Positions 1 through 64,000 of a DNA stretch of 64,000 bases are shown here, piece by piece. A program made the position numbers and the translations under genes. The notes under the pieces were generated by a model that made no database searches, was not told where the DNA came from, and saw only the letters and a program-made list of their open reading frames with translations. Numbering within the stretch: position 1 is the first letter of the stretch; every line of letters begins with the position of its first letter. The DNA comes from Periplaneta americana (Eukaryota; Arthropoda; Insecta; Blattodea; Blattidae): the NCBI RefSeq assembly GCF_040183065.1, contig NC_091123.1, forward strand, positions 10,830,001 through 10,894,000, in the 5' to 3' direction.

Positions 1-80
1 AATATATATAAATGAGTTGACTGGTTAATATATTTATTCATATGATGCGTTAGAGTAGAGAAACACTAATTTCTAATACA

Positions 81-1100
81 CTAGCCGTACCCGTGCGCTC
101 CGCTGCACCCGTTAGAAATAAATATAAAGTAATTACATAATTAAAATAGGATATTTGATCCAGGGAACATTCGTGTTTGATAGAAGGATAAATCGTTTAT
201 TATGTTACTTAATTTAAATTGTGTTTAAATAATTAAAATGCGATCATTTTGGCCCAGAGACACTCATTTGGTGCAATGACAATTCCTTTAACATGTTTCT
301 TAATTGTTATTACATGCAACCATAGTTTAATGAAGATTGATATATACTTTATATTACTTGCTATATGTTTCCATTGAATTATGGTAATAATTTTAACACT
401 TGTTTTTTACGTCTTCAGTAAATGGCGCTTGGCCCACTATGGTTCTGAACCCTTCAAATAATTTGAATAGTGATACAGCATACATAGTGATATGTAATTA
501 TATTTCTTTCTTTCGAAAATGTAAGAATTCACGATTTCCTATGTACCATTGCCATGGAATGAATAAATTTGTTTTTTCTTCTTACTCAAAAATAGTATAT
601 TTTGCACATAAGAGTTACTGCAGGAACAACAACGCTATAAACTGAGGCGGCGGTGAAAATGTATTATATTGTTGTTTCAAAAGTCTTGTATATCCTTAAA
701 TATCAGTCCTATCAAAATACTTATCGGAAATCATTTTTAAAGAAACTTTTGTTATGTAACATTTTTCACAAAAATGAATAATAAGCGAGATATTTCGGTT
801 TATTTAATTCATGCCCCCTTATAACCCCCCTTTTAAATAAAGTATTTTGAGTGCAATATAGCCTAAAATCTAAGTTACAACGAACTTAATTCATGTTCCA
901 ATTTTCATCGAAATCCGTTCAGCCATTATTGCGTGAAAAGGTAACAAACATCCAGACAGACAGACAGACATACAAACAAAAATTTCAAAAAAGCGAGTTT
1001 CGGTTTCAGGATGATTAATTATACATGTTAACACCAATTATTTTTAGAAAAGCGAAAATTACCAGAAAAATTTCTCTTACAGATTTATTATTAGTATAGA
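81..1100 (-). mobile_element. Non-autonomous Helitron, copy 1 (subfamily I)
   Basis: Read on the minus strand, the element starts TCTATACTAATAATAAATCT and ends GCGCACGGGTACGGCTAG. The end has GTGC/GCAC able to pair as a short hairpin about 8 nt before CTAG. This is the classic Helitron layout: 5' TC, 3' hairpin plus CTRR, no inverted repeats, no target duplication. It sits between A (80) and T (1101), the expected AT target. A (CAGA)n tract lies near 955-970. No Rep/helicase coding is seen, so it is non-autonomous. Its middle (about 380-690) matches the copy at 15829-17004 but not the other three copies in the window, which defines a subfamily. Confidence 0.85.
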
Positions 1101-1101
1101 T

Positions 1102-1788
1102 AACAGAACATTGTTTATTAAATTCAGAGACTGGTAACTTAATAACAAAGAAAAAATAGCATCATGCATGGCCTCCCTCAACGAATAATTTTTATTCTAC
1201 GTATTCTTTTCTTTTATATTATACACAGTCCCTAGATACCAAAACAAAACACGCTAAACCAGACATACCAACACAAAACTAATTTCTAACTTACCAAAAA
1301 GTTTTAATTGATCAATTAAGTACTACTGCGCGACAAATGAATGTATGAACCTTTGGCGAAATTTCATGTTTAAACCTCGGGCCACTGCACCCTCAACACC
1401 AACCCCGTAGTCGTCGCTATAAACATCTTCATTTCGTTCCCGATACATGAATTACTATACAAAATACAAAAAAATCACTCCAATAGGTATAATACAATGT
1501 GATATAATACCGAAATGTTTAAAGTACTTACTTGCCAAACATTGTGATTTGTGAAGATTCCTTTAAAATGTTTTTTAAACGTACACTATATCAATTCTGG
1601 GTGATTGTTTTTTTCTGATCATAAGTAATTAAGTAATTGCGCACAAAAAAGAAACCAGGGAATTTGCCCTTTTCCACATAGCCTATCTTTGTGGGAAAGC
1701 ATTTTGAAATTCAGTTATAAGAAGAACTAGTGTAGGTGTCTGTATGATGTTGAACCATATTTGAGATTAAAAGTAGAAAATATTGAAC
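1102..1788. other. Unassigned AT-rich stretch
   Basis: I see no convincing gene, repeat boundary or RNA here. Only short chance open frames occur. It is the left flank of the Transib insertion. Confidence 0.5.
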
Positions 1789-2340
1789 CGGTGCACAGTG
1801 TGTAATTTCAAGCAGCTAGCCGGCCAAAAATAAATTTTCACACCACATCTTTAATTCTAAATTCTTATATAGACGTGTTTATAACACTCCAAAGTATACT
1901 ATCGAAGTGTAGACAGATGCTTACATCTGGTAGGGGACCCACACAACAGAGCGAAAGTTGCATGTCTCCGGTAAGATCATTTACGCTGCAGAGGTAAGCG
2001 CGCAGTTTGTATTTCGATGATGCAAAGTGAGGAAGTCAATATAATATTTTTCTTTAATATACAGTGTGGATATATTATAAGGAGGTATATACTTACAAAT
2101 AAACTAATTCTTTTGCTAAAAATTATTATCTTATTGTCTACAATAAGTGTCTGAATGAACATGTGCAGAGAGTCAAAGTTCTATCTTATTACATTACTTT
2201 GAGTTGAATTTTAAAAGGTGTAGCCCTCTATCATCTCGCTAAAATTTTGTGGATATATTCATTATGCTTTTCTGAGCAAGACGTCGTGATTTTTTTCTGC
2301 AACCAGATGCAGACAGAAAAACTATTAATTATTTTCAGAC

Positions 2341-3561
2341 ACCATGCGCTCCGTAATCCGGAGAGCTGTTTTCCAGGTATGGAACAAGAGCGAGACAAAA
2401 GTGAAATTCTCAAATATAATAGAACATTTTGGTGTCAAAGATTACTCTGAAGACATTTTACAGTTAATAAAAACATTAATTAAATTTCTATGCTCGAAAA
2501 TTCGATTACGGTGGGAAAAATACGGCATGAATGAGAAAATTTTCTTAAAATATAATGTGCTATGTTTGAACCAAGATGCAAAGTCTGAGAATAAAATATA
2601 TAATACTTTGAAATCTACTACAAAACAATTCCAATTTGAGTCTGCCCTTACAAGCATTCGGGGACGTCCGCGTAAACTTTTCGGAGAACTGAGCGAAAGA
2701 TCAAAACGGAAAAAATTTAGTCCACTTTTTAAAGAAAGATCACCAGAAGAAAAGCTTTCTGCTGCCCATATGAGTTTCAGAACTTCTAGGAAAAGAGATG
2801 CGGCCAATACTGTAGGAGAGCTTTTACTTGCATCACTTCAACGTCGACAAAATCGAGAAAAAAACGTGAAAATTGATTTTGCAGGAACGACCAACAATTG
2901 TCACCTAATAAGGATCTCGCTTTGATTACTGATTTACAGTTGACCTCTAATCAATATAAAGAATTAAGGGAAATGCAAAATCTTGTAACAGTTAATTTAG
3001 ATCTATCATTTTATTTATTGCGAAACACTGAAGATAGGATAGGTTCAGGCAGGAAAGGGGACTACTTGTTGGCGTGATAAAACAAAGCAGTCGCAATAGA
3101 AATGATGCAAATACCGCAAGAAGATTTTTCATGGAGGTTTCCACTTTCGCATATATTACGGGAATAGATGGACATTTAATAAGTCGTTTACACTCTATCA
3201 GAAACCTTTTTCTTGAGGTTTTGCAATACTGATGAACGGGCACTTGACATGTATGCAAGGGAGACAAGGGAATTATATTTATGCTTGCACAAATAGTATT
3301 ATATGCCTACAACCCTTTACAAACTCTTGGCTCATGGACAGAAGGTCACAGGACACTATTATACCTACTGGAAAACTATCTGAGGAAGCCCAGGAAACGA
3401 GGAACAAATACTATATTAGACTTTTCAGAGAAGTCTTCGCAAGAAAAACATCAAGAAAGACACAAATATCGATCTTTTACTGAGGCTACTTATTTGTTTG
3501 GACACTTACATCATCAGCTTAAAGAAATTAAAAAGAGAAAATCGCTGTCGATTTTAATATA
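2341..3561 (+). pseudogene. Transib transposase relic (RAG1-core related)
   Basis: The longest open stretch (2344-2925, 193 aa) resembles the Transib N-terminal part, with RGRPRKLFGELSERSKRKK near 2660-2715 and EEKLSAAHMSFRTS near 2750-2790. Next comes LALITDLQLTSNQYKELREM (2915-2975). After an apparent deletion come ARRFFMEVSTFAYITGID (about 3115-3170), DMYARETRELYL (about 3245-3280), a block like YMPTTLHKLLAHG (about 3300-3340) and KLSEEAQETRNK (about 3375-3410). The last two match the RAG1 segments with HKTLAH and the final catalytic Glu (EGNESGNK). The reading frame changes several times. The middle of the protein, which would hold the first catalytic Asp residues, is largely missing. Family members run about 600-700 aa. 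It could not act as a transposase. Confidence 0.8.
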
Positions 3562-3613
3562 AGTGCTGCTGTTCTTTCCGAGCCTCTATTACTCGGTGCT
3601 GCCGAAGGAGAGA

Positions 3614-4263
3614 CTATAATATTTTCGCTGTAAGAAAAATCCTAATGTAAACAATAGCACGTGACTGAAGTGAGGCTTCATTGGCCGCTGTTTGGCACCA
3701 TAGATTCTCAGTACGTGTTCCCGCCTACTGTTGTACATTCTGTTTCGTGTTAAACATTTCCCGTTACTCGTCAAGTAAGTCTAACCTCACTACTATGCAT
3801 TCGTTTTACTGCAATTAAAACTCACTTATTATATATATTTAAGACTAATTGTTTTTCTCCGATTTTGAGAAGGTTTCCACTTACGTTTATTAATCGCACA
3901 CACCGAGGATGCAGAAGCCATAGGCTACTTCAGTACCACGTGCTTACGTGACGCCAGCTTGTTACAAGAACAGACTACCTCGGTATTACTGTTGGTATTC
4001 ATCCGCGTTCATAGTACATAACAAAACATGAAAATAACTTTTCTTTTACACAGCGTTTTACATATGAGTGAAGTTATATGTTTCATCGTATTTAACAACC
4101 AGAATTCAATTTTTTATTTTCAAATAATACAAGACTATGGTTTTCAAATACGAACTATATTTTCCTGCGTCATGCGTGTATTTCGACTGGGAGCCAATCA
4201 CGGGTATGACAGCAACGTGCTTATGTTTACATTAGGATTTTTCTTACAGCGAAAACAGTATAG
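3614..4263. mobile_element. Inverted-repeat element nested in the Transib
   Basis: The two ends carry a perfect inverted core (CGCTGTAAGAAAAATCC at 3627-3643, continuing through TAATGTAAAC) and looser similarity outward to about 3614 and 4263, about 45-50 bp in all. The interior has no recognisable protein. The target duplication is not clear, so outer limits are approximate and the superfamily is unassigned. It lies just after the transposase remnant and must postdate the Transib insertion. Confidence 0.6.
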
Positions 4264-4616
4264 CAGCGTGGATACAGATTCTGACGGGCATGCATCTGAC
4301 GTCTGAACGAGTAAGATATGTAGCAATATTCCTTCGTCTTACGCTTTCAATTTTAGGCGCATTCCACATTATGAACATTAATTTATTTTTCCACTGAAAT
4401 CGATTTTTTTTTACAATATTACTAATTTTATTTTCAGTAAAAATAGTTGTTATTTTCATTTTCATTATTGAAAACTTATCTACTTCAATAATTGAAGTTA
4501 CATACCAAATTTTATGAAAATTGAGCGATTAGTTTTCGAGAAATGATTTTTGGCCGGCTAGACTCGCTAAATTACACACTGTGCGGTGTAGAGAAGATTA
4601 TTTAGAGAAATAGGGA

Positions 4617-5022
4617 CATGATTTCTCTCCTCATGATTCATTCATTCATTCATTCATTCATTTTATTCCATAGATCTTACATGAGCAATGAAGCTTTAAG
4701 ATGTGGAACATGTCAACATTTTACAATATTACAATTACAATTTTTACAAATTTTTATAGCTTTACAATTTAGTAATTTTCTACAATTTTTACAATTTTGT
4801 ACAATTTTTTTACATTTTTTTACATTTTGGCGAGATGTAGTGAGATGAGATGAGGTCCGAGGATTCGCCAAAATATTACCCGGCATTTGCCTTTTCGGTG
4901 GGGGAAACCTCGGAAAAACCTAACCAGGTAATCAAATCAAAGGGGTTGATGCCAAGGACTCGCCATAGACCATCCGGCTTCAGTCCCACGGCTGTGGAAA
5001 ACCTCCGAAGAAACCAAAGTTG
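4617..5022 (-). mobile_element. Composite SINE with LINE-like 3' tail
   Basis: On the minus strand the order is: a body with TTACCTGGTTAGGTTTTTCC, then GGCGAATCC and CTCATCTC...CTCGCCAAA (shared with the tRNA-headed SINE at 54384-54634), then a tail containing TTGACATGTTCCACATC and an (AATG)n end at 4636-4661. The tail resembles the 3' UTRs of the Jockey-like LINEs at about 9160 and 47465, as expected if the SINE borrowed a LINE 3' end for mobilisation. No tRNA-like head is evident. Boundaries are approximate. Confidence 0.6.
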
Positions 5023-5392
5023 AGTAGGTGCAGGATCTGTTACATTGTATTCACTTGTAATATAAGTTACTGAAATTAAATTTATCTCTCCTTTTCCAAT
5101 TCACATTTCCCCCCACAAATTGCTTGTTTTGAGTGACTATCAAACAAATACCAACATTTACAAAAACGGGGAGTGTTCGTTTTGGTTGTTAAAAAACTAC
5201 GGATCTGCAGTCCTTAGCTAGTCACGTAGCATCAAGGTCAAGTGGGGCTAATATGATTCAATAAAAAAGTCGGGCTAATTTGATACTCAAATGCTCAGTT
5301 TGAAAATGTTCAAAGCTGCGATTATAGCAGTACATTTTACGCTCTTTAAGGATCAATATTGAACTAAGTTTAAAAAGTAATTATCAGCCTCA
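5023..5392. other. Unassigned stretch with GGGCTAATATGAT-type motifs
   Basis: No gene seen. Short direct motifs GGGGCTAATATGAT and GGGCTAATTTGATACT occur at 5246-5285. Related GGGCTATTATGATACT and GGGCTATTATAATATT occur at 6584-6625, beyond the Helitron. These could be subterminal repeats of an older element split by the Helitron. Confidence 0.35.
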
Positions 5393-6380
5393 TATATACT
5401 AATAATAAATCTGTAGCCGAAATTTTTCCGGTAATTTTCGATTTTACAAAAATAATTGGTCCTAACATATATAATTAACCGCCCTGAAACCGAAAATCGC
5501 TTTTTTGGAATTTTTGTTTGTATGTACTGTATGTATGTCTGTCTGTCTCTCTGTCTGGATGTTTGTTACCTTTTCACGCGATAATGGCTGAACCGATTTA
5601 TATGAAAATTGGAATATAAATTAAGTTCGTTGTAACTTAGAATTTAGGCTATATGGAATTCAAAATATTTTATTTAAAAGGGGGGTTATACGGGGGCTGG
5701 AATTAAATAAATCGAAATATCTCCCTTATTATTAATTTTCATGAAAAATATTACATAACAAAAATTTCTTTAAAAACAATTTACGATACGTTTTATTCCA
5801 TGCAAAATTTTGATAGAAATGATATTTAATGAGATAACTGAGTTTCAAAATTACAATAACGCCATCTAAGGCGGTGTAATGAAATAAAAAACAAATGACT
5901 TCGTCTATAAGGGGCCTTGGACAACAACAATCGAAAGCTATGAAACATACGGTAGCCTACAGAGAATGTTTCTATGTTTGTACGAAGTAATATCGGAAGC
6001 TAAATTAACCGATTTGTATAATTAATTATTAATTCGCCATTGGAAAGTGTAGTTTCTCTAGATGGACATAATGCTATAATGTTATTACAGTAACTTCTGA
6101 CTGAATCGAGGACAGGTAAGATTAAAATAGCTTCTTATGCACAGAAAACTTGATAGGCATTAGTTTCCTGTATTTCCTAAAATAATTTTTATGACCAAAT
6201 GAGTGGTCTCCGGATCAAAATGATCGCATTTTAATTTTTTAATACAATTTAAATTAAGTAATAAACGATTTATCCTTCTATCAAACACGAATGTTCCTTG
6301 GATCAAATGTCCTATTTTAATTATGTAATTACTTTATATTTATTTCTAACGGATGCAGCGGAGCGCACGGGTACGGCTAG
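5393..6380 (+). mobile_element. Non-autonomous Helitron, copy 2 (subfamily II)
   Basis: Plus-strand copy beginning TATATACTAATAATAAATCT (first dinucleotide TA instead of TC) and ending GCGCACGGGTACGGCTAG at 6380. It lies between A (5392) and T (6381). Internal sequence near 5820-5880 matches the copies at 11029-12042 and 58786-59769. No coding capacity is seen. A (GTCT)n tract lies at about 5538-5555. Confidence 0.85.
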
Positions 6381-6689
6381 TAAATTTTATAAAAGAAAAC
6401 TCAGTTTTGTTTCTTGAAAAAACTTTGCTGTGATACTTTGTTACTTTTATTATTGCTCTTGTATGAATAGAGATAGAATAATTTTAAAAATTTCCTTTTA
6501 ATCAGAAATCGTGTCCGCTTCATGTTCTCTAAAGGAAAGCTGTGATTGTTGAACTGTCTAGCAGTATTTAGTGTGTGAACGAGAGGGGCTATTATGATAC
6601 TCTAGAAGGGCTATTATAATATTACTGGTGGCTTGTGCAGCAAATGCTACAAACTAAGTTCATTAGACGTTCAAATAAACATTTTTCAG

Positions 6690-7130
6690 ATTTATTTTCA
6701 ATGAAGAATACCAGACATTCTGAAAGTTATTTGCTTCCACAATAATGAATCATACTCCCTCTGAATGGTTTTTTTGTACCAAATACTTTTTCTTGAACCT
6801 ATACACCTTCAGTTTTTTAGTTTGAACGCGAAAACGCAAGTAACAATGTCAGGACTATCAGTCAGTTTTTCATGTAGGAGTAAAGCAGTAGCTATTTCAG
6901 GTCATTGCGGATTGTAGGTGAAAGTTAAAAAAAATTTCAGGTTTGCTATGCTTTCGAACAATAGACATAACATCTTGGTATAGCTGCTGCATGTTTCGTA
7001 AACTAGCTTGGAATGTAGAGGGTAAAATCATTTTATCCTGCTAAGAGATCTTGCTGAAATGATCGGGAAACTACAAAATCTTGTAGGCCTCTTATTTTAT
7101 CAGTAATACCTTTTGGTCTTTCCTTAGGAA
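6690..7130 (-). pseudogene. Helitron Rep protein relic (Helitron_like_N region)
   Basis: Translated on the minus strand across several frames, this stretch gives ILPSTF (about 7010-7030), LRNMQQLYQDVMSIVRKHSK (about 6950-7005), then degraded remains of the FxxTFTCNPxWPE block, and PDIVTCVFAFKLK (about 6825-6870). This is the order found in the Helitron_like_N domain of Helitron Rep/helicase proteins (LPSSFxGxPRxMxQxYQDAMxxVRKxGKP). It is heavily broken and lacks the helicase part. It may be left from an autonomous relative of the short Helitrons in this window, but no joining sequence shows that. Confidence 0.6.
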
Positions 7131-7452
7131 CTGTAATTTTTGCGCTCTCTCGAGCCAATACTGAAGAGAATGACGCATATAAATATCTACACCACACCGC
7201 CATTAAATATATGAAAAAGACCCAACCCCACTTGATTAATAACTATAAAAATATTTGAATTTTAATAACAATATTATGATCTTACGTAAGTTTTATAGTT
7301 TTCTGTAACATATACTATATAGCCGCCACTCAGTAAATTATAGAAATCAAGATCTAATTTAAGATATTCTCTACATCTACTTATATAACCCCAAAAAGTT
7401 TCACTTTCATATCATCAATATACGTAGCATTAATATGTATAATTACTGAAAA

Positions 7453-7901
7453 ATAGTCACAGCATGGCATTAACTATAATAATATTTCATTTCTAATGGT
7501 AATAATGTCATCAAACCACCTCAAGTTTTGCAGATTTTAATATCCAATACATAGCTGTACTCAGAAAATTACACACCACAGAATCAGACCTGTAAATTAT
7601 TTTTAGTAAGTCTTGAAGTTTTTAATAATCAATTTAATTTGAGCTCTAAATATGTCAGCATTCTTGCAGATTATGGCCTTCGTGTAATATTGTTTACTGT
7701 AGATATGTTTTGTTTTATTCTGAAATGCAATTAGTTAGTGACGACAGATGGATTTTGGAAAAAAGGAAAATGATGTGGGAAAATTGACATTTCACTGAAA
7801 ACTACTATTTTTCCGAAAAACTTTCGGTTCCAAGCTTCAAAATGAGGGGTCATTTATTAAAATCCGTTCAGCCGTTTTCCCGTAACTTCCATTACCAGTT
7901 C

Positions 7902-7964
<63 letters not shown>

Positions 7965-7992
7965 ACAGCATGGCATTAACTATAATAATATT
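7453..7992 (+). mobile_element. (TA)n-tailed insertion flanked by 34-bp direct repeats
   Basis: An identical 34-bp segment (starts ATAGTCACAGCATGGC) occurs at 7453-7486 and 7959-7992. Between them lie 472 bp ending in a pure (TA)n run (about 7905-7958). A long target duplication plus a simple-repeat 3' tail is what target-primed retrotransposition by a LINE or SINE produces. The insert has no recognisable protein, so it would be a 5'-truncated 3' end. A simple local duplication is the alternative. Confidence 0.55.
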
Positions 7993-7999
7993 GGCACTT

Positions 8000-8447
8000 G
8001 TTGGTGTAGTTTACAATGAAATAATTTGGCCAAGTTGATCAATTTTCTAAAATACAGTTATGTATTACCTTTTCTCAGCTCTTGGAGGGATGTTTCAATT
8101 GACATGTTGGCATGGCGCTGGACCTACAATACAATGTAAGTTAAAAACTTTACACATAATTATATATTTATTTTTACTTATTTACCAAACAATTTTAGCT
8201 TAATAGTCATTCTTCTTGCTATTAAAATGTAACACAACTTTGGAAAATACAGTAATGATTGATTTAAAAAGTGTTTTAACTTAATTTAGCGATACAAACT
8301 GTATCACAAGTTTTTAAATCTATTTCCTTACACACAAAAAATTATTTGGACATATAGCAATTCCCCAGCATTTGCAGTAAATGTTAAAGTTTCAGTAAAA
8401 TGTATAAATTTTATGGGAAAAAAGTTCTTTACAAAAGTTGCTAAATC
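8000..8447. other. Unassigned stretch, one weak exon-like segment
   Basis: A pyrimidine-rich CTTTTCTCAG ends at 8078 and GTAAGT begins at 8136, bracketing 57 nt with two open frames. Splice-like signals this short arise by chance in AT-rich DNA and no protein similarity is recognised. Nothing else is seen. Confidence 0.25.
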
Positions 8448-8450
8448 TTA

Positions 8451-9097
8451 CAAGGAGACCGACCCACTTTGATGTCAAAATTGAGGTCGGGAAAATTTTG
8501 GGTGAAAGTATGGCCAAATTCATAAGACACGCGTCTCGGCTTTTTTTCCATATATGCCTGGGTTCAATAGAGAAAAATAATAAAAAAATTACAAGTTAAA
8601 CCACTGTGAACATTATAGTGCCAATACACCATGTTTACAATTAATCACTGATATGTATTAATGTGAATAATTTGAAGGAATTCTTTGTGTCAATGCAATG
8701 TAATACGACGCAACATAAGATGGAAGTTTATTCTACAAGCCATTAAATTTTGTTAGCATTGCAAAATGATATAACATTAGGAATCTACAAATGTGTGTAT
8801 TAAAAAAAAAATTTTAAAAATTTTAGGATTATAAGAGATTCGAACTCTATGCGCTGCTATACTACGGTTGCTCGTATCCAACGCGCTACTGCCTGAGCCA
8901 CGCTGACATAACATTTCCAGTTGTAGCAATGAACAGTTACGCTACAGTCGTTTGACCCGTAACTTTCCAATTTTTTTTCTCTTGATCCCAGGCCTATATG
9001 GAAAAAATCCGAGACACGTGTCTTATGAATTTGGCCATATTTTCACCCAAAATTTTCCCGATCCGAATCTTGACATTAAAGTGGGGCTGTCTCCTTG
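8451..9097. mobile_element. Foldback MITE with about 150-bp inverted ends
   Basis: The left end CAAGGAGACCGACCCACTTT and right end (reverse) CAAGGAGACAGCCCCACTTT match inward for about 150 bp, including TTTTGGGTGAAA and TGGCCAAATTCATAAGACAC in both. Direct TTA flanks both ends (8448-8450 and 9098-9100), which suits a TWA-target family such as PIF/Harbinger, though the assignment is uncertain. No protein is encoded. A tRNA-like segment lies inside at about 8833-8907. Confidence 0.75.
8833..8907 (-). other. tRNA-like segment inside the foldback MITE
   Basis: Minus strand: an A-box-like TGGCTCAGGCAGTAGCGC, then about 40 nt on a T-arm-like AGAGTTCGAATCTCT whose AGAG/CTCT can pair around TTCGAAT. 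The acceptor-stem halves do not pair, so this is a tRNA-derived relic, not a tRNA gene. It could have supplied an RNA polymerase III promoter. Confidence 0.5.
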
Positions 9098-9158
9098 TTA
9101 GTTAATTTCAATGTGATTTCAACGAAACCTTACGGATTATATTAAGCATACGTGTACT

Positions 9159-9657
9159 GTATTGTATTGTATTCATTTACATTCCATTGTATTCGTACAG
9201 TGCTTCACAGCTAGAATATGGAACATGTCAAACGAAAAGAAAATATCTTAATATTAATATAAAGTCTTAATTATAATCACAGTCTAGTTGAAATATAGGC
9301 TATACAGAAGAGTTTTACAATATATCTACTATTCCAACACGAACTTTTAGTGTATACTTAATACAATGCAGAAATATTCATGAAGCGTTGTTGAATGTCA
9401 TGAATTCACTTACAGAATGGATGGCGTGAGAAATTAGGCACTTCTTTAATTTGGCCCTAAATAATCTTATGTTTTGAGTTTCATTTTTTATAACCAGAGG
9501 GGGGCTATTAAAAATTTTTGCTACCATATAACGCATACCTTTTTGAACTAAACAATTTTGTTGGGTCATAGTTCATAATAGCAGCTTATGGGCACACAAC
9601 AAAATGAAAGCATTCCTTTTTGATAGCACGATAGACTTCTCGATGGAATATGAAAAT
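9159..9657 (-). pseudogene. Jockey-like LINE 3' end (RT C-terminus and 3' UTR), part 1
   Basis: The minus-strand frame 9378-9569 reads QKGMRYMVAKIFNSPPLVIK, then FRAKLKKCLISHAIHSVSEF. This is the usual C-terminal segment of Jockey-group reverse transcriptases (QKGxxYxGIKIFNxLP...LKxFLLxHxFYSVxEF). The 3' UTR with CTAGCTGTGAAGCACTGTAC follows, ending in an (ATACA)n-type tail at about 9159-9172. The same tail occurs at 47465. At the upper edge (9617-9657) the segment encoding FHIPSRSLSCYQK breaks off and resumes beyond the insertion at about 10249. Confidence 0.7.
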
Positions 9658-10248
9658 CATTGCTTTAACTAAATTACACCCAGAACTTCTAACATGTAAC
9701 CCACTAACATATAACAAGAAAATTAGAAACGTGTTAATATCTTAAATTTGATTAAATAAATTTATAGCCTATGTGTATGATTTAATCAACCTATATTATA
9801 TTTATATTCTATAATTTTGAAATATATAGTCCCACTTTTCACGTGCGATATTATTCTTCTCTAGTGTTAATATTATATTATATAATTCCATTGCCGCTGT
9901 AATTTAAATTTTAGTTCCTATTTTATTTTACTTATTTATTTTTATTATTTTTTATTTTCTATATTTCTCTTATATTAATATTGTATTATATACTTTCTGT
10001 AACTGTAATTTTAATTCTATTTCCTATTTTATTTTATTTTATTTTATATTCTCTTATAGGCCTATTAATATTATATCTGAACTACGACCGAACACGAGCG
10101 CCGCTCATTCGGTCTCAAATTTTGTTAATACTACTGTATCTCCTTTTTTATATTGTTTGTATTATTTTATTTCTATTTCTCTTGTTTGTTTGTAATTATA
10201 TTATTCTGTATATTTCAATTTAAAGAAATAAATTAACTAAATAAATAA
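9658..10248 (+). mobile_element. Probable LINE 3'-UTR insertion, opposite strand
   Basis: This AT-rich block splits the minus-strand Jockey-like LINE. The uninterrupted arrangement of the two flanks is visible at 48311-48399. It contains ACTACGACCGAACACGAGCG and CCGCTCATTCGGTC (about 10080-10110), and ends in an A-rich run ATAAATTAACTAAATAAATAA. A plus-strand, 5'-truncated retroelement 3' UTR fits best. No coding part is present, so the family is not assigned. Confidence 0.5.
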
Positions 10249-10660
10249 TTTTTACGCGTATTTATGCTATGAACTGTTGAATTAGCTACAAAGTTTTCAC
10301 GATTACATAGGAGGAAGATTATTAGTGAAAAAGTATACTGTCAAGCCATGAGCATTATTTGTAGTTTTTTTTAAATAGTCCTACACGATTCCCTAGATTT
10401 GGCACCTACTATTATTCTAATTACTGTTTTTTGTAGTAGGAATATACTGTTACTATCTGTGGAATTTCCTCAGAATATTATTCCAAAACTCACTACCGAG
10501 TGGAAGTATGCAAAGTATATTGCTTCTGATATTTACTATCTCTTGCATAGATCTAATAGCAAGACAAGCTGAATTTAGTCTGGGGGTAATTTCTTTAATA
10601 TTATTTTTCCAATTTAACGTATTATCCATTTATAAGACAGGAAATTTGGTTATTGTTGTT
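10249..10660 (-). pseudogene. Jockey-like LINE reverse transcriptase, part 2
   Basis: Minus-strand translation gives MDNTLNWKNNIKEITPRLNS then ACLAIRSMQEIVNI (about 10515-10630), and further down NSTVHSINTR (about 10255-10285). These match the post-catalytic thumb region of Jockey-group reverse transcriptases (LGIxIDNxLNWKxHI...LxxACFAIRSM...HSINTRxK). It is frame-broken and lacks the RT active site within this stretch. It continues into 9159-9657 across the inserted block. Confidence 0.65.
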
Positions 10661-10857
10661 GTTGTTGTTGTTGGATGTACTATTACAATGCCCTTACTTC
10701 ATTGCTCCGTATATTACGGCCATATTTAAAACTCTCTATCAGAATAGCCTGTAGGTGTATCACAATAGCTCACACAGAAGGCTTTTATTATTAGTATTAT
10801 TACAAATAAAAATATTTAACTCCAGATCCTTCATATATGTCTAAAGTAGTACATGAC

Positions 10858-11028
<171 letters not shown>

Positions 11029-12042
11029 TTAGCCGTACCCTTGCGCTCCGCTGCACCAGTTAGAAATAAATATAATTACATAATTAAAATAGGACGTTAG
11101 ATCCAGGGAACATCCGGGTTTTAAAGAAGGATAAATCGTTTAATATGTTACTTAATTTAAATTGTATGTAAATAATTAAAATGCATAATTTTGGTCTAGA
11201 GACCACTCATTTGGTGCAATGACAATTCCTTTAACATGTTTCTTATTTTTTTATTACGTGCAACCATAGTTTAATGAATGTACAAAATAGCCTATTAAAT
11301 TTTCTGTGCATAAGAAGCTATTTTAATCTTACCTGTCCTCAATTCACTCAGACGTTACTGTAATAACATTATAGCATTATGTCCGTCTAGAGAGGAACTA
11401 CACTTTCCAATGGTGAAATAATAATTAATTATACAAATCGGTTAATTTAGCATCCGATATTATTTCATACAAACACAGAAACATTCTCTTTAGGCTATGT
11501 TTAATATCTTTCGATTGTTGTTGTCCAAGGCTCCTTATAGACGAAGTCATTTTTTCTTATTTCATTGCACCGCCTTAGATGGCATTATTTTAATTTTAAA
11601 ACTCATTTATCTCATTAAATATCAGTTCTATCAAAATTTTTCAAAGAATAAAACTTATCGGATATCATTTTTAAAGAAACCTTTGTTATGTAACATCTTT
11701 TACAAAAATCAATAATAAGCGAGATATTTCGATTTATTTAATTCAGGCCCCCTTACAACCCCCATTTCAAATAAAGTATTTTGAATGGCACAAAGCCTAA
11801 AATCTAAGTTACAACTAACTTAATTTATATTCCAATTTTCATCGAAATCTGTTCAGCCATTATCGCGTGAAAAGGTAACAAACATACAGACAGACAGACA
11901 GACAGACAGACATACAAACAAAAATTTCAAAAAAGCGATTTTCGGTTTCAGGGTGGTTAATTATATATGTTAGGACCAATTATTTTTGGAAAATCGAAAA
12001 TTACCAGAAAAATTTCGGCTACAGATTTATTATTAGTATAGA
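11029..12042 (-). mobile_element. Non-autonomous Helitron, copy 3 (subfamily II), in a microsatellite
   Basis: On the minus strand it begins TCTATACTAATAATAAATCT and ends TACGGCTAA, where the final CTAG is changed to CTAA, still a CTRR end. Flanks are A (11028) and T (12043). The (TTTA)n array continues on both sides, so the insertion cut a pre-existing microsatellite. No coding capacity is seen. (CAGA)n lies near 11885-11910. Confidence 0.85.
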
Positions 12043-12060
12043 TTTATTTATTTATTTTTT

Positions 12061-12681
12061 TCAAATTTGTATATGCCTTGAGAGAAACATTACAGGAAAA
12101 GATTGATTTCTTGTATTATAATAGCCCTACTTGACCTGCAACAGATGACGAGGGATGTAGATTTTTGTCACCTAACTCTACGTACGTTTTCGAAGTTACA
12201 AGAAATTTTCATTACCACTACCTAGCCTAGCACACTGGGATGTTGGCGAAGCCCATTCACTGTTTCTGTTACTGTTATTTATATTTTCCCTTTTTAAAAT
12301 ATTTTTATATTTTTTAAAATTAATTTGCACTGATGTACATTATTAATAATATCCTCCTCGATGTTGCTATGAAGAGAAACCGTGTGGTCGGGGAAAGAGG
12401 AAGTGAAAAAGCGTACCATACGTGTGGATGTTGCAGCTGTTATCGCCATCGAGAGAAGAGAATCGTGTTGGTTCGTGCTTAACAGATTAGGGGGAAAAAT
12501 ATCGATTTAGGGTGCTTGCAATTTTATTTGGCTCTGATTTTTACAGTTGGCTATTCGCGACATTTTGCGCTACTTGAAATATTGCTAGGCTATTTTTGAG
12601 GAAAATTTTTTAAACAAATCTGAAAGCTATAAAAATATAATTTTAAATATTATCAGCTACCAGCACCGCCATCTAGTATGC
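12061..12681. other. Unassigned stretch
   Basis: No gene, RNA or repeat boundary recognised. It forms the left flank of the next element. Confidence 0.4.
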
Positions 12682-12685
12682 GTAT

Positions 12686-13832
12686 GGGCTATTCCATATG
12701 AAATCGATCAGTAAAAAACCTCGTATTTTTTATACTCTAATTTTTTCCCTATTTATACAAGGTGCTGAGGAGAGTGCATATGCAAAAAATATACTATCGA
12801 AAGTCAAACGGTTTTCGTATTGTTGAGCGACAAATTTAGCGTATTTTATAAAAAAAAACGCCTCTTTTAGCGCTCAGAACTCTGGAACAATTTACTGCAG
12901 AACATTGAACGAGAGCTCATTTTGAAGCTGACATTTGGTAGGTTATGATAAGAAGTAATCCTTGTTTTTATTGTACACAGAGAGAGACAGATAATCTGAT
13001 TTTACTTACTTTTAGGCTTTTTGCCCATTTGTAAAAATGTAAAAAAATATTGAGAAAAAACCTTGCATTATTAAGAGGGATTCGGCATTGTTTGCTAAGT
13101 GTCACGGCAATAAGTTTCGAGGATATTAAATAAATTATTTTCACACGCCTGGACTTGAACGGCTCAGTACCGCACGCACTGGCCGAGAGATGAAGATAAG
13201 AGAGCGTTGGGCTTCATTTTACTCCTGTGTTTTGAAAACCTGTGATAAAGCTAGCCCAGCTATGCGCTACTAGACGAAACGTCACGTGTTTATGTCTACT
13301 GGCCTTGCTTCCCTCGGCTATCTCCCGCCTCACAGTCAGCTGGTTAGTTCACGCGCGTACTATTTATTTTCTTTATTTGATATTTTCAATACTTTCTTAT
13401 CAACGTTGCACCAGTAAAAAATATGTGTTTATTTGTACTTTCAATGCGGAATCTAATCATATATTTTAAAAATATTTTTTTCGTGGGCAAAGGCCTCTTA
13501 ATGAAGAAAAATCTAAATTTCTCCATTTCCATAAAAAGTAAGAAAAATGTTTAATTGTCAATATAAACTTTAACTTTTCAGCATCAAAATAAACCATGAT
13601 TTTGATCATTGGGTGAAAGGGTTTCGGAGCCACAACAGTTTAAAGTTGCTAATTTTATGAAAATACGATAAATTGAAATATTTTAAATTTAAACACTATG
13701 AAGTTCTGATGCCTCAAACTTTGCACAAAGCATTGTATCACAGTTTTCAACGGACAGAAAAAGTTTCATTGTATTTAAAAATTGCAAGGTCAATTTTCTC
13801 TATATTTCGGTCGATTTGAGATGGAATAGCCC
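12686..13832. mobile_element. Inverted-repeat DNA element with GTAT duplication
   Basis: The left end GGGCTATTCCATATGAAATC and the reversed right end GGGCTATTCCATCTCAAATC match over about 25 bp. Direct GTAT flanks (12682-12685 and 13833-13836) give a 4-bp target duplication. At 1147 bp with no recognised transposase it is non-autonomous. The 4-bp duplication would suit families such as Sola or Chapaev, but the superfamily is not established. Confidence 0.7.
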
Positions 13833-13840
13833 GTATACAG

Positions 13841-14278
13841 CAGTGGTCGCCAACTCGATGCCGTGTGACGTCATCTCAGCCTGCTCTGAAGCCCGCTGCG
13901 TTCGTGTTTCGCTGCCGCGAGTACAGCGGAGGCTTTTTCGTGATAATAATTGTTTTTCATATTGACCAAATTAAACTTAAAGTAATGTGAATGCCTAATA
14001 CTAGTATTTACATGTATAAATCAATTTGGTTCATAATTTAGGGATGAAATGAAAGCTGCATAAAAGTGAATACTGTGCTACATTTTAGATTTCCACTTTT
14101 TCTTTTGTTAACGCAGGGGAATACTCATAGGCAGAGAGAACAGTTTTCTTGTGGCGGGGGGGGGGGCAAAGCAAAAGCGTAGAATCTCCATATAACAGGG
14201 TTATGGTGGACATCGTTTACGTCCTCCTCCTCTTCCATTATAGCTTGACCGTGGTGCAGTATATCGGAATATGATCAT
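13841..14278. other. Unassigned stretch with a hAT-type end motif
   Basis: CAGTGGTCGCCAACTCGATG at 13841 resembles hAT termini, but no matching inverted end was found. A G homopolymer lies at 14156-14166. No gene seen. Confidence 0.3.
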
Positions 14279-14449
14279 TTAATAAAGGTCCATGTTGAAT
14301 CTTTCGTACACTACTTTTAACACTTGAATATAAATAATTGATTAAATGGCGCTCTTACTTGTGTTAATTGTGTAAGCATGTGCGGTTTACAGCTTTTTCG
14401 GTGCTACTTGACACCATCCTCAACACAAACACAAGAACACAAGAAATAC

Positions 14450-15003
14450 ATCACACTAACATACGAAAACAAAAACACACACAAGATCGCATCCTCATTC
14501 AGAAAACAGAAATACAACATAGCATACAGAACAGAAAACACACTACAAAGACATCTCAACACACAAACAACACAAACAAATAAATACAACCACATAGGCG
14601 TATACAAACTGACATTCAATAGTTGCGACAGTTTCTACATTAGACAACAGGCAGATCATTCCAAACTCGATACAAAGAACACATTAAAGCAATAACCAGA
14701 GGACACAATACATCTACATATGCCGAACACATAACTAATGCTAACCACACATACAATAACATAAATACAGACATGGAAATCCTACACATACAACCCAAAA
14801 ACCAAAAACTCAACACACTAGAACAATATGAAATATACAGACACACTAAAACACACCCTAATCAAATTCTCAACACACAGATCAATTTCATAACACACAC
14901 ACTATTTGACACAACACTTCATCATATGAACGCACCCACACAACAGGCAGCGAAGTTAAGATGGCGCCGAGACACAGAAGTCTCTGATGATGGTGTCAAG
15001 TAG
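14450..15003 (+). pseudogene. Penelope-like GIY-YIG endonuclease relic
   Basis: The first frame (to 14695) reads KYNIAYRTENTLQRHLN then NHIGVYKLTFNSCDSFYI (about 14590-14640). This corresponds to the GVYKLxCxxCxxFYIGQT core of the Penelope-type GIY-YIG domain, with the Gly of YIG replaced (YIR) here. A second frame (14773-15003) continues MEILHIQPKNQKLNTLEQYE and IYRHTKTHPNQILNTQINF, the usual C-terminal part. One frame change separates them. The nuclease would cut target DNA for priming. Both the frame break and the lost Gly make activity unlikely. Confidence 0.75.
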
Positions 15004-15023
15004 CACCGAAACAGCTGTAAGGC
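14980..15023 (+). ncRNA. Hammerhead-ribozyme-like motif in Penelope terminal repeat
   Basis: In order: GTCT (14980-14983), CTGATGA core (14984-14990), stem II GGTG/CACC (14992-14995 with 15004-15007), GAAA (15008-15011), a minimal stem III of A-U and C-G closing the loop AGCT, cleavage triplet GTA (15017-15019), then AGGC (15020-15023), which can pair with GTCT as stem I with one G-U wobble. Such short stem III hammerheads are known in Penelope-like elements. One extra U (14991) sits between the core and stem II, which may weaken it. The left inverted copy (minus strand, about 14386-14415) has a degraded core. Confidence 0.55.
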
Positions 15024-15083
15024 GCACATGCTTACACAATTAACACGAGTAAGATCGCCATTTAATCAAGTATTAATAAAGGT

Positions 15084-15770
15084 ACCGGTATTTTCGGGAG
15101 GCATGTTTGTTACAGTGTTACATCCATATCCTCGATGTTTCGGACAGAATTGCACAGGGCTTGAACTGTAGGTCTACTACAAATTATAATAGGGCATAAT
15201 TTAAAACAATCTTTCTCTCTTTTTCTCTCTCGTACATATACATCAATAAACTACGTAACAGTGCTAACGGAAACTTTATATATGACATTTAAAAATGCAT
15301 TACAATCACTGTATTTGAACCGGGACCGGGAAAATTGTTCGTATTAAAGAGATGTTCGTCTTAACAGAGTTCGTATTAACGGAGGTTTACAGTTAACATA
15401 TCACAGTATTCATAAAACACACCCGAGACGAAACAAAGACACAAGCATGACACTGTCGTGTTTCGATGGCATTTAAGTATATTTACTGGCACATAAAAGA
15501 ATTCCTGCGGGAGAAAATTCCAGCACACCGGCGACGCTGGTATAACCTCGGCAGTTGCGAGCGTCGTTAAATAAACTATAAAAGCAACAAACAACTATCG
15601 TGTTTACCGCTGCTGTTTCTAATAACATGACGGCAAAACGGTTTCAATTTCGGACAGAACACAAGTGGTCTGTGTGAGTCTGGTTCAGGAACGGCGAACA
15701 CTATCGCACACGAGCGACCTCGCGAAACGTGCAACGTGTAAGGACAGTATTTTGAGAGCCCTTGACATGT
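15084..15770. other. Unassigned stretch, possible pogo-type end
   Basis: On the minus strand CTGTAAACCTCCGTTAATAC (end near 15394) recalls pogo/Tigger termini, with internal repeats of CGTATTAA/CGTCTTAA type at 15338-15385. No partner end or protein was found. Confidence 0.3.
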
Positions 15771-15828
15771 TTCATAACTAGGGAGCGGATTTTTATGTGC
15801 TAAAAAATGTAAATATATTTATTTTTTA

Positions 15829-17004
15829 CTAGCTGTACCCGTGCGCTCCGCTGCACTTATTACAAATAAATATAAATTAATTACATAATTAAAATAGAAC
15901 ATTGGGTCCAGGGAACATTCGTGTTTGATAGAAGAATAAATCGTTCAATGTGCTACTTAATTTAAATTGTATTTAAATAATTAAAATGCCATCATTTTGG
16001 TCCAGAGACCACTTATTTGGTGCAAATATAATTCGTTTAACATTTTTCTAAATTAGTCTTGAATGCATCCTTTAATAAATTACCGGTACTCCAAATTAAT
16101 AGAGTTGGTTGTGTAAAAATGTAAATATTCACGATCTCCTATGCACTACTGCCATAGAATGAATAAATTTGTTTTTCTTCCTACTAAAAAATTTAATATT
16201 TTGCACATAGCAGTTACGGAACGGCACTATAATCTGAGGGAGCGGTGGAAATGTATTGTATTGTTATTTTAAAACTCTTGTATATCCTTAAATATCAGTC
16301 CTATCAAACTTTTATCTGGAATAAAACTTATCGGAAATGATTTTTAAAGAAACTTTTGTTATGTAACATTTTTCACAAAAATCAATAATAAGCGAGATAT
16401 TTCGGTTTATTTAATTCAGGCCCCCTTATAACCCCCCTTTTAAATAAAGTATTTTTAATGTTGTATAGCCTAAAATCTACGTTAGAACGAACTTAATTTA
16501 TATTCAAATTTTCATCGAAATCCGTTCAGCCATTATCGCGTGAAAAGGTAACAAACATCCAGACAGACAGACAGACTTAAATATCAGTCCTATCAAAATT
16601 TTGCCTGGAATGAAACTTATCGGAAATCATTTTTAAAGAAATTTTTGTTATGTAACATTTTTCACAAAAATCAATAATAAGCGAGATATTTCGGTTTATT
16701 TAATTCAGGCCCCCTTATAACACCGCTTTTAAATAAAGTATTTTGAATGCCATATAGTCTAAAATCTAGGTTACAACGAACTTAATTTGTGTTCCAATCT
16801 TCATCGAAATCCGTTCATCCATTATCGCGTGAAAAGGTAACAAACATCGAGACAGACAGACAGACAGACATACATACAAACAAAAATGTCAAAAAAGCGA
16901 TTTTCGGTTTCAGGATGATTAATTATACATGTTAACACCAATTATTTTTGGAAAAGCGAAAATTACCAGAAAAATTTCGCTTACAGATTTATTATTAGTA
17001 TAGA
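15829..17004 (-). mobile_element. Non-autonomous Helitron, copy 4 (subfamily I), with internal duplication
   Basis: Minus-strand ends are TCTATACTAATAATAAATCT and GCGCACGGGTACAGCTAG, between A (15828) and T (17005). A segment of about 295 bp is present twice in tandem (about 16284-16575 and 16576-16875), both ending in the (CAGA)n tract, which makes this the longest copy (1176 bp). It lies inside the hAT element. Confidence 0.85.
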
Positions 17005-17169
17005 TGTGCTAAAAAGTTCGAAAATATTTGCTAAAAATGGAAAAAAAAAAATATTTTTTTTTTAAAATATGACAAAAATACCTTACTTAGCTTGGAAAAA
17101 AAAAATGTTACTAGGTACTCATCAATCACACTTGAGTATCAGTTGCTAGTAGCTGTTCGAGAATTGCAG

Positions 17170-17590
17170 TGAACAACAAAGGTCATTTCCAAATTCTCCT
17201 TCACAAATGCATGCTGATTATCTCTGAACAACGACATACTGTGAAAACGATCTTTCCACAACACAGGACGTTAGACATGCATATTTAAAGAGAGGAATAT
17301 CACAAACACCTACACCATCAATTTCACCTACAGGCACACTCTCTAATACTTGAGCAACTTTACACATTTTTTATATCCACTGTTTTGCCATGAATGGACA
17401 CGTGAAGCAGCGGCAATGTGCTTGTTTCGAGACAAATGTTGGGTTACCTGAGAGCTCTGATCTGCACTTACTGATTTACCACATGGTTGGCAAAATAACA
17501 CTTTTCTGTCGGAAGTAAAAATGCTTTTAAATTCACCTACATATTGCTCAAGACGCAATCTTAAACTCGATTTGATTATCGGCATCTTAA
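17170..17590 (-). pseudogene. hAT transposase relic: BED finger joined to dimerisation domain
   Basis: The minus-strand frame 17585-17343 begins MPIIKSSLRLRLEQYVGEFK and contains VLFCQPCGKSVSADQ then VTQHLSRNKHIAA, a BED-type C-x2-C...H-x4-H finger typical of insect hAT proteins. Just past it, in another frame (about 17335-17180), come ACLTSCVVERSFSQY, FRDNQHAFVKENLE and MTFVVHCNS, the conserved hAT C-terminal dimerisation block. A normal hAT protein has about 400-500 residues of RNase H-like domain between these, so an internal deletion removed the catalytic core. Confidence 0.75.
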
Positions 17591-18339
17591 GAGGCTAATA
17601 TACACATGTCTTATCGTAAATAATGTTTCCAGCTACTGACTGACAATGTCGGAGAAAAGCTTCCTATAGCGACACCACCACATGTTCAATACGCAGATTA
17701 TGCTTATGGCCCGATAACGGGGAATCACAACAAGATATAGGCATGAGCGAGAGGCGAGAGATTTGTTTAAATTAAATAATGTTTATAACAGAGCCCTTAT
17801 CCTTTGTGTTTCACAAACAAAGCGCAGAATGAAGTCATCTTCAGCAACAATAAACATTCCTAATTATGTGTTGCAAGATCTCTCCTTCTTGTCCATGTTA
17901 ATTTATTCTCATATATTAACATTGATATGCTGCCTAGCAGTCCTCAGAACTTGAGGCGATACTATTACAAAAATGCATCACGGATACACCACACAGCCCA
18001 TAGAAACACGAAGTAACCAAGGATTCTTAAAAGAACTAAGAATTCTTAAAAAAGATAACGTACTTCTGAGTGATATAATTGATTTAGTTTGAAAATATTT
18101 AAAAGTTCTTGTAAAAAATTATTTAAGTAAAAAACCTCCAAGATTTATGTGTTTATAATAGATTTCCTGAAAATATGTATTTATATACATTTTTTGTGAA
18201 AATATGTGTTTTTATGTGAAATAAAATTCAGGTTTTAAACTTGAAACTTGACATTCGGAATTTTTAACTTTGTTAATTGTGTTTTATCACACGCAAGAAA
18301 AATATTTAATTACATAGAAATCCGCTCCTTATTCATAAC

Positions 18340-18582
18340 TGACGCACTGAATTCATCTTCCTCCATGCTTGCCGTCCGCACAAATCATTAGGCAATCATT
18401 CGGCTTTCCTGTAAGCACAGATCTTCTTTGCTGTTTCGTTGTCTACCCCTTTAGCTCACGTGAGAAGCTGGAAATGTCGTTCTCATTGACTGCTGTTTTG
18501 GTCCTTTCTGGTTCTCGTCGAACTTGCCAAGAAAAAGACGAGCTTCCTCTGCGAAGTTTTAATTTGTTTAAGACACAAAATT
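18340..18582. other. Unassigned stretch
   Basis: An 89-codon open frame spans 18369-18638, but half of it lies over the inverted LINE segment and no family is recognised. Confidence 0.3.
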
Positions 18583-19893
18583 GCATACTCCCATTTTTTT
18601 CTCCATTATCTGTCGAATACAAAATATCTGATCAATAGTTGATCTATTACGCCTAAAACCACACTGATGATCCCCAATAATTTCATCTACATATTTAGTT
18701 AATCTTCTCAAAAGATTATTGGACAAAAATTTGTACGACATCAACAAAAGTGCATCAATTATTCATAGATTTCAAAAACGCATATGACTCGGTTAAGAGA
18801 GAAGTTTTATATGATATTCTTATTGAATTTGGTATTCCCAAGAAACTAGTTCGATTAATTAAAATGTGTCTCAGTGAAACGTACAGCAGAGTCCATATAA
18901 CTTAGGTCAGTTTCTGTCAGATACGTTTCCAATTCACTGTGGGCTAAAGCAAGGAGATGCACTATCACCTTTACTTTTTAACTTTGCTCTAGAGTATGCC
19001 ATTAGGAAAGTCCAGAATAACAGAGAGGGTCTGGAATAGAACGGGTTACATCAGCTTCTTGTCTATGCGGATGACGTGAATAAGTTAAGAGAAAATCCAC
19101 AAACGATTAGGGAAAATACTGGAATTTTACTTGAAGCAAGTAAAGAGATAGGTTTGGAAGTAAATTCCGAAAAGACAAAGTATATGATTATGTCTCGTGA
19201 CGAGAATATTGTACGAAATGGAAATATAAAAATTGGAAATTTATCTTTTGAAGAGGTGGAAAAATTCAAATACCTGGGAGCAACAGTAACAAATATAAAT
19301 GATACTCGGGAGGAAATTTAACGCAGAATAAATATGGGAAATGCCTGTTATTATTCGGTTGAGAAGCTTTTATCATCCAGTCTGCTGTCAAAAAATATGA
19401 AAGTTGGAATTTATAAAATAGTTATAGCTATTATCGGTTGTTCTTTAAGGTTGTGAAACTTGGACTCTCACTTTGAGAGAGGAACATAGGGTAAGGGTGT
19501 TTCAGAATAAAGTGCTTAGGAAAATATTTGGGCTAAAAGGGATGAAGTTACAGGAGAATGGAGAAAGTTACACAACACAGAACTGCACACATTGTATTCT
19601 TCACCTGACATAATTAGGAACATTAAATCCAGACGTTTGAGATGGGCAGGACATGTAGCACGTATGAGCGAATCCAGAAATGCATATAGAGTGTTAGTTG
19701 GGAGGCCGGAGGGAAAAAGACCTTTAGGGAGGCCGAGACGTAGATGGGAAGATAATATTAAAATGGATTTGAGGGAGGTGGGATATGATGATAGAGAATT
19801 GATTGATCTTGCGCATGATAGGGACCTATGGGGGCTTATGTGAGGGCGGCAATGAACCTTCGGGTTCCTTAAAAGCCAGTAAGTAAGTAAGTA
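18583..19893 (+). mobile_element. RTE-like LINE copy 1, 5'-truncated with 5' inversion
   Basis: From about 18748 to the (GTAA)n tail at 19880-19893 this is the 3' part of a non-LTR retrotransposon in plus orientation. Positions 18583-18747 are the adjoining upstream segment of the same element in reverse (it matches about 49250-49408 of copy 3 inverted). This layout is the known outcome of twin priming during target-primed reverse transcription. The 3' end CCTTCGGGTTCCTTAAAAGCC is shared with 39380-39924. No target duplication was recognised. Confidence 0.8.
18760..19845 (+). pseudogene. RTE-like LINE reverse transcriptase relic
   Basis: Translation gives FIDFKNAYDSVKRE (about 18765-18805), [20 protein letters not shown] (about 18938-18996) and the catalytic YADD at 19064-19075, followed by [20 protein letters not shown] (about 19128-19190) and KFKYLGATVTNIND. 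The C-terminal part at 19592-19843 reads RRLRWAGHVARM, VGRPEGKRPLGRPRRRWEDN and IKMDLREVGYDD. These are the RT motifs and the terminal basic segment found in many arthropod RTE-type LINEs. YADD is intact, but several frame breaks and an early stop are present, and the endonuclease domain is absent. Confidence 0.8.
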
Positions 19894-20361
19894 TATCAGT
19901 TGCCATATGCTGTAAATTCGATCATGCTTTTTGTAGAGCTCGTTTGATATTCGCAAAATCTTTCACAAGGCTCAAACTGTGGCCTCTGATAGATTTTGCA
20001 TAAGATTTGTCACTTCGTGACACGAATAGCTAGTTCTGTAGCTGCTGCACTTTTGGAAGCATAATTTAGGTGTGTATATGCCTGGATTTGCAAGCCCCTT
20101 ACCTTTTTTAATATTAGTATTACCTACAGCGTCTACTTCACTGTCAGAATTCACTGCAATGAAATATTAAACACAACAGCATGTACACATCTTATAAAGC
20201 TATGTGTTGACTGGAGCACATGTATGCAACAATGACCACGAGCTTCATTATTAGCTTCAATTAAAATGACTTAATTGATGAAGTTTAGCCAACATCTAAG
20301 TTTCCAAGTGCATTCTCTTGTTTATTAAAAGGGCACATGTCCTACATTTCTGCCCTTTCAA
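19894..20361. other. Unassigned stretch
   Basis: A 60-codon minus-strand frame (19972-20154) shows no recognised similarity. No RNA or repeat boundary seen. Confidence 0.35.
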
Positions 20362-20503
20362 CAAAATCGCTCAAGCTGGGTCACTTTCGGTGCTGGACTC
20401 CGAACTCATTTCACCGGCATTATCACCTTGATCTCATTCAGACGCTAAATAACCTAAGATGTTGATAAAGCGTGGTAAAATAACCTACTAAAAAAAACAA
20501 AAA
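20362..20503 (+). mobile_element. SINE family A, 5'-truncated
   Basis: Matches the 3' part of the tRNA-derived SINE at 43781-44046: CACTTTCGGTGCTGGACTCC, CATTTCACCGGCATTATCAC, ATTCAGACGCTAAATAACC and an A-rich tail. The tRNA-like head is missing. Confidence 0.8.
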
Positions 20504-20944
20504 TCGCGATATTGAATGCCTCTAGTTTGCCATTTACAGTGGAAATTTGTTGGTCCTTCTAACATAAATCAACGTCTTAATGCTCAAAGAACATTATAAG
20601 GTAAGAAAGTGATATGCGAAAAAAATGTGACTCAGGCCCTTTTAACAAATAGCTATTCATATATATTCCTTCACTCATTGCATTATTTTTGTAACATGAC
20701 CTCACTCGTAGACGAAACAGTAGGTTGTATACTAACAACTAGAGCAATTAGAACTACTAGCGCTCATCTCTTGCAGTCAAGAGACGCAAATTTAACTTGG
20801 GGGAGGGGATAGTACATCTGCTGTCATTTATACTATACCATCGAAGTTACAGTTGCCGCTGGTATAATTTTGTGATAAATTTAAAAAGAAATATCACGAA
20901 ATTAGCCATGTCACGAAATTAGACAAGTTTGCCCTATTTGTTAT
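20504..20944. other. Unassigned stretch left of the tandem array
   Basis: No gene recognised. The short open frame 20609-20812 has no known similarity. Confidence 0.35.
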
Positions 20945-21093
20945 AACCGGCCAGGTACAATGACCCCGATTTGTTTTATTTCCCCTTGGGTAGAACAGCA
21001 GAATCAACTGGTGAACCACCTGCAAGGGGCTTTCTACAGCACGCAACAGTGAAGCCTTTTTATGACGAAAATGTGGAAACTGTCTCTCTGCTC

Positions 21094-21300
21094 ACCCGAT
21101 TCCAATTCCATTGAAAATGTACGACCAGAGGTAAAGAAAGAAATGATGTCGAAGTGGCCTGCAAATCAACGCTAGACAAAGGACGCCTTGTGGCTCAAAT
21201 TCAAGAAGCCCGTCATACAGTATCGACATTTGATTTCATCCATGCCTCGAAGCTTCAGGCAAGTAATTCGGCCTGGCAGGTCACATACTCTCAATTAGAA
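21094..21300 (+). pseudogene. Tc1-like transposase C-terminus, array unit 0
   Basis: Encodes remains of SPDxNPIENVRPEVKKEMMSK, then KDALWLKF and a SMPRRxRQVI-like end. This is the Tc1/mariner block after the last catalytic residue region, with the usual C-terminal SMPRR. Only about 60 residues are represented and the frame is broken. Similar fragments recur in each following unit. Confidence 0.6.
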
Positions 21301-21424
21301 GAATGTTTTTGTTGTTTTTCATATAAGACTATTTTTGTTGGGATTTGTTCCTTCATTATTTATTTTCATTAGTATTAGATGGAAAAAAAGGAAAAGTTTA
21401 TCTTTCGTTTTTGTGTGTGCACAT

Positions 21425-23172
21425 TAAGGTGTATCGAAAAAATTAAATTACGAGTTTGAAAAAGATCTAGTACGGAAAAGTTGTCATTATATGTAACAAT
21501 TGTGCATAAAAAATTAGAGCTCTAGATTAAATTTTTACCGAGGCGCAGAGCCTTCTAAGTGTTATAGTACTCACCAAAAACTTGAAAAAAAAAATACATT
21601 CTGTAATACTGAATACATTCTGTAAGGACGTTCAGATATTACAAATGTTTGTATAGATGACTGAATAGACACTTCCAAACTGGCAACGCAATATACTTCA
21701 AATCAGGGTGCGTATTGTGTAGATGTAGGGAGCGTGTAAAAATAAGGGGTAGTTATCTTTTCTGCTTTCTGTCACAATTTCCCTGCTTTCTGTTCGTCAG
21801 TTTCTCTTGAGCCTTTGCTTGTAGTGCATTGCATGTGTGTTTTGAGTGTTGCGTATTACTTCTAATGGTGAAATCTTCACCAGTGAGAACAAGAAAGAAG
21901 AATCTGTCAGAGCGGAGGATACTTTTGGTGCCCCAAAATAATTGGATAACAAAACACTCCCGACTTAGCGAGATGTAATAAGGTATTATCTCTTCACGCG
22001 CATAGAATTAAAAGGTGAAGGAAGTAAAGAACCTGCAGTGAGTGCAGTTGCAGAAAAAGTTGCAGATAAAGTAGTGAGTACATGGAAACACGCCTCGATC
22101 CCTGTTATTCATTTCCATGAAAACAATATCAGATGTGATATTAAATTATTATCATAATAAAGTGAAGAATTTATTAAAAACAAGAAAAAGCAGGAAATCT
22201 AATGAATCTAAACTGGACTGTATTAGACGTAACAGCCTAAGATTAATTGATGTTGCAACATGCAAATGCCTTGACTTTGCGAACTGGAAATACGAAAAAA
22301 TACCAGAAAAAAAAGAAAGGAATTTCCTGGTCAAACAGACATGTAGAAAAATGACGATTGGAAGTCTGGACAATGTAACAAAAAAGCCCGCAACAACAAG
22401 AGGAAAACAGATCACTGAAATGTAAAGAAAAGAAGAGCTGCCATCTATTTCTCCAGAGTGTGCCCTACAACAGAGCAGCTCATCGGGAGAAAATAATTCT
22501 TCGGATTTCAATTGGAAATATCCACTTAAATCTATATCAAGACCTGCAAATTGAAAATGCACTTTGCAGTTGAGAATTCCTCTGCCAAAAGTTTTTAAAA
22601 TTACCGATAAAACGGGTTATCAGTAATAAAAGTAGCGTCAATTGCCTCTGTAGTGCTAGAAGATCTTAAAATAGTATCTAAAGAGGACGAAAGCAATTTA
22701 ATACATAAAAGGAAAATTCAGCGAGAGGTAAAGAAAAATTGTAGTGCTGCCTTAAGAACGAATTAGAAGAAACAAGATTTCCCCTGGGTATTTATTTCTA
22801 CGGAAAGAAGGAACTCGATAGCAGCCACTATCCCGTGGTGAGTTTTTGGTTGTTACAGCCTGTAAACATTGTTAAGAGTTCTGTTCAGTTATCTGGGTAC
22901 TTAAGTAATACTAACATTTCTAAAGTACGTAACAGAAAATTAAAAAAATATGTATTAATATTACAGTCTGTAACAAGCAAAAAAATGTGAAGTTATTTAA
23001 ATAAAGATTTAGATAAAATTCTTAAACTTTAAAGGTAAAGCGCCCGGGCTAAAAATTTTCGTATGAGCACAAAATTTGTTAGAGACAATAATTAACTCAT
23101 AAGACAACTCTTAGACCCCCAATTTTTCTAATCTCTTAAAAAAAATTTAACCACCGATTTCGATACACCCTA
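21425..23172 (+). mobile_element. hAT-like DNA element inserted in array A
   Basis: The left end TAAGGTGTATCGAAA and the reversed right end TAGGGTGTATCGAAA are inverted repeats. The 8-bp duplication GTGCACAT lies at 21417-21424 and 23173-23180; removing one copy plus the element restores the array unit found elsewhere (GTGTGTGCACATCA). An 8-bp duplication and TAGGG-type ends suit hAT. A plus-strand relic of a repeated insect protein family lies inside (about 21860-22430). Confidence 0.8.
21860..22430 (+). pseudogene. Relic of a multicopy insect protein carried by the hAT-like element
   Basis: The clearest frame (22117-22425, 102 aa) includes LNYYHNKVKNLLKTRKSRK, RLIDVATCKCLDFANWKYEK and KMTIGSLDNVTKK. 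I recall this pattern (LFDIAxCKCxDFxxCxCEKxRKVP...RKMxIGxVDxxT) from a large family of uncharacterised arthropod and hydra proteins that look transposon-borne. Upstream, broken frames give VRTRKKNLSE and KEPAVSAVAEKVADKVV-like remains (about 21880-22080). No catalytic residues can be pointed to. The link to a hAT transposase is inferred from the flanking ends, not from domain recognition. Confidence 0.5.
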
Positions 23173-23753
23173 GTGCACATCAATGCCACAACTTCAATGA
23201 TTTAAATGTTAAAAAAAAAATACAATAACCGGCATGCTAAAGGTATTTTGTTAAACAAAAAAATAGAAGTAAGCCTAAAGTAAGCTTACCTACGTTCTCA
23301 CAAATTTCCATACACCAGAACTAATAAAACTGCACGTTGGAAGTTTCAGTGTCCCCTCCTGTAGAAAAGCCCGTGTACGTCAGCATGCCGTGCCACAGAT
23401 GCCCAACACTGTACCAGTGCATCACGTGGACCCACAGGCGGATTTTTATGGGAGGACATGGGGGGGGGGCATTGTCCTCCCAAACTTGGCCGAAATGGTT
23501 CTCTCTCCACCTATGTGTGGACTCAGGCCTGTGGCTGTAACTGGTGGAGTCCTGCATCATAGCTAACAATTCTGTGAGTATTGCTTTGTACGACCAGAAT
23601 ATTACTTCTTTGTAGTGTTGGAATATTTGTCATAACCGGCCACTTCACCAGATTTGTTTTGTTACCCCTTAGATAGAACAGCAGAATCAACTGATGTACC
23701 GCTTTCTATAGCACGCAACAGCGAAGCCATTTTTGTCGAAAACTGTCTCCTTG

Positions 23754-23950
23754 CTCACCCGATTCCAATCCCATTGATAATGTAAGGCCAGACAGAGGTG
23801 AAGACAGAAATGATGTCGAAGTGGTCTGCAAATCAACGCAGGAAAAAGACTCTTGTGGCTCAAATTCAAGAAGCCTGGGATACAGTATCGACATTTGATT
23901 TCATCCATGCCTCAAAGTTTCAGGCAAGTAATTCGGCCTGGCAGGTTACA
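23754..23950 (+). pseudogene. Tc1-like transposase C-terminus, array unit 1
   Basis: Same fragment as at 21094, frame-broken after SPIPIDN. It retains KTLVAQIQEAW and the SMPQSFRQVI-type end in shifted frames. The copies at 24682, 25604, 26540, 27465 and 28365 are listed separately. Confidence 0.55.
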
Positions 23951-24681
23951 TTATCTGTATTAGATGAATACTTTTTTTTCATACAAGACTATTTATGTTT
24001 GTTGGGATTTGTTCCTTCATTATTTATTTTCATTAGTATTAGATGAAAAAAAGCTTATCTTTCGTTTTTGTGTGTGCATATCAATGCCACAACTTCAATG
24101 ATTGAAATTAAAAATAAAAAGTACAGTAACCGGCATGCTAAAGGTGTTTTGTTAAATAAAAATAGAAATAAGATGGAGACACCAAAAGCCTAAACTAACC
24201 TCACCAAACTTCTCACAAATTTTCATACATCAGAACTAATAAAAATGCAAGTTGGAAGTTTCAGTGTCGTGTCCTGTAGAAAAGTCCGTGTACGTCAGCA
24301 TGCCGTGCCACAGATGTCGAACACTGTATCAGTGCATCTCGTGGACCCATAAGCGGAGTTATGGGGAAGCATGGGGGCACTGTCCCCCCAAACGTGGCTG
24401 AAACGGTTCTCTCTTCACCTATGCGTGGACCCAGGCCTGTGGCTGTAATTGGTGGAGTTCTGCATGATAGCTGACAATGCTGTGAGTATTGCATTGTGTG
24501 ACCGGAATATTACTTCTTTGTAGTATTGGGATATTTGTCATAATTGGCCAATGCATCGGATTTGTATTGTTACCCTTAGGTAGAACAGCAGAATCAACTG
24601 GTGTACCACCTGGACAGTGCTCTCTATAGCACGCAACAGGAAATCCTTTTTTGACGAAAATGTGCAAACTGTCTCCTTGCT

Positions 24682-24870
24682 CACCCGATTCCAAACTCAT
24701 TGAAAATGTACGACCAGAGGTGAAGAAAGAAATGATGTCGAAGTGACCTGCAAATCAACACAGGACAAAGGAAGTTTTGTGGCTCAAATTCAAGTAGCCT
24801 GGCATACAGTATCGACATTTGATTTCATCCATGCCTCGAAGCTTCAGGCAAGTAATTCGACCTGGCAGGT
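24682..24870 (+). pseudogene. Tc1-like transposase C-terminus, array unit 2
   Basis: Retains ENVRPEVKKEMMSK, broken by a stop at the following Trp position, and the SMPRRFRQVI end. Part of array A. Confidence 0.55.
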
Positions 24871-25603
24871 CACATAGTCTCTATTAGAAGAAGGTTTTTT
24901 GTTGTTTTTTCATATACGACTATTTATTTTGTTGGATTTTTTCTTTCATTTTATATTTGAATTAGTATCAGATGAAAAAAGTTTTTCTTTTTTTTTTTGT
25001 GTGTGCATATCAATGCCACAACTTCAATGTTTGAAATTTTTAAAAAGTACAGTAACCGGCATGCTAAAGGTGTTTTGTTAAATAAAAATAGAAATAAGAT
25101 GGAGACACCAAAAGCCTAAACTAACCTCACCTGATTTCTCACAAATTTTCATACATCAGAACTAATAAAAATGCAAGTTGGAAGTTTCAGTGTTGTGTCC
25201 TGTAGAAAAGTCCGTGTACGTCAGCATGCCGTGCCACAGATATCGAACACTGTATCAGTGCATCTCGTGGACCCACAGGCGGAGTTATGGGAGAGCATAG
25301 GCACTGTCCTCCCAAACGTGGCCGAAACAGTTCTCTCTTCACCTATGCGTGGACCCAGGCCTGTGGCTGTAATTGGTGGAGTTCTGCATGATAGCTGACA
25401 ATGCTGTGAGTATTGCATTGTGTGACCGGAATATTACTTCTTTGTAGTATTGGAATATTTGTCATAACCGGCCAGTGGACTTGGTCTGTTTTATTACCCA
25501 GTAGATAGTACAGAAGAATCAACTGGTGTACTGCCTGGACGGTGTTTTCTATAGCACGCAACAGCGAAGCCTTTTTCTTGACGAAAGTGTCGAAACTGTC
25601 TCC

Positions 25604-25795
25604 CTGCTCACCCGATTTCAATCCCATTGAAAATGTAAGGCCAGAGGTGAAGAAAGAAATGATGTCGAAGTGGCCTGCAAATCGGCATAGGACAAAGGAC
25701 GCCTTGTGGCTCAAATTCAAGAAGCCTGGGCTGCAGTATCGACATTTGATTCATCCTTGCCTCGAAGATTGAGGCAAGTAATTCGACCTGGCAGG
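25604..25795 (+). pseudogene. Tc1-like transposase C-terminus, array unit 3 (best preserved)
   Basis: The frame 25542-25772 reads SPDFNPIENVRPEVKKEMMS, then KWPANRHRTKDALWLKFKKP. Tc1-type proteins have SPDLNPIENVWPEVKK here, followed by about 40 residues to SMPRR. This is the clearest evidence that the array unit captured a Tc1 3' end. It lies downstream of the splice-acceptor-like TAG in the same unit. Confidence 0.7.
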
Positions 25796-26539
25796 TCACA
25801 TACTCTGTATTAGATGATTTTTTTTTCATACAAGACTATTTATTTTTGTTTGGATTTGTTCCTTCATTATTTATTTTCATTAGTATTAGATGAAAAAAAA
25901 AATATCTTTAGATTTTGTGTGTGCACATCAGTGTCACAACTTCAATGATTTAAATGTTAAAAATAACCAGCATGCTGAAGGTAAAATAAAAACAGAAATA
26001 AGATGGAGACAACAAAAGCCTAAACTAACCTCATCTAACTTCTCATAAATTTTCATACACCAGAACTAATAAAAATGCAAGTTGGAAGTTTCAGTGTTGT
26101 GTCCTGTAGAAAAGCCCGTGTACGTCAGCATGCCGTGGCACAGATGTCTAACACTGTATCAGTGCATCACGTGGACCCATAAGCGGAGTTATGGAGAGCA
26201 TGGGAGGCACTGTCCTCCTAAACGTGGCCGAAACTGTCCTCTCTCCGCCTATGCGTGGACCCAGGCCTGTGGCTGTAACTGGCGGAGTTCTGCATCATAG
26301 CTAACGATGCTGTGAGTATCTCTATTTATTTGTCTATGGTGAGTATTGCATTGTCTGACCGGAATATTACTTCTTTGTAGTATTGGGACATTTGTCATAA
26401 CCGGCCAATGCACCAGATTTGTTTTGTTACCACTTAGATAGAACAGCAGAATCAACTGGTGTACCACCTGGACAGTGCTTTCTATAGCACGCAACAGCAA
26501 ATCCTTTTTTGACGAAAATGTGGAAACTGTCTCTCTTCT

Positions 26540-26730
26540 CACACGATTCCAATCCCATTGAAAATGTACGACCAGAGGTGAAGAAAGAAATGTCGAAGTG
26601 GCCTGCAAATCAACGCAGGACAAAGGACGTCTTGTGGTTCAAATTCAAGTAGCCTGGCATACATTATCGACATTTTATTTCATCCATGCCTCGAAGCTTC
26701 AGGCAAGTAATTCTGCCTGGCAGGTCACAT
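26540..26730 (+). pseudogene. Tc1-like transposase C-terminus, array unit 4
   Basis: Same fragment with a small in-frame loss (EVKKEMSKWPANQRRTKDVLW) and a downstream stop. Part of array A. Confidence 0.55.
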
Positions 26731-27464
26731 AGTATCTATTAGAAGAAGGTTTTTTTGTTGTTTTTTCATATACGACTATTTATTTTGTTGGATTTTTTTC
26801 TTTCGCTTTATATTTGAATTAATATTAGATGAAAAAAAGTTTATCTTTCTTTTTTGTGTGTGCATATCAATGCCACAACTTCAATGATTGAAATTTTTAA
26901 AAAGTACAGTAATCGGCATGGTAAAGGTGTTTTGTTAAATAAAATAGAAATAAGATGGAGACACCAAAAGCCTAAACTAACCTCACCTAATTTCTCACAA
27001 ATTTCCATACACCAGAACTAATAAAAATGCAAGTTGGAAGTTTCAGTGTCGTGTCCTGTAGAAAAGCCCGTGTACGTCAGCATGCAGTGCCACAGATGTC
27101 CAACACTGTATCAGTGCATCACGTGGACCCATAGGCGGAGTTATGGGGAGCATGGGAGGCACTGTCCTCCCAAACGTGGCCGAAACCGTTCTCTCTCCGC
27201 CTATGCGTGGACCCAGGGCTGTGTCTGTAACTGGTGGAGTTGTGCATCATAGCTAACAATGCTGTGAGTATTGCTTTGTCTGACCGGAATATTACTTCTT
27301 TGTAGTATTGGGATATTTTTCATAATTTGCCAATGCATCGGATTTGTATTGTTACCCCTTAGGTAGAACAGCAGAATCAACTGGTGTACCGCCTGGACGG
27401 TGCTTTCTATAGCACGAAACAGCGAATCCTTTATTGACGAAAATGTGGAAACTGTCTCCCTTCT

Positions 27465-27650
27465 CACCCGACTCCAATCTCATTGAAAATGTACGACCAG
27501 AGATGAAGAAAGAAATGATGTCGAAGTGGCCTGCAAATCAACGCAGAACGAAGGACGCCTTTTGGCTCAAATTCAAGTAGCCTGGCATAAAGTATCCTCC
27601 TTTGACTTCATCCATGCCTCGAAGATTCAGGCAAGTAATTCGACCTAGCA
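27465..27650 (+). pseudogene. Tc1-like transposase C-terminus, array unit 5
   Basis: Same fragment (ENVRPEMKKEMMSKWPANQR) ending in a SMPRRFRQVI-like segment. Part of array A. Confidence 0.55.
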
Positions 27651-28364
27651 GGTCACATACTCTCTATTAGAAGAATGTTTGTTGTTGTTGTTTTTTCATA
27701 TAAGACCATTTATTTTTGTTTGGATTTGTACCATCATTATTTATTTTTATTAGTATTAGATGAAAAAAAAGCTTATATTTCGTTTCTGTGTTTGATATCA
27801 ATTCCACAACTTCAATGATTTGAATGTTAAAATAACCGGCGTGCTGAAGGTATTTTGTTAAATAAAAACGGAAGTAAGATGAACACATCAAAAGCCTAAA
27901 CTAACCTCACCTACCTTGTCACAAATTTCCATACATAAGAACTAAGAAAAATCCAAGTTGGAAGTTTCAGTGTCGTGTCCTGTAGAAAAGCCCGTGTACG
28001 TCAGCATGCCGTGCCACAGATGTCCAACACTGTATCAGTGCATCACGTGGACCCATAAGCGGAGTTATGGGGGAGCATGGGGCACTGTCCTCCCAAACGT
28101 GGCCGAAACCGTTCTCTCTCCGCCTATGCGTGGACCCAGGGCTGTGTCTGTAACTGGTGGAGTTCTGCATCTTAGCTAACAATGCCGTGAGTATTGCATT
28201 GTCTGACTGGAATATTACTTCTTTGTAGTATTGGAATATTTCTCATAACCGGCCAATGCACCAGATTTGTTTTTTACCATTTAGGTACAATAGCCTGGAC
28301 GGTGCTTTCTATAGCACGCAACAGCGAAGAGTTTTTCGAAGAATGTGTGGAAACTGTCTCCCTG

Positions 28365-28560
28365 CTCACCCGATTCCAATCCCATTGAAATTTTATGACC
28401 AGAAGTGAAGATAGAAATGATGTCGAAGTGGCCTGCAAATCAACGCAGAACAAAAGAAGTTTTGTGGCTCAAATTCAAGTAGCCTGGCATACAGTATCGA
28501 CATTTGATTTCATCCATTCCTCGAAGCTTCAGGCAAGTAATTCGGCCTGGCAGGTCACAT
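28365..28560 (+). pseudogene. Tc1-like transposase C-terminus, array unit 6
   Basis: Most diverged copy (PIEILxPEVKIEMMSKWPAN). It lies just before the (TATG)n tract that ends the 0.9-kb units. Confidence 0.5.
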
Positions 28561-28605
28561 AGTCTCTATTAGAAGAATGTTTTTATGTTGTTATGTCATA
28601 TAAGA

Positions 28606-28770
28606 CTATGTATGTATGTATGTATGTATGTATGTATGTATGTATGTATGTATGTATGTATGTATGTATGTATGTATGTATGTATGTATGTATGTATGTA
28701 TGTATGGTATGTATTGTATGGTATGGTATGTGTCGTATGTATGTATGTATGTATGTATGTATGTATGTAT
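28606..28770. repeat. (TATG)n microsatellite
   Basis: About 40 TATG units with a short irregular TATTGTATGG interruption near 28705-28737. It grew from the array-unit sequence GACTATTTATTTTTG. Long open frames on both strands here are repeat artefacts. Confidence 0.95.
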
Positions 28771-29262
28771 GTTTATGCACACTGCAAATGAGTAAATACC
28801 CGGTGGCAGTGGTAAATAATTACACTCAATAATGACAATTAATAATAATGGTAGGAACAATCATGATTTTAAAATCAAATGTGGGAAACAATCATGATTT
28901 TAAAATCAAATGTAGGAAACAAAGAACGGATTTCGACTTATCGATGATTATTAACACGTGAAGTACGTATAATTTGGTCGTGACTTAGAAAATTCGAACT
29001 GACGTAGGTAAATTCTATATCTAGAAGCAAAATTTTGATCCCAATATCTTGAATTCTATAGCGCCTGAGATGAACAGATATTCGTTTTCACGGTAGTAGT
29101 TTAGTTTTCAGTACTGATGTGTCTTGCTGAATGATAAGTACTGTCCTGTGTTCTGTGGGTGAAGTGTTCCAATTACTGCTGGGCTACTTCGCCCACGAAT
29201 TCGGTTGCGAAACTTTTCAAGATGGTTCAGGATGACTAGAAACGGAATTGTGCAGAAAGTTA

Positions 29263-29730
29263 CGTCCGGGGAAGGTGCTGCAGTGTCTGAGGTGAAGAGG
29301 ATGAAGAGGAGCTAACCATCCCCGCCCTGATGTCCGGGGAAGATGTTGCAGTGTCGGAGGTGAAGAGGATGAAGAGGAGCTAACCATCCCCGCAATGATG
29401 TCCGGGGAAGATGTTGCAGTGTCGGAGGTGAAGAGGATGAAGAGGAGCTAACCACCCCGCCCTGATGTCCGGGGAAGATGTTGCAGTGTCGGAGGTGAAG
29501 AGGATGAAGAGGAGCTAACCACCCCCGCCCTGATGTCCGGGGAATATGTTGTAGTGTTGGAGGTGAAGAGGATGAAGAGGAGCTAACCACCCCCGCCCTG
29601 ATGTCCGGGGAAGATGTTGCAGTGTTGGAGGTGAAGAGGATGAAGAGGAGCTAACCACCCCCGCCCTGATGTCCGGGGAAGATATTGCATTGTCGGAGGT
29701 GAAGAAGATGAAGAAGAGCTAACCACTCCC
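29263..29730. repeat. 66-bp minisatellite, about seven units
   Basis: TGTCCGGGGAAGATGTTGCA recurs about every 65-67 bp (starts near 29332, 29399, 29466, 29532, 29600 and 29667, with a first variant at 29265). Each unit continues AGTGTCGGAGGTGAAGAGG and GAGGAGCTAACCACCCC. It is much more GC-rich than its surroundings. Minus-strand frames through it are repeat artefacts. Confidence 0.9.
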
Positions 29731-30283
29731 GATGGTTGCACTACCAGCAGATTGCCAGTACATACCTTGTAAAACATAATCCCGTGTGTACAGGTAATCT
29801 TTGAAGGACACACAGTACGTTATTTTGTAAATTTCGAATGAAATTTCAATGACTCAAAATTTCTGTAAGTCGAACTATTTTTTTGGTCCCGTTGCGATTG
29901 GAGAAATCGAGGTCAGACTGATTATTATATAAGAGTAATAATGATTCAAAAAATTTATTATAGAAAAATTAAACGAGTTAAAATTTGTTAAAAATTGGAT
30001 GGCTGCAAAAAAATATACGTTTCAAAGATTTTATAAAAGTATTCATGAATATGTTCTATTAGAACATAGTATAATATTAATAAATATACCGTAATATGTA
30101 TGTATTTAATGCTCAATCAGATTGATTCAACATCATTTGGTTTCTGGCAGAACAGGTCAAAGTCCCCAATAGAAGATTTAAAATTTGCAAGTTTTTTTAC
30201 AAACATTTAAATGTTCTCAATTCGTAATATAATTTTTCTCATTACAAATGACACCCAGTTTATATAAATATTCTGCCAGGCAG

Positions 30284-30358
30284 TCGTGTCCTATCGAACC
30301 CGCGACCTTCCGGCTTTGTAGCATTACACCCTAACCGCGACACTACCACGCGCCCCTC
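30284..30358 (-). other. tRNA-like segment
   Basis: Minus strand: GGCGCGTGGTAGTGTCGCGG (A-box-like) then CGGGTTCGATAGG (B-box-like) about 45 nt later. The arms do not form a full cloverleaf. It is either a tRNA pseudogene or a SINE head within the inverted-repeat element. Confidence 0.45.
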
Positions 30359-30469
30359 ATTAACAATGTGTGTGTCATATATGCAGGTTGTAATGGAAAA
30401 TTAGGTTATTTAACTGTCATTAATTATAATGAAGTTACTACTGCCAGTCGGTATTTGGTCATTTGCAGT

Positions 30470-33400
30470 GTAAATAAATACATACAGACTTAAAGCCTAA
30501 AATAACCTCTCACAAATGTACGTTGGAAGTTCCAGTGTTGAGTGCTATAGAAAAGCCCCTGAACGTCAGCCTGCCGTGCCCCAGATGCCCATGCAAGAAT
30601 TTGACTGCCTTGCCCAACGCTGTGCGGATGTGTCACATTGACCCAGAGCTGTGGCTGTGATTGGTGAAGTGCTGCATCGTAACTAACAAAGCTGTGAGTA
30701 TTGCAGTGTCTTACCAGAATTTACTTCTGTGTACTACTGAAATTCTTGATGTAACTGGTCAACTACATTGCATCCGTTTTGTTTTGTTGCCTCTAAGGGG
30801 GAACTGCAAAATCAACTGCTGTATCACCTGAACTCAGGCTGCCATGCCCCAGACGCTCCGCAGAAGAATACCTGCGCAGAAGAATATCTCCGCAGAAGAA
30901 TACCTCTGCATAAGAAAGAAAAATATCTCCGCAGAAGAAAAAAGAATACCTCCGCAGAAGAAAGAAGAATATCTCCGCAGAAGAAAGAAGAATATCTCCG
31001 GAGAAGAATACCTCCGGAGAAGAATACTTCCGGAGAAGAATATCTCCGCAGAAGAATACCTACCCAGCGCTGTGCAGATGCGTCACGTCGAGCCAATGTT
31101 GAGTTCTGCATCGTAACTAACAAAGCTGTGAGTATTGCATTGTCTTACCAGAATGTTAGAATGTTACTTCTGTGTACTACTGAAGTCCTTGTAACTGTTC
31201 AACTACATTTCACCCGTTTTGTTTTGTTGCCTCTAAGGAAGAACTGCAGAGTCAACTGGTGTATCAACTGGACGTCAGGCTGCCGTGCCCCAGGTGGTCC
31301 ACGGAAAAATATCTCCGCAGAAGAAAGAAGAATATCTGCGCAGAAGAAAGAAGAATATCACCGCAGAAGAAAGAAGAATATCACCGCAGAAGAAAGAAGA
31401 ATACCTCCGGAGAAGAATATCTCCGCAGAAGAATACCTACCCAGCGCTGTGCAGAAGCGTCACGTCGAGCCAATGTTGAGTTCTGCATCGTAACTAACAA
31501 AGCTGTGAGTATTGCATTGTCATACCAGAATGTTACTTCTGTGTACTACTGAAGTCCTTGTAACTGTTCAACTTCATTTCACCCGTTTTGTTTGTTGCCT
31601 TTAAGGAAGAACTGCAGAGTCAACTGGTGTATCACCTGGACGTCAGGCTGCCGTGCCCCAGGTGGTCCACGGAAGAATATCTCCGCAGAAGAAAGAAGAA
31701 TATCTGCGCAGAAGAAAGAAGAATATCACCGCAGAAGAAAGAAGAATATCACCGCAGAAGAAAGAAGAATATCACCGCAGAAAGAGTTCTGTATCATAAC
31801 TAACAAAGCTGTGAGCATTGCAGTGTCTTACCAGAATGTTACTTCTGTGTACTACTGAAGTCCTTCTTGTAACTATTCAACTACATTTCACCCGTTTTGT
31901 TTTGTTGCCTCTAAGGAAGAACTGCAGAGTCAACTGGTGTACCACCTGGACGTCAGGCTGCCGTGCCCCAGGTGGTCCACAGAAGAATATCTCCGCAGAA
32001 GAAAGAAGAATATCTCCGCATAAGAAAGAAGATCTCCGCAGAAGAAAGAAGAATATCACCGCAGAAAGAGTTCTGCATCATAACTAACAAAGCTGTGAGT
32101 ATTGCAGTGTCTTACCAGAATGTTACTTCTATGTACTACTGAAGTCCTTCTTGTAACTATTCAACTACGTTTCACCCGTTTTGTTTTGTTGCCTCTAAGG
32201 AAGAACTGCAGAGTCAACTGGTGTACCACCTGGACGTCAGGCTGCCGTGCCCCAGGTGGTCCACAGAAGAATATCTCCGCAGAAGAAAGAAGATCTCCGC
32301 AGAAGAAAGAAGAATATCACCGCAGAAAGAGTTCTGCATCATAACTAACAAAGCTGTGAGTATTGCAGTGTCTTACCAGAATGTTACTTCTATGTACTAC
32401 TGAAGTCCTTCTTGTAACTATTCAACTACGTTTCACCCGTTTTGTTTTGTTGCCTCTAAGGAAGAACTGCAGAGTCAACTGGTGTACCACCTGGACGTCA
32501 GGCTGCCGTGCCCCAGGTGGTCCACAGAAGAATATCTCCGCAGAAGAAAGAAGAATATCTCCGCATAAGAAAGAAGATCTCCGCAGAAGAAAGAAGAATA
32601 TCACCGCAGAAAGAGTTCTGCATCATAACTAACAAAGCTGTGAGTATTGCAGTGTCTTACCAGAATGTTACTTCTATGTACTACTGAAGTCCTTCTTGTA
32701 ACTATTCAACTACGTTTCACCCGTTTTGTTTTGTTGCCTCTAAGGAAGAACTGCAGAGTCAACTGGTGTACCACCTGGACGTCAGGCTGCCGTGCCCCAG
32801 GTGGTCCACAGAAGAATATCTCCGCAGAAGAAAGAAGATCTCCGCAGAAGAAAGAAGAATACCTCTGCAAAAGAATATCTCCGCAGAAGAGTACCTGTAT
32901 CGTAGCGCACAATTCTGTGAGTATTGCAATGTCTTACCAGAGTGTTATTTCCGTGTACTCTTGGTATATTTGTAATATCTGAGCAACTACAGTTCACCTG
33001 TTTTGTTTTGTTGTAGAATCTCTGATAGAATTGTAGAATCAGCTGGTATACAATCCTGAACATCAGCCGTGTCCTAAATGCTCCGCACAAATACCTGGTG
33101 AATGCAGAATAATGCCTGTAACCGATGGACTTCTGCATCAGAGAGGATAGTGCTGTGAGTAGTACAGTGTCTTGTCAGAATGTTACTTCTGTGTACTATT
33201 GGAATATTTGTTCTAGCTGTCCAAATATAACGCATCCGTATTGTTTCGTTACCTCTCAGGTAGAATCACAGAAAGACTTGTTGTACAACCTGGACATCAG
33301 CTTGCCGTGTCCCATATGGTCCGTACAAGAATTAGACTGCCTGTCCAACGCAGTGTAAAGTGCGCTACGTGGACCCAGAGCTGTGACTGTGACTGGTGGA

Positions 33401-33490
33401 ATTTACACCACAGCATGCAGGGCTGTGAGTATTACGATGTCTTACTAAAATGTTACTTCTGTGTATTATTGAAATATTTGTTGTAACTGA
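30470..33490 (+). repeat. Tandem array B: about ten short units with splice-like signals
   Basis: The block CTGTGAGTATTGCAGTGTCT recurs near 30690, 31125, 31504, 31809, 32095, 32355, 32640, 32918, 33153 and 33425, with spacing falling from about 435 to 235-285 bp. Between it and the next block lies a constant stretch of about 110 bp ending TTTTGTTGCCTCTAAG, so every unit looks like exon + GTGAGT..AG mini-intron. The exon-like part carries AGAACTGCAGAGTCAACTGG and CGTCAGGCTGCCGTGCCCC, homologous to array A, plus a minisatellite of variable length. The first unit (30470-30690) has the array A head. All three frames are open across the minisatellite. Confidence 0.85.
30855..32910 (+). repeat. 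16/23-bp minisatellite inside array B exon-like blocks
   Basis: The motif CAGAAGAATATCTCCG (16 bp) and the longer CAGAAGAAAGAAGAATATCTCCG-type unit (23 bp, listed here only as a pattern) expand differently in each array unit: about 13 motifs at 30855-31060, fewer in later units. Variants end CTCCGG, CTGCG or CACCG. It is not present in array A, so it arose after the two arrays split. Confidence 0.85.
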
Positions 33491-34583
33491 CTAAACCTCC
33501 ACTCTGCGAGTCCCATAGTCAGGGCCGGGTATTTATGGAGATCGCAAAAATCACGACATAATGGATATGCAATAGATTTTCACTAATCTGTACGAATTAA
33601 GTGATTCTGATTAATAATATGCATATAAAACAATCGGGACAAATCGCGAAATAGAGTTATAATAGTAAAATATGAACATATTCGCGAATTATTACTATTG
33701 CGTCGTTTTATAGCGAATTTCATATTGAAAGTTTCTTCTTTTTTTTTCGGATTTTCTTTCCACTTGAATTTGTTATATATAGGCTATCCAAGTAGGCTGC
33801 ATTACATGGTATTCCAGGTGCCTTGTTTACATTAGTGAACTGAAAAGACGGAGAATTGAACATTTTACTAATAATATGAAAGTATTAATTTGAGGGCTGC
33901 AAGTTTTTTTCGTTTTTAATGAATGTGTGTTAAATACAGTCTCAATCCAACTAATATTGTCTATTGGCCATATCACATTTTTACCAGAATCCAACGAACC
34001 TTTAATGTTAATTATTTGGAAAGTAATATTCATACTGAGTTAATAGTCCAATTCCGAAATAATTGTATTTTCCAAAATTTCCATTAATCTCCGCCACGAG
34101 TACAAATCAATCTCCAACAATCTCCGTCGACACCAATTAAAAAGAAACACAAATGATAAAATTAATCTGCACATATTGTTGAGACATGGGTATAATCTTG
34201 AGGGAAGAGATTTGAGAATTTTGCAGATGTTTTTGGGAATATTCTCAAACTGAGATTTTTCACTGTTATTAATTATTTTCTTTAATCTTGCAAATGTTGA
34301 AAGTTAAAACCGTAGGGCAGCATAGAATGTAGAGAGTAGCGACCGTCATCACACGATTATTCTCGCATTTCACCGGGAAATGTTTGAACCTGTTCACTTG
34401 TTAAGGAATGAATTAGTCACTTATATGGAAGAAGCGGATTTACAGACTGACACATTTGAAAAGACAATGGAATCGTTAGGTTAATAGTTATTTAAAATAA
34501 TACTTCTGGATCCCTTTTCTTTATTTGCAGCCAAGATAGCTGTTGTGTTTGCATTTGGGAACATCTTTTAAACTTAAAATTGT

Positions 34584-34587
<4 letters not shown>
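33491..34587. other. Unassigned stretch
   Basis: No gene recognised. AGGGCCGGGTATTTATGGAG at 33522 looks like the edge of some element but no partner end was found. Confidence 0.35.

Positions 34588-34621
<34 letters not shown>
34588..34621. repeat. (TAA)n microsatellite
   Basis: About 11 TAA units, followed by an imperfect continuation to about 34638. Confidence 0.9.
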
Positions 34622-34622
<1 letters not shown>

Positions 34623-34935
34623 GTCTAATAATAATGATAAAGATCCTCCTTAAACAGACGAAAACTTAGCTACTTGGTAATGGAGGAATAATATCCCATT
34701 GTTATAATTACGTACACTATAGGCCTATGTTTGCGACAATAAAAATTAAGATAAAATGGAAGAATAATAAATTTTAAACGTAAATACTCAGATTATGTAA
34801 AATGTAAACAGTTTAGTAAAATCTGAGGAATACTACATTTTTGTACACCACCTTGATAGATAAATGCCCCCATTTTCTTTTTGACGCTTCCTGTGTTTAG
34901 CGGGTTATATTCAATGACGTCACATAAGAATGTTA

Positions 34936-35346
34936 CAGATAAAGAAGGAACTATTCAGGAGTATCACTTCTTTAATTAGCTAGCATTCTGAAGCTAAAAA
35001 TGTATTGAGAATTCCATAGCTGCTTCGTACAGAATTTTTTTTGTCCGACTTTTAACTTCAGCATTACATTTTCTTACGCATTATTATCAAACAATTATTA
35101 TAAATCACGCCACTCTTGTAAATTCTTCAATACTGTATATTAGGATGCATAATTAAACTGTAAAGAATCAAGTTCCTAAAGTCGTATGATTTGTGACAAT
35201 TTTTGTGATGAATGCGTAAGAATAATGTAATTTTTAGTTAAGAATTACAAAACAAAATCTGTACAAAGCAATTAACAACATGTTTTTAGCTTCAGAACAT
35301 TAGCTAATTAAAGAATGATACTTCTGAATAGTTCATTCTCTATTTG
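34936..35346. mobile_element. Foldback MITE, TA target
   Basis: The left arm CAGATAAAGAAGGAACTATTC and the reversed right arm CAAATAGAGAATGAACTATTC match inward for about 160 bp (both include TTTAATTAGCTA, TGAAGCTAAAAA and TTCTTACGCAT). TA flanks both ends (34934-34935 and 35347-35348), as for Tc1/mariner-type MITEs. No coding. Confidence 0.7.
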
Positions 35347-35348
35347 TA

Positions 35349-35520
35349 GTACTTTTTTACTCTTAAAACTAAAGAAAAAAGGTATTTTACTAACAAATTC
35401 AAATTAGTGTAACTCTGAAAATATTAAGATTAGGACACATGTTTATATGCCATTTCTTGCTCAGAATGTCTTCAGAAATAAGCTCCATAAGTGACGGTAA
35501 ATCCTCGTGAATCACCCTGT
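35349..35520 (-). mobile_element. DNA-transposon terminus (ACAGGGTGATTCACGAGGA type)
   Basis: The minus strand begins ACAGGGTGATTCACGAGGAT, continues CCGTCACTTATGGAGCTTAT, TTCTGAAGACATTCTGAGC and AATATTTTCAGAGTTACAC. I recall this as the end of a widespread insect transposon family, probably in the Tc1/mariner group. The foldback MITE at 34936-35346 may have inserted into it. The other end was not located. Confidence 0.5.
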
Positions 35521-35526
35521 ATATAC

Positions 35527-36613
35527 AACTGCGGAACCGTGACTTCTCGTGAATTACGGTTTCTTGGGGAACCTGAATTGTCGGTTAGCCTTCGTGATTC
35601 TGATCTCGGGCATATCTCACCCTCTTCATCCTTCTACTTTCGCCATTGCACTACTGAAAGACTGCAGAAGTAATTCCCTCATCTGCAGGTCGGAAGTTGG
35701 AGTTACGAAGGGGCCCTTTTGCACTTTTCAAATTCAAAAACAATTAATGCTTGACAATAATAATACATTCATTTTCATTTTCAACAATTCACACATTTTT
35801 ATAATCACGCGAAAAAACTGACTTTGAAACCTTTTGTTCCCTGGTTTTTTGTATTTACCTACTAACTGTAGTAGCCTACTGGTATACATACAAGCAGTAT
35901 CACAGTAAGCTGAATGGACGAATTCTTATTTCATTACTCTTGACGTAACAATGATTTAAATTGCTATTTATATAAATCGCCAAAATTTTTACTTGTAAAA
36001 ATGGAGGAATGTAGGAGATTTCCATGGATATTTTTTTAAGAAGATTTCGTATATGGAGTATTTACTGTTACCATATTCAAAACTAGGCGTAATATACGCA
36101 AGCGATAAAGTTATACAAGTGTTGAATTTTTTTGTCATATATACAGTAATTTATTTTAGTCTGCTCGCTAACTCATATTTTTCTCTTTCAAATGAGACTG
36201 ATTTAAATGATCTAGCCACATAATATGCCCTTTTTTCTTCATTTTTGTCGAAAGATTCAAATTTGGTCTCCGGGTGTCGAACTAAGTTTCATGTATATCG
36301 CACCCCCAGTAACATACTGTCATATGTTGATAATCACATATTTATTACTTTCGTAAGTTATTTGCAACGCTGTTTTACTAGTTGGAGGTATGAAATTGTA
36401 ATAATAAAATAATAAATTATCAAAGGTTTTGGTACCTATTTATTAAAATAATTTTACAGCAGTATTTTACTAGGAAATAGCATATCTTTGTGAATCACAA
36501 TTTTCGAGTTATGTCACTATTTTACTGGGAGTGCGATATTGTGTTACAAGATCTTGGAAATCTGTTTCTTTACTTCTTGTGGACTTCAGGAATCTGATAC
36601 GGATTAACGTGTA
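35527..36613. other. Unassigned AT-rich stretch
   Basis: A 90-codon frame (35549-35821) and a 60-codon frame (35491-35673) overlap the transposon edge and show no known similarity. Nothing else seen. Confidence 0.35.
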
Positions 36614-37769
36614 TAGAACGGGGTGAAATGATCCAAGGAGGATGGAGTGATACGTGGGAACATCTATGTAACGAAAGTGTCATGGATTAAAAAGTAAATG
36701 AATTTGTTTGAAAACTTCTACTGCCATCTGTTGCCAGTATATTGTACTGGGGGAAAGCTATACTCTTTGGTTGACATAGTGCTCTGGAAACGTGGGAAGT
36801 GATTGAAATCGCGGTAAAAACAAACGCTCCAATTGTCTATTGGTTTTATACAGTGTGAGTTACATAAAAAGCGAGAGTTTGTTATTTTGAGGTAGGGTAT
36901 ATATCACTCTTTACAAATATATGAGATATATAATGTGATATACATTATAAATATACTAAATTGCTATATTTCGTCAACGGGCATTGTCTGGGGTGAAGTA
37001 GTAGTGACGCCAGGCGACAAGCAAATGCCGTCAAATTACAAACTAACGCCGGGAACACGACCATGTGTCACGTTTATGTATTTACGTTTATTTTCAGCTG
37101 AAACGTTTGTAATAATTACGGATGTGCATTTTGCTTTATTATTGTGATTTTTAAATTGTCATAATGCTGTCATTTTTAAATGCCCTTTGATATATGTTTT
37201 CCAGTTTAAACTAATTGTAGGCCTACATGTCTCGTTTTGGTTTGTATTTCAAGTATCTCGTTTATGTTGGTTATTTAAGTTTATTTTGAGCTAAAACTTT
37301 TCTAATAAGTATTACTAGGTGTGCATTTTCTCAGATTAAATCCATGCTTCTCGAATTCTTCAAGAATTGTGGACTATATTAAATATTTTTTTTTCCTTTA
37401 ATCAAATTTGAATATTGGAGTACTAAATTATCAGAAACGCCTAGGAAATTGATATAGAGTGAAAAGTAATTAAACCGACAAAACAGTTTTCTTTAATGTT
37501 ATATTGTGCTGTGAGGCACTATTTCGCGAGGACAGCAGATCTTAATGTACAGTAACACAGACAATTGCCATGCTTTATTGCTTGAGTCTCTTGTAAAACT
37601 TTTACACACGAAAATACTGCAAAAGATGTTCAAAACATTTACACACCAAAATCACTACAAAAGATGTAAAAAAAAATACTTCCATTGACCTGTACACAAA
37701 GATTACATTGGCGGGACATGGATTATCTAATGCGGTGAAAGACTTCAGGATTATCGTTTATTTCCCATG

Positions 37770-37850
37770 CTGCAGCAAATATCCGGGTCACCAGATTATC
37801 TTCTGATTCAATTGGGGTTGCATAAACAAGATTACACATCTGTCCTTACA

Positions 37851-37901
<51 letters not shown>

Positions 37902-37976
37902 AGGGTCAAATCAGGAAATCGAGGAGGCCAAGATATAGAACTGCCTCTGCCAATCCACTTCCCTGGGAATTGTTGA
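37770..37976 (-). pseudogene. Tc1/mariner-like transposase relic with poly-T expansion
   Basis: Minus strand: FPGKWIGRGSSISWPPRFPD then LT-LDFFF. In insect Tc1/mariner relatives this is RWIGRxGPxxWPPRSPDLTPLDFFLWG, which holds the last catalytic Asp. One residue between LT and LD is lost. The codons for DFF run straight into a homopolymer (A run on the plus strand at 37852-37898), so the repeat has grown inside a coding motif. After it, sequence for a VRTDV-type continuation appears. Confidence 0.6.
37852..37898. repeat. A homopolymer, 47 bp
   Basis: Uninterrupted A on the plus strand inside the mariner-like transposase relic. Not followed by a target duplication, so it is not a retrotransposon tail. 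Its length may vary between assemblies. Confidence 0.9.
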
Positions 37977-38830
37977 AATAATCACGCACACAATGTGAAT
38001 TTGTGGATTAGTCATGAACTGAAGAACACATATGCCCTCTGCTGATTTAATAAAGCACTGCACTGGGTTACGACGTACGACAAAATGTGAATTAGTAGAG
38101 TAATCATGAACTTAACACATATGCCCTCTGTTTGTTTAATAAAGCCTCTGAAGAAAATATGATATTAGAGAAAACTGTTTGTTTTCATGTCCCATACAAC
38201 CACCCGAAGTTTGTCGGTTTAATTATAACTTTTCACTCAGTATAGTCATACTTAATGAAAAATAATTAATGTATCACTTCATCCCAAACCAAGGGGTGGA
38301 GTGAAACACCAATATATTTTAAAAGAAATAAAAAATAGCTATTCAGTCACAATATTTTGGTATGCAGTAAGAAATTAGAATACAAATCCATGTTTTTGTT
38401 GCATGAAACATAAAAATAAACACACATTTGCCAAAGATGCAAGTAACTTAAGTTTGAAACTATATCAGTTCACCCCATTCTGCGAGTACTGATCTCTCGA
38501 GAGATTTGGGTGGTGTAGGGATGTAATGCTTTGCTGTGGTAGTGGCCCCTAAGGTGTCTCCCAATAGGTGAAAGAGATCTAAATGCTCAGGACATAATTT
38601 TGTAACGCATAGGTTCCGTTTCTTCTATGCTTATACCGGTATGTAATATGGACTGAACTAGGGATGGATGTAGAGGTAAAGATAATCGAATTTCCTCCAC
38701 AAAATTTCTGTATATTAACGGCTAAATAGTTGAACTTGGATTTTCTTCTGCCTAGGAGTGTGCAAAACTAATGTGGCATGCAATTAGGTACATTAAATAT
38801 TTCAAATCAAGTCTGATATGTGGCATATAT

Positions 38831-39371
38831 ACAGGGTGGAAGTGAAAGAACATTGCAAATTGAAAGGGGCGATAGAGTACAAGTAAATGAATAGAAAACC
38901 TATATTAAGTTTTGTGATTAAATGCACAGTTAATTAGAAAATCAAGTTTGAAGTTTGAGGAGTCTGGTAACATCGCCGCTAACACATGCTTCTATTGACA
39001 CAGATGTAAGAGGTCAACAAACTCGGTGTTCTTGTTAGATGAGCTGTTCTCTTTCGCGATGATGTTGCAACCAGCTTACATCGTGTAGTGGCTTGAACTT
39101 GAGGTTTTTAAAATTAAATTTACACGAAAACCATACACACTATTGAAATACGCCAGAGGGATAAATTGTTTTTTTATTAGATTTCCTATCATTACGGACA
39201 AAACTCACGATCCTACTCGTAAATAATAGTTACCAAATGAGAGGTTGTTAAACATTTGAGAAAGAAACAATTTTTTTTTCTGAAAAAAACTAATAACTTT
39301 CCACCAATCTGATATTATAGTTTTTTTTTTTGTTACATACTTAAGCTATTTGCTCTGAAAATCTGGAATGC
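38831..39371 (+). mobile_element. Possible DNA-transposon terminus (ACAGGGTGGAAGTGAAAG)
   Basis: TATATACAGGGTGGAAGTGA at 38825 is the common form of an insect ACAGGGTG-type transposon end next to TA. The following about 200 bp (CATTGCAAATTGAAAGGGGCG) look like its subterminal part. The opposite end was not found, perhaps cut off by the LINE at 39380. Confidence 0.35.
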
Positions 39372-39379
39372 TATTTCTT

Positions 39380-39924
39380 ACGTGTTATTGTTCGGTTGAG
39401 AAGCTCTTATCATCCAGTCTGCTGTCCAAAAATCTGAAAGTTAGAATTTATAAAACAGTTATATTACTGGTTCTTCTGTATGGTTGTGAAACTTGGACTC
39501 TCACTCTGAGAGAGGAACATAGGTTAAGGGTGTTTGAGAATAAGGTGCTTAGGAAAATATCTGGGGCTAAGCGGGATGAAGTTACAGGAGAATGGAGAAA
39601 GTTACACAACACAGAACTGCACGCATTGTATTCTTCACCTGATATAATTAGGAACTTAAAATCCAGACGTTTGAGATGGGCAGGGCATGTAGCACGTATG
39701 GGCGAATCCAGAAATGCATATAGAGTGTTAGTTGGGAGACCGGAGGGAAAAAGACCTTTAGGGAGGCCGAGACGTAGATGGGAGGATAATATTAAAATGG
39801 ATTTGAGGAAGGTGGGGTATGATGATAGAGACTGGATTAATCTTGCACAGGATAGGGACCGATGGCGGGCTTATGTGAGGGTGGCAATGAACCTTCGGGT
39901 TCCTTAAAAGCCATTTGTAAGTAA
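39380..39924 (+). mobile_element. RTE-like LINE copy 2, strongly 5'-truncated
   Basis: The frame 39368-39907 stays open for 179 codons: SSSLLSKNLKVRIYKTVILL, VLLYGCETWTLTLREEHRLR, RRLRWAGHVARMGESRNAYR and WEDNIKMDLRKVGYDDRDW. It is the C-terminal part of the same family as 18583-19893. The 3' end CCTTCGGGTTCCTTAAAAGCC is followed by TTTGTAAGTAAG and then (TA)n. It is the best preserved of the three C-termini, so probably the youngest insertion. Confidence 0.85.

Positions 39925-39925
<1 letters not shown>

Positions 39926-39962
<37 letters not shown>
39926..39962. repeat. (TA)n microsatellite
   Basis: Pure TA run directly after the LINE (GTAA)n tail. Confidence 0.95.
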
Positions 39963-39964
<2 letters not shown>

Positions 39965-39967
<3 letters not shown>

Positions 39968-40246
39968 AACATACTGTAGGCCTATTTATTTTTGTGGATG
40001 GAGTTATGGCTGTCAGTTCTCCTCTTCCACAAATTCAGAGATTCATATACAAATAGAATACGGTACAAATATAAACACAAAATTAAAAGTCAATGAAACA
40101 TTTACACGAATCAAAAGAAATTAAATGCAAAATAATATTTACTAATATAAACAATAATAATGATAATAATAATTACAAATAATTAAATAATAATAATAAC
40201 AATGCTAAATAAATTTTAATCTGTGAAATGGTAGAAGCCATCTGAT
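39965..40246. other. Unassigned stretch
   Basis: A-rich with TAATAA runs near 40150-40200. No gene seen. Confidence 0.4.
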
Positions 40247-40456
40247 TCATTCATTTCATTTCATTCATTTATTTTATTCCATAGATCTTACATGAGCAAT
40301 GAAGCTTTAAGATGTGGAACATGTCAACATTTTACAATATTACAATTACAATTTTTACAAATTTTTATAGTTTTACAATTTAGTAATTTTCTACAATTTT
40401 TACAATGTTGTACAATTTTTTTTTTTTTTTACATTTTGGCGAGATGTAGTGAGATG
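40247..40456 (-). mobile_element. LINE-like SINE tail, second copy
   Basis: Near-identical to 4636-4850: (ATTC)n at its low-coordinate end, ATAGATCTTACATGAGCAAT, AGATGTGGAACATGTCAAC, ACAATTTTT repeats and GGCGAGATGTAGTGAGATGA. It stops there and lacks the body that follows at 4850, so it is 5'-truncated on the minus strand. Confidence 0.7.
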
Positions 40457-40484
40457 AAATTTACAGTAGGTCTATATACAATTC

Positions 40485-40880
40485 ATCAGTAGAGCTACAC
40501 AGAGCATTTGTTCAGAGTTCAAGGAAATCAGTTCGTAAATGTGTTCGACAATTAGGATTTTCGAAAACAACAGTTCATTCAGAGAGCTTTAAAGAAACTT
40601 CTTCATCCGACTCCTTACATGCAGTTCATCCAGATGATCATCACAAAAGATATGAGTTTGCTGTGGATGTGCTTATTGAAATTGACAACAAAGGTCTTCC
40701 AATACGCATTTTCTCCAATAGGTTTCCAGTCTCTTTTAACTGTCTATCCCAACAGCGAATGTTATTCTCGTGAGGTTGTTCTTCATTAAATACGCGACGA
40801 AATTCACGTCAATCACAAATCACACATTCAAATTTTGCCAGCCACAAAACACATTGCTCTTTTGTTGGACATCCATTTTA
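40485..40880 (+). pseudogene. Tc1/mariner-like transposase relic (HTH and start of catalytic region)
   Basis: One frame gives RAFVQSSRKSVRKCVRQLGF then SKTTVHS, a helix-turn-helix like that of insect mariner relatives (SVRRASRELGxSxxTVxRxLRK). A second frame gives RALKKLLHPTPYMQFIQ, and the first resumes with HPDDHHKRYEFAVDVL (matching LxPEDxxxRxEFCxxxL). Downstream, QSLLTVYPN and REVVLH recall the VNRHNCxYW...HxVxExxL block. Several frame changes are present; no complete catalytic triad remains. No inverted ends identified. Confidence 0.6.
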
Positions 40881-41032
40881 TATAATTAATTCTAACAATG
40901 AAAATTATTCCATTTGTTCGATTGTTACTGTCTTTTGTTTCCTTCACTGCCTCAGACTTACAGGCTAAAAACTTTGAGAGTTTTATTTTCATCTGGCACC
41001 AATATTACAATCCTACCTCCATTCATTCAAAA

Positions 41033-41294
41033 GTCCACACCTGTGGAGTAACGATCAGTGCGTCTGGCCGTGAAACCAGGTGGCCCGGGTTCGAATCCCA
41101 GTCGGGGCAAGTTACCTGGTTGAGGTTTTTTCCGGGGTTTTCCCTCAACCCAATACGAGCAAATGCTGGATAACTTTCGGTGCTGGACCCCGACTCATTT
41201 CACCGGCATTATCACCTTCATTTCATTCAGACGCTAAATAACCTAGATGTTGATACAGTGTCGTAAAATAACCCAATAAAATAAAAAAATAAAA
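41033..41294 (+). mobile_element. SINE family A (tRNA-derived), complete
   Basis: tRNA-like head with an A-box-like GTGGAGTAACGATCAGTGCG and B-box GGGTTCGAATCC (41088-41099). The body has TTTTTTCCGGGGTTTTCCCT and TTTCGGTGCTGGACC, and the 3' end ATAAAATAAAAAAATAAA. A 12-bp target duplication ATTCATTCAAAA lies at 41021-41032 and 41295-41306. Transcription by RNA polymerase III from the internal promoter is expected for the family. Confidence 0.9.
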
Positions 41295-41647
41295 ATTCAT
41301 TCAAAAATGTTATTATAATCCTCTGAAATCCCACCATGACTTTAGAGACACAAGAAAACAATTATAGACCATGTCACCAATAGCAAAAAGACAGACTTCT
41401 GGCTAGGATGGGTATCTTAGGAACAGGGGAGTGTGACCGTTACTGGCTAGCATTCAGTCTTCAAGCAGATATAAGAAATGTAGCTTCTTGTAACATAAAA
41501 TTGTTTAAGTTACTCTCACGGAGTTATGGTAAAATATTGTGCAATATATAAGGGAAAATAAGCGTCTTATTTTTTTACTGTTCATAAAATTAGGGAGGAG
41601 TGGGGCTTGTATGTGATGGAGTATTATGTGCAAGTGAACACAGTATG

Positions 41648-41997
41648 GTCCTGCGCCGTGGTGTCGTGGTCTAAGGCATCTTGCCTAGGTCTCGCGTTAC
41701 GGAATGCGCGCTGGTTCGAGTCCTAATGGGGGAAGAAATTTTCTCATGAAATTTCGACAGTGTATGGGACCGGTGCCCACCCAGCATCGTGATGCACTTG
41801 GGGAGCTACGATAGGTAGTGAACTCCGGTTGCGAATACCAGCTATAATGGCTGGGGGGATCATTGTGCTAACTACACGATACCTCCATTCTGGTTGGATG
41901 ATCGTCCACCTCTGCTTCAGCTTGTGGGCGTGAGGCCAGCAGACAGCTGGTCGGCCTAGGCACTTCACGGGCTGTAGCGACACTAAAAAAAATAAAA
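41648..41997 (+). mobile_element. SINE family B (tRNA-derived), complete
   Basis: Head with TGGTGTCGTGGTCTAAGGCA (A-box region) and GGTTCGAGTCC (B-box, 41712-41722). The body has ATTTTCTCATGAAATTTCG and TACACGATACCTCCATTCTG, ending GGGCTGTAGCGACAC plus an A-rich tail. A 12-bp target duplication GAACACAGTATG lies at 41636-41647 and 41998-42009. Minus-strand open frames here are incidental. Confidence 0.9.
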
Positions 41998-42009
41998 GAA
42001 CACAGTATG

Positions 42010-43270
42010 TCACAAGTGAGGGCATTAGAGATTGATTTATTCACTCTCCAAACAGAAGATATTAAACCTGCTTGCATGCTCATAAGTTAACTAGGACTTG
42101 GAAGTTGATGTTCTAAAAATGACAGAAAAATGACCTATAAAATGACCTTAAATTTCTGAGAATATGACATTAAGAAAAAATGATCATGATCTTAATAGTA
42201 AAATTCTCTGGACTAGCTATCCACGGTTTCCACTACAAGATATGCAAGAACACGAAATATCATGAACCTCGAAATGAATGTGTATGTTCGTTGTGCAATA
42301 GACTGTGCCATAGGAATCACATCACTGAGTGTCAGAACCACATAAAGTCACTACTGGACAACAGCAAAGAATAAACTACTCTCAATGCACGATTGTGCCC
42401 AATACTACAATTGTTAATAGTAAAATTCTAACAAAATAATAGTATAATTTCATCTGTGGAAAATGCATTCGCACCAAACTCAGTCACTAACTGTCACAAA
42501 AAAACTTTCTTTGCTTTATTTTTCTTTCGACATTTTTACGTCATCACTTGTGTGATACAATATGCTGACTGCGGCACTGCATTCGGAGTATTTGTTCTGT
42601 TGCATTGAATGGTGGGAAGCACGTAACACACGTGATCAGGAGTCAAGGGTGATGCAAAGGAAAATTCTTTAAGACGAAATCGAATTGCGTAAGCAATATG
42701 CAGTAGGTTCTCGAATATAGATTACGACTACACTGTAAAAAAAATGTGCGTTCGTAAGCAGAAAAGGGCAAAAATGCAACGAAAAGTAGAACATTTCCTA
42801 AGAAATGACCAATAGACAATAAAAGTAGGCTATAGTAGTTCGTGTTGAAGTGAAATGAGTTTGTATTGCACCCTGCATTGTCTGTGATGCCTCAGAAAAA
42901 TGATGATATTTTATAAACTTCGAGCCTACTCATAACATACAGTACTGGTATAGGCTATATTAAATGTGCTTTCACATACTAATATATCTCTTACAATAGT
43001 ACGTTACCTGCTGATATAAAAAATAACTGAAGAAAATGTCTATGTATATTGAGCGTGTAATAGCTGTATAGGAACATGCATGTAATGTGTGTTGAACTAT
43101 TATATTAGGTTTTTTTAAGTTTCAGTAAATATTTTTATCGTTAAAAAGTCTGCCATATTTTGCGTTTGTAGGATCATATTTATCTATTATCAGAGCATAC
43201 TTGCTGGTATTTTTGATCCTAATTTGTAAGCCTGTGGTTATATTAAGGAATGTTTTCTCTATTGATTACA
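42010..43270. other. Unassigned stretch with one small Cys/His-rich frame
   Basis: The frame 42180-42374 (64 aa) ends with NECVCSLCNRLCHRNHITEC, a cluster of four Cys plus His resembling a small zinc-binding segment. It has no recognised family and no clear promoter or splice sites. The rest holds no recognisable gene or repeat boundary. Confidence 0.3.
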
Positions 43271-43276
43271 GTTTAA

Positions 43277-43489
43277 ACATTACAAGCCTACAAGGGAAGC
43301 ACCTGCATTCACGGACTTGATATAGAACACAAAGAGATGCAAGCTTGCTCTAGAAGATCTTCCCGCCACAGCTATACAAGGACACTGAGAACCAGTCCTT
43401 CGCATTTCAAGTGCCGTGGTGGAGTTTGCATCAATGCTTGTCTCGATGATGAGACATTAAAAGGTTGCTGCTGGTGCCGCGCCTCTTGA
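43277..43489 (+). CDS. Candidate Cys-rich exon, unrecognised
   Basis: An open frame of 70 codons ends in TGA (43487-43489). Its C-terminal half reads FKCRGGVCINACLDDETLKG then CCWCRAS. There are eight Cys in all. A pyrimidine-rich TTTTCTCTATTGATTACAG ends at 43271 and GTGAGT begins at 43503. Against a simple exon reading, an in-frame TAA lies at 43274-43276, so the frame cannot be entered from the acceptor at 43271; AG at 43286 is another possible acceptor. GC content is higher than its neighbours. No family recognised; chance is possible. Confidence 0.25.
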   Translation, partial: TLQAYKGSTCIHGLDIEHKEMQACSRRSSRHSYTRTLRTSPSHFKCRGGVCINACLDDETLKGCCWCRAS

Positions 43490-43780
43490 CGAGGATCCAT
43501 AGGTGAGTGTCGGAGGTCTTTGTGCATTCATATTATACCTAATCATTGTTGTGATTGTAGGGAGAAAATATTGGTGATCTAAAGCAGCGTTTCTCAAACT
43601 TTTTGGAAGTGGGGACCACCTTTTTAAGTCAGAACAGTTCCGCAGACCACCTTACTCTTGTTCCCTTCGAAAGCAAATTTATCATTTATGTAGCATATTT
43701 TAATTCCAGTATACCTATATTATAAAATAGAATTAATAAATTAAAATTAATTTTATATTAGTATTAACTAATTAAGTTAA

Positions 43781-44046
43781 GGTCCACACCTGTGGAGTAA
43801 TGGTTAGCGCGTCTGGCCGCGAAACCAGGTGGCCCGGGTTCGATTCCCGGTCGGGGCAAATTACCTGGTTGAGGTTTTTTCCTGGGTTTTCCCTCAACCC
43901 AATATCAGCAAATGCTGGGTAACTTTCGGTGCTGGACCCTGGACTCATTTCACTGGCATTATCACCTTCATCTCATTCAGACGCTAAATAACCTAAGATG
44001 TTGATAAAGCGTCGTAAAATAACCTACTAAAATAAAAAAATAAGAA
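43781..44046 (+). mobile_element. SINE family A inside the hAT element
   Basis: Complete copy: head with GTGGAGTAATGGTTAGCGCG, B-box GGGTTCGATTCC (43837-43848) and tail ACCTACTAAAATAAAAAAATA. An 11-bp target duplication AATTAAGTTAA lies at 43770-43780 and 44047-44057. It is younger than the hAT insertion that holds it. Confidence 0.9.
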
Positions 44047-44149
44047 AATTAAGTTAATGTTCATAGAAGGAAATTTATTTTCGTTTTTTTAATAATTGAA
44101 GGCTGTTAGAGTTTGGTTAATCTTTAACTTATTAATTAACAAAATAAAT

Positions 44150-44514
44150 AAATATTGGTATTAACATTAATAATTCTACAGGTTTACTTTTTACACTTGC
44201 GTGTTTCGTCTCTAAGTGCCGTTTTAATTTCGCAAGTTTCATACACTCGTTTGAAAGCACTTCGTAACAAACAACACACTGAGGTTTTGGTTCACTCTCA
44301 TTGCCACACCAAGTAAATCTAAGTTCCATATAACTCTTGTAATATTTACGAAAGTATTTTTTCTTTGAACAGGACTAGATATTTCTTTAATGGCACTAGA
44401 ATCGCTGATATTAATATCTTCACACACAGCTTCTGAACTATTAGCACTATCTAAATGAAGCATATAATCACGTTCCTTTCCTTTCAAAGATCCAGATCGA
44501 AGCCAGTTTTCCAT
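44150..44514 (-). pseudogene. hAT transposase N-terminus with BED-type finger (relic)
   Basis: The minus strand starts MENWLRSGSLKGKERDYMLH (44514). In a second frame (from about 44329) come LRFTWCGNESEPKPQCVVCY, EVLSNECMKLAKLKRHLETK and HASVKSKPVE. This is the N-terminal layout of BED-finger hAT proteins of the ZBED5/FAM200 kind (PQCVLCxxVLSNExMKPSKLKRHLxTKH), with C-x2-C and H-x4-H ligands present. One frame change separates the parts. The RNase H-like catalytic domain is gone. Confidence 0.8.
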
Positions 44515-44945
44515 TATGTATAGTGGGCACTATTTAACAGAGACCTAGAGAACTACTAGCGTGTACCACATAAGAAGGATTTCATGGTCCTCTGTTATGA
44601 ATTCGGGTGGTCCCTGGCTGGGTTGCAGACGCGGGATGTGCAGGAAAAAGATGGTGAAAAACACCATGTTCATAGTGTTTTAAATTCCTCTTTTGTTGCT
44701 GAGAGCAGAGTGAGAATTCGGTAGACGAGTAGGGTAATAAATTTCATAAAATGTCAGTACTGGGAGAAAAAGTGAAAGGCGATTGCCATGTGTCATTTCC
44801 AAACTCTGAGATTTTCAGCTATAGTGTGATACGCAATTCGTTTGAATTTTAATTTTTCTTCTGTCTTTTTTGAAGGACCACAAGAGCAGATCTCGAGGAT
44901 CACAGGTGGTCCGCGGACCATAGTTTGAGAAACGCTGATCTAAAG

Positions 44946-45447
44946 AAATGATTTTTGAGGTGTCCATAGAAGTGCATGGGTTTTTTATGTTTCAAAAATG
45001 TTTGGGCGCTACATTTCTCCCAATGTACTGTCATATTGCACATCAATATATTTGCAGCCTATCGGATATGTAAATACTTTCACTCGTAAACTCCCTGACT
45101 TTTGGCATGCATAGGGATTCTGTTTCACGGTGAACAAAAAATGTTAAATTTCATTTAAAAGTTGTGGTGTTATCTCGCACAAAAAGCATAAATTCATTGT
45201 TATTTCACATTAAGAAAATGTAACTTTCGATTTTTGTGCAAAATAAATTACTGAATATTTCTACAAAGACTAGAATTTGTATCATTAAGGAGATGTGAGG
45301 ACCTTTGTGCATTTTAACAATACTGGTACTTAAAGTTTTCTATCGATACTTAGGCTTATCTGTTGTGTAGATAAATTAGTGTATCTGTCCGCTATACTGT
45401 GTATATATAAAGTAATAGACACCACAAAACATTCAAGCTATTTTTAC

Positions 45448-45450
<3 letters not shown>
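44946..45450. other. Unassigned stretch
   Basis: No gene recognised. GGACCTTTGTGCATT at 45300 echoes GGTCTTTGTGCATT at 43518 on the other side of the hAT element, suggesting a small old duplication. Confidence 0.35.

Positions 45451-45486
<36 letters not shown>
45451..45486. repeat. (TA)n microsatellite
   Basis: About 18 TA units, then TGTATATATA and a T run. Confidence 0.9.
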
Positions 45487-45489
<3 letters not shown>

Positions 45490-45501
<12 letters not shown>

Positions 45502-45744
45502 TTTACAAAATTTACAAGATTTTTATTGCAAGCAAAAATTACATACAATAACAAAGATTTTACAATACTATTGTAATACTCGTATATGAATATTCTTCAA
45601 AATTCGAAATTGATTACAAATCTCATAGTCAAATAGTCTACATATTACAAATTATTGTATAAATACAAGGTAACTGGGTCATACCTGAAAAAGCAAGATG
45701 CTTGAGGTCGGGTGAAATGAAAACTGGATAGGAAAAAAAAAAAA

Positions 45745-45777
<33 letters not shown>

Positions 45778-46565
45778 TGATTAAAACTGTTGAATGTAAT
45801 TACACATAAAGTTTAAAAAGAATAAGAAAAAAAAAAACAAAAACAAACAAACAAAACGGTACCATAGCCTATACATAAACATATTAAGTTAAGAATACAA
45901 CATTGTTAAAGTGACAGAAAAAAAAATAAAGAATAAGAATTTACATGATTATAATTTTAGAAACAGTTCAAGCACTTATTTTTTGAATAATTTAACAGTG
46001 AAGTCACTCGAAATATAGTTAGAATATGGTTGTACTCTGGAAGATCTCTGGATGTGTATGGCATGGGGTGATAATAACCTATTATTTTTGTAACAAGGGA
46101 TAGCACCTAGTGATGTCTATGATGCATCCCTTGCTAGTATGGTCGCTTAAAATCTGGGTACTTTAGAAAAAGTCATTAAAAAGAGCTTGTCAATGTCTCA
46201 AATTGGATACAGTTTGTTGGAGTTCATTACAACCAAATGGGTTATCTTTCTTTGTAAGATCATTTAAATATATGATGTAGCAAAGTAAGGAGTGTATGAG
46301 AATAGTATCCGAATAAACCAAGAAAAGATGGGAGCTGCAGGGTTCCTTGTCGTAGACTAGAGTGCGTGTAAGCACTGTGTCTAAAGGAGAGGACTCCAAA
46401 ATTTTCTGGTCATTTATCGCCTATGTCGAAACTTTGAGTTTGCACAATGGGCGCATCCATATCAGTGGCCTTAGTGCACGTGTTTTTGGTCCCATATTCC
46501 ACATTATTAACAGGACAGCATTGCTACTTACAGACCTGTTACTAAATCTACGTATTACTCTGTGA
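45490..46565. other. Unassigned stretch with (TAA)n at 45745-45778
   Basis: A-rich sequence with a short (TAA)n. The minus-strand frame 46190-46399 (69 aa) includes CYIIYLNDLTKKDNPFG, which faintly recalls retroelement RT wording but is too short to assign. Confidence 0.3.
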
Positions 46566-46951
46566 AAAGATTTATTAAATCTACATACTTAGACTTCAAC
46601 AAACAAAATTTGATAACACAATCTCAAGGGAAAAAATGGAACTCTCCCGATTTACCACGAAAATAGTCTGTAGCTGCATTTAGATTGGCAACAGGCCATG
46701 ATTGTTTGGCCAAACACCTGCATAGAATTGGAATATATCAGTCCCCTAACTGCCCATTGTGCAACTCAAACCAAGAAATGGATTCGGAACACCTCAAAAT
46801 CTATGCTTCATTGGCTGACCATGATAATATCTTTGAAAAATATTGGAGTGCAAGAGGTCAAATGACTTTATTGTCAAACGCCTGGCATTAGAAAACAACA
46901 ACAATAACATTATTAACAGGATATGAAGTGCTGTGGATATTAGGAATCAAA
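46566..46951 (+). pseudogene. LINE C-terminus (RNase H-distal Cys/His segment)
   Basis: The frame 46685-46891 reads RLATGHDCLAKHLHRIGIYQ, SPNCPLCNSNQEMDSEHLKI and then FEKYWSARGQMTLLS. Insect LINEs of the R1/I/Jockey groups that carry RNase H end in such a segment (FRLxTGHxxLxxHLHRIGxxxSPxCPLC...EHLxxC). Just upstream is degraded text like NLITQSQGKKW and SPDLPRK. The expected last Cys of the C-C-H-C cluster is replaced (KIYA instead of KICA). The RT itself is absent. Confidence 0.65.
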
Positions 46952-46963
46952 TTGACAAAGAAT

Positions 46964-47213
46964 TTTAATTGGTTATTTTACGACGCTTTATCAACATCTT
47001 AGGTTATTTAGCGTCTGAATGAGATGAAGGTGATAATGCTGGTGAAATGAGTCCGGGGTCCAACACCGAAAGTTACCCAGCATTTGCTCATATTGGGTTG
47101 AGGGAAAACCCCGGAAAAAACCTCAATCAGATAACTTGTCCCGACTGGGAATCGAACCCGGGCCACCTGGTTTCGCAGCCAGACACGCTAACCGTTACTC
47201 CACATATGTGGAC
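46964..47213 (-). mobile_element. SINE family A, minus strand, complete
   Basis: Minus-strand B-box GGGTTCGATTCCC and body GAGGTTTTTTCCGGGGTTTT. A 12-bp target duplication TTGACAAAGAAT lies at 46952-46963 and 47214-47225. It is inserted into or just after the LINE C-terminal fragment. Confidence 0.9.
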
Positions 47214-47225
47214 TTGACAAAGAAT

Positions 47226-47464
47226 GTCGAAACATGTATTTTGCATGTCTCATATCTCTTCCATCTTCTCTTTTGTAGTATCAGTCCCTTATTGTTTGTA
47301 TCTTCTAACATACTGTATCTGTGACTTTTATAGTTGAATGTGGTGTTGTAATAGTACATTGCTCTGACTCTAGTGTAATGGGAAATGTTTATTTTTGCAG
47401 GCAGAGGAAGATGATGTCTGTGCCTGGGTAGCAGCAATGTAAGTGTTACTCTTTGAAATATTAG
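47226..47464. other. Short unassigned stretch
   Basis: No gene recognised. Confidence 0.4.
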
Positions 47465-48399
47465 TATTGTTGTATTGTATTTATTGACATTCAGTGGTAT
47501 GCGTACATCGCTTCACAGCTAGATTATGGAACGCGTCAAACAAATCGTAAAAGTACCGGTACTACAAAAGCTTAATTCATAGTCGCAATATAGTTGAAAT
47601 ATATCCACGCATTAGGAATTGGTTCTATAGGCCATATTCAGCATGAAATGTCATATGGACATGTGTTCGATTATTATTAGTTTGAAAATTATTTGTAAAA
47701 ATCCGAATGTCATAATGTGAATCAGGCTTTGGAGTTGCGTCATAATAGAAACATTGGAAAGTAAATTAAATGGAGGGTTGCACATTGACATTAAGTACGG
47801 TAGGAAAAGGGGAAAATAGGTCAGGTGATTTTCAGCTGCGCTTTTCAGGTACAACCGTGCCAAGGCATGGAATGCTACATACATGCCACTCACACGTGTG
47901 TGGCCAATTGCATCGAAATGGAAGGAAGAAAAATCTGCTGAAGGTATTTTTGTTTTATGAGTTCTGTAGTACAGTATTTTGAAGTAATATTTCTGTGTAT
48001 TTCAAGTGCATAACTCTTGTTTTATGTAACAGGTCTCTCTTACAGGTTTATGATAGATGAATAAATATATCATACCGGTATCATAAATATCGTATCATAA
48101 CTCTTGGTTCTACTCAAAACTACTGTTACATTCGTAGGATTCAATCAACTGTAGGTAACTTCTTACTGGTTACAATGTTCATATGACATTTTATGCTCAA
48201 AGTGGCCCATAGAACTGACTCCTGAAGTGTGGGTGATTAGTCGTGAATCGTCCGATATACAGAAGTGCCCTACAATATACTAAAGGGTATAAACATTATT
48301 ACTGCCATATAACTAGCTCCTTTTTGATAGCACGATAGACTAGCCGATGGAGTATGAAAAACATTTTTTGACGAGTATTTACGCTATGAACCGTTGAAT
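47465..48399 (-). mobile_element. Jockey-like LINE 3' end, second copy
   Basis: The minus-strand tail at 47465-47480 is (AATACAAC)-like, with the 3' UTR CTAGCTGTGAAGCGATGTACG shared with 9159-9657. At 48311-48399 the minus strand encodes NSTVHSINTRQK, then FILHRLVYRAIKK, matching the segment that is split at 9658/10248. The middle (47700-48300) is too diverged to follow. It abuts the RTE-like LINE at 48400. Confidence 0.6.
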
Positions 48400-50495
48400 T
48401 AGTAGGAAGCTAAGCAACATCAGGTCGAAATTTCAAATAGGTTTTGCCACTTTAGAAAGCTCCGACGAAGTTGAGAAAGAGTTAGATGTTAATAGCATGT
48501 GGGAAAATATCAGAGATAATATCAAAATTTCAGTTGAGCAGCGCATAGGTTATTATGAAACTAAGAAAAAGAAACCATGGTTTGATGAAGAATGTTGCAT
48601 GGTAGTAGAAAGAAGGAAACGTGCAAAACTGAAATTCTTACAGGATGCAGTTGTGGTGAATAGAGATAATTATTTCAATGAAAGACAGGAAGCAAGTCGT
48701 ACACTTCGGAATAAAAAGAGAGATTACTTGAAGGAAAAACTGAATGAGATAGAATCAAATAGTACTGTAAGAATAAAAACATTCGAGATTTATATAAGAG
48801 TATAGAGGAATTTAAGAATAGATATCAGGCAAGGGTAAACGTGATCAAGGATGAGAATGGTGACTTACTTGCAGACTCTCATTCAATCCTGAACAGATGG
48901 AAAAACTATTTTGGGCAACTACTAAATATACATAGGCCAAATAGAAATGATCGGGACGAAATTCAAATACAAACTGCTGAGCCATTTATACCCGAATCCA
49001 CACTTTCAGAAGTCGAAATTGAGATAGAAAATCTGAAAAAGTACAAGTCTTCTGGTATCAATCAATTCCAGCAGAATTAATATAAGATGGTGGAAACTCA
49101 TTATCTAGCGAAATTTATAAGCTCGTAGGCCTACTTGCTATTTGGAAAAAGGAAATTGTACCAGAACAATGGAAGCAGTCCATAATTGCACCTATTTTTA
49201 AGAAGGGGGACGAGACTAATTGTAGTAACTTTCAAGTAATATCATTTTTGTTGACGTCATACAAAATTTTGTCCAGTATTCTTTTGAGAAGATTAACTCT
49301 GTATATAGATGAAATTATTGGGGATCATCAACGTGGTTTTTGGTGTAATAGATCGACTATTGCTAAGATTTTTTGTATTCGACAGATAATGGAGGAAAAA
49401 TGGGAGTATAAGGGTACCTAGAGTACATCATTCATAGATTTCAAAAAGGCATTTGACTTGGTTAAGAGAGAAGTTTTATTTAACATTCTTATTGAATTTG
49501 GTATTCCCAAGAAACTAGTTCGATTAATTAAAATGTGTCTCAGTGAAACTTACAGCAGAGTCCGTATAGGCCAGCTTCTGTCTGATGCTTTTCCAATTCA
49601 CTGAGGGCTAAAGCAAGGAGATGCACTATCACCTTTGCTTTTTAACTTAGCTCTAGAATATGCCATTAGGAAAGTTCAGGATAGCAGAGAGGGTTTGGAA
49701 TTGAACTGGTTGCATCAGCTTCTTGTCTATGCGAATTACGTGAATATATTAGGAGAAAATCCACAGACTATTAGAGAAAACACGGAAATTTTACTTGAAG
49801 CAAGTAAAGAGATAGGTTTGGAAGTAAACCCCGAAAAGACGAAGTGTATGATTATGTCTCGTGATCAGAATATTTTATGAAATGAAAATATACAAATTGG
49901 AAATTTATCTTTCTAAGAGGTGGAAAAATTCAAATATCTTGTAGCAATGGTAACAAATATAAATGACACTCGGGAGGAAATTAAACGCAGATTAAATATG
50001 AGAAATGCCTGTTATTATTCGGTTGAGTAGTTTTTGTCATCTAGTCTGCTGTCAAAAAGTCTGAAAGTTGGAATTCATGAAACAGTTATATTACTGGTTG
50101 TTCTGTATGGTTGTGAAACTTGGACTCTCACTCTGAGAGAGGAACATAGGTTAAGGGTGTTTGAGAATAAGGTGCTTAGGAAAATATTTGGGGCTAAAAG
50201 GGATGAAGTTACAGGAGAATGGAGAAAGTTACAAAACGCAGAACTGCATGCATTGTATTGACATAATTAGGAACATTAAATCCAGACGTTTGAGATGGGC
50301 AGGGCATGTAGCACATATGGACGAATCCAGAAATGCACGTAGAGTGTTAGTTGGGAGACCGGAGGGAAAAAGATCTTTGGGGAGGCCGAAACATAGATGG
50401 GAAGATAATATTAAAATGGATTTAAGGTAGGTGGGATATGATGATAGAGACTAGATTAATCTTGCTCAGAATAGGGACCGATGGCGGGTTTATGT
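48400..50495 (+). mobile_element. RTE-like LINE copy 3, longest, broken
   Basis: This copy starts upstream of the RT (SNIRSKFQIGFATLESSDEV from about 48410) and runs to the C-terminal segment, stopping near 50495 before the family 3' end, so both ends are missing. It gives the order of parts needed to recognise the inversion in copy 1. No endonuclease domain present. Followed by an A/C-rich degenerate repeat (50500-50580). Confidence 0.8.
48410..50440 (+). pseudogene. RTE-like LINE reverse transcriptase relic (copy 3)
   Basis: In order: KKKPWFDEECCMVVERRKRA (48567-48630), YLKEKLNEIES, the segment WKNYFGQLLNIH (48899-48934), IWKKEIVPEQWKQSIIAPIF (about 49140-49200), SFIDFKKAFDLVKREVLFN (about 49429-49485), [20 protein letters not shown] (about 49606-49665), YANY where YADD is expected (49726-49737), [40 protein letters not shown] (about 50116-50175) and RRLRWAGHVAHM. 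Loss of both catalytic Asp of YADD plus multiple stops and frame changes make it dead. Confidence 0.8.
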
Positions 50496-50985
50496 GAGAT
50501 AAGCACAATGACAAGGTCAACAAGAATCACAATAATCACAAAAAGGACAATGATAAGAGTGACGACAAGAATTACAATAATGATATAAATTGCTGACTTC
50601 TCGTCAGTAGGCACTACTTTTGTTTTCAGTTTTACATGATAAATGATGTGACACTAGTAGTTAAACAGATGTATTACCAACTGAATTGTTGTGCGTTGTT
50701 AAACTTTTTTTAAAATTCATACTAAGATTTGTGCTTTTATTTGTTGAAAAAAAGTTGACTGCTTGATACCAGTGGTGGAGTCATAAGCAACATCATAACA
50801 TGGCAGCTCGCGAAAAGTGTATTATTACTAATAATCCATACTTTCAAATATAAAGTTAAATAAGGTGCCAATAAGATAATTACTATTTTAAAAAGTAAAA
50901 ATAAAGAAGCAGGGTGCTGTCAGGTTACAGAAAAAAGTACCAGGGAGTCACCCTGGCTTGCCCTGACATGACTGCATCGCTGCTT
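50496..50985. other. Unassigned stretch before the satellite
   Basis: The first 90 bp are a degenerate ACAATGACAAGAATCAC-like repeat. A small palindrome CCAGGGAGTCACCCTGG lies at 50940-50956. No gene recognised. Confidence 0.35.
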
Positions 50986-53910
50986 GATGCTGATACTTAG
51001 ACAGCTGCTTAGTATAAATATTTTCCAAATTCCATGCAAGATTTATTACAATGTCATGTTTGTAAAGGTGTAGTGGTGTTGAATAATCTTTGACGACTTC
51101 ATACTGACACATGGACTGCTGCAATAGGAATTCTACTCCTGCATAGGGGTTGCTAGGAACTATATAACACTGACAATGTTTTTGTTTGCAGATTTTATAT
51201 AAAAATGACAATCTAAACTCATCAAGCTGCATTATCGACTGAGCTCATTAATACGTTTTTACAATAGGAAAGAATATAGAATTGTATGTCTCCCATTTTT
51301 TTTTTTTTTTTTGGTGTTGTTGATTTGAAAAGTAATTATTGAAGACTTTATGCTCATACTTGGACAGCTGTAATGAGGACTCTAGTGTTGCATAACTTTG
51401 CGAAATTTTAGCCAGGATTTATACAAGACTGACGGTGATTTTTTAAGTAATTTTACATCAGAAATGACTTTACACTCAATCCTATAGTGCAAGAATATCA
51501 ACTGAAGTGTAGAATATATTTTTTTTTTCCCCAAATTCATAGCAAGATTTATTAGATTACAATATTTGCTTAAGTGTACTGGTGTTCAGTATTGCTTTAT
51601 GACTTCCTATAAATAATTGAAGAGTTGCAATAGGATCTCCTGTCTTGCATAATAATAACTCAATTCATGTCAGGAATTATACAACACAGTCATTTAGGTT
51701 AGTGATTTTTCATAATAACTTTACACTCATACTTACTGAGCAGGAATGACGACTTAAGTGTAGTATAGATATATCTTCCAAATTCCATGCAAGATTTATT
51801 ACATTCTCATGTTTGTAAAGATGCAGGGGTGTTGAATATCTTTGATGACTTCATACTGACACATGGACGGCTGCAATAGAGTCTCTATATCTGCATTGTG
51901 GTTGCTAAATTCATGACAGGGCTTATAGAGCACAGTGATAACTTTGTTTGCTATTTCACATAAAAAGTGGCTTAATCTAAAAGTCTCAAAGCTGCATTAC
52001 CAACTGAGCTCATGCATAAATATTTACAGGTAGAAAAATGTGGAATTGTTGCCCTACCGTTGAGTTGAAAAATAATTCACGACTTGATACTCATACTTGA
52101 ACAACTGAAGTAAGGACTTTAGTGTTGTATAAATTTGCAGAATTTAAGCCGGTATTAATACAAGACCAACAGCAATTCTTTTAATGTAATTTTACCACGG
52201 AAATGACTTTCACTCAATCCTACAGAGCAGGAAAGAAAAGTGAAATTCTCAAATTCATAGCAATATTTATTAGATTCAAATGTTTGCTTAAGTGTACAAG
52301 CGTGCTGTAGTGTTTGACGACATCATACACGTATTTGGGCAGCTGCAATAGGATTTCTAGTGTTGCATAATGATTGCTAAATTCATCCCAGGATGTATAG
52401 AACAGTGATCAATAATTTTATACATGGAATTAAAGAGTAGGACTGATGTAGGAATGTAATGTATAAATATTTTCTAAAATCCCTGCAAGATTTCTTATAT
52501 TGCCAGGTTTATATAGTTGTAGTGGTCTTGAATAATCTTTGCTGACTTCATACCGACTCTTGGAGGAGCTGCAATAGGGACTCTTAGTCTTGCATAGGGT
52601 TTGCTAAATTCATGTCAGGTCTTATACTACACTGATAGTGCTTTTGTTTGCTTATTTCACATAATTCTGACTTAATCTAGAATTCATAAAGTTGTATTAC
52701 TGACTGAGGACATTCATGAATATTTACAAGTAGAAACATTTAGAATTGTATGCCTGCCGTAATTTTTGTGTTGTTGTCCTTGAAAAGTAAATCCTGACTT
52801 CATACTCATACTTGGACAGCTGCAATAAGCACTCTATTGTTGCATGAATCTGCAAAATTTAAGCCATGATTTATACAAGACTGACATTCATTATTTAATT
52901 AATTTTTACATGAGAAAGGACTTTATACTCAATCTTATAGATGAGGAATGACAACTGAAGTGTAGAATAAATTTTTTTGTCAAATTCATAGCAAAATTTA
53001 TTGGATTTCAATGTTTCCTTAAGTGTACTGGTATTCAAAAGTTCTTCACGACTTGCTAGAGATAAATGAAGAGTTGAAAGTGTGTCTTGTTTTGCATTAT
53101 AGTTACTAAAATCATGCCAGGAATTATACAACATTGACATTCATTTAGGTAATTACCCTAATTTTAATAATAGCATATTTGGCGCTCATACTTATAGGGC
53201 AGGAGTGACGACTTATGTGTAATATAAATATTTTCCAAAATTCATGCAAGATTTCTTATATTACTGGTACTAAGTTTATATATATACGTGTAGTGGTGTT
53301 GAATAACTTTTGATGACTTCATTGTAACACATGGGCAGCTGCAGTAGGGACTCTAGTCTTGCATAGGGGTTGCTAAATTCATGGCAGCATTATACTGCAC
53401 TCACAGTGCTTTTGTTTGTTTATTTCACATAGAAAGTGACTTAATCTAGAATTCATAAAGCTGCATTACCGACTGAGGTCATGCATAAATAATTTCAAGA
53501 AGAAAAATGTAGAATTGTAGGTCTCCTGTGATTTTTGTGTTGTTGTTGCCTTGAAAAAATATTCACGACTTGATACTCATACTGCCAGTGCCTCACTTCC
53601 TGAGCTGTTTCTTTGCGGAGTGAGACGCAGAGGGGGGTGGGTGGGTGGTCCTGGGTACCGCATGTGCCTACTACCCTACGTTCAACACATCGGCCTTTTC
53701 AGGATTCCTTTCGTCAGCTATGGAGCAATATCAGCCATGGACAAGCGAATGTATAGGCTATTCCCTCACAAAACAAATTATGTCCTTCTCATCAATTCCT
53801 GTAACTAAACACTAATACCAGTGGTAGACTACAGTCTCTACTTGAGATTATCGACCTAATCGCGATTACGGTTGTCACGTGTACACATCCGTAAACTCTT
53901 TCCTCTGTGG

Positions 53911-54266
53911 CAGTGTTTCTCAAACGTTTTTCCACCACGAAACCCCTTTTAATCTAAAGAGTAATTGCGGAATCCTTGTAATATTTTATTAGTATTTAAT
54001 AGTTAACAGACAAGTGAGACCTAGTATCTCAATAATTCTGTTCAGTGGGACGAATGTATTTGTTTTTTAAGCCTGCAATCTGGTTTTATGGCGGAAAGTT
54101 GTAGTCTCATTTATGCTATACTTCTGCATTTTGTCTTTTCGGTATTTTGTTTTTGTGGACACATACGCAGAGAATGCAGTGATGAAAGCGATAAGTATTA
54201 TGGGTATTTTCCGTTTCAGACGTTTATTACGCATATTATTGTAATATTATTATTACTCATATTCTT

Positions 54267-54300
<34 letters not shown>

Positions 54301-54702
54301 CATCATCAGTTGTTTCATGTTATCATTGATTCATATTTTCGTTACATTTATATATTTTTATAGTATCCACTAAGTATAAAATAGCAGCCCAGTCGGCTAA
54401 GGCGCTTGCCTATTGATCCAGAGTTGCTCTCGGGCGCGGGTTCGATTGCCTCTTGGGCTGATTACCTGGTTAGATTTTTTTCTCGAGGTTTTCTCCAACC
54501 GTAAGGCGAATGTCATGTAATCTTTGGCGAATCCCCGACCTCATCTCGCCAAATACCATTTCGCTACCATCAATCCCATCGATGCAAAATAACATAGTAG
54601 TTGATACAATGTCGTTAAATAACCAAGTAAAAGAAAGTATAAAATAAAATTTTAAATCATATAGGGCTCACGGAACCCCGGAACATACTTTGAGAAATGC
54701 TG
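53911..54702. mobile_element. Non-autonomous hAT element, nested
   Basis: The left end CAGTGTTTCTCAAACGTTTT and the reversed right end CAGCATTTCTCAAAGTATGT are inverted. The 8-bp duplication CTCTGTGG/CTCTATGG lies at 53903-53910 and 54703-54710 (one difference). It contains CACGAAACCCCTTTT on one side and ACGGAACCCCGGAAC on the other, a common hAT layout. SINE C is nested inside. A (TTA)n tract lies at 54268-54298. Confidence 0.75.
54384..54634 (+). mobile_element. SINE family C (tRNA-derived), complete
   Basis: Head GCAGCCCAGTCGGCTAAGGC (A-box region) and B-box GGGTTCGATTGCC (54440-54452). The body has TTACCTGGTTAGATTTTTTT and ACCTCATCTCGCCAAATACC. A 12-bp target duplication AAGTATAAAATA lies at 54372-54383 and 54635-54646. 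Its body is shared with the minus-strand SINE at 4617-5022. Confidence 0.9.
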
Positions 54703-56036
54703 CTCTATGGCAATTCAGCAATAATTGTCCAGACTGAACGAAGAGTGGCCTAGTGTGTACTTACATCGCCATAGCCATCAGAGATAATAGCGATAGTGGT
54801 AACCACGATTAGAGTATCCAGTATTATAAACAGTATAAGATCCCTAAAATGGCATAGGATAATGTTTTCTGCACATGTAATATGCTGCCGTGCCACACGC
54901 TGCAACTGACGTGCTGGTCGGAGCAGACCTAAGAGGCGTGATTATAAGCACTAGGGAGCTCTCGGTTCAGGACGTGAGACACAGGCAGTACTTGGACAGC
55001 TGAAATAAGGACTATTAATGTTGCATGAATTTGCAAAATGTAAGCCAGTGTTTATGCAAGACTGGCAGATAATTTTTAAATAAATTTACCAGAGAAATGA
55101 ATTTACACGCAATTCTATAGAGCAGGAAAGAAAAGTGAAGTGTAGAATAATTATTTTCCCAAATTCATAGTAAGATTTATTAGATTCCAATGTATTGACA
55201 TCTGAGCAGCTGTAATATGGACTCAAGTCCTGTATAGTGTTCCTAAATTCATGGTAGTAGTTACACATTACTGACAGTGTTTTGTTTGCTGATTTTACAT
55301 AAAAAAATTACTTGCTCTACAACTCATAAAGCTGTATTACCGACTGAGCTCTTCCGTAAATTTCTACAATAGGAAAGAATTCAAAATTCTATGTCTCCCA
55401 TGCTTTTTGAAAATTAATTCATTACTTCATACTCGTAGTTGGACAGCACCAATAAGGGTTCTAGTGTTCCATAAATTTTGCAAAATTTAAGCCAGTGTTT
55501 ATACAAGACTGAGACTTTTTTTTTAAGTAGATCTACAACAGCACTGACTTTACACCATAATATCCTTTAGGGCAGGAATGGCAAGCGAAGTGTAGAATAA
55601 ATTTTTTTGTCCAATGTCATAGCAAGATTTATTCGATTTCAATGCTTACTTAAGTGTACTGGTGTTCAACAATGTTTCACGACTTCATACAAATGATTGG
55701 AAAGATGCAACAGATGCCCAGAGTTACAGAGGACTGACAATGTTTTGGATAATGATTTTTCATGACAAACTACTTTACATTCATACTTAGACGGGAGGAA
55801 TGAAACTGAAGAGTAGAATAAATTTTTTGCAAATATAAAGTAAGAATTATTACATTGCAATGTTTGTTAGGATAAGTGATGTTGAATAGTGTTTGATGAC
55901 TTCTTACTTATTCTTGGTAAAATGCAATAGGGTGTCTAGTCCTGCATGATGATTGTTAAATTCATGAAATAATTTATACAAATTTACAGTGTTTTTGCTA
56001 ATGATTTTACATAATAAATTACTTTACACTTAGTCC

Positions 56037-56310
56037 TCACGAGGGAAGAAATTTTCTCATGAAATTTCGGTCAGTGTATGGGACCAGTGCCCACCCAGCA
56101 TCGTGATGCATTTGGGGGGGCTACGATAGGTAGCGAAAATCTGGTTTAGCAAACCAGCTGTAATGGCTGGGGGGATCATTGTGCTAACCACACGATACCT
56201 CCATTCTGGTTGATGATCGTCCACCTCTGCTTTGGCAAGTGAACGTGAGGCCAGCAGCCGGCTGGTCGGACTTGGCCCTTCAGGGCTGTAGCGCCATGGA
56301 TTTACTTTTA
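56037..56310 (+). mobile_element. SINE family B, 5'-truncated, in the satellite
   Basis: Starts near GAGGGAAGAAATTTTCTCATG and matches the body of 41648-41997 to GGGCTGTAGCGCCATGG, with a T/A-rich end. The tRNA-like head is missing. Satellite text resumes at about 56318. Confidence 0.8.
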
Positions 56311-58348
56311 CTTTACTTATACTTAGTGCAGAGATGACAACTGAAGTGTAGGATAATTTTTTTCCAAATTCATTGCAGAATTTATTAGATCCACAACCTT
56401 GTTTACGTTTACTGGTGTACAATAATTTTTGGCAACATCATGCAGATAATTGGACGGCTGCTATAGGGACACTAGTGTTGCATAATGTTTTCTAAATTCA
56501 TGCTAGGGCTTATACTACACTGATTGTGCTTTGATTACTGATTTTACATAAAAGTGACAATATATAACACATAGTGCTGCATTATTGTCTCATATCATGC
56601 ATAAATATTAATAATTGGAAAAAATTAGAATTGTAGGACTCTCGTGCTTTCTATGGTGGTGTTGTTGCTTTGAATGGAAACTGACTTCATACTGATGCTT
56701 GGAGACCAGCTGTAAAGATTCAAATATTGTATAAAGATTGAAAATTTTAAGTCAGGCTTTATACAACACAGGCAGTGCTTTTGTTATGTGGTTTTACATG
56801 AAAAATGACCTTACACTCACTGCTATATGACATCTGAAAAGTAGGATCAATTTTACTCAAATTCATTGCAATTTTATTACATTCCCATGTTTGGTTAAGT
56901 GTCTTGGTGTTCATCAATGTTTGACGACTCACTGCAGATAATTGAAGAGGTGCAATAAGCTCTCTTGTCTCTCATAATGATTGCTAAATTCATGCCAGGA
57001 CTTACACAACATTGACAGTCATTTAAGCTAGTGATTTTTCACAATAACTTACTTTACGCTCATACCTACATGTAAGGAATGTCGACTTACGTGTAAATAT
57101 TTTCCAAACTCCACACAAGATTCATTACATTCTCGTGTATAAGCATAGTGATGTTGAATAATCTTTGACGAATCATAGTGACACATAAATAGCTGCAATA
57201 GGGACTCCAGTCCTGCATAATGGTTGCTAAATTCATGACATGTCTTATGCAAAACTGGCAGTGCTTTGTTTGCTGATTTCACATAAAAAGTGTCTTAATC
57301 TACCAACCATAAAGCCGTATTAGCAACTGAGCTTATGCATAAGTATTTAAAAGTAGAAAAATTTAGAATGGTAAGCCTCCTGTACTTGGTTTGGTGTTGG
57401 TGCTTTGAAAAGTAATTCACGAATTCATACTAATACTTGGACAGTTGCAATAAGGAATCTAGTGTTGCATGAATTTGCAAATCTTAAGCCAGGGTTTATA
57501 CAAGACTTAATTGATTTGTCGAATAATTTTACATCATAAATGACTTTACACTCAATCCTATAGGGCAGGAATGACAACTAGAGTGTAAAATAATTTTTTT
57601 TCCCAAATTCATAGCAAGATTCATTAGATGACAATGTTTTCTTAAGTGTACTGGTGTTCAGTAGTGTTTCACGAATTGATACAGATAACTGGACTGCTGC
57701 TATATGGATTCCAGTCTTGCATAATAATTGCTAAATTCATTCCGAGACTTACACAACACTGACAGAGACTTTGATTAGTGATTTCCCATTTTGAATTACC
57801 TTATGCCTATACTTATAAAGCAAGAATGATGTATGGAATGTAGTATAAATATTTTCCAAATTCCATGCAAGCTTTCTTACATTGCCAAGTTTATATAAGT
57901 GTAGTAATGGTGTTGAATAATATTAAGGTAACTTCATACAAACACATGGGCAGCTGCAATTTGGACTCTAGACTTGAAGAGGGGTTTCTAAATTCATTCC
58001 AGGTCTTAAACAACATTGACAGTGCTTTTCTGATTTCATATGAAAGGCGACTTAATGTACAATTCATAAAGTTGCATTACCGGCTAAGGTCATGCATAAA
58101 TATTTACAAATAGAAAAATTTAGAATTGTAGTATAGGGTTGTTGCTTTGAAAAGTAATTCACAATAAATATCATACTCAAACTTGGACAGCTGCAATAAG
58201 GGATCTAGTGCTGCATAAATTTTCGAAATGTAAGTCAGGGTTTATACAAGACTGACATTGATTTTTTAAGTATTTTACATGAGAAATGACTTTACACTCA
58301 TTCCTGTAGAATAGGAATGACAAATGAAGTGTAGAATAAATTTTTTTC

Positions 58349-58508
58349 TATACACATTGAAAGACACTCTTTCAGCTTTCCCAATGACGGGACTGCCTCA
58401 TTGGACAAAGCAATTAAAAAAAAAAAAACAGGCCACAAAAGAGTAAGGAGGGGAACGAACAAAAGGGAAAATTAAGTACAGGAAAGATAATAGCATGCAT
58501 ATAACATG
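58349..58508. mobile_element. Small unassigned insertion in the satellite
   Basis: About 160 bp unlike the monomers (GGGACTGCCTCATTGGACAA, then a 12-bp A run at about 58416, then GAGTAAGGAGGGGAACGAAC). Satellite text resumes at ATAGTAAGATTTATTAG. It could be a truncated retroelement. Confidence 0.4.
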
Positions 58509-58785
58509 CCTAAACATAGTAAGATTTATTAGATTACAATGTTTCCTTAAGTGTACAGATTTTCAATAGTGCTTCACGACTTCCTACATATATTTGAATT
58601 TTTGCAGTACTTTGTCTTGTATAATAATTTCTAAGTTAATGCCAAGATTTATACAACACTGACAGTCATTTAGGTTAGTGATTTTTGATAATAACTTACT
58701 GTACACTGATGTGTACAGGGCAGGAATGACGACTTAAGTGTAGTATAAATATTTTCCAAATTCCATGCAAGATATATTATTTATA

Positions 58786-59769
58786 CTAGCCGTACCCGTG
58801 CTCTCCGCTGCACCCGTTAGAAATAAATATAAAGTAATTACATAATTAAAATAGGACATTTGATCCAGGGAACATTCGTGTTTGATAGAAGGATAAATCG
58901 TTTATTATGTTACTTAATTTAAATTGTATTAAAAAAATTAAAATGCGATCATTTTGATCCAGAGACCACTCATTCGGTCATAAAAATTATATTAGGAAAT
59001 ACAGGAAACGAATGTACAGAATAGCCTATCAAGTTTTCTGTGCATAAGAAGATATTTTAATCTTACCTGTCCTCGATTTACTCAGAAGTTACTGTAATAA
59101 CATTATAGCATTATGTCCATCTAGAGAAACTACACTTTCCAATGGTGAATTAATAATTAATTATACAAATCAGTTAATTTAGCTTCCGATATTACTTCAT
59201 ACAAACACAGAAACATTATCTGTAGGCTATGTTTCATAGCTTTCGATTATTGTTGATCAAGGCCCCATATAGATGAAGTTATTTGTTTTTTATTTCATTA
59301 CACCACCTTAGATGGCGTTGTTATTGTAATTTTGAAACTCATTTATCTCATTAAATATTAGTCCTATCAAAATTTTGCATAGAATAAAACTTATCGGAAA
59401 TTATTTTTAAAGAAACTTTTGTTATGTAATATTTTTCGTGAAAATTAATAATAAGGGAGATATTTCGATTTATTTAATTCAAGCCCCTTGTAAGCCCCCT
59501 TTTAAATAAAATATTTTGAATGCCATATAGCCTAAATTCTAAGTTACAACGAACTTAATTTATATTCTAATTTTTATATAAATCGGTTCAGCCATTATCG
59601 CGTGAAAAGGTAACAAACATCCAGACAGACAGACAGACAGACATACAAAAATTTCAAAAAAGCGATTTTCGGTTTCAGGGCGATTAATTATATATGTTAG
59701 GACCAATTATTTTTGGAAAATCGAAAATTACCAGAAAAATTTCGGCTACAGATTTATTATTAGTATAGA
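58786..59769 (-). mobile_element. Non-autonomous Helitron, copy 5 (subfamily II), in the satellite
   Basis: Minus-strand ends TCTATACTAATAATAAATCT and AGCACGGGTACGGCTAG, between A (58785) and T (59770). Satellite monomer sequence continues across it (GCAAGATATATTAT before, ATGTTTGTGTAGGAG after), giving a clean empty-site comparison with other monomers. No coding capacity. Confidence 0.85.
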
Positions 59770-59908
59770 TTCCTATGTTTGTGTAGGAGTAGTGGTGTTG
59801 GATAATGTTCCACGACTTCATACTGACAAATGGATAGCTGCAATATGGACTCTAGTACTGCATAGTGGTTGCTAAATTAATGCCAGGACTTACACAACAC
59901 TGACGTTT

Positions 59909-59920
59909 CCCCCCCCCCCC
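59909..59920. repeat. C homopolymer, 12 bp
   Basis: Replaces the usual TTTTGTTTGCTGATTT segment of the satellite monomer. Confidence 0.8.
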
Positions 59921-60481
59921 ACATAAAAAGGGATTTGATGTTCAAGTCATAAACCTGGTCTACTGACTGAGCTCATGCATAAATTACTACAATAGGAGAA
60001 AATTTAGAAATGTTCCACTATGTCTCACATGCTTTTTTTTTTGTGTTGTTGGCATGAAACGTAGTTTACCACTTCATAACCCTACCTGCATAACATTTAC
60101 TACACTGAAAGAGTTTTGATTGCTGATATTATTTAAAAATTGACTTAATTTACAACTCATAAAGCTGCATTACCAATAGAGCTCATGCTTAAATATTTAC
60201 AAGTAGAAAAATTTAGAATTGTAGGTCTCCCATGCTTCTTTTGTGTTGTTGCTTTGAAAAGTATTCAAGTATTGCACTCATTTGGAAAAATTAAGACAGA
60301 TTTTGTACAATACTGAGAGTGCTTTTTTTGACATGGGATCAGGAATGGCTACAGAAGTGTAGAATATTTTTCTTTTCCAAATCTATAGATTCTAATGGTT
60401 ACTTAAGTGTAACGGTGATAACTAATTCTGACAGCTGTTAACAGATAATTGAAGAGGTGATTTAGGATCTCTTGTCTTGTA

Positions 60482-61557
60482 CAGGGACATCATTTTATTT
60501 TTACTAACATTTCTAATATTAACCTGGCTATACCTTTGGATCAACGGTTGCTACCCCCTTCCACGACTGGAGTTCAGGCGTAATATACAAACAAATCACT
60601 TTACCAGGTATAGGAGGGATGAAAATTAGTTATCCATTTATGTAAACTAGGAAATAATCACGCTTTTGAGTTTGATAATTTTCATTAGGTTTTTGTTTAA
60701 TCAAAATACAGTACAGTATTAACAATGAGTGTTTTTACTCACGAACTGAGCTGTCCATGCAGACGTATTCATTATGCAGTGTATATTATACTGTCTACAG
60801 CACATTAGCATACAATATATAGAATGAAGTTAAATTGAAAAATAATAATAATATGGATATTTAAACACATTATTCAAAATGGTGGCCATTCATTTTGATA
60901 CAGGCTTCAGTTCTAATGTGTGTAATTCCAATTACCAGTTTCGTCTTTCGTACTAGTAACTCATGTTGAAATAATTATGTACCTACTCTGTAAAAGAGTA
61001 CCTTACGTACTGTAAATTCAGTCTTCACTTCTGCTCGATCCGAAAAGATAAAATTACTCAGACATGCTATTTACTGTCCATCCAAGTGGTTATGTCGCAG
61101 GATCGTAGAAAGGGGGGAAATCACGTGACAGTTAATTACTTAACAAGACCCTTTTATTTAAGTTATTTTAAACAGTTGTATGGGTATAATATTACGTAGA
61201 CATCCAATTCCTAACAGAAATTAATGTTCTCAGAAAAGAGCTAAGACAGCCCAGCCACTAGCCTTTACAGAGAGGCGAATAGAAGCAGGTGGGGAAAACC
61301 GGAATGCGATGTAGGCAAATGGACGACAGTACCTGTGCGAAAATGATGCAATATTGAAAGCTCACTGGAAAACGCGAACATATTTTTGGAACGTACTGTT
61401 TACTATGACTGTTATGCTACTATGACTGTAGGCTATATGCGATCTTGGATCTGTGGTGGAGGACGGTTGAACTTCATCAGTAGAAGGGGTGGGAGTGAAG
61501 TACATTAAAAAACTCAGGTACAATAAAAATTGAAGTAAAAATAAAATGATGTCCCTG
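60482..61557. mobile_element. TA-target inverted-repeat element in the satellite
   Basis: The left end CAGGGACATCATTTTATTTT and the reversed right end CAGGGACATCATTTTATTTT are identical over at least 20 bp. TA lies outside each (60480-60481 and 61558-61559). At 1076 bp with no recognised transposase it is a non-autonomous Tc1/mariner-type element. Satellite text resumes directly on the right (AACAAGACGTATACAACATTG). Confidence 0.8.
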
Positions 61558-62616
61558 TATATTAACGACTAAATACATAACAAGACGTATACAACATTGC
61601 CATTCATTTAGGTTAGTGACTTTTCATGATTTCCTACTTTACACTCCTAATTAGAGGGCAAGAATGACGACTTGAGTGTAGTGTATTTTTTTTCAAAATT
61701 CCATGCAAGATTTAGCCTATTAGGTTCCCAAACTTGTATGGGTGTAGTGATGTTGAATAATCTTTCTTAACTTGACAGTGACCCATGGGCAGCTGCAAGA
61801 GGTACTCTAGCCGTGCATGGTGGTTGATAAATTCACGACAGGACTTACACAACACTGATACTGCTTTTTTTTGCTGATTTCACATGAAAATTGTCTGAAT
61901 CTACAAGCAATAAAACAGTATTACCAACTAAGTTCATGCATAAATATTTATAAGTTAAACATTTAGAATTGTAGGCCTGACGTGATTTCTTTGGTGTTGT
62001 TGCTTTGAAAAGTAATTTTACATGAGAAGTAGGTATACATTCTATAGAGAAGAAATGACAACTTAAGTTTAGAATAATTTTTTTACAAATTCATATCAAG
62101 ATTTATTAGATTCTAATATTTTCTTAAGTGTACTGATGATCAGCAGTGGTTGACGACTTCCTACAGATAATTGAAGAACTGCAATAGGCTTCTTATGTCT
62201 TTCATAATGATTGCTAAATTCATGCCAGGACTTACACAACACTGACTGAGATTTTGATTTATGATGCTCCATAACGAATTACTTTATGCTCATACTTACA
62301 GAGCAAGAATGATGTATGGAGTGTAGTATAAATATTTTCTAAATTTCCAGATTTCTTACATTCTCATGTTTGTATAGGTGTACTGGTGTAGAACAATTTT
62401 TGACGACTTCATACTGACACATGGACAGCTGCAATAGGAACTCCAGTCCTACACTGGTTGGTAAATTCTTACCGGAATTATACAACACTGACAGCACATT
62501 TGTTTGCTGGTTTCACATAAAAAGTGACTTATTCCTCAAGTTTCCAAATTGCCTTACCAACTGAGTCCATGCATAAATATCTACAATTAGAAGAGTTTAG
62601 AGTTGTGTCGTCCCAT

Positions 62617-62649
62617 GTTTATTTATTTATTTATTTATTTATTTATTTT
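62617..62649. repeat. (TTTA)n microsatellite in a satellite monomer
   Basis: About eight TTTA units replace the monomer segment CATGCTTTTTGTGTTG. Confidence 0.9.
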
Positions 62650-64000
62650 TGGTGTTGCCTTGAAAAGTAATTCACAACTTCATACTCATCCTTGGACAGC
62701 TAAAATAATGACTCTAGTGTTGCATAAATTCAGAAAATTTAAGCCAGGGCTTATACAAGACTGACAGTAATTTTTAAATGATTTTATCAGAGAAATGTCT
62801 ATATACTCAATTCTATAGTGCAGGAATGGCAACTGAATTATGGAATAAATTTTTTCAGAAATTCATAGCAAGATTTATTAGATTCCAGTATTTGTTTAAG
62901 TGTACTGATGTTCAATAGTGTTTCACGACCCTGTACAGATAATTTGACACCTGCAATAGGATCCTAGTCTCGCATAGAGATTGCTAAAGTGATGCCAGGA
63001 TTTGTACAACACTGACAGAAAGTTTGATTGGTGATTTTCCATAATGAATTTACTAGCGTGCAGCAGTGTTCACGACATCATACAGAAGTTTTGACAGTTG
63101 TAATAGTGTTTCTAGTGTTGCATAACGATAGCTATATTCATCCCGGGATGTATACAACACTGACAGAGATTTTGATCGATGATTTTTCATAATGAATTAC
63201 CTTGTGCTCATACTTAAAGAGCAGGAATAATGTACTGGTATAGAGTTTAGTTTAAATATTTTCCAAAAACCAGGCATGATTTCTTATATTACCAGGTTTA
63301 TGTAGGTGTAGTAGTGATGAATAATGTTTGGTGACTTCATACTGACACATGGGCAGCTGCAATAGGGACTCTAGTCTTACATAGGGATTGCCAAATTCAT
63401 GACAGGACATACTACACTGACAGTGCTTCTGTTTGCTTATTTCACATAAAAAATGAGTCAATCTACAATTCATAAAGCTGCATTACCGACTGAGATCATG
63501 TATAAATGTTTACAAGTGGAAAAATTTAGAATGGTATGTCTCCCGTGATTTTTGTAGTGTTGCTGCTTTGAAAAGTAATTCACGACATAGTACTCATATT
63601 TTGACAGCTTAAATAGGACTCTAGTGTTGAATAAATTTGCGAAATTTAAGTCAGACTTAATGTGATTTTTTAAGCAATTTTGTCAGCCAGAGAAATGACT
63701 TTGCACACAATCCTATGGAGCAGAAAAGTGAAGTGAAGTGTACAATAAATTTTTTCCAAATTCTTAGCAAGATTAATTACATTTTAACTCTTCCTCAAGT
63801 GTACTGGTGTTCAAATGTTATTCACGACCTTCTAGAGATAACTGATGAGTCGAATAGTGTCTTTTCTTGCATAAGAGTAGCTAAATTCATGCCAGGGATT
63901 GTACAGCTGACAGTCATTTAGTTTATTAATCTTTAATAATTACTTACCTGGCTGTCCTACTTAGAAGGCAGGAATGACGAGTTAAGTGTAGTAAAAATAT

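Follow-up and report, generated by a model that had tools for sequence, protein, structure and literature searches.

A degenerate Transib-type transposon with CACAGTG ends in Periplaneta americana

A 2790-bp segment of the Periplaneta americana genome is almost certainly a degenerate insertion of a cut-and-paste DNA transposon of the Transib superfamily. It occupies positions 1794–4583 of the window, by which we mean the entire 64,000-nucleotide stretch of DNA that was analyzed, and it shows three features that define Transib, namely, CAC-type ends that match the RSS heptamer, a 5-bp duplication, and a transposase homologous to that of HzTransib. The first-pass annotation of this DNA had placed the element in Transib, and the assignment holds on the strength of the heptamer ends, the CGGTG duplication, and the fact that HzTransib is the only significant match when the joined transposase is searched against the PDB. 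The element is a defunct new copy of a known superfamily, and a good but ordinary example of it. Its parts are as follows.

1789–1793, no strand: left copy of the 5-bp target site duplication CGGTG
1794–1840, + strand: left terminal inverted repeat, with CACAGTG, a 23-bp spacer, and the nonamer-like CCAAAAATA at 1824–1832
2329–2895, + strand: open frame upstream of the recognized transposase, with the GRPRK..SKRKK region; no relevant PDB match
3038–3226, + strand: transposase relic, the first 54 residues of which (3038–3199) correspond to HzTransib 299–352 (E 2.4e-8), the rest lying in the read-through match
3228–3344, + strand: transposase relic in another frame, with an in-frame stop at 3294–3296 and the YYMPTTLYKLLAHG segment, from the read-through
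3346–3459, + strand: transposase relic that contains SEEAQETRNK and aligns to HzTransib 403–440 (E 1.3e-4; stretch 9.1e-4)
3460–3600, + strand: C-terminal transposase remains in shifted frames, with TNIDLLLRLLICLDTYI aligned up to HzTransib 457 and the rest assigned by position only
3619–4258, no strand: nested 640-bp inverted-repeat element, flanked on both sides by TATA and lying toward the 3′ end of the relic; its limits were drawn by eye along the arms
4537–4583, − strand: right terminal inverted repeat, with CACAGTG, a 23-bp spacer, and the nonamer-like CCAAAAATC at 4545–4553
4584–4588, no strand: right copy of the 5-bp target site duplication CGGTG

The element starts with CACAGTGTGTAATTT, and the reverse complement of CACAGTGTGTAATTT stands at its end. 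The inverted identity of the two ends is 15/15 over the outermost bases and 32/38 and 37/47 over longer arms. The match falls into two blocks, the outer 15 bp and, after 7 bp in which a single base matches, CTAGCCGGCCAAAAAT, where 16 of 16 bases agree. An exact CACAGTG heptamer is present at both ends (1794–1800 on the + strand and 4577–4583 on the − strand), and CGGTG is duplicated directly outside them. Both features had been read from the letters in the first-pass annotation and are found as described. A repeat of ∼218 bp near the element's right end (4634–4851) is 96% identical to 40243–40460, 36 kb away, and both copies contain simple repeats of the TTACAATTT type.

The transposase relic

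On the + strand, positions 2329–3600 hold pieces in three frames that, taken in order, are readable as one protein. Of five single-frame pieces searched against the PDB, two match HzTransib (PDB 6pqn), the structurally solved Transib transposase of Helicoverpa zea. The piece at 3038–3232 matches residues 299–352 with an E value of 2.4e-8, and that at 3217–3483 matches residues 403–440 with E values of 1.3e-4 for the sequence and 9.1e-4 for the stretch. In the search with the latter piece, 7on8 and 7q58 outrank HzTransib on the whole-sequence E value, which they reach by summing individually insignificant stretches. The single-frame PDB searches with 2329–2922, 2877–3077, and 3248–3562 gave no match to HzTransib; 2877–3077 drew summed scores of the leucine-rich-repeat type only, and its Rab family matches are likewise sums of insignificant stretches. 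The two matches to HzTransib are collinear, with 147 bp between them in the relic versus a separation of 50 residues in HzTransib.

Read through across the frames, the relic aligns to HzTransib residues 296–457 in the PDB search with an E value of 2.2e-29, which is somewhat optimistic since the frames were chosen by eye; the two single-frame matches are unaffected by that choice. The read-through has just one further PDB match with an E value of 10 or less, to an O-methyltransferase (E 0.5). The joined N-terminal part has no PDB match at all. Pfam, in which we know of no Transib model, returned four weak matches for the six + strand pieces, all under the cut-offs, no match for the joined C-terminal part, and one weak match, again under the cut-off, for another ten frames of the element, of which nine are on the − strand.

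Within the alignment, SEEAQETRNK of the relic pairs with SEEASEARNK of HzTransib, in the segment (3346–3459) that we take to carry the catalytic glutamate. The first-pass annotation had described a relic protein with the RAG1-shared motifs HKxLAH and SEE..ExxNK. The Transib-related protein and its SEE..ExxNK segment stand, whereas the supposed HKxLAH in fact reads YKLLAH, at the place where HzTransib has HKLLIH. The open frame at 2329–2895 is taken as the N-terminal part of the transposase, being Transib-like by its position and one motif only.

Decay of the copy and alternative readings

The aligned parts of the transposase lie in different frames and include one in-frame stop. The DNA between position 2344, where the long open frame has its first ATG, and the match at 3038 could accommodate only 231 codons, against 298 residues in HzTransib, and nothing in the relic upstream of HzTransib residue 296 was recognized in the PDB, whether with the read-through or with the joined N-terminal part. 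By analogy with RAG1, both DDE aspartates would presumably lie upstream of residue 296. As for the DDE residues, the putative glutamate segment is kept, and the region expected to hold the aspartates was not recognized. Part of the middle of the transposase, including the two catalytic aspartates, seems to be missing; alternatively, the unrecognized N-terminal part may simply be short and diverged. The 640-bp element nested at 3619–4258 has arms of 49–54 bp with 89–92% complementarity and no second copy within the window, and when it is subtracted, about 2150 bp of Transib remain. Because of the frame changes and the stop, the lack of anything recognized before HzTransib residue 296, and the nested 640-bp element, this copy cannot encode a working enzyme.

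The shortfall between 2344 and 3038, together with the unrecognized sequence upstream of residue 296, would also be expected of a non-autonomous Transib family that had spread in an internally deleted form, its copies sharing the deletion and the breaks seen here arising later. We regard such a family as possible but somewhat unlikely, since a deletion private to the 1794–4583 copy, or an N-terminal part that is shorter and diverged, would look alike.

A relic of a RAG-like transposon of the RAGL/ProtoRAG type, which would formerly have carried RAG1L and RAG2L genes, is very improbable, even though RAGL elements share CAC-type ends and 5-bp duplications in the portions of PMC7204232 cited here. 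The sole strong protein match is HzTransib, and the read-through finds it without matching any RAG1 chain in the PDB at E values up to 10, so the relic is assigned to Transib and not to a RAG-like transposon. According to the same portions, Transib has <22% identity with the analyzed RAG1/RAG1L proteins, which helps to tell the two apart, and the consensus of protostome RAGL ends, CACTWMCAAACKTYKBB, departs from the ends of the present element from the fourth base (PMC7204232). The RAG2, kelch, and PHD families are absent in the 16 scanned frames of the element (nine on the − strand), a scan that a decayed RAG2L could escape.

The heptamer alone occurs at chance frequency, with CACAGTG observed 7 times in the window (both ends counted) versus 6.1 expected. 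The joint structure was scored as a 15-mer inverted match, 500–6000 bp apart, with an adjoining 5-bp duplication. Two pairs in the window have this structure at 15 bases, the Transib-type element and a pair at 6264/11140, and 60 first-order Markov sequences as long as the window contained none; with a 12-base criterion, there are 4 pairs in the window versus 3 in 30 Markov sequences. Such sequences do not mimic genomic repeats, and the control counts only against chance. The terminal inverted match and the adjoining duplication are jointly unusual. A chance inverted repeat enclosing an unrelated pseudogene, to which the chance frequency of CACAGTG would lend itself, can be dismissed as of negligible probability given the 0/60 Markov result and the Transib transposase relic between the ends. 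The 6264–11140 pair was rejected as element ends, as it lies within a more extended inverted repeat; the two arms lie nearly 5 kb apart around AACGATTTATCCTTC, and the likeness continues on both sides of the 15-mer.

For the degenerate Transib insertion, what is known of the family suggests that a Transib transposase would have bound the inverted ends and made its cuts beside the CACAGTG heptamers. Joining to a staggered target would then have produced the 5-bp CGGTG duplication that is observed. The transposase gene would later have decayed through the frame changes and the stop, which are seen in the relic, and probably through loss of part of its middle, and another small inverted-repeat element has entered the gene. 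At most, an intact relative at another genomic locus might still mobilize the ends.

Resemblance of the ends to V(D)J signals

Measured against ACAAAAACC, which we take to be the consensus nonamer of the V(D)J signal, the nonamer-like block on the left (CCAAAAATA) agrees at 6/9 positions and that on the right (CCAAAAATC) at 7/9, both at 23 bp from the heptamer. In 100,000 single-base shuffles, the shuffled inner ends reach these scores at spacing 23 in 3.0% (left) and 0.26% (right) of cases, proportions that rise to 15.9% and 1.5% when spacings of 12 or 23 ± 1 are admitted; the spacing of 23 had been noticed before it was tested, and the ends, as mutual inverted repeats, are not independent. 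The right end holds a further 6/9 nonamer match at spacing 37. The likeness to the nonamer is modest, and what links the ends of the element to a 23-RSS is resemblance only; the site is no receptor locus.

That Transib ends look like RSSs is already published, as the cited parts of PMC4411706, PMC7204232, and PMC8355894 make plain. Transib and RAGL elements are described there with 5-bp duplications and heptamer-like ends (PMC4411706, PMC7204232), and Transib ends with a heptamer and nonamer-like blocks, separated by symmetric spacers of 20–22 bp and, in a few cases, by 12/23 spacers (PMC8355894). Because this likeness is already in print, the exact heptamer is unsurprising, and the weight that the first-pass annotation had placed on an exact CACAGTG finds no support in the literature. 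Our literature search found no paper combining Transib, insect, and CACAGTG, and in the one paper it found with both Transib and Periplaneta, the two are mentioned separately.

The symmetric 23/23 arrangement raises the idea, rather doubtful in our estimation, that vertebrate RAG may act directly on the 23-RSS look-alike ends of this family, which might offer a natural model of the condition that preceded the 12/23 rule. In the part of PMC8355894 cited here, HzTransib combined with the RAG2 of mouse is reported to be able to act on 12/23 signals of that species, the converse of RAG acting on the present ends.

Comparison with known elements and the surrounding repeats

HzTransib of Helicoverpa zea (GenBank DQ788836; PDB 6pqn and related entries) is 3518 bp long and has a deduced 489-residue protein, TIRs, and a GCTCG duplication (PMC1852546, in the portion cited). 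The present element is like it in having inverted ends and a 5-bp duplication, CGGTG here and GCTCG there, the ends being likened by description, and in its homologous transposase over residues 296–457, which include the SEEAxExRNK segment. It differs in its length of 2790 bp, the 640-bp insert included, and in its broken gene. The Transib families of Drosophila and Anopheles, in the part of PMC8355894 used here, likewise carry a heptamer and an A-rich nonamer-like block at their ends; their spacers are symmetric at 20–22 bp, with some 12/23, whereas here they are 23/23, with the A-run set against ACAAAAACC. With RAGL/ProtoRAG elements, as far as the cited text of PMC7204232 describes them, the element shares CAC ends, a 5-bp duplication, and a distantly related enzyme of the RAG1 type, but no RAG2-like gene is recognized here and the end consensus differs.

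No second copy of the element was found in the window by blastn of the element or by tblastn of three relic pieces. Apart from self-matches, including those of the ends and of the nested arms, blastn gave one 46-bp match at 52224–52268 (83%, E 0.001), which was rejected as a further copy because it is too short; the best tblastn E value elsewhere in the window was 0.06. Among IMG/VR viral contigs, the search by protein produced pattern matches in 78 stretches, none of them confirmed, and the search by end pattern yielded 0. Prokaryote genomes gave 269 stretches and 0 confirmed relatives. Neither the viral nor the prokaryote collections are expected to contain insect transposons.

The window holds several other repeats. 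At 20984–28557 and 30721–33485 there are repeats at a spacing of about 900–950 bp, along with tandem units of 261–368 bp that carry AGAAGAATA(T/C)CTCCGC minisatellites; an 84-bp segment is common to both regions, with 15 copies in total among the largest 20 of 52 families. At 29264–29731, a 68-bp tandem repeat is present in about 7 copies with 95% matches. Diverged repeat units, about 60–89% like the reference copies among the largest 20 of 52 families, extend over the last 13 kb (51009–63864). Possible remains of a reverse transcriptase lie at 49086–49421 (RVT_1, E 0.0018, under the Pfam cut-off), and the neighboring frame at 48398–48805 has no Pfam match.

RAG1, part of the recombinase of vertebrate antibody genes, is widely considered to stem from Transib. 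A sister or a derived position has been proposed as well (PMC7204232, in the part cited). The Periplaneta element leaves the picture of Transib and RAG1 unchanged and adds to it one data point, a decayed copy whose ends combine an exact CACAGTG with a nonamer-like block 23 bp away. Intact relatives of this Transib family could help to test how RAG-type enzymes choose spacer length.
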